Source: a virus
Length of the DNA stretch: 27,079 nt
Reading direction: 5' to 3' (one strand)
IMG/VR virus record: IMGVR_UViG_3300025645_000372
Coordinates: 1 to 27,079 of that record
Positions 1 through 27,079 of the stretch are shown here, piece after piece; within the stretch, counting starts at the first letter, position 1; every line of letters begins with the position of its first letter. A model generated the notes under the pieces. The model did not search any database and was not told the origin of the DNA. It saw nothing but the letters and a program-made list of their open reading frames with translations. Made by a program: the position numbers and the translations under genes.

Positions 1-1668
1 ACCAATCATAGTTTGCATAGGGTTTGTTTGTTTACCTAATAATTTATTAAATATTGCTCCATCAGCACTATTTAAGTCACCAATAGATACCATCGGTGTC
101 TTAGATCTTTTTGCAGCTTCACTCAATGTAGTTCTGTTTACAAAAAATTCAGGTATGTCAAAAATAGCATCTGATGGTTTATCAAATCTAAGTCCTTTAG
201 GTAATCTTGCTGAATTCAATACTTTCTCTACCATACCTTCAGCTCTAAGATCGGATAATGTTTCTCCTCTTTTAGCCAACTCTGGATTAGCTGTGGCCCA
301 ACTGTCTTTGAATAATTGTCTAGCATTTTTTACAGCTTCAGCAGCAGGTTTGTATCTTAACCAGGGTATAATACTTTTGTCTTGAAATATGTCATAAGTA
401 GAACCCAAATAGTTTTTAAATTTACCACCAAACAAAGCTTTGAATTCTTTAAGATCATCGGGACTCAGTGTTCCTCCAAGCTCATCAAACAATCCAGCCC
501 ATTTTTGTCTCATAATAGTTAGACTACTCACAATACTTTTTTGTATTTCATCAGCTTCATCAGCACTGGTTGCAACTTTTTTTATTTTGTCTTTAACTTT
601 TTGAAGTAAAGCCTCATCCATCTCACCAAACTGAGCTCTTGTTCTTGCGGTTGCAGCATCAAAACCTTCTTGTCCTGCTATTCTGCCTGCAGCATCTACT
701 ACCTCTTCACCAAATTCTGCTTTACCTGATAACAATGCATCATTAACTTCATTTAAAAATACTTTTCTTTCTTGTGCAGTACCTTTGTTAAACACAGTAC
801 GCATAGCCGGAAACATTTTATCAATATCTATATCTAAATTTCTAGATAAATTTCTTGCAACGTTAGCGTCAGCTGCTCTTAGTCCAATAGATTCTCTTTC
901 AATAGCAAACTGTTCTGCTGTCTTACCACTTCTAGACCTGAAGTTGGCCATAGTCTTATCAATCCATCTATCTATTTTAGAATTAGCTATGTCTAAATTT
1001 TTATTTCTATTAGTAATTTTACCAATTACTTTACCTACACCGCCAAGAACACCGGTAAACATTGCACCCTCAGTACCAAACTTAACTCTATTTAATATTT
1101 CTCTTGTAGCATCAGGAGATGTGTCGCTTCTATTTATTGCAGTTGGTCCACCTAATAGATCTCCAAATGTACCTGCTTGATCTACATCACCAATAAAAAT
1201 ACCTTCAGCTATACCACCACCTAATGCACCAGCCATAAAGGCCCTGCCTTTTCCTTTAGCGGTAAGTTCTAAAGCTTTGTCAGCAGCTTTTACTAAACCC
1301 TCATCTGCTACTCTGAATAAAGTTTTATTTTTACCAGCAAGCATAGCTGTCTTTGCTATACCACTCGCACTTTTAAAAGCTACACCACCAGGTACTCCGA
1401 TATTAACTAATAGTTTTGTAATTTTTCCTGCAGCTGTTGCTTCTGCTTTCTCATCAAATTGTGTTAGGTTATCAAACCATGCTTCAACATCAGCAGCTTT
1501 GCCACTGTTAACACCCAGATCCATGATGCTTGCTCCCAGTGAAAAGAAACCTTTAGGTATACCAATAAGACCAGACGCTACACCTGATAGCATTGATTCT
1601 ATTGTACCTACTTTGTTATTATTTTCTGCGCTCTTTAAAGCGGTTAAGTAATTAAACTCAGAAGACAT
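1..1668 (-). CDS. large internal/ejection-type virion protein, 3' end missing
   Basis: An open frame of 556 codons runs from an ATG at 1668 to the left edge with no stop, so the C-terminus is missing. The start follows an excellent Shine-Dalgarno (AGGAGG) at about 1673-1678. The protein starts MSSEFNYLTALKSA and is mostly helical and rich in Ala, Lys and Gly. Small-residue stretches such as GRAFMAGALGGGIAEG (about residues 150-165) and TGVLGGVGKVIGK could be membrane-active. No peptidoglycan-hydrolase or other catalytic motif was recognised. It is the last gene of the structural run, after several internal-protein-like genes, which fits a large DNA-ejection or internal virion protein of a short-tailed phage. 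That role is inferred from position, size and composition. Confidence 0.8.
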   Translation of the reverse strand, partial: MSSEFNYLTALKSAENNNKVGTIESMLSGVASGLIGIPKGFFSLGASIMDLGVNSGKAADVEAWFDNLTQFDEKAEATAAGKITKLLVNIGVPGGVAFKSASGIAKTAMLAGKNKTLFRVADEGLVKAADKALELTAKGKGRAFMAGALGGGIAEGIFIGDVDQAGTFGDLLGGPTAINRSDTSPDATREILNRVKFGTEGAMFTGVLGGVGKVIGKITNRNKNLDIANSKIDRWIDKTMANFRSRSGKTAEQFAIERESIGLRAADANVARNLSRNLDIDIDKMFPAMRTVFNKGTAQERKVFLNEVNDALLSGKAEFGEEVVDAAGRIAGQEGFDAATARTRAQFGEMDEALLQKVKDKIKKVATSADEADEIQKSIVSSLTIMRQKWAGLFDELGGTLSPDDLKEFKALFGGKFKNYLGSTYDIFQDKSIIPWLRYKPAAEAVKNARQLFKDSWATANPELAKRGETLSDLRAEGMVEKVLNSARLPKGLRFDKPSDAIFDIPEFFVNRTTLSEAAKRSKTPMVSIGDLNSADGAIFNKLLGKQTNPMQTMIG

Positions 1669-1676
1669 CTATCCTC

Positions 1677-2987
1677 CTATGTCAATTGATTTATAGATAC
1701 CGGAATAACTTGACCATCCATAACTTGAATTATTCTATCTTTTATAACATAAACTCCATCTGGATAATCTGGTGTTGTCTCATCTGCATTAACTGTTGCA
1801 ACTACTGAAGTAATGTAATCAAGTGGATCTTGTCCCTGTTCCATTTGTCCTGAAGGTAGTACCTTAGCATCAATTCCTTTTTTAACACGTAATAGTGATG
1901 CAAGTTCTGAACCTTGGAACATATCACCTTTTTCCATTCTCGTAGAAATAATTTCTGCCATACTTTTTCCAGCTAATGATTTATCAGCAATTTCAATTTG
2001 TTTTTGTTTAAGTAATTTAGCAAGTGCATTTTCTTCTTTGTTCATTTCTTTAGTGATCTCACCTTTAGCAATAAGAGATCTTAATGCAGCTTCTGTGTCA
2101 CCCACTTTATCGAATCTTTTACTTGCAGCAGTAGTTAATTTAGAAATTAAACTACCATCTTTAATACCTTCTTTTAGATTACCACCTTCTCTAATAATAT
2201 TACTTGCATCAATTAAAGATTTATAAGCTGCGTCTTTACTCATACCTTTGATGTCCATAATCTCTTTGTATTTGTCCATCTTTTTCATTCTTGCGTCTGC
2301 TTCTATTTGTTCTCTCTCTGCATCTGTTAATTCTTTTTCAGGAGCTGTGTAGGTCATGTCAGGATTCCCGCCGCCTGGTGCTCCAGACGTTCCTACCTTA
2401 CCACCTAATTTAATATTACCTTTTGGTGGTGGTACTTCTTTATTATCTTTATTAAAAAATCTTCCATTAGCAAAATATAAACCAGTTAAAGCCCCTGTTG
2501 GAGAAACAACAAACCTAGCTGCACCAGCAAGTTTTCCAGTTACGGCTGGGTTAGTAACACTTCTATAAATTCCGCCGACTAATTTAACAGTTGGATCTCT
2601 ACCTAAAAAATTAGGCTCGTATATGTTTTGAACTGGTCCTGCTTTGTTTACAACCGTAGAACCTTGATTAGTAAATCTACCCGGAGTTCCTGGGGCTCCT
2701 GGAATTCTTACTGTACCCGCTGATTTTGTGCCAGTTTTAGTTCTAGCTAAATTTTTTAAAGCGTTTATTCCTCTAGGAATATATCTTGCGCCTGCTCTTG
2801 CTGCTCCCATAATTAAAGGTATAAAAGGAGTTGCTGGTCCCGCATAACCTGGTCTGCTACCATCATTACTAGGTTGAACTCTTTGTGTCATAGACCCACC
2901 ATTTCTTTTTGGTTCCCGGATCCCGTGCATGACACCCTCTTTAATAGGGCCGCCGTATCTAAACATTGGTCTATTTAAAGTCTTCAT
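1677..2987 (-). CDS. virion-associated protein with N-terminal YGG/GG motif (436 aa)
   Basis: The N-terminus carries MFRYGGPIKEG and then RNGGSMTQR, the same Gly-Gly style of element seen in the proteins at 3904 and 5782. A hydrophobic segment (about residues 53-65, TPFIPLIMGAARAG) follows. A Gly/Pro-rich middle part (about 85-210) leads to a helical, charged region (about 215-385) and a short beta-like C-terminus ending in SINQLT. I recognise the N-terminal pattern from proteins of pelagic marine phages but know no assigned function. The start is 2 nt after the upstream stop in the arrangement TAATTATG. Its place among internal-protein-like genes suggests a component ejected with or attached to the DNA; this is an inference. 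Confidence 0.8.
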   Translation of the reverse strand: MKTLNRPMFRYGGPIKEGVMHGIREPKRNGGSMTQRVQPSNDGSRPGYAGPATPFIPLIMGAARAGARYIPRGINALKNLARTKTGTKSAGTVRIPGAPGTPGRFTNQGSTVVNKAGPVQNIYEPNFLGRDPTVKLVGGIYRSVTNPAVTGKLAGAARFVVSPTGALTGLYFANGRFFNKDNKEVPPPKGNIKLGGKVGTSGAPGGGNPDMTYTAPEKELTDAEREQIEADARMKKMDKYKEIMDIKGMSKDAAYKSLIDASNIIREGGNLKEGIKDGSLISKLTTAASKRFDKVGDTEAALRSLIAKGEITKEMNKEENALAKLLKQKQIEIADKSLAGKSMAEIISTRMEKGDMFQGSELASLLRVKKGIDAKVLPSGQMEQGQDPLDYITSVVATVNADETTPDYPDGVYVIKDRIIQVMDGQVIPVSINQLT

Positions 2988-2989
2988 AA

Positions 2990-3904
2990 TTAGTTTCTTC
3001 TGCCGCCGTAGATTTGACCAAATAATCCTGCAACACCTGTAGCACCAGCTAATGCAGATGCGTAAGGATCTGATTGTTGTTGGTCTTGATATTGTTGTCC
3101 AGCAACACCACCACTTAAACCTGTAAGCATGTTACCATATTGATTTAATCTTCCGTAAGGTTCATAAGCCCCAGTCTGTGCTGCTTGTTGATCAGCTGTT
3201 AATAGAGCTTGGTTGTATGCTTGATTAACTGAACCTAAAGATCCAAGAGCATTAATATCTTGACCCATACCTTGTCTACCAAAGTCAGATAGACCAAACT
3301 GTTGATTCATTTGATTACCATATGCACCGGCTAGTCCTTGTTGTGCGTTTGCAATAGCTCCTTGGTTACCAAAATTTTGCTGTGCTAATTGATTAGCTTG
3401 ACCAAAACCTTGTTGTAATAATTGTGCTTGTAGTGCACCTCTGTTTACTAATGAGTCTGCATTGTACTGACCCATCATAGCACCTTCTCTACCACCACCA
3501 AAATTTCCAGAATTAACTGCGGCATCTCTGATTTGTTGTTGTCCACCTAATCTAGATTTATCATACTCAGATAAAGTAGCGTTGATAACATCTGTTTGAT
3601 ACGGAGACATAAAAGGTTGATAAGCCTGTGGTCCTGTTAAAGCACCTAAGCCACCAATAGTTTGTGCTGATTGTCCCAGAGCCCCGGCCCCTGCTGTCTG
3701 TGCAGTTTGTGCTGCTTGTAAATATGGTGAGTAAGAACCAACACCTTGTGTTGCAAGCGCTGCCGCTTGTGTTTGCATAGGATCTTGTCCTGCAACGAAT
3801 TGTCTACCGGTAAAAGTATCTGTATTAATTGGCGCAGAGTATGCAGCCGTTGCCTGTTTGGAATAATCTTTTACTGTATCTTCTAAAAAATCTGGTATTG
3901 CCAT
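2990..3904 (-). CDS. Ala/Gln-rich internal virion / DNA ejection-type protein
   Basis: This 304-residue protein is very rich in Ala, Gln and Gly. It contains the block SPYQTDVINATLSEYD (about residues 100-115), then a glutamine run and NSGNFGGGREGAMMGQY. I recognise this arrangement (an N/SPYQ..VI..TL..YD block followed by GxFGGxRxG) from podovirus and siphovirus structural proteins annotated as DNA-transfer or internal proteins. The C-terminal part (about 240-304) is Gly-rich and ends in QIYGGRRN. The ATG overlaps the upstream stop as TAATG, indicating translational coupling. The internal or ejection role is taken from the family resemblance and the neighbours; no catalytic motif is visible. 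Confidence 0.8.
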   Translation of the reverse strand: MAIPDFLEDTVKDYSKQATAAYSAPINTDTFTGRQFVAGQDPMQTQAAALATQGVGSYSPYLQAAQTAQTAGAGALGQSAQTIGGLGALTGPQAYQPFMSPYQTDVINATLSEYDKSRLGGQQQIRDAAVNSGNFGGGREGAMMGQYNADSLVNRGALQAQLLQQGFGQANQLAQQNFGNQGAIANAQQGLAGAYGNQMNQQFGLSDFGRQGMGQDINALGSLGSVNQAYNQALLTADQQAAQTGAYEPYGRLNQYGNMLTGLSGGVAGQQYQDQQQSDPYASALAGATGVAGLFGQIYGGRRN

Positions 3905-5091
3905 TATATCATCCTTGATTGTAATGCTTGTTGTTGTTCATACATTGCTTGCGCGCCGTCTGGTTCTTGTATCATTTCTTCAGACATCATTTCTTCTCCA
4001 CCACCTAAACCTTGTGAGTCTTCTGAAACTTGTCCGCCTTGTTCTAAGTTATCCATTAAATTTTGCATAACTTCTGATCCTCTATCTATATCTCCACCGC
4101 CTGCGTTTCTTACAGCGTCTGCAGTGAATACAAATTCATTCTTACTTAATCTTGCAGGTACATCGTCAGCTCTTTCTTCGCCACCCATTGCCACAAAACC
4201 GCCTTCATCTCTGTAATCTTTTTCCATACCACCCATGTCAATCATTTCTGCTTGTTCAGTATCCATTATTCCACCACCTTCATCGTAGTTCATTCTACCA
4301 CCGTTTGCAGCCATCATAGGTTGTTGCATACCTTGTTCTTGTTGTTGCATTACTGCTTGAACAAATTGTTGGAAAGATAACTCTCCACCTCTGTTCTTAT
4401 ATTTTATAAATTCTGCTTGAAGCATTTGTTCTGCCTGTGCTTCACCTGCGCCACCACCCATTGCTAAAAATGCTGTGGGCATTCTTCTACTTTGACCAGC
4501 ACCTGATCTCATAAATTCTTCTTCGTCTTCAATGTCGCCACCCATTGCATAACCGGCTCTGCCACCTTCAGCTGCATAGAAATTTTGATTAACATATTTT
4601 TTCTGTGGCATAAAGTTTAAACCTACACCAGCATCACCTTGACCACTGTAATAATTTTTTGCACTTTGTACTGCTGCGTTTGGATCTAGTTGAGTAACAT
4701 CTTCTACTACTTCTTCATCACCACCACCCATAAATAGAGGGGCCATAGTTGCTAGACCTAAACCACCGAGTGCTACTTTACCCATGTTAAATTTACCAAC
4801 AGCATCACCAACACCTTTATCTCTAAATAAATTTGAGAGACTCCCCATCATTCCAGGTTTTCCTTCCATAAATCTTCCGGCAAAACCTTTAATACCCATG
4901 GGACCAAATTTATTTAATCCGTATCCTGCTGCTGCACCTAACGCTAGTTTACCTAATGGACTTTTAGCAATTTTCTTAACACCACGTACAGCTTTCTTTA
5001 CAAAGCTACCTAAACCGTAGTTCTGTCTAGGGGCACTTAGTCCACCGTATTCGTACATCTGTCTTGGTTGTTGCATATTTGAAATTGGCAT
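3904..5091 (-). CDS. virion-associated protein with repeated GGR-x-x-Y-x-x-GG elements (395 aa)
   Basis: The N-terminus has MYEYGGLSAPRQNYGLG and then a basic stretch (about residues 31-50). A small-residue hydrophobic region (about 105-124) follows. The C-terminal half carries EGGRAGYAMGG (175-185), NGGRMNYDEGG (263-273) and EGGFVAMGG (296-304). A highly regular block around 309-334 includes VPARLSKNEFVFTADAV and GGGD; I recognise this block as recurrent in marine phage proteins, without a known function. The tail is acidic and rich in Met and Gln. A good start with SD-like AAGGAT lies just upstream. It is probably a virion or internal protein, based on its neighbours. Confidence 0.8.
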   Translation of the reverse strand: MPISNMQQPRQMYEYGGLSAPRQNYGLGSFVKKAVRGVKKIAKSPLGKLALGAAAGYGLNKFGPMGIKGFAGRFMEGKPGMMGSLSNLFRDKGVGDAVGKFNMGKVALGGLGLATMAPLFMGGGDEEVVEDVTQLDPNAAVQSAKNYYSGQGDAGVGLNFMPQKKYVNQNFYAAEGGRAGYAMGGDIEDEEEFMRSGAGQSRRMPTAFLAMGGGAGEAQAEQMLQAEFIKYKNRGGELSFQQFVQAVMQQQEQGMQQPMMAANGGRMNYDEGGGIMDTEQAEMIDMGGMEKDYRDEGGFVAMGGEERADDVPARLSKNEFVFTADAVRNAGGGDIDRGSEVMQNLMDNLEQGGQVSEDSQGLGGGEEMMSEEMIQEPDGAQAMYEQQQALQSRMI

Positions 5092-5115
5092 AATTTTATC
5101 CTTAGTCTATACGTT

Positions 5116-5283
5116 TTACTTTGTTTTACTGAACAAATCAAGAGCTGGCATTATAACTTTTACGTCCTGTGCCATCTCCTCCGCCTTGAAACCCTTAGCT
5201 TCCCAGTCTTTTCTCTCTTTAAAAAGCTCACCGGTCTCAATGTGTCTATAAGTTGTTTCTACTTTTGCTTGTTTTATTTCCAT
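5116..5283 (-). CDS. small hypothetical protein (55 aa)
   Basis: A short gene fills the gap between the small beta protein at 5283-5618 and the large protein at 3904-5091. It starts with MEIKQAKVETTYRHIETG and ends LDLFSKTK, stop TAA at 5116-5118. The start overlaps the upstream stop as TAATG, the junction used repeatedly in this operon, which is the main reason to believe it. The product is charged and probably helical in its centre (FKERKDWEAKGFKAEE). I do not recognise a family, and the function is unknown. Confidence 0.6.
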   Translation of the reverse strand: MEIKQAKVETTYRHIETGELFKERKDWEAKGFKAEEMAQDVKVIMPALDLFSKTK

Positions 5284-5618
5284 TAGTCTACCTTTTCTTT
5301 TTTGATGTTTAAATAACTTATTGCATAATCAAACGAGTCTGAAGTGCTTGATTGTATTGTAAATCCTGAGCCACCTTCTACGATCAATGGTTGAGTCAAT
5401 AATTCTGCTGTAACATTAGCTGTTAGTTGTGCTGATTTGATAGCTGTAATACTGTTGTTTGTAACAGTCACTGTTGGGGTACCTGCAGATGTAACTAAAA
5501 TTGATTTAATAATTATAGTCTCATTAACACCTGGAGTACTTGCTGGAAAAACATCTAAAGCACTTCCCGTAGTGTTGTTATCTATTCCTACAAATTTATA
5601 TTGATTTACTACTGCCAT
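5283..5618 (-). CDS. small beta-rich virion protein (111 aa)
   Basis: The protein starts MAVVNQYKFVGIDNNTTG and is composed of alternating short beta strands rich in Thr, Val and Ile. The central pattern IIIKSILVTSAGTPTVTVTN resembles the corresponding part of the 121-residue protein at 15313 (VKVNSIIVGNIDGSSSANVS), so the two may be distant relatives with a small beta-sandwich fold. Both ends are coupled by TAATG overlaps, at 5618 and 5283. A virion decoration or tail-associated role is plausible from composition and location, but nothing gives a precise function. Confidence 0.75.
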   Translation of the reverse strand: MAVVNQYKFVGIDNNTTGSALDVFPASTPGVNETIIIKSILVTSAGTPTVTVTNNSITAIKSAQLTANVTAELLTQPLIVEGGSGFTIQSSTSDSFDYAISYLNIKKEKVD

Positions 5619-5782
5619 TATTCCATGAAGAAACTTTTAGCTTCTATCTCCTGTTTTACTTCTTCCTGAAAAGAAGTGTTTAATTTTGTAATCACTGAGT
5701 CCAGATCCCTGACTAAAGATTGGAATGTTCGTTGTTCATATTCTTTTGATGCTCTAGTTAATGATTGTACAATTTTTGCCAT
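5618..5782 (-). CDS. small hypothetical protein (54 aa)
   Basis: A short gene lies exactly between two longer ones, with TAATG overlaps at both ends (start at 5782, stop TAA at 5618-5620). The product starts MAKIVQSLTRASKEYEQ and ends EAKSFFME. It is strongly helical with a coiled-coil-like heptad character in the centre (FQSLVRDLDSVITKLNTSF). The perfect fit between neighbours and the charged amphipathic composition support a real gene. I recognise no family; an assembly or binding helix is possible. Confidence 0.65.
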   Translation of the reverse strand: MAKIVQSLTRASKEYEQRTFQSLVRDLDSVITKLNTSFQEEVKQEIEAKSFFME

Positions 5783-8097
5783 TATAATAAACCTGCTAGG
5801 CCTCCGTTTTTAAAAGTATATTTTCCATATAGTCCGGCAGTTTTTTGTCCTGTAAATGGATCCATTTCACCTCCTGCACTAAACTGTAGGGGCCCATCTG
5901 GACTGCCAATATTTTTTTGATAACCTATTGTACCTGTTGGATCTTGACTTAATAAATTATTGGCATTTGCATAAAAACCATTTTTTTGAAAACCTATTCC
6001 TAAATTAGGTTGTGTGCCTCCTTCAACTATTTCTTTAGAAAGATTGGCATTAAATGTTCCATCATTATATGTCAATGAGGGTGTTAGATCTGCATTATAA
6101 TAACTACCATCTTTAAATTTATCTTCTTGATAACTACCATCCAACCCTACTTTAAAATTATTTCCTACATCAAATGTTTTATCTACACCTAATTTATTAG
6201 TAGTGTATCCGTAATCATTGTCTCTAAAAGTAGACCCTGTTAAGACACCATCACCATAATTAAAACCTAATTTAGAATCATTTATAGTGCTATCATTAGT
6301 GTTAAGATTTGCTCTTAAATTTAAATCACCTAAATCATAATTAACTCCAGTATTTAAAATTCCTTCTTCAATATTAGGACTACTGAAGTTAAAATTACCC
6401 ATAGTATAATCGCCACTAGTATTTGATTGAGTTCCAGTTGTATCAATTGATCTAGTTAAATTTAATCCTTCTACTGGAGATATGGTTTGTTTTAATACAG
6501 CTTGATCTATAAGAGACTTAGCTTTGTCCCCATCAATCATTCCATATTTGTCTTCAATCTCAATGTCCGGATACTGTAAATTTAAATCAGTAAGATTGTT
6601 TGTGTACAAATTTTTATTTATTGTTTTAGGTCCATTGGATCTATTCATAAAAAATGGGATGTTTCTATTTTTAGAAAGAATTTGATATCTTTTAGCATTA
6701 TCGGACAGTAATTGACTTTTATCTACACGATCGGGTATCATACCGGTTAGTCGTTCATTAATTTTTTCGTTAATTTTTTTATTGACATCTACTGTAGGAA
6801 CTAAATTATTACTATTATCACCACCGTAACTTTGTTGTCTACCAGATTTGTTTTGTGAAGAGTCATAAGATCCTACAGAGTCTGCACCATATTGTGATTC
6901 AGCATCTGTTCTACCACGACCACCTTTTTTATAGTTTACTCTACCACCAAAGAAGTATCCGGCTCTACCGCCTTTAGCAAACCCAAAATCAGACCCATAA
7001 CCATAATCAGATTCTTGTTGAGTAGTTGGTCCCGAGTCGCCTTGAAAATTATTATCGCTACTACGTATATTACCTGCATTACTTATATCTATACCTTGTC
7101 CAGCTCCGCCACCACTAGTTCCAGTAGGGGTGTAGTATTTAGCAGCCTGAGCAGCCGCAGCAATCTCAGCATCTTTAGCAGCTGCATCCGCCGCATCTTT
7201 ATTTTGTTTTTGAGTTGCTTTATAAACAGCGGAAGCTTCTTGAAGTTGTTTTTTTTGAAACCCAGTTAATTCCTCTTCATCTTTTAATTTTTCATAAATT
7301 TCTAGTTGATTGGGTACGTAATTTGTTGCTTGAAAATTTTTACCTGTTAAAGTTTTAAAACCTTGTTCACCACCAAACAACATGTTTTCTCCTGCTAAAG
7401 CATTGTAGGCAGCTTTTTTATCGTCACTTAATCCTGCTATACCATACGTCCCACCACTTGGACCATTGTCATCACCCTGTGGTAAAAATTTTGTTGCCAT
7501 ATTTAAAGGAAAAGGAAGTAAACCTCCTGCAAACTTTGCAACATCACCTACTTTATTTTTAAATCTATTTAATTTACCTTTCATAAAACTATTAGGATAT
7601 TTTTCACTTGGATACATTTCATTGTTACCTAAAGTACCTTGATAACCTAGGTCCATACTATCTTCATAAGGACTATTGTATTGTCCCTGTGCCCCGTACT
7701 GTTCTTTGTTGTTCATTATCTGCTCACCATAATAATCCATTACTTCTTGAGAAGGTCTCATTCTTGAAAAAGTCTCAACTGTAGGTCCTGCATTACTAGC
7801 TTTGTTATACATAGTTTGTGCATTTGCTACTGAACCCGTAGGGTCATTTGATTGAGGATTAAAAGTTCTTACATTAACTTCACTTACAGGAGAACCATAA
7901 CCAAAAGCATTACCTGTTGGATTAAAATTATTACCACCACTATTATTAAAAGCATTTGTATTTGTTATTCCACCGGGTACCGGTGCTACAGGTTCTGGAT
8001 CTGTTGGAAGAGTAAGACCTAGTCTATATTTTTCTTGAGGAAGAAATTTATATTTTTTATAAAGTTCTTGGTCTGCTGCATTATAAAACGCTACCAT
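5782..8097 (-). CDS. large virion/ejection-type protein with GGR motifs and beta-barrel-like C-terminus (771 aa)
   Basis: Residues 1-200 are Asn/Gly/Tyr-rich and loosely structured. Residues about 255-320 form a helical, Ala-rich segment. At 375-396 there is a triple Gly-Gly element (KGGRAGYFFGG, then GGRVNYKKGGRGR), the same motif as in the protein at 3904. Residues about 550-771 consist of alternating amphipathic strands with Asn/Gly/Asp turns (for example LRANLNTND, LGFNYGDGVLTGSTF, FKVGLDGSYQEDKF, LGIGFQKNGFYANANN), ending YTFKNGGLAGLL. That pattern looks like an outer-membrane-type beta barrel. The start overlaps the upstream tail gene's stop as TAATG. A role in ejection or host-envelope contact is inferred only. 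Confidence 0.8.
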   Translation of the reverse strand: MVAFYNAADQELYKKYKFLPQEKYRLGLTLPTDPEPVAPVPGGITNTNAFNNSGGNNFNPTGNAFGYGSPVSEVNVRTFNPQSNDPTGSVANAQTMYNKASNAGPTVETFSRMRPSQEVMDYYGEQIMNNKEQYGAQGQYNSPYEDSMDLGYQGTLGNNEMYPSEKYPNSFMKGKLNRFKNKVGDVAKFAGGLLPFPLNMATKFLPQGDDNGPSGGTYGIAGLSDDKKAAYNALAGENMLFGGEQGFKTLTGKNFQATNYVPNQLEIYEKLKDEEELTGFQKKQLQEASAVYKATQKQNKDAADAAAKDAEIAAAAQAAKYYTPTGTSGGGAGQGIDISNAGNIRSSDNNFQGDSGPTTQQESDYGYGSDFGFAKGGRAGYFFGGRVNYKKGGRGRTDAESQYGADSVGSYDSSQNKSGRQQSYGGDNSNNLVPTVDVNKKINEKINERLTGMIPDRVDKSQLLSDNAKRYQILSKNRNIPFFMNRSNGPKTINKNLYTNNLTDLNLQYPDIEIEDKYGMIDGDKAKSLIDQAVLKQTISPVEGLNLTRSIDTTGTQSNTSGDYTMGNFNFSSPNIEEGILNTGVNYDLGDLNLRANLNTNDSTINDSKLGFNYGDGVLTGSTFRDNDYGYTTNKLGVDKTFDVGNNFKVGLDGSYQEDKFKDGSYYNADLTPSLTYNDGTFNANLSKEIVEGGTQPNLGIGFQKNGFYANANNLLSQDPTGTIGYQKNIGSPDGPLQFSAGGEMDPFTGQKTAGLYGKYTFKNGGLAGLL

Positions 8098-10283
8098 TAC
8101 CTCATTCCTCCTGGTGCAATATCTAATCTAAAAGTACCTAGCTTCCAGTTTTGTCCAGTGCTTGTGTTAGATACCTTCAATGCAATAGATCTTGCTCTAA
8201 GTCTTGTACTTTTAAAAGTTGTCGTTGAGGTAGTGTCAAAATTTGTAGTAATCGGTGTGCTGTTCGGATAGTTTCTAGTTGTAAAACTTACTTTAGTGTC
8301 ACCCGTTTGTTCAATAAAATCTGGTATGAATCTACTTATTCTCATAATGTATTCACCATCTCCTCTAATATCAGGTGTACCTACAGCCTGACCTGTGTTA
8401 CTTCTTTTTTGAGTAATGTCAAAATCACCTGATAAAATATTTGCTTCGATGGCGGTAACAACACCATCTGCATTTACTTGATCGGTCCCTGTTTCGTGTT
8501 CATAGTATATACTACTTCCGTCTACATTTCCAATAACATCGTAAGAGGCATTATCATCGGCGTTATAGAGTGTAGCATGAGGTTTTGCATACACAGAAGA
8601 ATCAACCCAAGCAGATCTATTTAAAGACCCTGTTGTCCAAATAGGTCTTTCATTTGACGAATCCACATAATTATAACCTACTACTCTGTCAACCGAAGTA
8701 GCATTAGCTGAACAGTAGAACCAGTTTATTTCTCCATATAAATTATTTAACCCACAAGTAACTAAATCTCTTGCTACAAAATTAATACCAAGTCCAGAAT
8801 CTACCGAGTAAACAAAATCTTCCACCAAACATGGCATAGATTTTACTTGACCGTCATAGAAGAAAAATCCATTTTCGGACATCCAATAAGCAGCGCCATC
8901 AACTTCAATACCAGCATTTTTACCAATTAAACCACAGTTGGTCCCTGCTTGTTGAAATGAGAAAGTAAAGGGTTGACCTACAAATTGCATTAAAAATATT
9001 GAGGTATCGGTCCATACATAAAGAGCATCCCGACCTTTAATAGCAGACATAATTTTAGAACCTGCAGCAAGTCTTTGAGTACCGGCTGTATTTTCTGCTC
9101 TTACAGTATACTCATTAATATTTTCTTGGTCCGAAAATCTGATAAACATATTGTCTTGTGTGGATTTATCTCCAATAGTTGTCTCTGTTCCAAAAAATAC
9201 TAGGTGTCTGTCTGGTGTCGACACTACCATGTGACGTGACGCTGTGGGAGCTCCAGATATAATTGTTGCCCGAGTAGTTAATGCATTTGAATCTGATGCA
9301 TCCCATTCAAAGCATTCTCCATTATATATAAGAGCAATTAATTTTGTACCAAAATTATCAAGAACCCATAAACCAGGGTCGAGTGTGAACTCTGTGCTTG
9401 AAGAAGCTTCACCCCAGCCGTTGTAATCCGTAATATTTGTAACTACCGCACTTGATGAGTGTGTAGTTTTTGTTGTATTGTTTACACCTCTAGCCCCACC
9501 GCTTAAAGTATTTGTCCCTGTATTATTTGCAGTGTAAGATATATCTTCTGTTCCTATTCTTATGGTCCCTGATGCCGGAAACGAGTTTGAACTAGTAAGA
9601 ACAATGTTAGTTGTAACTGTATCTGTTAAAGCTGTTGCAAGAGTTGTGGTTGCTTCTCCATTTACTACACCACCAAATAAACCTGAACTCCAACCGAAAC
9701 CAGATTCTTGTGTAGAAGACCCTACAGTATAATAACATAACACAGAAGCGGAACCGGCATTAGTTACAGGTGTGCCGGCTTCGTTAGTAGCCATTGTAAT
9801 TGTAAATGTTGTAGCAGTTGGTGTAGAAGTCACCATAAATTTCTCATCTTCAAATGTGGCATTTGTAAAAGTAGATCCAGATAACCCAGAAACAGCATCA
9901 AATAATACTATATCATTATCTAGCAAACCATGATCAGATGAAACAGTTATTGTGACTGTTGGTGACCCTGATGTACTTGTAAAATTTGCCCCGGTAATTG
10001 TAGTTCTTATAGGATGAATATCATAAAATTCACCATCTGAATAAACATAAAGAATTCTATTAGTACCAATTGCGGAATACTTTATTCCAACATTGTTATC
10101 CCAGTTATGTATGGCTCTTGCAGCACCAGTTAATTTATCGGCACCTAATTGTTCCCAACCACCTATTTTCTCTGGTGTGCCATATCTAAAACGTACGTTA
10201 TCTCCATCAAACCACTGACCTTCAGCGCCTGTTTCGGTAACTTGTTTATTGAATCCTGGAGCAAAACCTAATTTTTGTAACAT
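8097..10283 (-). CDS. tail nozzle/tube protein (T7 gp12- / P22 gp10-like stabilisation protein)
   Basis: This 728-residue protein begins LQKLGFAPGFNKQVTETGAE, with a WFDGDNVRFRYGTPEKIGGW region as in phage tail tubular B and packaged-DNA stabilisation proteins. The C-terminal two thirds keep further family blocks: RFSDQENINEYT, an NTAGTQRL..GSKI block, LYVWTDTSIFLMQFVG, CGLIGKNA and YWMSENGFFFYDG. Residues about 211-283 hold an inserted beta domain (FPASGTIRIGTEDISYT, then RGVNNTTKTTH) also found in two other virion proteins here. The family forms the distal tail tube or nozzle that stabilises packaged DNA. It lies after a 70-nt gap holding a candidate promoter and precedes the 771-residue protein. 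The identification rests on remembered family motifs. Confidence 0.85.
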   Translation of the reverse strand: MLQKLGFAPGFNKQVTETGAEGQWFDGDNVRFRYGTPEKIGGWEQLGADKLTGAARAIHNWDNNVGIKYSAIGTNRILYVYSDGEFYDIHPIRTTITGANFTSTSGSPTVTITVSSDHGLLDNDIVLFDAVSGLSGSTFTNATFEDEKFMVTSTPTATTFTITMATNEAGTPVTNAGSASVLCYYTVGSSTQESGFGWSSGLFGGVVNGEATTTLATALTDTVTTNIVLTSSNSFPASGTIRIGTEDISYTANNTGTNTLSGGARGVNNTTKTTHSSSAVVTNITDYNGWGEASSSTEFTLDPGLWVLDNFGTKLIALIYNGECFEWDASDSNALTTRATIISGAPTASRHMVVSTPDRHLVFFGTETTIGDKSTQDNMFIRFSDQENINEYTVRAENTAGTQRLAAGSKIMSAIKGRDALYVWTDTSIFLMQFVGQPFTFSFQQAGTNCGLIGKNAGIEVDGAAYWMSENGFFFYDGQVKSMPCLVEDFVYSVDSGLGINFVARDLVTCGLNNLYGEINWFYCSANATSVDRVVGYNYVDSSNERPIWTTGSLNRSAWVDSSVYAKPHATLYNADDNASYDVIGNVDGSSIYYEHETGTDQVNADGVVTAIEANILSGDFDITQKRSNTGQAVGTPDIRGDGEYIMRISRFIPDFIEQTGDTKVSFTTRNYPNSTPITTNFDTTSTTTFKSTRLRARSIALKVSNTSTGQNWKLGTFRLDIAPGGMR

Positions 10284-10304
10284 ATAAAAACCTTTTTATT
10301 AGGT

Positions 10305-10331
10305 GTTATATCAGATTGTTGATAAATTCAA
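10305..10331 (-). promoter_or_regulatory. candidate sigma70 promoter with extended -10
   Basis: In the 70-nt gap upstream of the tail nozzle gene, the minus strand reads TTGAAT, a 15-nt spacer, then TGA-TATAAC. The TG one base before the -10 hexamer makes an extended -10 element, which can offset the short spacing. It would let the nozzle gene be transcribed independently of the AT-rich oxygenase cassette. In such AT-rich DNA chance matches are common, so support is modest. Confidence 0.35.
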
Positions 10332-10353
10332 CAGGTTTAAAACTCTGTTAACG

Positions 10354-10824
10354 CTAAAAATAGTTTATATTAATGTTAAAACGACATTTTTTATCTGTGC
10401 AATTTGTGCTTTGATGTGGTTGATTTGAATCAAATAATAAAATTCTATTACTTATAGACTGTATAAATTTATCTTTTATCCATGTGCCACCATCACATGT
10501 GTTTATATAAAACACAGCTCCATTATGTTTAAATGGAAAATCAATATGTTCGTTATATTTAATAATTTCTTTAGTGCTTGGAAAACAATTAACTTTTACT
10601 CTTAACAATGTAGATACTTTTAATTTATCTAACACAGGAACTATTAAATCAAAATATCTGCTTTTTTCTTTTTTTTCATTAAACAACTCATGAGTAAAAT
10701 AAAAGTCTTTGTCACCTTTATGTGCAACATTATTTTTAAAATAGTAGGGAATGTGATTGCTCATCATAACTGAACTAAGATTTTCAAAGTCTTTTTGTGA
10801 TATAAAATTTTCTCTAATTTTCAT
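10354..10824 (-). CDS. 2OG-Fe(II) oxygenase, HxD type (156 aa)
   Basis: The protein starts MKIRENFISQKDFENL. It carries the complete facial triad of the 2-oxoglutarate/Fe(II) dioxygenase superfamily: H93-x-D95 in NEHIDFPF, distal H137 in FDSNQPHQST, and the 2OG-binding Arg148 near the C-terminus (CRFNININYF). The block GAVFYINTCDGGTWI between them matches the beta strands of small oxygenases common in marine T4-like phages. It is probably a hydroxylase acting on a protein or small molecule, with unknown substrate. It is the last gene of a cassette with four more oxygenases and a sulfotransferase, starting 2 nt after the upstream stop (TAGTAATG). The DNA is markedly AT-rich. Confidence 0.85.
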   Translation of the reverse strand: MKIRENFISQKDFENLSSVMMSNHIPYYFKNNVAHKGDKDFYFTHELFNEKKEKSRYFDLIVPVLDKLKVSTLLRVKVNCFPSTKEIIKYNEHIDFPFKHNGAVFYINTCDGGTWIKDKFIQSISNRILLFDSNQPHQSTNCTDKKCRFNININYF

Positions 10825-10826
10825 TA

Positions 10827-11408
10827 CTATTTAATTCTAAAGTTATAAGCTAAAGATATTCTTGGTTTATTAGATTTATTTTGTTGGACCCCATGCATTA
10901 GATTAGATTTAAATATAACTAGTAGCCCTTCTTTAGGAATTACTTTAAATTCTCTCCAAGTAAAAGGATTATTTTTTATATAAACACGTTTTATGCCTTT
11001 AGGTTCAGGGGAAATAAATCTTAAATGTCCACAATCTTTAGGTGTTGATAAAAAATAAACAGCAGATATTTCATTTCCTTCGTGATCATGGGCTTCTTGA
11101 TAGTCATTTTTATTATAATAATTAAACCAACTTAATTCACAAAACATTTTTTTATCTGTATACCCAAGTTTATCCGCAAACACTTTGACCTCATTAAATA
11201 TCCAACTATGTAAGTCATCAAATTTTTTGTTTTTATGTAGGTTATTTGTTTGGCAAGTATTATAAACTGTGGCATCCCAATTATCTCCTCCACATTTAAT
11301 TTTATTTTTAAGAACTTTACATTCTTTTATTAATTTATCTTTCATAGTTTTATGGTTAGGGTTTTCACTAAATCCAACAGGTGTTATAAATATTCCTTCT
11401 ATTTTCAT
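10827..11408 (-). CDS. 2OG-Fe(II) oxygenase, HxH type (193 aa)
   Basis: I chose the ATG at 11408, which overlaps the sulfotransferase stop as ATGA, over an in-frame TTG two codons upstream. The motif QEAHDHEGNEISAVYFL (His107, His109) is followed by IFKSNLMHGV (His172) and PRISLAYNFR (Arg183). This matches the putative 2OG-Fe(II) oxygenase family known as TIGR02466 / 2OG-FeII_Oxy_5, in which H-x-H replaces the usual H-x-D. It is therefore a probable Fe(II)/2OG hydroxylase of unknown substrate. It shares architecture with the 181-residue oxygenase at 12757, so the two may be old paralogues. Fe coordination by this variant is assumed from the family. Confidence 0.85.
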   Translation of the reverse strand: MKIEGIFITPVGFSENPNHKTMKDKLIKECKVLKNKIKCGGDNWDATVYNTCQTNNLHKNKKFDDLHSWIFNEVKVFADKLGYTDKKMFCELSWFNYYNKNDYQEAHDHEGNEISAVYFLSTPKDCGHLRFISPEPKGIKRVYIKNNPFTWREFKVIPKEGLLVIFKSNLMHGVQQNKSNKPRISLAYNFRIK

Positions 11409-12154
11409 GACCAAAGATAATTATCTATTTCCTCACATTTATTTAACATATCTTTATTTAAAAAGTTTGATTCTTTACGTAACTGTATTCCATCTTCGTG
11501 AATTAAATGCATGTCATCTATGTTACACTGTTTGTCTTCATATAAAACATTGTTAATATTTAATTGTTGTAGTTTATATTCTACAGGTTTGTATTCAATA
11601 TTTAAAAAATTAAATATATTTTTTACCGTGTCATTTGTACTCTCAACTAAGTCTTTATAATTAATTATTATTTTGTCCTCGTCCGAAGACATTAAATTTT
11701 TAATTGATTCAATGTTGTTTGTTAAAACTGTATTTTTATTTAATAAACCTTCTAAATACTTTGATCTATTATCTTCTTTACATATTGAAGCAAATGAATT
11801 TAAAATTTCTTTCATAGGTCTTTTTAATATAATAAATTTATTTTTATTAAACAAAGTATTAATTATATTAAGATTAAACTCTTGGCCCCAAGATGATCTA
11901 TCAATTACATAGTCACAATCCCAGTGACTATAATAAGAATCAAAAACAGATCTGACAACGTTTTCTAAAGATTTATGATCTGGAAAATTTAAAAACTTTT
12001 CATCTCTTTTTAATAAAAATAAACTATTAAATATTTCTGGTAATAAACTATTTGCTGTTGTTTTTACATTTTCGTGTTGATTTAATAATACAGCTAATAA
12101 AGTATTACCACATCTAGGTAATGCAGTTAGAAAAAAATATTCTTTAGCAGTCAT
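11405..12154 (-). CDS. sulfotransferase (PAPS-dependent type, 249 aa)
   Basis: The N-terminus FFLTALPRCGNTLLAVLLN (residues 7-25) has the 5'-phosphosulfate-binding loop of sulfotransferases (PRSGST-like, here PRCGNT). Residues 107-123 (FIILKRPMKEILNSFAS) form the 3'-phosphate-binding block, with Arg112 and Ser120 at the canonical eight-residue spacing. The remainder is helical with little family signature, as usual. The enzyme should transfer sulfate from PAPS to a hydroxyl or amine on a glycan, protein or small molecule; the acceptor is unknown. It sits inside a run of five 2OG oxygenases, overlapping its upstream neighbour by 11 nt and its downstream neighbour by 4 nt. Oxygenase-made hydroxyls could be the acceptors, but this is a guess. 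Confidence 0.85.
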   Translation of the reverse strand: MTAKEYFFLTALPRCGNTLLAVLLNQHENVKTTANSLLPEIFNSLFLLKRDEKFLNFPDHKSLENVVRSVFDSYYSHWDCDYVIDRSSWGQEFNLNIINTLFNKNKFIILKRPMKEILNSFASICKEDNRSKYLEGLLNKNTVLTNNIESIKNLMSSDEDKIIINYKDLVESTNDTVKNIFNFLNIEYKPVEYKLQQLNINNVLYEDKQCNIDDMHLIHEDGIQLRKESNFLNKDMLNKCEEIDNYLWS

Positions 12155-12764
12155 GTGGTAAACCTATAAATGCTCTTTTATCAAACTTATTTTCTTCTGC
12201 TTTTTTTGTGCCTTTTATATTGTAGTGTAAAAATACTTGCACACACCAATTTCCATAAAAAACTTCTCTCCAATGCTCAATTTTTTCACCGTTGTATATC
12301 ATTAAATCCCCCATTTTTAAATTTATAGGGATTCCTTTTAATCCTGTTTTACCTGATGGTTCTACAAATATAGGCCACTTCTTGTCTTGAAATAAAGTTA
12401 AGGTTGCAGATATTTCACAACTGTATCTGTCTTTATGTCGTCCCAATATATCTCCATGTTCATATATTCTTGTATAAGAGTATGTTGGAACAATTTCTTT
12501 TTTTATTTTATTTTCTATTACAGATTTCATTCTTACTAATAATATTTCCATAGCAGTGTCGGAATAATGGTTATAAGAAAATGGAACTTGACCATCGCCA
12601 AAAGAACCCCAACCTAAATTGTCTCTTCCAATCATTTTTTTATTATGTAATCTTTGTGATACCTGTCTTTTAAGCATAAGGTATTCTGCTGCAAATTTAC
12701 AGATATCCTCTGAAACTGCTTTCTTAATAACTAAATAATTATCTTTCTTAAATTTTTTACTCAT
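12144..12764 (-). CDS. 2OG-Fe(II) oxygenase, HxD type (206 aa)
   Basis: The double-stranded beta-helix motifs are visible: RIYEHGDILGRHKDRYSCE, with His110 and Asp112 as iron ligands, and MIYNGEKIEHWREVF with distal His164. The strand FLHYN follows at about 178-182. The Arg that binds 2-oxoglutarate is less obvious than in the neighbours (Arg166 is too close to the His; Gln176 lies near the expected place), so cosubstrate binding may differ. I recognise the RHKDR...CE and HWRE patterns from marine phage and alphaproteobacterial oxygenases. It overlaps the upstream oxygenase by 8 nt (ATGAGTAA) and the sulfotransferase by 11 nt. The substrate is unknown. Confidence 0.8.
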   Translation of the reverse strand: MSKKFKKDNYLVIKKAVSEDICKFAAEYLMLKRQVSQRLHNKKMIGRDNLGWGSFGDGQVPFSYNHYSDTAMEILLVRMKSVIENKIKKEIVPTYSYTRIYEHGDILGRHKDRYSCEISATLTLFQDKKWPIFVEPSGKTGLKGIPINLKMGDLMIYNGEKIEHWREVFYGNWCVQVFLHYNIKGTKKAEENKFDKRAFIGLPHDC

Positions 12765-13302
12765 ACCTCATATTAAAAGCTAATGTATATCTTGGATCTT
12801 CATCTTTTACAACATCTACTAAATGCATTTCATTAGAATTAAAAATAACTATTCTACCTCTCTTAGGTTGTATGGCCCCTTTAAAATTTACAAAATAAGT
12901 TCCTGGTTTTTTATTTGAAAAATATATGTTTCCACTAATGCTATCCCAATTTCCTACTATATGATTATGTTTTTGAATATAATCATTTTTATTTAATCTG
13001 TTTCCCCATGCATCAATTAATTCAATTGTATTAATATTATTTCTAGCTATAGATATAAATTTAAATAAGTAAGGATTAATAAATTTAGTTATTGTTTCAA
13101 AATCTTTGTCATTTATAAAATGATTCCAAGAGGTCATTTCTCCTTTAACATTAGTTCTTTTAGTCATCGATGAAATTAAATTTTTTTCTATTTTATTTTC
13201 TAAAGAAGACAAAACTTTTTCATTAGTATAATCTATAAATAAAATCTTATCTTTTATTATACCCCAATTAATTTTATTTTTATTACCACCTATTAGTCTC
13301 AT
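12757..13302 (-). CDS. 2OG-Fe(II) oxygenase, HxH type (181 aa)
   Basis: The C-terminal half shows the TIGR02466 / 2OG-FeII_Oxy_5 pattern. A Trp-Gly-Asn stretch (DAWGNRLNKNDYIQKHNH) contains His112 and His114, followed by SISGNIYFSNKKPG, the block PKRGRIVIFNSNEMH with His160, and DPRYTLAFNMRYE with Arg171. The N-terminal part (about 20-90) is helical and variable. It is a probable Fe(II)/2OG hydroxylase; the substrate cannot be deduced. It begins 2 nt after the stop of the upstream oxygenase (TAATTATG) and overlaps the next gene by 8 nt. Base composition is extremely AT-rich; bases 13201-13260 contain only 9 G/C. Confidence 0.85.
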   Translation of the reverse strand: MRLIGGNKNKINWGIIKDKILFIDYTNEKVLSSLENKIEKNLISSMTKRTNVKGEMTSWNHFINDKDFETITKFINPYLFKFISIARNNINTIELIDAWGNRLNKNDYIQKHNHIVGNWDSISGNIYFSNKKPGTYFVNFKGAIQPKRGRIVIFNSNEMHLVDVVKDEDPRYTLAFNMRYE

Positions 13303-13304
13303 AA

Positions 13305-13904
13305 TTATTTAAACTGTGGCCCTAGTCTCCACATGACAGCAGAATATCTAGTTCCTTTTGTTACGGGTTCTACTTTGTGATTTAAAAAAGAAGGAAATAC
13401 AATAATACTTCCTACTGTATCTAGTTCTTTAACTTTGTGTTTTATTAACTTGCCATTATCATCTATCCACTGCAACATAAAATCACCACCTTTATAATCT
13501 TTTGGATCATTTAATAAACAAGACATTGATAGTTTTCTTTGTTTGTTATTAAAGTGTTCGTCTTTGTCTTTTATAGTTTCTTGAAACATATCATAGTGCC
13601 AATTATAAAACCCATTTTTCTTGTAACTTGTAAACTGTATGTTTTCATTCCAGTCTGTATCAAAATTCCAACCAGCTTTTTCATTTGCATAATTAACTGC
13701 TTGATTAAATATATTATAAATCCACTGATCCTTTAACCAAGTTACTTTGGAATCTCTAATTTTTTTATTTACTTTCTTTTTATTTTTTTGCATTCCTATT
13801 GTGCCGGAACCTAATTTTTTATCTACACCTAATTTAATTATTTTTTTACAGTCTTCTGGACTTATAAGGTTTTTGAAGTACCAATACTTATATTTTAAAT
13901 ACAT
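13305..13904 (-). CDS. 2OG-Fe(II) oxygenase, prolyl-4-hydroxylase-like (199 aa)
   Basis: This is the clearest oxygenase of the set. NGFYNWHYDMF gives His103-x-Asp105, IIVFPSFLNHKVEPV gives His176, and TKGTRYSAVMW gives Arg186 with Ser188. These are the metal and 2OG ligands in the order and spacing of P4H/PKHD-type hydroxylases. The N-terminal YWYFKNLISPEDCKKIIKLG (about 7-26) is the typical start of such enzymes. It is the first gene of the accessory cassette, 23 nt downstream of a tail-associated gene, with an SD-like AGAAAG. A protein or peptide hydroxylase acting on a virion or host target is possible. Start and frame are secure. Confidence 0.88.
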   Translation of the reverse strand: MYLKYKYWYFKNLISPEDCKKIIKLGVDKKLGSGTIGMQKNKKKVNKKIRDSKVTWLKDQWIYNIFNQAVNYANEKAGWNFDTDWNENIQFTSYKKNGFYNWHYDMFQETIKDKDEHFNNKQRKLSMSCLLNDPKDYKGGDFMLQWIDDNGKLIKHKVKELDTVGSIIVFPSFLNHKVEPVTKGTRYSAVMWRLGPQFK

Positions 13905-13927
13905 TTAATATCTTTCTAAAATGATAA

Positions 13928-14425
13928 CTAACTTATAACCTCCCAAGCATTACTTGTAAAGTTATATTTATAATAGTTATCATCACTGGGGTCATCTGCT
14001 TTAGATCCTTTCCAAGTTACTAAATCTTCATCCCAATTAAATTCCCACCAAAATGTATCATCACCTACAGTATAACTTTGACCACTATCAGGTACAAAAC
14101 CTTCTGGTGGTAACCAATCTAATGTATCCAGAGTTGTATAATCATTTCTAAGCCAACTAGGAAAAGGTTGTGGGTTTACAAATCTATCTTCATCAGCAAG
14201 ATAAATATCTCCTGGTTTTGCATACCTTCCTCTAAAAGATCTACTAAAAGAAGTCTGTAACCAATAACTGTTGTCAGTTCCCCAAAAATTATTACACCAA
14301 GTTACCCCATCTTCGTGTTTATCATTTTCTCCTAAAGGACCATTTGAAGTTTCAACATTATTATCAACAACACAAACTCTTTTAACTTCATTTGTTGTTG
14401 AATCTATTTCACAAAAATTTGCCAT
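13928..14425 (-). CDS. small tail-associated protein, marine phage NFCEID/PFPSW family (165 aa)
   Basis: The pattern is an N-terminal FCEIDSTTNEVKRVCVVDN, then a block with LQTSFSRSFRGRYAKPGDIY, then RFVNPQPFPSWLRND. I recognise this from a family widespread in marine T4-like phages, with an FA..D..N.V..V.VV start, W.QTSYN, RG.YA..G..YD and P.PFPSW. Those proteins are usually encoded beside tail-fibre genes, and their exact role is unknown. Here it follows the polyglycine adhesin-like gene by 2 nt (TAATTATG) and precedes the oxygenase cassette. The C-terminus is rich in Trp, Asp and Tyr. A role as a tail-fibre or receptor-binding accessory is inferred. Confidence 0.75.
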   Translation of the reverse strand: MANFCEIDSTTNEVKRVCVVDNNVETSNGPLGENDKHEDGVTWCNNFWGTDNSYWLQTSFSRSFRGRYAKPGDIYLADEDRFVNPQPFPSWLRNDYTTLDTLDWLPPEGFVPDSGQSYTVGDDTFWWEFNWDEDLVTWKGSKADDPSDDNYYKYNFTSNAWEVIS

Positions 14426-14427
14426 AA

Positions 14428-15300
14428 TTAATTATACCATAGCCCTTGTGTTACCCAATAGTAAACATCATTACTAGACCAAATACCACTCACTGGTGGA
14501 TTAGTTTGTGTAAAACCTACTTCTCTTACTATAACTCTTCCAGAACCTCCCGATCCTCCTGAAAATTGACCTGGAGAAGTTCCTCCTCCACCGCCGCCAG
14601 TGTTAGCTTGTCCGGATTGATTTCTTCCGCCTCCGCCACCTTGACCACCTGGGCCTGGAGATGCAGAGAAGCCACCGCCACCGCCACCGCCAGCTAAAAA
14701 AGTTCCTGAATCTGGAAAACCGCCTGGAATTGTTTTACCATCACCACCAGCAGCTTGACTGTCCGTACCGCCAGATTCTCCCGCACCTCCGCCACCACCA
14801 TAAGTTTGTGGTGTTCTTCCTGAGCCTGAGTTTCCAAATCCAAAAGATCCTGAATTACCTGGTTGTGAAGGTTGAGTTGCTCCGAAGCCACCTTGTCCCC
14901 GGCCGCCTCCGCCACCGGATCCTCCTGTAGTTCCAGTACTAGCATATCCACCACCTTGACCACCGGCCTTAGCAGTTAATGAAGCACCTGGAAAAGCTGA
15001 ATCGCTTCCACCGCCACCGATTGTAATAGGTGAAGGGGATTGTGGAGAAGTAAATGTAGCTGGAGAAATAATCATGCCTCCTGCGCCTCCGCCTGATGAT
15101 CCATCTGTGTAGGTTTGAGATCCACCACCAGCGACCATTACAATTTCTAAATCTGTATATCTAGAATCACTAGTCCAAGTCCCGCTTGATGTAAAATTAC
15201 TTATAATATCTGGAAGGTTTACTTCTGATCCTCCGTTTTCAGGACCGACAACACCACCGTTGCTTACTTGACCTCCAATTGTGCCAATAAAATCTGACAT
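14428..15300 (-). CDS. polyglycine-rich tail adhesin-like protein (290 aa)
   Basis: Residues 33-60 carry the head of the known glycine-rich domain: ISNFTSSGTWTSDSRY, then LEIVMVAGGGS. From about 56 to 258 the sequence is dominated by Gly runs with Ser, Pro, Gln and Asn, then ends GRVIVREVGF, which closes such domains. The last about 30 residues (SGIWSSNDVYYWVTQGLWYN) are aromatic. This layout resembles phage receptor-binding adhesins, in which polyglycine-II helices pack into a sandwich displaying recognition loops. Its place between fibre-like genes and the PFPSW-family gene fits. The DNA gives strong spurious open frames on both strands because of its GGN codons; only this frame has gene-like ends. 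Confidence 0.8.
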   Translation of the reverse strand: MSDFIGTIGGQVSNGGVVGPENGGSEVNLPDIISNFTSSGTWTSDSRYTDLEIVMVAGGGSQTYTDGSSGGGAGGMIISPATFTSPQSPSPITIGGGGSDSAFPGASLTAKAGGQGGGYASTGTTGGSGGGGGRGQGGFGATQPSQPGNSGSFGFGNSGSGRTPQTYGGGGGAGESGGTDSQAAGGDGKTIPGGFPDSGTFLAGGGGGGGFSASPGPGGQGGGGGRNQSGQANTGGGGGGTSPGQFSGGSGGSGRVIVREVGFTQTNPPVSGIWSSNDVYYWVTQGLWYN

Positions 15301-15312
15301 ATGGATTACCCC

Positions 15313-15678
15313 CTACGCGTCGTTTAGGATTTCAAAATTAACAACACAAGTTAAATCGCCATTAGCACTTGCTCCACCTTCTAAGGTGTCACCTTCTTCA
15401 AGATATAAGGCTGAATTTCTATCTATGACTACTAAAGTTGAATCTGCTGGAACCGCTACTGTTGATGCGAATGCTATAGCTGATCCACCTGATTTTTTTA
15501 GAAACAGTGAAACGTTTGCTGATGATGATCCATCAATATTTCCTACTATAATACTGTTAACTTTTACAAGTGTATCTGAAGCGGCTACTAAAATATCATC
15601 TGTAAGAGTAGTAGTTAATGCGTGAGTAACTGACTCACCTGTTATTGATGTTACGTTTACTAAATTTGGATTTGCCAT
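15313..15678 (-). CDS. small beta-rich virion protein (121 aa)
   Basis: The protein starts MANPNLVNVTSITGESV. It has many alternating beta strands and a regular VKVNSIIVGNIDGSSSANVS segment, followed by FLKKSGG and LYLEEGDTLEGGASANGD. The overall pattern is that of small beta-sandwich virion proteins encoded near tail genes. It resembles the 111-residue protein at 5283 in its central strands. It lies 12 nt upstream of the polyglycine adhesin gene, which has a GGGGG-containing SD. It is probably a fibre-associated or tail-decoration protein; no specific function can be assigned. Confidence 0.75.
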   Translation of the reverse strand: MANPNLVNVTSITGESVTHALTTTLTDDILVAASDTLVKVNSIIVGNIDGSSSANVSLFLKKSGGSAIAFASTVAVPADSTLVVIDRNSALYLEEGDTLEGGASANGDLTCVVNFEILNDA

Positions 15679-15698
15679 AATTTTTTCCTATATTGTTT

Positions 15699-16424
15699 TT
15701 ACCCGAAAAGCATTGCCATTGCAATAGCTTTTCCTGTTGATGTTTTAGTATTTATTTGTGTCTGAATAGCTGAAGTCACGCCATTTACATAGCCTATTTC
15801 AGTACTAGTAGTAGTTGCTGCAGAAACGTCTCCACTACCATCAGAAACCAATGCTCTTGATGTTGTTAAATTTGCCATTTTGCTAAAAGCAATTGCAGCA
15901 CTAGCTTTAATATCTGCATCTACAATATTTGTAATTGTATTGTTGTCAGAATCAATACTTTTGTTTGTTAAAGTTTGTGTTCCAGTAATGGTTGCCATTC
16001 CAACATCAATAACTCCGGTGTTTGTTGCAACACCATCAAGATAGATAAGTTTGTATCCTTTGTCGGTTGTTGAAAAAGTAACAGTTGCACCTGAACCGGA
16101 TGCAGCTTTTAATTGTAATGTTTCTGCACCAGTAGTTCCGTTTTTAATAATGTAAAAAGTTTCTGTAAGAAGAGGAAATGTTAAAATTCTTGATCCTGTA
16201 AGAGCACCTGTTAATTCTATAACTCTTTGTTGAGCAGTACCTGTTAAAGCACCATCTACAATAGTTAAAGCTGTAGTCCCTGATCCTGCAACAGCTAAAC
16301 TTAAAACACCACCTGTTAATTGTTCGATTAAACTTAAATTTGCGTTAGTTTTTGTTCCCCAAGTACCGGCGTTTTCACCAGTTGCCATTAGCTCTAAACC
16401 AAGGTCTGTAAATGTTGATGCCAT
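15699..16424 (-). CDS. tail fibre-like protein (241 aa)
   Basis: The start MASTFTDLGLELMATGENAGTW followed by GTKTNANLSLIEQLTGG is the typical N-terminus of many marine phage tail-fibre proteins. A Thr/Gly/Ala-rich beta region follows. The segment GTQTLTNKSIDSDNNTITNI (about residues 149-168) is a widely seen fibre motif, then helix-like DADIKASAAIAFSKM and a C-terminal region ending GKAIAMAMLFG. The expected role is host recognition or fibre attachment. It sits 12 nt after the repeat protein gene, with an AGGAGAAC SD. The identification is from remembered motifs. Confidence 0.8.
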   Translation of the reverse strand: MASTFTDLGLELMATGENAGTWGTKTNANLSLIEQLTGGVLSLAVAGSGTTALTIVDGALTGTAQQRVIELTGALTGSRILTFPLLTETFYIIKNGTTGAETLQLKAASGSGATVTFSTTDKGYKLIYLDGVATNTGVIDVGMATITGTQTLTNKSIDSDNNTITNIVDADIKASAAIAFSKMANLTTSRALVSDGSGDVSAATTTSTEIGYVNGVTSAIQTQINTKTSTGKAIAMAMLFG

Positions 16425-16436
16425 AATTTTGTTCTC

Positions 16437-17387
16437 CTAAGCTACGTGTGTTACATCTGTATACGATGTATTTCCTACTATGTCAACATCTTGGTAGCCA
16501 AGTGTAATAATGTTCCCTACACTAGATGTTGCTGAAACTCCTGTTAAACCAATTACATCTGAAGGAGAAATTGAACCTACTGCAGATGTTGTTGAAACTC
16601 CTGTTAATGGAACTCCTATTTCAGGAACCAAGGCTCCGACAGAAGCTGTTGCTGAAAGTCCTGCTAGGGTTAGTGAAAGACTGGTTGTTGGAGATAATGA
16701 TCCAATTGAAGATGTTGTTGAAAGACCTGTTAAACCCATTACATCGGCAGGTGATATTGAACCTACAGAAGAAGTTGTTGAAAGTCCTGTCAGTGTTAGT
16801 GAAAGACTAGTTGTTGGAGACAATGATCCAACTGCTGAATCTGCGTGTACCCCAGCTGGAGTTAATTCAGTTCCAGCAAATATAATTGTACTACCTACTG
16901 TAGCAGTTGCTGATTGACCAGTTAATAATGCTTCTTCGTTTGATTCAACTGATACAGAACCAACAGATGATGTTGACGAAACTCCTGTTAATGGAACTCC
17001 TATTCCTACAATTAAAGAACCTATTGTAGACGTAGCAGAAACCCCGGTTAATGGAACTCCTATTTCAGGAATAATAGATCCTACAGCTGAAGATGTTGAT
17101 TGTCCTGCTAAGGTTAGTGAAAGACTGGTTGTTGGAGATAATGATCCAATTGAAGAAGTTGTTGAAAGTCCTGTCGGTGTTAGTGAAAGACTAGTTGTTG
17201 GAGACAATGATCCAACTGAAGATGTTGTTGAAAGTCCTGTTAAACCTACATTGACATCTATTGTAAAAGTTAGACTACCTAAACTTGAAGTAGTACTTAG
17301 ACCTGTTAAAGAAACTACAGTAGGACCCTGTTCGCCCCATTGATTTGATCCCCAGGTTGTACCGGATTGATTCCAAGTATTAGCCAT
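16437..17387 (-). CDS. repetitive virion protein with 13 LTGxSxTSxVGS repeats (316 aa)
   Basis: The short N-terminus MANTWNQSGTTWGSNQWGEQG contains three Trp. It is followed by 13 copies of a 12-residue core (L/P-T/A-G-x-S-x-T-S-x-x-G-S) about every 20 residues. Cores are joined by a few recurring linkers: LSPTTSLSLTL after cores 2, 3, 8 and 10; PEIGVPLTG or VGIGVPLTG; and ISPADVMG or ISPSDVIG. The protein is Ser/Thr-rich, lacks Cys and should form repeating beta structure, like known repetitive marine phage fibre or decoration proteins. The C-terminus YQDVDIVGNTSYTDVTHVA differs. The start lies inside a palindrome that also contains the SD and the upstream stop. A tail-side surface protein is the likely role. 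Confidence 0.8.
   Translation of the reverse strand: MANTWNQSGTTWGSNQWGEQGPTVVSLTGLSTTSSLGSLTFTIDVNVGLTGLSTTSSVGSLSPTTSLSLTPTGLSTTSSIGSLSPTTSLSLTLAGQSTSSAVGSIIPEIGVPLTGVSATSTIGSLIVGIGVPLTGVSSTSSVGSVSVESNEEALLTGQSATATVGSTIIFAGTELTPAGVHADSAVGSLSPTTSLSLTLTGLSTTSSVGSISPADVMGLTGLSTTSSIGSLSPTTSLSLTLAGLSATASVGALVPEIGVPLTGVSTTSAVGSISPSDVIGLTGVSATSSVGNIITLGYQDVDIVGNTSYTDVTHVA
16668..17217 (-). repeat. internal direct repeats in the repeat-protein gene
   Basis: A 45-nt stretch at 16668-16712 recurs exactly at 17112-17156. A second exact repeat of about 42 nt occurs at 16793-16834 and 17177-17218. Both encode the core plus the LSPTTSLSLTL linker, in two synonymous DNA versions. The near-identity at the base level indicates recent duplication or recombination between repeat units rather than ancient repeats. 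Confidence 0.85.
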
Positions 17388-17405
17388 AAGGAGTGACTCC
17401 TTATG
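17385..17405 (-). promoter_or_regulatory. palindrome enclosing stop, SD and start codons
   Basis: The minus strand reads CATAAGGAGT, a single C, then ACTCCTTATG: 10-base arms that are perfect reverse complements. As RNA it can form a 9-bp stem with a UCA loop. The 5' arm contains the TAA stop of the upstream gene (17401-17403) and the SD AAGGAG; the 3' arm ends in the ATG start of the repeat protein (17385-17387). Folding would hide both SD and start, and a ribosome finishing the upstream gene would open it. This suggests translational coupling or attenuation. Confidence 0.65.
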
Positions 17406-17838
17406 CTATTCTAAGTATAGCGTTTGATGCGTCTGCTGCTGGAAATTCGATTGTGAAAGTTCCACTTGTTACAGTTTTATCTCCACCAAATGCAATTGCA
17501 CAAACTGCTCTATCAGCATTTGTATCGTTATATATTAAACAACCATTTGCTGTAAATGAAGCTGATGTAAAAGATACATTTGCAAAATCACAACACGCGG
17601 TGTCAGTTGATAAAGCTGGGGTTACACTTGTAAGTGCTATACCACCTGCAGTATAAGCTGAACCCGATGTATTAGCTATTTCATTTGTTGTTGAGTAAGC
17701 TGTTGTTGTTTTATTTATAGTAGCTGAACTTGTGTATAAAGCTAATTTAAAAGCGTTTCCAGATGATGCTGTAAAGTTATGTAACGCTTGTAAAACTTCT
17801 GTTTTAAAACTGTTACATACTGCTGATGTTATTGCCAT
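17401..17838 (-). CDS. tail-associated beta protein (145 aa)
   Basis: The protein starts MAITSAVCNSFKTEVLQAL and continues with FKLALYTSSATINKTTTAY, then SGSAYTAGGIALTS. I recognise this order (F.LALYTSSA, then T.TYT..NE, then YTAGG) from a phage family commonly placed among tail or fibre genes. The rest is beta-rich with Thr and Ala, ending ASNAILRIA. The product is probably a small tail-tip or fibre-associated protein. Its stop codon lies in the palindrome that controls access to the next gene's start. Confidence 0.75.
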   Translation of the reverse strand: MAITSAVCNSFKTEVLQALHNFTASSGNAFKLALYTSSATINKTTTAYSTTNEIANTSGSAYTAGGIALTSVTPALSTDTACCDFANVSFTSASFTANGCLIYNDTNADRAVCAIAFGGDKTVTSGTFTIEFPAADASNAILRIA

Positions 17839-17858
17839 AATTTTTTCCCCTTGTTAAT

Positions 17859-18587
17859 TTACGGTGAAGGTGATTTGACTTGTATCCTAACTGTTCCGTC
17901 AGTGTAATCGTCTCGTCTTCTTCTCCCAATTTGCATTCCTGCAAACTGTTGTATGGATGTTTTATACTTATTTTCATACAGTGTCAACATCTCCATTGGA
18001 CCTTTTAAAAAAGAAAATGCTTCTGCTAAACACGCGTACAATAGCCCTTGTGGAAAGTAATTACTTAGATATGTTGTCGTATTAGTGGCTGATAGTCCTG
18101 TTGTTTGTTTATTATAATATATTCTAAATTTGTAAGCAGCATCAGGTGTAGGGGCTATATATAACCCTCCTGAGGTGGTATCCGTTAAACCTGTAGCTCC
18201 ACCAAACATAGCGTAATACTTAGGAAAACCTGTTACATCTTGTGATGTTAAATCACCCTCTGTTCCAGTTAGTCTATCAGTATATTCAGATAAATATGTT
18301 TGATCTTTTTTCTCTAACCAAGTACCTGTACCTGTAGAATCCGTTGTTGAATTAAATACTTCAACACCTCTAATAAATAATGCACCGGCCGGAGAATTAA
18401 TTGTATTATTATCTGTAGATAATGTACCTTCTTGTACAAATCTATCAGAGTCCATAGGAAGCTCTATGTTAATTCTATGCTCTGCTTGCATAATAAAATT
18501 ATCTATTACTGCCTGAGTAAATACGGAGTCATCAACTTCAGTGTAATCTCTAATTGTTGTTGTAAGTGTTGCGTATGTATATGCCAT
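17859..18587 (-). CDS. head-tail adaptor-like protein, T7 gp11/P22 gp4-like (242 aa)
   Basis: The N-terminal helical part, YATLTTTIRDYTEVDD followed by FTQAVIDNFIMQAEHRINIE, is the pattern of phage adaptor proteins that join the portal to the tail tube. The centre has a beta insertion (LFIRGVEVFNS) and YKFRIYYNKQTTGLS, followed by LSNYFPQGLLYACLAEAFSFLKGP, a helical block typical of these adaptors. The C-terminus RRRRDDYTDGTVRIQVKSPSP is basic. A second adaptor-like protein is encoded at 19941. It begins 2 nt after the upstream stop (TAATTATG). The assignment comes from remembered family features. Confidence 0.75.
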   Translation of the reverse strand: MAYTYATLTTTIRDYTEVDDSVFTQAVIDNFIMQAEHRINIELPMDSDRFVQEGTLSTDNNTINSPAGALFIRGVEVFNSTTDSTGTGTWLEKKDQTYLSEYTDRLTGTEGDLTSQDVTGFPKYYAMFGGATGLTDTTSGGLYIAPTPDAAYKFRIYYNKQTTGLSATNTTTYLSNYFPQGLLYACLAEAFSFLKGPMEMLTLYENKYKTSIQQFAGMQIGRRRRDDYTDGTVRIQVKSPSP

Positions 18588-18589
18588 AA

Positions 18590-19435
18590 TTAAGCTCTAT
18601 CATTTATTGGGCCAGATGTACACTGTAAACCACCACCTGTAAAGTTGGCAACCCAACTAAAACCTTCATCATTATCTTTTAAATAATAACCATTTTGATT
18701 AGTAACTGTTGAAGGCTGACCTGCACTTGGAGACGTTGTGGTACTTAAAGAATAAACCTCTCTTGCCCCAAAAACTTTTGCTCCCGCATCGTGGTTACTT
18801 GCAATAGTATTAGCAGGAGTCTCTCCTCTAAACGGTGCATTAGTTCCTCTAATCAAACCTGATAAAGTTTTTGTTCCAGAATTATAAGCTGCATATTGAA
18901 TTACTTCATTTTGATACATACCTGTTTCACTATTAATTTTTTCAATCATTAGGTATCCACCATTAGTGTAAAATGAAGTTGCATCAGCTACTACCATTGA
19001 AGTATCTGTAGAAGTTATGTTTGCCGATAAAGTTGTAGTCATTTCTATTTCTTTAATAGAGATTACAACTGCAGATCCTGCTTCTGACAAAGGTTGGGAT
19101 ATACTCATCAATCTTACAAAATCCCCAACCAATATTCCACTGTTAGGTTGAGATACTTCAAAAGTTGCTCCGACAGTAAGTAGATTTGGTGTACTAAAAG
19201 GATTACTAGGTAAAAAATCTGCTGTAGGAAATTCTGTTCTTGCTGGTCTTGCTCTTTGTAAAGCTTGTGGATCTGCATTAGTAGGTTTAGGTTGTAGCTG
19301 TGGTTGTTTAGGTTCATATTCTGAGTTATGTACCAACGCACCATTCCATTCCCTAACCATTTCATTATATGGAAAAGCCAAACCAGAACGATCTGATATC
19401 GCTAAAGCATGTTTACCTTGTGCAAAACTAGACAT
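18590..19435 (-). CDS. virion protein with Cys-less zinc-ribbon-like N-terminus and shared beta domain (281 aa)
   Basis: Residues 7-48 (ALAISDRSG, then EMVREWNGALVHNSEYEPKQPQ) match a phage family in which the same region reads CDRCG...EWNG..VC..C.E.KHPQ and binds zinc. Here all four cysteine positions (14, 17, 36, 39) are changed to Ser, Ser, His and Glu. Residues about 132-222 form a beta domain (ending LSGLIRGTNA and NHDAGAKVF) related to domains in the proteins at 8097 and 19941. It lies between two adaptor-like genes, so a tail-tube or connector-associated role is likely. Its start overlaps the upstream stop as TAATG. Confidence 0.75.
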   Translation of the reverse strand: MSSFAQGKHALAISDRSGLAFPYNEMVREWNGALVHNSEYEPKQPQLQPKPTNADPQALQRARPARTEFPTADFLPSNPFSTPNLLTVGATFEVSQPNSGILVGDFVRLMSISQPLSEAGSAVVISIKEIEMTTTLSANITSTDTSMVVADATSFYTNGGYLMIEKINSETGMYQNEVIQYAAYNSGTKTLSGLIRGTNAPFRGETPANTIASNHDAGAKVFGAREVYSLSTTTSPSAGQPSTVTNQNGYYLKDNDEGFSWVANFTGGGLQCTSGPINDRA

Positions 19436-19941
19436 TACATATCTCCTATTTCAATAGGCAGTGCTTTATCCGTGTTAGTACTACCTTCATTTAATTTTGC
19501 AAAATCTTCTAATTTCATATTTGCTTCATCTGCATTAGCTGGAGTAGATTGTAAAAACATAGTTATTGTTGCAGCAGGTAAACTAGATAATAATGTCAGC
19601 CCCTTCATTGCTAACGGTGTAAAACTTCCTGCTCTTGCTAACAAAGTTTGCATGGTATTTGTTTTTGCTTTACCAAGTGATTCATTATCTAAAATTACTT
19701 CTAAACTATTTCCACCCAGTTCTTTATATTTTGATAGTGGTATCTTTAAACTTTTAACTGTTCCTTTTAAATCTTTGATAAGGTTTCCTTGTGACATAGA
19801 ACCTCCTTGAGCTATATGTCTAGCAAAACTTTTTTGTGGTGTAAAAAACTTACCACTTCTCTCACCAAAACCTTTAGCCATTCCAGATCTTGAAGGAGCT
19901 TCTCCTCTAAATAATTCAATCATGTCCATTATTCCGCTCAT
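19435..19941 (-). CDS. small virion-associated protein with ADP-ribosyltransferase-like N-terminus (168 aa)
   Basis: The order IELFRGE (Arg12), then GERSGKFFTPQKSFARHIA (about 27-44), then TVKSLKIPLSKYKELGG (about 61-77) resembles the first strands of mono-ADP-ribosyltransferase folds: a YRG-like Arg, an F-S/T-T motif, then an A..YA helix. No convincing catalytic Glu is visible (Glu81 or Glu87 are the only nearby candidates), so the domain may be partial or inactive. Residues about 105-130 are hydrophobic and small (LAMKGLTLLSSLPAATITMF), possibly membrane-inserting. It is coupled on both sides by TAATG overlaps to connector-type genes. A virion-packaged ejected protein is one reading; the ART link is speculative. 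Confidence 0.65.
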   Translation of the reverse strand: MSGIMDMIELFRGEAPSRSGMAKGFGERSGKFFTPQKSFARHIAQGGSMSQGNLIKDLKGTVKSLKIPLSKYKELGGNSLEVILDNESLGKAKTNTMQTLLARAGSFTPLAMKGLTLLSSLPAATITMFLQSTPANADEANMKLEDFAKLNEGSTNTDKALPIEIGDM

Positions 19942-20882
19942 TAACTAACTCCTGGAAAATATATTTTAGGTGATATGTAAGTTGAGTTAGAAGAACCATC
20001 TTCAGATTCAGCTCTTTTTAATTCATCTTCATATAATAACTTTAATTCTTGTACTCTCTGTGGTGCATATTTTAAAGCTAGATAATAAGATAAACCCATT
20101 ATCATACAAGGTACAAACCTGTAAGGTACATCTGTTGCATTAGTATAAGCTCCTACGTCATCAATTCTTTTTGTGTAATAGAAATTTATAAAGTCTCCTG
20201 CTTGTGAACTACCTGGTGTTAAATATAAAGTCATAGTAACTTTATCTACAAATCTTTGGACCCAGTATTGAGTGGGTAAACCTAAATCTGTTTTATTAGA
20301 AAATGCTTGATACTGAGATCTACTAATTCTTGTCATAGGTGTATCAACACTTGTAGTATCTACTCTGTAATTTGCTTCTTGAATATCAGTCATACCTCTT
20401 GGAGACTGTAGAACAGTATCACCACTTGCATGAGTTGCAGCTGTAGTGCCATTAACCCCTCTCACACATCCTGTAAGATTTAAACTAGAAATTCCTGTGT
20501 AAGTAATATCTTCTGTACCAATAGTTAAAGTACCTGCTGTTGGAAAACCCGTGATCGCGGTCAAGGGAATAGTTGTAACTGCTGCATCTATTCCTGCACT
20601 AAGTGTAGTGCTTACGCCATCAGATACACCGTCAGCCGTAGATCTAAAAAATGTATAAACAGCTTGGCCATTTACTAAAGTTACGTTTTGATTTTTTACT
20701 TCCCAAAATTGTAAACCTCTATTACCCCATTCAGAAAATAGAATATTTAAAGATCTTTTAGCAGTTTTTAATTGATAGCCAGAAACACCTTGAATGCCAA
20801 TACGCTCATAAGCATCTTCAATAATTTCATCAATGCCTAAGTTCTTATCAAAAGTATAAGAACCTGAAGTCGTATTAGCCAT
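19941..20882 (-). CDS. head-tail adaptor / P22 gp4-like protein with inserted beta domain (313 aa)
   Basis: Residues 14-80 (LGIDEIIEDAYERIGIQG, then AKRSLNILFSEWGNRGLQFW) match the N-terminal helices of phage adaptor proteins that sit under the portal. Residues about 92-158 carry an inserted beta domain (FPTAGTLTIGTEDITYTG, then RGVNGTTAATHASGDTV), also present in the proteins at 8097 and 18590. The rest (MTRISRSQYQAFSNK, LPTQYWVQRFVDKVTMTLY, FINFYYTKRIDD) returns to the adaptor pattern. An SD AGGAG lies next to a small GAGC-GUAA-GCUC hairpin before the start. It probably forms the ring between portal and tail tube. Confidence 0.8.
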   Translation of the reverse strand: MANTTSGSYTFDKNLGIDEIIEDAYERIGIQGVSGYQLKTAKRSLNILFSEWGNRGLQFWEVKNQNVTLVNGQAVYTFFRSTADGVSDGVSTTLSAGIDAAVTTIPLTAITGFPTAGTLTIGTEDITYTGISSLNLTGCVRGVNGTTAATHASGDTVLQSPRGMTDIQEANYRVDTTSVDTPMTRISRSQYQAFSNKTDLGLPTQYWVQRFVDKVTMTLYLTPGSSQAGDFINFYYTKRIDDVGAYTNATDVPYRFVPCMIMGLSYYLALKYAPQRVQELKLLYEDELKRAESEDGSSNSTYISPKIYFPGVS

Positions 20883-20886
20883 GAGC

Positions 20887-21201
20887 TTACGCTCCTGTAA
20901 TAGTTAATGTAACGCTACCGTCTGTACCAGTAGTTTGAGTTAACGTAGCACAAACTCCATTTTGGAACAAGATACCTGAACCGGGGATATAAACTTCTAG
21001 TCCCTCAGTTTCATATCTATAGATAGCTTTTAAATTACCTGCTGCTGCGTCTCCTGCATCAGCTACGTCATGTAGAGATAAAACAGAACCTGCTTCTCCT
21101 CTTCCTTGAATTGATGTAACTCTAGCTCTAGCTCCTAATAAAACAGAGGCTGCCCCTGTAGTTTTGTTAAGAGTTGTTTGGTCACTTGAAAATGAACTCA
21201 T
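20887..21201 (-). CDS. small virion protein (104 aa)
   Basis: The protein starts MSSFSSDQTTLNKTTGAASV and has a compact beta-rich body (ARVTSIQGRGEAGSVLSLHD, then LEVYIPGSGILFQNGVCATL) ending in SVTLTITGA. I have seen this pattern as a small structural protein beside capsid genes in marine and other podovirus-like phages, but no function is known to me. The start has a strong SD (AAGGAGA) 7 nt upstream. It is preceded by a C(UUCG)G hairpin at 21225-21242 that separates it from the previous gene. Confidence 0.75.
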   Translation of the reverse strand: MSSFSSDQTTLNKTTGAASVLLGARARVTSIQGRGEAGSVLSLHDVADAGDAAAGNLKAIYRYETEGLEVYIPGSGILFQNGVCATLTQTTGTDGSVTLTITGA

Positions 21202-21224
21202 ATTTTTCTCCTTAAAATTTTAAA

Positions 21225-21242
21225 TGTGGGCCGAAGCCCACA
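21225..21242 (-). terminator. strong hairpin with C(UUCG)G tetraloop
   Basis: The minus strand reads TGTGGGC-TTCG-GCCCACA: a perfect 7-bp stem closed by the very stable C(UUCG)G tetraloop. The following bases are ATTTAAAATTTT rather than a clean U-run, so it may be a weak or leaky terminator, or an mRNA-stabilising 3' end for the upstream gene. It lies between the stop at 21254 and the start at 21201. Confidence 0.6.
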
Positions 21243-21253
21243 CTAATTAATTA

Positions 21254-21724
21254 TTATAAGTCTGCTGCGTCTTGAACAGAATTATTTTGGATGTACATTA
21301 CAGTAACTGTAGCTGCACCAGTAGTACCATCACCATTAGCTCCTGTAAAATCAGCAAGAACTTGTATGTCAGTTGTACCAACATCAGTTGCCTCTGTATC
21401 TAAAGTACCATGAGTAGTTGCTAAAGCTTTAACATTAACTCCATCTAAAAATGCATTAGCATCTGCAATTGTTCCAACTGATATAGTTGCTGCACCAGTA
21501 TCATTGTTTACTGTAGTAACATTTAAAATTACATCTACGATTTGTGAGTTTGCTGGAATTACTGCACAAACTTGATTTAAGTGTGATGCACCTATGATGT
21601 CAGCTTTTACAGACTGAGCCATAGTTACAAAACCTACGTTTGCAATGTTAGTTCCAACAGTTGTTCCTGTTGTATTTGAAATCGTTCCCGCTTTTACTGG
21701 TCCCGAAAAAGTAGTATTTGCCAT
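21254..21724 (-). CDS. small beta-rich virion protein (156 aa)
   Basis: The start MANTTFSGPVKAGTISNTTG is a recurring opening of small virion proteins in marine phages (SGPV..G followed by GT). The rest is beta-rich and dominated by Thr, Val and Ala, with ISVGTIADANAFLDGVNVK in the middle and VTVMYIQNN near the end. It is the first gene behind the strong promoter at 21814-21842, with an SD AGGAGA 7-8 nt upstream of the ATG. That position suggests an abundant product such as a head decoration or fibre subunit, but no direct evidence gives a role. Confidence 0.75.
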   Translation of the reverse strand: MANTTFSGPVKAGTISNTTGTTVGTNIANVGFVTMAQSVKADIIGASHLNQVCAVIPANSQIVDVILNVTTVNNDTGAATISVGTIADANAFLDGVNVKALATTHGTLDTEATDVGTTDIQVLADFTGANGDGTTGAATVTVMYIQNNSVQDAADL

Positions 21725-21813
21725 GATTATTCTCCTAGTTAAATTCTACATAGTCTCTAGGCCGTCGACTATACTGCGTCCATGCAGAATATTAATTTAT
21801 GTATAGTGCGAAT

Positions 21814-21842
21814 ATTATATGTTATTTTTAAGTGGAGTGCAA
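21814..21842 (-). promoter_or_regulatory. strong sigma70-type promoter
   Basis: On the minus strand the sequence is TTGCAC (21842-21837), a 17-nt spacer, then TATAAT (21819-21814). The -10 is a perfect consensus, the -35 matches 4 of 6 positions and the spacing is optimal. It lies in the widest gene-free gap of the window (21725-21885). A transcript would begin near 21807 and have a leader of about 80 nt before the ATG at 21724. It should be read by host RNA polymerase with the housekeeping sigma factor. Confidence 0.75.
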
Positions 21843-21885
21843 GAGATCCCTAGGTATTTATGCATTTCAGCGATGTAGCTTTTGT

Positions 21886-22095
21886 CTAAGTAGCTACAGA
21901 AACTTGTGGAGCAGAACCTTCTACGTTGTTCTGTAAGTGAGCAATCCTAGCTTCTTCAAGCTTGATCTTAGTAATGACTTCTCTAACTTTGTCATCAATT
22001 CTGACCATTTCAAGAGTATATCTATCTTCATTAATATGCTCCTGTTCCCACTTCAACTCCAAGGACCTTTTTGCTTTGTATAGGTCTTGTATCAT
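21886..22095 (-). CDS. small helical protein (69 aa)
   Basis: I chose the ATG at 22095 (MIQDLYKAKRSLELKWEQ) because it has GAGG six bases upstream; an in-frame ATG at 22110 has no SD. The product is strongly helical and charged, with a coiled-coil-like centre (MVRIDDKVREVITKIKLEEA), and ends PQVSVAT. It overlaps the preceding gene by 65 nt in another frame. It lies directly downstream of the capsid gene and just before the strong promoter. I recognise no family. Confidence 0.6.
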   Translation of the reverse strand: MIQDLYKAKRSLELKWEQEHINEDRYTLEMVRIDDKVREVITKIKLEEARIAHLQNNVEGSAPQVSVAT

Positions 22096-22288
22096 TAATA
22101 ACCTCTTCATAAGTTATTCTATTTATTCCCGAATGATAGCTATCTCCGAGATATTCCCAGACTATACTATTTTCTCCGAGTTTGTCAAGTATAGCTTTTT
22201 CAACTAATTCTGGTGTGTCTTCAACATGTTCAATACTAAATTTAGCATGGTGATTGTAAGCCCAGATATTGATGAGAGTTTTTTTCAT
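22031..22288 (-). CDS. small hypothetical protein (85 aa)
   Basis: I chose the ATG at 22288 (MKKTLINIWAYNHHAKFSIE) over an in-frame ATG at 22333, because the latter would translate straight through a stable hairpin at 22311-22333. The product is mixed alpha/beta and slightly acidic (EHVEDTPELVEKAILDKLGE), ending LGVEVGTGAY. No family was recognised. The SD is weak (GAAAGTGATAAT). The last 65 nt overlap the next gene in a different frame. Confidence 0.55.
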   Translation of the reverse strand: MKKTLINIWAYNHHAKFSIEHVEDTPELVEKAILDKLGENSIVWEYLGDSYHSGINRITYEEVINDTRPIQSKKVLGVEVGTGAY

Positions 22289-22310
22289 ATTATCACTTTC
22301 GTAGTTAAAT

Positions 22311-22333
22311 GTGGCGGAACTATGTCCCGCCAC
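22311..22333 (-). terminator. stem-loop downstream of the major capsid gene
   Basis: The minus strand reads GTGGCGGGA, loop CATAG, TTCCGCCAC: nine pairs including one G-U, 14 nt after the MCP stop. The bases after it (ATTTAACTAC) are not a clear U-tract. It probably terminates a fraction of transcripts or protects the MCP mRNA 3' end. Confidence 0.6.
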
Positions 22334-22347
22334 AAAATATTTAAGTA

Positions 22348-23250
22348 TTAAGCTCCTGGTGAAGCGAAGATACCTCTATAGTCAGATACGCCAAAAACGT
22401 ATCTTTCTCTAGCTTTGTATCTAACATTACCAGTATCGAAATCCCCTTCCATTTTAGTAGACATAGGAGTTCTTTGGAAATGTTTCATACCATTTGGCAC
22501 GTCTGTAATAATAAAGAACGCATCAGTGTCTGTTAAGTAATTATTAACAGAGTAACCTTGAGGAATCATCCCCATAGATTTGATAGCATTGATATCATTA
22601 TCAGCAGTTCCAACTCTACCAGCAGAAGCCATAAGTCTTTCAGCTGTGAATTGTAGTGCAGATGGGATAATCATCTTCATACCCTTAGCAGCAATTTTTA
22701 GACCTCTTTCGTCAGTCATTGCAGCGATATCAATTAATGATTGCTCCAATGAAGTTTCGTTAAGGTCAGCCGCAGTTGCTAGTGTGTTAGACACAGTTCC
22801 AGCAAGTGTAGGGTGATTAGTAGCAAAAAGAGCTGATCCATCACCTGAAGTGAATGTACCAAATCCGTTATTAAGCGGATTAACTGCTTTTACTTGCTTA
22901 GTTTGAGCCATAGATCTTGCTAAAGCTTTTGTGTATCTAGAAGCCAGTCTGTCATATAGATTGTCCTCAATTGCTTCCTCAGTAATAGCAAAAGCGAGAG
23001 CAATAGTCTCGTTAGTGTATCTAGCTGTGAAAGTTTCTTGAGCGTTATCATATGTAACACCTGAACCTTCCGGTTTCACTTGTGCTTGTGCAAAACCACT
23101 CAACATTACTTCTTCTTCAAAAGCTCTGTCAGATGACTCTGTAGCATAAATATCAGCTGACTGATTTTCATACTGTTTGTACTCCAGGCCGAATAAAGCA
23201 TTCAATCCTGGCTCTAACTCTTTTACGAGTTGGTTTCTTGATATAGCCAT
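22348..23250 (-). CDS. major capsid protein
   Basis: The 300-residue protein starts MAISRNQLVKELEPGLNALFG, the usual opening of marine and other phage major head proteins. It continues with YKQYENQSADIYATESSDRAFEE, then TETFTARYTNETIALAF-type and EEAIEDNLYDRLASRYTKAL segments. Later blocks (TDERGLKIAAKGMKMIIPSA, FQRTPMSTKMEGDFDTGNVRYKARERYVFG) are typical of an HK97-like or gpT-like head subunit. It forms the capsid shell. A scaffold-like gene and a decoration-like gene lie upstream, and a strong stem-loop follows the stop. The SD GGAGATAAAAT precedes the ATG. Confidence 0.88.
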   Translation of the reverse strand: MAISRNQLVKELEPGLNALFGLEYKQYENQSADIYATESSDRAFEEEVMLSGFAQAQVKPEGSGVTYDNAQETFTARYTNETIALAFAITEEAIEDNLYDRLASRYTKALARSMAQTKQVKAVNPLNNGFGTFTSGDGSALFATNHPTLAGTVSNTLATAADLNETSLEQSLIDIAAMTDERGLKIAAKGMKMIIPSALQFTAERLMASAGRVGTADNDINAIKSMGMIPQGYSVNNYLTDTDAFFIITDVPNGMKHFQRTPMSTKMEGDFDTGNVRYKARERYVFGVSDYRGIFASPGA

Positions 23251-23261
23251 ATTTTATCTCC

Positions 23262-23834
23262 TTATATACCTGCTACGTTGTTTCCTAAGATATGTTCATT
23301 AATCATAACTCTAAGAGCAAAGCCCTCTTCAGTTGTGTCAGAATGATCAGGATCTCTTGAAACACCTATTATTTTTAGTTGAGCTGTTGCTGCTGCTGTT
23401 GTTGCTGATATCTTTGATAAAGAATTGAACAACGGCGAGCCGCCATTAGCTGTAACTTGATCGGCACAATGTCCTACTTCATTAGCATTGAATGCAGTAT
23501 CTGCAGACATTACTTCAAACATTTGTTGCGGATTATCATTGATAAGTGCAACTATGTCTGTAGCTGTGTTAGAAGCGGGCGAATAGTTCGACCATGTTGG
23601 TTTACTTGTTGTTGCGTCTGTATAAAATACACCGTTAAGTACGCCGAGGTTATTAACCCCTCCGTTAGCGGCAGTAAGCACAACTCCATCAGCAGTCAAA
23701 ATTGTCAAAGCGCTATGACAAATTAAAGCTGAAGAAGCGGCTACATTCCACTCACTTAAACCGGCATTATTATACGACTGTCCAACCATCTTAATGGGTT
23801 TGAAACCAAACCCTGTTGTTGAAGCGTTAGCCAT
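23262..23834 (-). CDS. head decoration-like protein (190 aa)
   Basis: The protein starts MANASTTGFGFKPIKMVGQS and is beta-rich with several Cys and His (ICHSALTILTADG, VGHCADQVTAN). It includes NNLGVLNGVFYTDATTSKPTWS and ends EGFALRVMINEHILGNNVAGI. The gene directly precedes the major capsid gene (11 nt apart), the usual place of a head decoration or capsid-stabilising protein. A candidate promoter and a small hairpin lie in its leader. The SD AAGGAGAAAAT is strong. The role is inferred from order and composition. Confidence 0.75.
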   Translation of the reverse strand: MANASTTGFGFKPIKMVGQSYNNAGLSEWNVAASSALICHSALTILTADGVVLTAANGGVNNLGVLNGVFYTDATTSKPTWSNYSPASNTATDIVALINDNPQQMFEVMSADTAFNANEVGHCADQVTANGGSPLFNSLSKISATTAAATAQLKIIGVSRDPDHSDTTEEGFALRVMINEHILGNNVAGI

Positions 23835-23856
23835 ATTATTTTCTCCTTATGAACCT

Positions 23857-23868
23857 GCCCCGAGGGGC
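23857..23868 (-). other. small GC-rich hairpin in leader of the decoration/capsid genes
   Basis: The minus strand reads GCCC-CTCG-GGGC: four G-C pairs with a CUCG loop, in otherwise AT-rich DNA. It is 23 nt upstream of the start at 23834 and just after a candidate promoter. It may stabilise the 5' end of the capsid mRNA or end the previous transcript weakly; there is no U-tract. Confidence 0.45.
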
Positions 23869-23879
23869 CTCCAGTTCGG

Positions 23880-23908
23880 TTTATAAAATTTCGTTGGTTT
23901 AAAGTAAA
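23880..23908 (-). promoter_or_regulatory. candidate promoter for decoration and capsid genes
   Basis: The minus strand reads TTTACT (23908-23903), a 17-nt spacer, then TATAAA (23885-23880). Each hexamer is off consensus by one or two bases but the spacing is optimal. It ends just before the GC-rich leader hairpin and would give a transcript carrying the two capsid genes. AT-rich DNA makes chance matches likely. Confidence 0.4.
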
Positions 23909-23909
23909 A

Positions 23910-24398
23910 TTACTTTTTGCCACCGAAGGTTGTACGAGTTTGCATATCGATATCGATAGGCATTCCCCTATGCTGTTCCTTCATAAGATCGTTGTCGATT
24001 GCACGTTGTTGATCACTAGCTTCTTTAGCATAATAATCTTGTCTTTGCTTTGCGATCTCTTCCGGTACCCTTGTCAGCACAAGGCCTCCGTGCCCGATAA
24101 CCCCTGCGTATTTGCCGTCCATGATTGCTGGAAAGTCCTCATCTGGATATTCATCAGATCTTACAAGTTCATAACCGGACCTTAAGCGTCCTTGTATGTT
24201 CTTAGTATCTTGAAATCCCATGATTTCTATTCTGACCCATCTGTGTCTGAATCCTTCTGGCGCGTTGGGCGTATCTAAGTACGATGGTGGAGTCCAAGGT
24301 TTTGTAGCAGCTTTGGGTTTAACCGTAGATGCTTGAGACGCTACTTTTGTAGAATCGCTTTTACTTTGGCTCGCACGAGTTGGTTTATTGTCTGTCAT
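23910..24398 (-). CDS. capsid-region protein of marine podovirus type (162 aa)
   Basis: The first 40 residues are Ser/Thr/Lys-rich and probably disordered (TRASQSKSDSTKVASQASTV). Then comes a compact domain: GFRHRWVRIEIMGFQDTKNI, GRLRSGYELVRSDEYPDEDF, and DGKYAGVIGHGGLVLTRVPE. I recognise this block (HRWVR.E..G..DT.N...R...GYE.VR..EYP and GVIG.GGL.L...P) from phages, always beside capsid genes, without an assigned function. The C-terminal tail is helical and polar. It lies between the scaffold-like and decoration-like genes, so a head-assembly role is likely. Confidence 0.75.
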   Translation of the reverse strand: MTDNKPTRASQSKSDSTKVASQASTVKPKAATKPWTPPSYLDTPNAPEGFRHRWVRIEIMGFQDTKNIQGRLRSGYELVRSDEYPDEDFPAIMDGKYAGVIGHGGLVLTRVPEEIAKQRQDYYAKEASDQQRAIDNDLMKEQHRGMPIDIDMQTRTTFGGKK

Positions 24399-24402
24399 AT
24401 GC

Positions 24403-25437
24403 CTATACCTCCTTCGTGATTATAAGTTGTTTCGCATACTCTTCTAGTGGCACACCTAGCTTTCTAGCTATTGTTACCTGTGTCGGTGTGAGCTTCACAG
24501 TTTTGCGACCAGTCTTTGAACTACGCGTTGCAGAGGCAACGTTTTGTGTAGGTTTACTAATCTTTTGTTCTACTTTATCAAACTTATGAGGGAATTCAAG
24601 TCTTATTCTCTTATCCACCTCATTATAATATTCATCAGATTGTGGGTCCATACCCTCCTCTTCAGTAAGTTTTCTATGTAGGTCAAATGCTGTATAAGTC
24701 ATGGCATTATCTTTACCAAACCAGTCATTTTCCTCAGCCCATGCTTCCGCTTTAGGATCTTTTACAGGTGCTGGTTGTCTTACTGGTTGTTGTTGTAATG
24801 TAGGTTTTTCATTAGCTGCGCTATCTTGCATAGCATGTTGAGATTTAATCTCAGCTAATTTACCTTGCTCATAACCTAATTGAGATATTTGAGTTAAAGC
24901 CTCTACTTCAGCTTTAGAGTCTTCATTAGTTCTAGCTGCTGCAAGTTTTGCTTGAGCGGCTGCTAACGATGATGTAATTCTGCCTTCCATTTCGGTGGCA
25001 TAATTTCTATCTAAACCTGTAGCTGTAGCTTCATATCTATCTCTCTCACTTTTAATACGATTTGCATAAGACAAAGCTTCATCTTTTTGTCTTTCTGCTT
25101 CACGCATTTTTTTAGTGAGTTTTGCTATTCTTTTCTTAACGCCTTCAGAGTATTCTTCAACGTCTTTAGAGTTATCTTTTTGTGTATCACTCCCTTCTTC
25201 AGAAGTTTTCTGTACAACTTCTCCGCCTTCATTCTTTTCATCTCGAAGAACAGGCTGCTCATCAGATTTCTCAGATGCGTCATTGGGCTTATTATCGTAC
25301 GTAATATTTGCTTCATTCTTTTTTTCCTCGTTTTCAAAGGTTTTATCTGTATCATTTTCTGTTTCTGGTAGTTCAATAGTCGCTCCCGGTCCGGTTACGT
25401 CTAATTCAACTGTTTTATCATTTTCTGTTTCTGGCAT
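24403..25437 (-). CDS. scaffolding-like head assembly protein (344 aa)
   Basis: The protein is very acidic and charged with almost no hydrophobic core. An acidic disordered N-terminus (two PETEND copies within residues 2-26) is followed by a long helical, coiled-coil-like region (about 90-205: VKKRIAKLTKKMREAERQKD, LAAAQAKLAAARTNEDSKAE). A Gln/Pro linker and a C-terminal helical domain (about 230-344) follow, ending in basic SSKTGRKTVKLTPTQV, which may bind the shell. This composition and the position before the capsid genes are typical of phage scaffolding proteins. No protease signature is seen. Confidence 0.75.
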   Translation of the reverse strand: MPETENDKTVELDVTGPGATIELPETENDTDKTFENEEKKNEANITYDNKPNDASEKSDEQPVLRDEKNEGGEVVQKTSEEGSDTQKDNSKDVEEYSEGVKKRIAKLTKKMREAERQKDEALSYANRIKSERDRYEATATGLDRNYATEMEGRITSSLAAAQAKLAAARTNEDSKAEVEALTQISQLGYEQGKLAEIKSQHAMQDSAANEKPTLQQQPVRQPAPVKDPKAEAWAEENDWFGKDNAMTYTAFDLHRKLTEEEGMDPQSDEYYNEVDKRIRLEFPHKFDKVEQKISKPTQNVASATRSSKTGRKTVKLTPTQVTIARKLGVPLEEYAKQLIITKEV

Positions 25438-25454
25438 AGTTTCTCCTATGGTTG

Positions 25455-25886
25455 TTAAAATTCGTGGTATATGTCTTTAGGGTTATCCACGGTCGCTAAA
25501 ACTTCATCATCATTCAAAAGTCTTATCTCACCCCCATCTATTTTAATTCGTGATCCGGCGTATCTTGCAAAGATAATCCAATCACCTTTTTTACACCAAG
25601 GACCTTCTGGGTATCTTTCTTTATCGTAGCAGTGTGGTCCCATGTCTAAAACTAAACCACAAGTTGATGCTACTTGTGATCGTTCTACTGTTTCATCAGC
25701 TAATATAATTCCACCCTTAGTCTTTTCTTTTTGTTTAAAAGGTAGAACTAAAATTCTCCAACCCGTAGGTTTAGGAGTTTTTCCTATTTCATCTGATTTT
25801 TTTTCTGTTGGTTTGACACCAACTAATGTTTTATTTGGTAGTTCAATCTTTGGTTTTTGAACCGATGTTGACAACTGTTCCTTCAT
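25455..25886 (-). CDS. phage GroES-like co-chaperonin (143 aa)
   Basis: After a 40-residue polar N-terminal extension, residues 42-136 follow the GroES/Cpn10 fold: WRILVLP, then KTKGGIILADETVERSQVAS as the flexible loop with the GGII chaperonin-binding tip, then CGLVLDMG. GDWIIFARYAGSRIKIDGG and EIRLLNDDEVLATV complete the beta barrel. The match to bacterial GroES order (GGIVL loop, GEVLAVG, KVGDIVIF..YG, E.L.....DILA) is clear. Like T4 gp31, it would cap host GroEL to fold phage proteins, most likely the capsid protein encoded nearby. The start overlaps the upstream gene by 44 nt. The extra Cys (76, 86, 98) and the insertion at about 81-98 differ from host GroES. Confidence 0.88.
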   Translation of the reverse strand: MKEQLSTSVQKPKIELPNKTLVGVKPTEKKSDEIGKTPKPTGWRILVLPFKQKEKTKGGIILADETVERSQVASTCGLVLDMGPHCYDKERYPEGPWCKKGDWIIFARYAGSRIKIDGGEIRLLNDDEVLATVDNPKDIYHEF

Positions 25887-26079
25887 TTTCTTTTTGCTCC
25901 TTTTTGTTTAGCAGGCTGGATATCTCCTGACTTAAATATTGATACGTCCGTATCTGTCCTAGCATATACTGATATTTTTCCATACTGTCAACCCCACCTG
26001 AGGCCATAGCTGAAACCGTATCGTCATGTCTCATCTTAATTATTTTTCTTATTTTATCTATAAAATGATCTTCTTCCAT
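25843..26079 (-). CDS. small helical protein near the head genes (78 aa)
   Basis: The protein starts MEEDHFIDKIRKIIKMRHDD and contains YQYMLGQIRTYQYLSQEISS, which looks like an amphipathic helix pair. I have seen proteins of this type (a short helical protein with YQ..LG.I) between portal and scaffold genes of marine phages, function unknown. An SD AAAGGG lies upstream. Its 3' end overlaps the GroES-like gene by 44 nt. Confidence 0.7.
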   Translation of the reverse strand: MEEDHFIDKIRKIIKMRHDDTVSAMASGGVDSMEKYQYMLGQIRTYQYLSQEISSLLNKKEQKENEGTVVNIGSKTKD

Positions 26080-26089
26080 AATACCCTTT

Positions 26090-26257
26090 CTATTTTTTTG
26101 CTATTTTATCTTTATTAGGTCCCTTTTTTATCACATAATCTTGAGTTCCACTAGCACCTGTTTCTACTTCTTTTTTCAAGTGTCTAAACAAACTCATCTC
26201 AGTAATTTTTTTGTATTTCTCTTTTAAAAAGCTTTCTATTGATTTAGTATCTCTCAT
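26090..26257 (-). CDS. small basic hypothetical protein (55 aa)
   Basis: The start ATG at 26257 overlaps the upstream stop as TAATG, and the stop TAG is at 26090-26092. The product begins MRDTKSIESFLKEKYKKITE and ends GPNKDKIAKK; it is Lys-rich and helical at the N-terminus. No family was recognised. The coupling junction and the exact filling of the gap are the evidence for a gene. Confidence 0.6.
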   Translation of the reverse strand: MRDTKSIESFLKEKYKKITEMSLFRHLKKEVETGASGTQDYVIKKGPNKDKIAKK

Positions 26258-26529
26258 TAACAATTCCATTTTCTAAGCGACTTAGATAGTCTATCTTCAC
26301 CAGTATTATTACTAGCTTTCTGTCTCTTACGCATTCCGGTCATACGCGCGCAGAATGAAGTTCTACGTTTCGCGGCTTTAGAACCTTTTTTTAATTTAGA
26401 AGGTTTTGTGGTTACTGCTGTTTTTAATTTGGAACCAGGGTTCGCGGCTCTGTAAGATGCGACACCTTTTTTATTAAGTCCACCCGATTTGGATTTACCT
26501 TCTTTTCTAGTCCAAGCTGCAGAAGCCAT
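26257..26529 (-). CDS. small basic phage protein, SAAWTRKEGK family (90 aa)
   Basis: The order AAWTRKEGKSKSGGLNKKG, then YRAANPGSKLKTAV, then RRTSFCARMTGMRKRQ and a final SKSLRKWNC matches a family that I know from cyanophages and other marine phages (W.RKEGKNP.GGL...G, then PGS.L..PV, then R..SFCARM.GM, ending ALRKW.C). I believe it corresponds to a Pfam domain of unknown function (possibly DUF6321), but could not check. It is very basic and might bind DNA or RNA. TAATG overlaps exist at both ends. Confidence 0.75.
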   Translation of the reverse strand: MASAAWTRKEGKSKSGGLNKKGVASYRAANPGSKLKTAVTTKPSKLKKGSKAAKRRTSFCARMTGMRKRQKASNNTGEDRLSKSLRKWNC

Positions 26530-26690
26530 TACTTTTTCTTTTTAGGTTTCTTGGCAGTCTTAGCTGATCTTACAAAGTTAGCTTTTGTTGGTGCGCCTTT
26601 AGATCCAGGTTTTCTCATCTTCTCACCTGATCCTGCAGCGATTCTTTTTTTCTTAGCGTGTATGTTTGCGTATAGTCCACGTTTTGCCAT
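26529..26690 (-). CDS. very basic small phage protein, KRGLYANIHAK family (53 aa)
   Basis: The start ATG at 26690 and stop TAA at 26529-26531 give MAKRGLYANIHAKKKRIAAG, then GEKMRKPGSKGAPT and a C-terminus of lysines. I recognise the core (GLYANIHAK..RI..GSGEKMRKPG.KGAPT) from many marine phage genomes, where it is a short uncharacterised protein near the head or packaging genes. It is highly positively charged, consistent with nucleic-acid or capsid-interior binding. It is coupled to the next gene by TAATG and starts 4 nt after the upstream stop. Confidence 0.8.
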   Translation of the reverse strand: MAKRGLYANIHAKKKRIAAGSGEKMRKPGSKGAPTKANFVRSAKTAKKPKKKK

Positions 26691-26693
26691 TGT

Positions 26694-26834
26694 TTATCCT
26701 TCGTTTAAGATTGTTTTACATAAACTACAGTATTTAACTTCTTTTCTAACTGCAGCATTTTCATGTGTACAAACTATTTTAGATTTGCACTCACATCTTT
26801 TTCCAAAGATTTTATTAATAAGTTTTTTAAGCAT
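26694..26834 (-). CDS. small Cys-rich zinc-knuckle-like protein (46 aa)
   Basis: The product starts MLKKLINKIFGKRCECKSKI. It has Cys14, Cys16, Cys22 and His24 followed by Cys36 and Cys39 (YCSLC), a spacing that could hold one zinc ion as a ribbon or knuckle. It ends KTILNEG with stop TAA at 26694-26696. The start overlaps the upstream stop in ATGCTTAA, an 8-nt overlap typical of coupled phage genes. No family was recognised. Metal binding is inferred from the Cys pattern only. Confidence 0.6.
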   Translation of the reverse strand: MLKKLINKIFGKRCECKSKIVCTHENAAVRKEVKYCSLCKTILNEG

Positions 26835-27078
26835 TTTTCTTTTTAGGTATAACACCTTTAGCCATTAAGATATCTTTCTTAGTAATTTTTCCATCACCTG
26901 AATGATCTGGAAATTTACTTTTCTTTTTCATTTTCTTTTTAACGGATCCACCTTTCTTATACATAGCTCCGCCTTCCATACCCATATCAGATGGATAATA
27001 ACCAGATTTCATGTCGGCTCTTGCCATAGCTGGATTCATAGATCCACCCATATTTTTTTTAGCTCTTCCGCCATTCAT
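26827..27078 (-). CDS. small GG-motif protein with EF-hand loop, possibly 5' truncated (83 aa)
   Basis: The reading frame reaches the right edge, so the ATG at 27078 may be internal. The N-terminal half has NGGRAKKNMGG and EGGAMYKKGG, the Gly-Gly element seen in three large virion proteins of this window. A Lys-rich stretch (47-55) follows. Residues 58-69 (DHSGDGKITKKD) match a calcium-binding EF-hand loop: D1, S3, D5, G6, I8 and D12 in the right places. The remainder is LMAKGVIPKK. I have seen similar PD.SGDGKIT.KD endings in other marine phage proteins. The role is unknown; calcium binding is plausible. Confidence 0.7.
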   Translation of the reverse strand: MNGGRAKKNMGGSMNPAMARADMKSGYYPSDMGMEGGAMYKKGGSVKKKMKKKSKFPDHSGDGKITKKDILMAKGVIPKKKNA

Positions 27079-27079
27079 T

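Follow-up and report, generated by a model that had tools for sequence, protein, structure and literature searches.

The 27,079-nt stretch of viral DNA analysed here (IMG/VR record IMGVR_UViG_3300025645_000372, hereafter the window) encodes a short peptide of the form GGR-x-x-Y-x-x-GG in more than one predicted virion protein, and this raises the question of what such an element is for. The source phage is a SAR11-type marine phage. A preliminary description, made from the sequence alone, had proposed a common handle, namely an assembly tag, a protease site, a packaging signal or a shared binding partner.

The motif and its bearers in the window

Four copies of the strict form GG[RK]..[YF]..GG lie in the window, all on the minus strand and two each in a 395-aa and a 771-aa ORF (Table 1). 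The expected number was 0.013 when each protein was shuffled and 0.021 under 30-residue block shuffling, and four copies were reached in 0 of 2000 shuffles. These shuffles, together with the per-genome enrichment given below, rule out chance or composition as the origin of the motif, and the recurrence noticed in the preliminary description is real. Its count of three bearers holds for the 395- and 771-aa proteins but not for the 83-aa ORF, whose NGGRAKKNMGG lacks an aromatic residue. The two strict bearers indeed share no other visible similarity: BLASTP aligned them best at the motif, over 15 aa with E 0.16. The wider core consensus is A-x-GGR-[IVA]-[GN]-[YF]-x-x-G(G), which is used as a single copy per linker, as tandem octads, or with a GGLAx[IL]L C-terminal cap after it. 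Arg is strict in the core, since GGR..[YF]..G was counted 67 times against 4 for the Lys forms (the copies not being independent of each other), although Lys is the commoner residue.

Table 1. Coordinates of the motif copies, their variants and the genes around them (positions in the window).
Feature	Position	Strand	Remarks
N-terminal part of large protein, runs off contig	1..1668	-	Homologue of HTVC027P gp85 (1342 aa)
436-aa predicted ejection-module protein, N-terminus MKTLNRPMFRYGG	1677..2987	-	Homologue of HTVC027P gp84
Core variant DGSRPGYAGP (SRPGYAG) in 436-aa protein, residues 42-51	2835..2864	-	
304-aa neighbour, DNA-ejection-protein-like, without motif	2990..3904	-	PHROG 4287, E 5.6e-6
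395-aa predicted ejection-module protein, bears copies 1 and 2	3904..5091	-	PHROG 5448 and 23013; tblastn to tape measures
Motif copy 2, GGRMNYDEGG, residues 264-273	4273..4302	-	
Motif copy 1, GGRAGYAMGG, residues 176-185, preceded by AAE	4537..4566	-	
N-terminal core variant PRQNYGLG of 395-aa protein, residues 21-28	5008..5031	-	Directly ahead of basic amphipathic segment
771-aa predicted structural protein with tandem array	5782..8097	-	
Array C-terminal cap, FKNGGLAGLL, residues 762-771	5785..5814	-	
Inserted segment, about 370 aa, between unit 2 and cap	5815..6918	-	Low-confidence beta-meander
Array unit 2, GGRVNYKKGG, residues 384-393	6919..6948	-	First GG common with unit 1
Array unit 1, GGRAGYFFGG, residues 376-385	6943..6972	-	
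Degenerate NGGRAKKNMGG in 83-aa protein	27043..27075	-	No aromatic residue; HTVC027P gp47 has GYKVGGRVSKMGGGK

In the 771-aa protein, the terminal FKNGGLAGLL had been listed as a related form, and it proved to be the final unit of the 8-residue array to which the two strict copies belong. Homologues of this protein carry tandem 8-residue units at their end, and most of the complete ones finish in GGLA[SG][IL]L; altogether, 78 GGLA-type C-termini were observed against 3-4 expected. The cap is retained in the window's protein despite about 370 residues placed inside the array, a slot that holds different segments or none in the other homologues. The model of the inserted segment has a mean pLDDT of 41.6; the best matches in a structure search were mostly membrane barrels, but with E-values of 1.7e-3 or worse and TM-scores near 0.25.

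Two further forms had been cited as N-terminal YGG or GG only. That of the 395-aa protein is related, as claimed, and belongs to GGLSAPRQNYGLG, in which RQNYGLG fits the core R-x-[GN]-Y-x-x-G. In the 436-aa protein, the variant at residues 42-51 had been missed; relatives have GGR..Y forms or VDRGNYANG in this slot.

Conservation of the peptide in predicted disordered linkers

Conservation was read from 31 homologues of the 395-aa protein that were collected without using the motif; these were relied on because a larger table of 84 members takes in motif-selected loci. Around copy 1, A174, G176, G177, R178, G180, and G184 are 97-100% conserved in the 31 homologues, whereas the linker around this core evolves fast (regional mean conservation 55%). 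In copy 2, GGR and the trailing GG are conserved and the Tyr mostly is not, according to the 84-member table with its motif-selected loci. In the N-terminal variant, Y25, L27, G28, K32, and K33 are invariant among the 31 homologues, and R22 falls in a gap in about half of them. Both copies are predicted to be disordered, with pLDDT of about 33-40 around them in an AlphaFold2 model that is poor overall (pTM 0.22) and from which order or disorder only was taken. The element is thus a genuine short linear motif, with conserved residues within a disordered, otherwise variable region and above-chance occurrence in unrelated proteins.

The motif codons vary synonymously, and therefore selection acts on the peptide. 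The Gly, Arg, and Tyr codons match background usage except at the first Gly, where GGA alone is depleted, perhaps through avoidance of the Shine-Dalgarno-like GGAGG. On this background usage and the synonymous variation, a DNA-level repeat was rejected, and a DNA packaging signal, one of the four roles first proposed, is not supported.

Cleavage during maturation, in which a phage protease would cut at or near GGR and separate the domains of internal proteins as the head matures, would account for copies placed in disordered linkers that separate predicted domains, as is usual for cleavage sites, and there is a parallel in T4 and giant phages, where a single prohead protease acts on a short consensus found in many head proteins (PMC5694885). 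However, the earlier suggestion of a protease site fits poorly, because conservation extends over about 11 residues at fixed spacing, and tandem octads, which are common, and a unit capping the extreme C-terminus make little sense as sites. Since, in addition, no protease gene was recognised within the window, we consider cleavage unlikely.

The composition of the motif also suggests a self-associating sticker, in which a Gly-rich linker with Arg and Tyr (RGG/YG-type), or short beta-strands with GG turns, would let ejection proteins condense or add strands mutually, with no dedicated receptor. The Gly, Arg and aromatic make-up, the Tyr-Phe exchange and the low Lys content agree with this, and the tandem octads could be read from their sequence as six-residue strands with GG turns. 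Nevertheless, the fixed spacing and the conservation of Ala at -2 and of Gly at +4 exceed what sticker chemistry needs, and the single copy in most linkers gives low valency, which makes this explanation rather unlikely.

Spread of the motif over phage genomes

The pelagiphage HTVC027P and 023Pt_psg01, chosen without reference to the motif, carry it in several genes, with 3-4 copies against 0.01 expected. The enrichment test that accompanied the preliminary description, against composition and within single genomes, thus left the motif standing both here and in the window. The motif was not found in HTVC023P, HTVC010P, HMO-2011, T7, or P-SSP7. HTVC023P has a comparable gene set, and so the function of the motif is replaceable. 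It also has 2OG-Fe(II) oxygenase genes yet no motif, which weakens the idea that the motif is a substrate of such phage enzymes. Each of the eight motif-bearing genomes under comparison has the block gp82-gp84-gp85, whereas gp84 and gp85 are missing from all five compared genomes without the motif. One relative (G002) gave 0 forward matches and 1 match in the reversed control.

The extended motif has 8 matches in 85,000 prokaryote species versus at least 120 in viral contigs. A host or prophage origin was rejected, as two of the 8 cellular matches (L176 and L178, on small MAG contigs) have a viral-looking context and the others look like chance; among the latter, L177 resembles 5-formyltetrahydrofolate cyclo-ligase.

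Many bearers belong to one loose superfamily with a common DDVPARLS..EFV C-terminal region, and a first, single-linkage clustering merged most of them in one group of 265, which stricter clustering splits while over-counting families. Common descent only, with the motif a functionless relic of linkers that were shuffled with their domains or duplicated, would agree with this superfamily and with the local duplication that the tandem octads suggest. It is very improbable, however, given that no part of the fast-evolving linkers is as conserved as the motif, which differs synonymously in its codons and also occurs in groups that show no detectable homology with the motif masked.

Judging by gene order and weak profile matches, the bearers would be proteins of the virion interior. 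PHROG 4287 ("DNA ejection protein") is matched by 2 of 57 motif-bearing proteins, and in the window by the 304-aa neighbour but not by the bearers themselves. As predicted ejection proteins they would meet both envelope and DNA, and one contains a barrel-like segment (low-confidence model), so that the motif might, after ejection, bind a host envelope component or the packaged DNA through its Arg and Tyr. We regard such a ligand as quite improbable, since terminase-adjacent genes and small proteins are also among the bearers, and HTVC023P and HTVC010P lack the motif though their host strain is assumed to be the same.

A putative docking motif and its known counterparts

The common handle first proposed is well supported by a conserved peptide in disordered linkers and C-termini of several unrelated genes per genome, and of its four versions an assembly tag or a binding partner common to the bearers fits best. 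Our leading, still tentative explanation is a docking motif that would recruit ejection and internal proteins to a common virion partner. Copies in the disordered linkers and C-termini of DNA-ejection-module proteins and also, in relatives, of large terminase-adjacent genes would each dock on one common surface of the assembling particle, for which the portal, the core and a large ejection protein (for example the gp85-type neighbour) come into question, and otherwise unrelated internal proteins would thereby be co-recruited ahead of DNA packaging. We propose the gp85-type protein as the first candidate for the partner, from its co-occurrence with motif-bearing genes in a few genomes. Besides the enrichment, conservation, strict Arg, synonymous codons and gene-block distribution described above, docking is favoured by the bearers' place next to the PHROG "DNA ejection protein", by their likeness to the ends of tape measures, and by the cap retained behind differing segments; the bearers that are small basic proteins or terminase-adjacent genes speak against it, as does HTVC023P with its comparable gene set and no motif. 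It is more doubtful whether the octad motif and the GGLAx[IL]L cap form a shared peptide code, a general address label that one virion receptor would read on unrelated, exchangeable proteins, including the barrel-like segment, that enter the ejection apparatus. If the motif marks co-assembling proteins, sequence alone would suffice to place many dark genes in the ejection apparatus, and the motif would point to the receptor of this apparatus.

As the preliminary description had stated, no named domain, and likewise no solved structure or publication, was found for the motif in Pfam, PHROGs, PDB and literature searches; the literature search on GGRIGY-like strings returned nothing related, and sequence comparison gave no useful solved relatives. 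A tblastn search with joined motif peptides yielded no hits, probably owing to low-complexity filtering. In its C-terminal part, the 395-aa protein is related to siphophage tape measures at their end (tblastn: Tsukamurella and Gordonia phages), its region GGFVxxGG..DDVPARLS..EFV..ADAV being detectably similar to their C-terminal segment (PHROG 5448 and 23013). However, this region is separate from the GGR..Y motif, and the protein is short and podovirus-type, not a full tape measure. The podovirus ejection proteins (T7 gp14/gp15/gp16; DEV gp71-gp73) resemble the bearers in gene position after the tail genes and in the PHROG "DNA ejection protein" neighbour; no sequence relation of the bearers to them was found, and T7 lacks GGR..[YF]..G.

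In the giant phages phiKZ and SPN3US, a short consensus recurs in the head propeptides of many inner-head and ejection proteins (PMC5694885). There, the protease site ends a long N-terminal propeptide, whereas the present phages have repeated linker motifs and a C-terminal cap. Another counterpart is the capsid targeting sequence (CTS) of T4, about 10 residues long and common to the otherwise divergent internal proteins IPI-IPIII and Alt, which was proposed to recruit them into the forming head (PMC9026906). Like the CTS, the GGR motif is a short peptide spread over divergent proteins of one phage. Unlike the CTS, which is N-terminal and removed by the protease gp21, it has a different sequence, no known cleavage, and copies that are internal, tandem or C-terminal. 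In our best reading, the GGR motif may work like the T4 CTS but belongs outside that system, and, as with the T4 sequence, it could allow such particles to be loaded with chosen proteins.

Recurrence of the peptide in the window and in related genomes

The capsid region of the window, an IMG/VR contig of 27,079 bases, is ~75% identical to that of pelagiphage HTVC027P and is also similar to those of 023Pt_psg01 and HTVC023P, and nearly all likely genes are carried on the minus strand. The motif-bearing genes are located downstream of a virion structural gene, where the podovirus ejection module usually sits, and the motif is concentrated in this predicted ejection module. A recurrent GGR-x-x-Y-x-x-GG element had been noticed in the preliminary description, which is confirmed and strengthened here: the strict form GG[RK]..[YF]..GG occurs four times (two copies each in the 395-aa and 771-aa proteins), compared with 0.01-0.02 copies expected by shuffling. 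A variant, DGSRPGYAGP, is present in the 436-aa protein, PRQNYGLG is found at the N-terminus of the 395-aa protein, and the 83-aa protein possesses only a degenerate form without the aromatic residue.

Features of the window, with genes in order downstream of the virion structural gene
Feature	Position (strand)	Residues	Remark
728-aa virion structural protein			PHROG 3287
771-aa protein	5782-8097 (-)		two strict copies
Inserted segment of 771-aa protein	5815-6918	about 394-761	
111-aa protein			
395-aa protein	3904-5091 (-)		two strict copies
Copy 1		176-185	GGRAGYAMGG
Copy 2		264-273	GGRMNYDEGG
Tape-measure-like segment of 395-aa protein	4093-4206	296-333	GGFVAMGG..DDVPARLSKNEFVFTADAVRNAGGG
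304-aa protein	2990-3904 (-)		match to PHROG 4287 'DNA ejection protein'
436-aa protein	1677-2987 (-)		
N-terminal peptide of 436-aa protein	2949-2972		RPMFRxGG, then G(I/V)(M/T)xG(I/L)
Large protein, N-terminal part			homologue of HTVC027P gp85
83-aa protein	right edge		
AT-rich block	10354-13904		GC about 0.26; several small genes

The N-terminal RPMFRxGG peptide is a second recurrent element, which the 436-aa family has in common with viral proteins more remote from it. Among the tail genes, the AT-rich block occupies the slot in which relatives have 2OG-Fe(II) oxygenase genes, and its genes are putatively assigned to that family by eye and gene order.

HTVC027P, which was chosen by capsid similarity independently of the motif, carries GGR..[YF]..G four times (0.01 expected) in gp41, gp42, and gp82, while its gp84 carries VDRGNYANG. 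Three copies are present in 023Pt_psg01; their carriers are the gene after terminase and those at the positions of the 395-aa and 436-aa proteins. Permuted-motif controls were near expectation in both genomes; the control R.[GN][LIV]..G was raised in two further genomes, G008 and G009. The form was not found in HTVC023P, HTVC010P, HMO-2011, T7, or P-SSP7. The preliminary description would have been refuted by a frequency no higher than composition predicts or by a lack of enrichment within single genomes; instead, copies exceed expectation in the window and within both HTVC027P and 023Pt_psg01, where several unrelated genes carry the motif. In each of 18 larger viral contigs, matches are confined to a single strand (up to six per contig), and reversed-pattern controls are few. 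Most of these contigs were picked because they contained a copy, and for them only additional copies in other genes are taken as evidence. The six copies of G008 use the Arg codons AGA, CGT, CGG, and CGA, which rules out a single repeated DNA word behind them.

The large gene gp42 (13406-16084 of HTVC027P, L002) lies between terminase and portal. Around residues 111-183 it weakly matches HTH/invertase families of PHROG, and directly after the motif comes a segment that is basic and hydrophobic.

Conservation within predicted disorder

Fifty homologous loci were gathered via peptides outside the motif, one of these patterns lying shortly after copy 1. Among the 31 sequences of the 395-aa protein that could be used, A174, G176, G177, R178, G180, and G184 are 97-100% conserved; mean conservation of region 120-275 is 55%, and its only columns of ≥95% are the copy 1 core residues plus G273 and G274 at the end of copy 2. 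In an AlphaFold2 model (29-sequence alignment, mean pLDDT 50), which is poor overall and was read for order/disorder only, both copies lie between helices at pLDDT around 33-40. Strong conservation in a stretch predicted to be disordered is what short linear motifs usually show. Its Gly, Arg, and Tyr codons match background usage (381 distinct copies), indicating that selection acts on the peptide. The exception is the avoidance of GGA at the first Gly (4% vs 17% at other GG pairs of the same ORFs, all loci), where this codon would make a Shine-Dalgarno-like GGAGG.

Tandem array, inserted segment and distribution

In the 771-aa family, 8-residue units of the motif are repeated in tandem close to the C-terminus, as in GGRAGYFF-GGRVNYKK-GGRVSFKN-GGLAGLL, and GGLA[SG][IL]L ends most complete homologues. 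Across these loci, 78 of 1968 distinct complete ORFs have a GGLA-type C-terminus (3-4 expected), and they are spread over 11 groups unlinked by BLASTP. The window array reads GGRAGYFF-GGRVNYKK-GGR, followed by ~370 inserted residues and then FKNGGLAGLL; other homologues carry different segments at this place, some beta-rich and some helical-looking, with the cap kept. Only two close relatives with the window's segment were found. From an alignment of three sequences, AlphaFold2 predicted residues 394-771 (378 aa) as a long beta-meander at low confidence (mean pLDDT 41.6), and nearly all of its 50 best Foldseek PDB matches are transmembrane beta-barrels, but at E 0.0017 or worse and with TM-scores near 0.25. 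We take the resemblance to outer-membrane beta-barrels as a lead rather than a result.

The best alignment between the 395-aa and 771-aa proteins is the motif itself (E 0.16), and they are otherwise unrelated. Once the motif is masked, bearers form 32 groups. The size of one very large group stems from a tape-measure-like C-terminal region common to many of its proteins, and chance probably accounts for several singletons; the number of independent families is therefore uncertain but exceeds three. The tape-measure-like segment of the 395-aa protein is related to the C-terminal region of tape measure proteins from Gordonia and Tsukamurella siphophages, yet it stands in a podoviral-looking setting. 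The longer form A[DN]GGR[IV]GY..G occurs at no fewer than 120 places in viral contigs and at eight in prokaryotes (one genome per species, about 85,000 species), the latter mostly chance as judged by context.

In the window proteins, no Pfam or PHROG profile gives a name to any GGR..Y copy, and no chain among solved structures matches. Of 5.39 million open-licence papers, a single one, on an unrelated subject, contains GGRIGY-like strings, earlier mention elsewhere being possible. We regard the motif as very probably real and, within the scope of these searches, undescribed.

Putative docking function

We read the motif as a putative docking element for co-assembly of ejection/internal proteins, since the peptide is under selection, lies in disordered linkers and at C-termini, recurs in unrelated proteins of a single phage, and is concentrated in the predicted ejection module. 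The bearers would be packaged in the virion, and the motif would bind a virion protein. Less probable alternatives are a protease site, a self-associating sticker, an envelope or DNA ligand, and mere common descent. The common handle proposed in the preliminary description is partly supported: selection on the peptide and its recurrence in unrelated proteins of the phage are observed, while packaging, binding and binder we only infer. All eight motif-bearing genomes compared have homologues of gp82, gp84, and gp85, and none of the three was detected in HTVC023P; therefore, the gp85-type large protein is the first candidate partner for docking.

The T4 capsid-targeting sequence, a peptide of roughly 10 residues, is proposed to recruit internal proteins of divergent sequence to the head (PMC9026906). 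The motif is similar in design, as a short peptide over divergent proteins of one phage. However, it is not N-terminal, has no known cleavage, and is not a member of the T4 system.

Follow-up and report, generated by a model that had tools for sequence, protein, structure and literature searches.

The window, by which we mean the whole stretch of 27,079 nucleotides, comes from a marine, SAR11-type phage, an HTVC023P-type marine podovirus. Six adjoining open reading frames on its minus strand, at 10354–13904, encode five oxygenase-fold proteins and one PAPS-type sulfotransferase, and all six lie contiguously where an earlier, sequence-only reading of this DNA had placed them. That reading described the genes as mostly overlapping; three of the five junctions do overlap (by 8–11 nt), and the other two are 2-nt gaps. 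The position of the cassette between adhesin-type genes (13928–16424) and the tail nozzle gene (8097–10283) is also as described there. The cassette genes are on the same strand as the tail genes and inside the tail-gene run, so the enzymes would be made with the tail genes. A search for internal promoters gave 39 matches against 39.2 expected, which is chance level. The features of the locus are:

8097..10283, minus strand: tail nozzle / gp10-like DNA-stabilisation protein (phrog_3287, E=2e-83), conserved flank of the exchanged block
10297..16010, no strand assigned: exchanged block of adhesin C-terminus, adhesin-side genes and six-gene cassette, swapped as a unit between relatives
10354..10824, minus strand: ox1, oxygenase-family protein (phrog_274, E=1e-38; PHROGs label DNA endonuclease V)
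10827..11414, minus strand: ox2, 2OG-Fe(II) oxygenase family protein (phrog_81; PF13759, E=2e-20)
11405..12154, minus strand: st, PAPS-type sulfotransferase (PF13469, E=1.5e-10; PF00685, E=3e-5; both over cut-off)
12144..12764, minus strand: ox3, predicted oxygenase-fold protein (phrog_2954, label ferrochelatase; AlphaFold model and fold matches)
12757..13302, minus strand: ox4, 2OG-Fe(II) oxygenase family protein (PF13759, E=1.2e-9)
13305..13904, minus strand: ox5, 2OG-Fe(II) oxygenase, prolyl-4-hydroxylase/PKHD-like (PF13640, E=5e-15; phrog_61)
13928..14425, minus strand: g165, small Trp-rich adhesin-side protein (phrog_7759, E=7e-22)
14428..15300, minus strand: glycine-rich-domain adhesin-type protein (PF21722, E=1.3e-11)
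15313..15678, minus strand: small, 121-aa protein encoded in the exchanged adhesin block (homologues adjoin adhesin-type genes in relatives)
15699..16424, minus strand: tail-fibre-type protein (phrog_31104, E=5e-44)

The nozzle protein has a homologue in HTVC027P at 48% identity, and its homologue in DSL-LC04 carries the annotation "stabilization protein". The six-gene order of the window is found in two further contigs, L089 and L090, at approximately 87–92% protein identity (the contig end truncates ox5 in L089). Each of the six genes is under purifying selection, with dN/dS of 0.10–0.20. Together with the order kept in the two contigs, this indicates that the cassette consists of real, selected genes and not of chance ORFs.

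The earlier assignment of five genes to the 2OG-Fe(II) oxygenases is supported by several lines of evidence. ox2, ox4 and ox5 match Pfam families over the cut-off, ox3 is placed by structure, and ox1 by a profile–profile probability of 97% against the ox5 family together with a Pfam match under the cut-off (PF13640, E=0.008). ox5 furthermore matches the PKHD hydroxylase PiuC (E=8e-8). The HxD/E ... H iron triad is invariant in the families of ox1 (H93xD95 ... H137, followed by an equally invariant R148) and ox3 (H110xD112 ... H164), and in the HxD motif of ox5 (H103xD105 ... H176) both histidines are invariant among 79 relatives. In place of this triad, ox2 and ox4 have an invariant HxH ... 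H: H109xH111 ... H174 ... R185 in ox2, with the ligands invariant among 40 relatives, and H112xH114 ... H160 ... R171 in ox4, with H112, H114 and H160 invariant in relatives. The distal Arg or Lys for the 2OG carboxylate was sought about 9–14 residues past the second His, and a conserved Arg was found in ox1 (R148), ox2 (R185) and ox4 (R171). In ox3, R99, R113 and R166 are invariant, yet none of them has the usual distal-Arg spacing. By profile or fold all five belong to the 2OG-Fe(II) oxygenase superfamily, and their putative activity would depend on Fe(II) and 2OG. A search for ox4 across phages matched HTVC027P alone, so ox4 is rare among named phages.

By sequence ox3 is the least certain of the five, and a Pfam search with it gave no match. 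Its AlphaFold model has a pLDDT of 92, and all 50 of the 50 PDB fold matches listed are 2OG/Fe(II) oxygenases, with E-values down to 1e-7. The closest among those listed are protein (prolyl) hydroxylases, the best being the Pseudomonas putida prolyl-4-hydroxylase complexed with EF-Tu. From the model, ox3 is confidently predicted to be an oxygenase of the prolyl-hydroxylase type. These fold matches and the lack of a Pfam match led us to reject the ferrochelatase label that PHROG and RefSeq give to this family. The PHROG label T4 endonuclease V was rejected for ox1, whose family profile has no endonuclease V match among PDB sequences; the invariant oxygenase motif of the family is also contrary to that label. 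Both labels are widespread in marine phage genomes and are indicated to be wrong for these families.

The sixth gene is likewise a sulfotransferase by Pfam, motifs and fold. Its 5'-PSB motif (P13RxGxT18) and 3'-PB motif (R112 ... S120) are invariant in the family, and the fold matches of its model (pLDDT 79) are sulfotransferases. The nearest solved sequences and folds are CurM-type and tyrosylprotein sulfotransferases, which have the PAPS motifs in common with it but are only 14–22% identical. The catalytic Glu of the tyrosylprotein enzymes, which we take to lie in their GEETR segment, is absent from the aligned segment of the phage family. Members of the same family are found in the cyanophages S-SKS1 and S-SRM01 and in the single-cell virus AG-345-O18, with an oxygenase 0.04 to 3.7 kb away, but at 24–28% identity and in other surroundings. 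S-SKS1 is one of the nearest named phages with such a gene, and no cultured carrier was found in the window's own phage group. A search for a cellular origin gave a single genome match, a partial one in a Campylobacteraceae MAG, and no published account of this sulfotransferase was found in the open-licence literature.

Among relatives the sulfotransferase recurs in oxygenase islands, several times within 60 bp of g165. The sequence-only reading had proposed a pathway in which a substrate is hydroxylated and then sulfated. Nothing was found in favour of this; the sulfotransferase accompanies differing sets of oxygenases, and tyrosylprotein and curacin-type sulfotransferases act on hydroxyls that need no such oxygenase.

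Comparison of neighbourhoods showed that the six genes are not scattered in relatives: their families occur in changing combinations, but stay at this locus. Two to seven oxygenases are present in 46 of 49 related loci, which is typical of HTVC023P-type pelagiphages, and the gene content of these islands varies strongly between close relatives. Other residents are members of the Trp-halogenase family, a carbamoyltransferase, a TylF methyltransferase, JmjC and GT9-like proteins. Like HTVC023P itself (gp65–67 and gp71, 023Pt_psg01), which belongs to the same phage group, the window carries several non-orthologous oxygenases, including a member of the "ferrochelatase" family, between adhesin-type genes and nozzle. 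The arrangement of adhesin, g165 and oxygenases is also found in S-SM1, S-RSM4, S-SSM5, S-CAM8 and the pelagimyophage HTVC008M. The earlier suggestion that only single oxygenases are known near tail fibres does not hold in view of these phages: the T4-like cyanophages S-SM1 and S-RSM4 have nine in a row beside the same adhesin-side genes, and Pelagibacter phage HTVC008M has five. In all three, an adhesin-type gene and a g165-like gene are followed by oxygenases of the window's families, but they differ from the window in morphotype and gene order, and no sulfotransferase is present in the stretches examined.

Nor are rows of oxygenases in HTVC023P-type phages new. The passages of PMC9599517 considered here report oxygenases and "ferrochelatase" as co-located, often near each other yet not adjacent, and take "ferrochelatase" as a haem enzyme; these passages hold no mention of a sulfotransferase and no proposal of a link to the adhesin. 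The window differs from the loci they describe in its additional sulfotransferase and in the direct adjacency of all six genes. In the open-licence literature we found no paper uniting oxygenase, sulfotransferase, tail fibre and cyanophage, and nothing relevant on hydroxylation of phage tails.

The new finding is that adhesin and cassette are linked. In 33 loci whose nozzle DNA is at least 80% identical to that of the window, homology ends within 10270–10310 (approximately 10,295, the nozzle start) in 31, and less than 15% of the cassette is covered in 31. On the other side, homology resumes within the fibre gene, at 15959–16015, in 22 of the 22 loci where this is visible; the N-terminal part of this gene is conserved and its C-terminal part swapped. 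Similarity in the adhesin block follows similarity in the cassette (r=0.66, p=0.001; partial Mantel given nozzle 0.64, p=0.0005). The corresponding values are 0.21 for the cassette against the nozzle, which lies about 70 bp from it, and 0.06 for the adhesin block against the fibre gene's own N-terminus. L090 has the window's block at 89% DNA identity over 10008–15745, although the nozzle sequence beyond diverges. The cassette is exchanged along with the adhesin genes, and the two hardly follow either flank, which supports the earlier view that the six genes belong with the adhesin and virion module.

This co-exchange suggests that the adhesin receives its chemical finish from the enzymes. The six genes would supply the enzymes of an adhesin module that can be exchanged as a whole, and would be expressed along with the tail genes. 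Using 2-oxoglutarate and Fe(II), the oxygenases would add hydroxyl or related groups to side chains of the neighbouring adhesin, and the sulfotransferase, using PAPS, would add sulfate to an adhesin hydroxyl, possibly of Tyr. The modification may take place before or during virion assembly and tune receptor binding or stability, so that a phage gaining a new adhesin would gain the matching enzymes along with it. We give about an even chance to such post-translational modification of the tail adhesin by exchangeable enzymes, in which the linkage is observed and we infer substrate and chemistry. It is supported by the other island residents, which are also tailoring-type enzymes.

Some points weigh against the adhesin-modification reading. 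In many relatives g165 separates the adhesin-type genes from the oxygenases, and only this position makes it a candidate substrate: loci with and without a sulfotransferase, a halogenase or oxygenases show no difference in the Tyr, acidic-context Tyr, Trp or Pro content of their g165. Greip, CRP-143, Melnitz-3, phiPsal1 and Bellamy, moreover, have g165-like proteins with no oxygenase nearby. The supply of PAPS in SAR11 is uncertain: these bacteria lack assimilatory sulfate reduction (PMC5069961), and the text of that paper has cysDNCHIJ absent, whereas its table gives cysC and cysQ for HTCC1062. Finally, the co-transfer could also reflect a role in receptor modification or superinfection exclusion.

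In the latter case the enzymes would target the host cell surface, either its glycans or an outer-membrane protein, and thereby alter or mask the receptor to which the co-inherited adhesin binds; such a system would likewise travel with the adhesin. Glycans are common substrates of sulfotransferases, glycosyltransferases and carbamoyltransferases, and the S-SRM01 sulfotransferase relative adjoins a glycosyltransferase and a nucleotide-sugar epimerase. However, virion genes are as a rule expressed late, and with the cassette lying among them there would hardly be time to remodel the surface; among the fold matches listed for ox3, moreover, those nearest to it are hydroxylases of proteins. We regard this explanation as rather unlikely. 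Hydroxylation of host proteins such as translation factors is suggested by the EF-Tu complex found as best fold match of ox3, but this is one match among hundreds of oxygenases, at 10–15% identity, and a host target gives no reason for joint exchange with the adhesin, which makes this explanation very unlikely.

A role in host metabolism or repair has been proposed before, as 2-oxoglutarate/nitrogen signalling or AlkB-like DNA repair for cyanophage oxygenases (PMC3037559, PMC2984593) and, in the passages of PMC9599517 considered here, as an iron/haem pathway with "ferrochelatase" for HTVC023P-type phages; iron transport is upregulated during HTVC027P infection and has been linked to gp73 (PMC12753301). 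With "ferrochelatase" itself of the oxygenase fold, a cassette that is exchanged with the adhesin without following the backbone, and a gene content more variable between close relatives than would be expected of housekeeping, we consider such a role improbable. The variable content and the sharp edges on both sides would also fit a recombination hotspot, in which enzymes of unrelated function hitchhike with the adhesin. A plain hotspot would be expected to gather other accessory genes too, whereas in several phage groups the residents beside the same adhesin-side neighbours are nearly all oxygenases or other enzymes of the tailoring type, and we hold this to be decidedly improbable.

Few "auxiliary metabolic genes" are as common in marine phages as those for 2OG-Fe(II) oxygenases, for which roles in nitrogen signalling, DNA repair and iron metabolism have been proposed; that they are linked here to the adhesin and not to the genome backbone points instead towards modification of the virion. 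We tentatively speculate, at somewhat less than even likelihood, that marine phages carry exchangeable, adhesin-specific modification sets of oxygenases, sulfotransferases, halogenases, carbamoyltransferases or glycosyltransferases, inherited with the adhesin and diversifying the receptor-binding surface. If so, host range would be set by enzyme-made side chains as well as by sequence, and modified amino acids, if confirmed, would be a new layer of phage–host specificity for some of the ocean's most abundant phages.

The window, a 27 kb virus record, is one that we assign to the HTVC023P type because its tail nozzle protein is 44–48% identical to those of 023Pt_psg01 and the Pelagibacter phages HTVC027P and HTVC023P; for the host we go solely by related isolates. 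Another IMG/VR contig matches the window at 99.96% identity across 13.4 kb. A GroES-like co-chaperonin gene (phrog_3188) lies upstream of the head genes at 25455–25886, as in HTVC027P. As described in the sequence-only reading, six contiguous genes occupy 10354–13904 on the minus strand, encoding five 2OG-Fe(II)-oxygenase-type proteins (ox) and a sulfotransferase (st). In order of transcription they are:

ox5, minus strand, oxygenase (PF13640)
ox4, 12757–13302, minus strand, oxygenase (PF13759)
ox3, 12144–12764, minus strand, oxygenase
st, minus strand, sulfotransferase (Sulfotransfer_3)
ox2, 10827–11414, minus strand, oxygenase (PF13759)
ox1, 10354–10824, minus strand, oxygenase

The dN/dS of each gene is 0.10–0.20 against a relative at ~90% identity.

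A Pfam search with ox3 gave no match, and PHROGs labels it ferrochelatase (phrog_2954). AlphaFold predicts its structure with confidence (pLDDT 92), and the 50 matches listed in a PDB fold search were exclusively 2OG-dependent oxygenases, headed by a prolyl-4-hydroxylase from a bacterium (E 1e-7) and followed closely by human PHD2. H110, D112 and H164 of ox3 are invariant. A ferrochelatase acting as haem-enzyme partner of the oxygenases, as read in PMC9599517, is ruled out by these fold matches. Similarly, ox1 carries the PHROGs label DNA endonuclease V (phrog_274), but its HxD...H...R residues are invariant, and profile comparison links it to the ox5 family with 97% probability. Both labels sit on oxygenase-fold proteins, as probably does the ferrochelatase label of phrog_3531. 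Among the marine phage records that bear them are S-SM1 and S-RSM4, and the ferrochelatase label appears in S-SSM5 and S-CAM8 as well. In ox2 and ox4 an invariant HxH...H replaces the usual HxD...H, and their metal site may therefore be unusual, possibly a three-histidine site.

Both PAPS motifs are kept in st; the solved proteins nearest to it are tyrosylprotein sulfotransferases (TPST) and the curacin sulfotransferase domain. No counterpart of the TPST catalytic Glu is apparent in the alignment, and we therefore do not call st a TPST. Searches turned up relatives of st in 28 virus loci; most lie within the same adhesin-side island and several ≤60 bp from g165, a small Trp-rich protein gene (phrog_7759, 13928–14425). 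In loci L113–L117 the relative falls outside this adhesin-oxygenase island and sits upstream of f15/tail242, which are tail genes. Regarding PAPS supply in SAR11, the text of PMC5069961 gives cysDNCHIJ as absent, but its table lists cysC and cysQ for HTCC1062.

The sequence-only reading took rows of oxygenases to be rare, which is wrong: two to seven oxygenase-family genes precede the nozzle gene in 46 of 49 related-phage loci that extend 3.5 kb or more in this direction, a census including some near-duplicates and a few tentative family calls; the remaining three have a GT9-like gene in their place. Homologues of the adhesin-type and g165 genes adjoin nine oxygenases in cyanophages S-SM1 and S-RSM4, and five in pelagimyophage HTVC008M. 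A 2022 paper (PMC9599517) described the co-location of oxygenases in HTVC023P-type phages. The island type is already known, and the sulfotransferase-bearing form is what is new; apart from the window's own species, only loci L089 and L090 showed the six-gene order.

The nozzle gene (phrog_3287, 8097–10283) shares 80–94% DNA identity with relatives in 33 loci. This homology ends at the gene start (within 10270–10310 in 31 of the 33) and restarts inside the tail-fibre-type gene (phrog_31104, 15699–16424), at 15959–16015 in every one of the 22 among them that show this edge. The cassette is exchanged between the two edges, L011 with its 96% identical nozzle protein included. Across 24 non-redundant loci, cassette similarity followed that of the adhesin block (r=0.66, p=0.001) and barely tracked that of the nozzle gene ~70 bp away (r=0.21), while adhesin-block similarity did not follow that in the N-terminal part of this fibre gene (r=0.06). 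A partial Mantel test of adhesin block against cassette, given the nozzle, yielded 0.64 (p=0.0005, 41 loci). The loci in these tests are not fully independent, and similarity was measured on DNA, so distant homology scored as zero. A second variable gene, encoding 771 aa, follows the nozzle gene (5782–8097); its DNA homology to relatives falls between ~5816 and 7926–8094 with both flanks conserved, and a PHROG search gave no match.

Other residents of the slot are a tryptophan-halogenase-family protein, a carbamoyltransferase, a TylF methyltransferase, JmjC and GT9-like proteins, the GT9 match being weak (E=0.007). The halogenase-family genes lie among the oxygenases of pelagiphage-like contigs L017, L018, L030, L051, L054 and L062 (PF04820 in L062, E=6e-85); prnA-like genes are known from cyanophages too (PMC3037559). 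In nine loci (L005, L013, L014, L016, L024, L026, L034, L040 and L074) the oxygenases are antiparallel to the tail genes, and a collar-domain-type protein with a W-rich f13 protein replaces g165. L050, L077 and L078 are mixed, and L051 and L062 have an inverted cassette together with g165.

In genetic terms these enzymes act as a component of the adhesin module. Most simply, the adhesin would be what they modify, the oxygenases by hydroxylation or a related oxidation and st by sulfation. The adhesin as substrate, the residues modified and any effect on binding are all what we infer; no substrate signature was found in g165, and g165-like proteins also exist without nearby oxygenases. The main rival, that the enzymes modify the receptor instead, would predict the same linkage to the adhesin. 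Of what was proposed from sequence, the enzyme families and the membership of the adhesin module are supported, whereas an ordered hydroxylate-then-sulfate pathway is unsupported. The useful results are the linkage of these enzymes to the adhesin and the correction of two labels, ferrochelatase and DNA endonuclease V.
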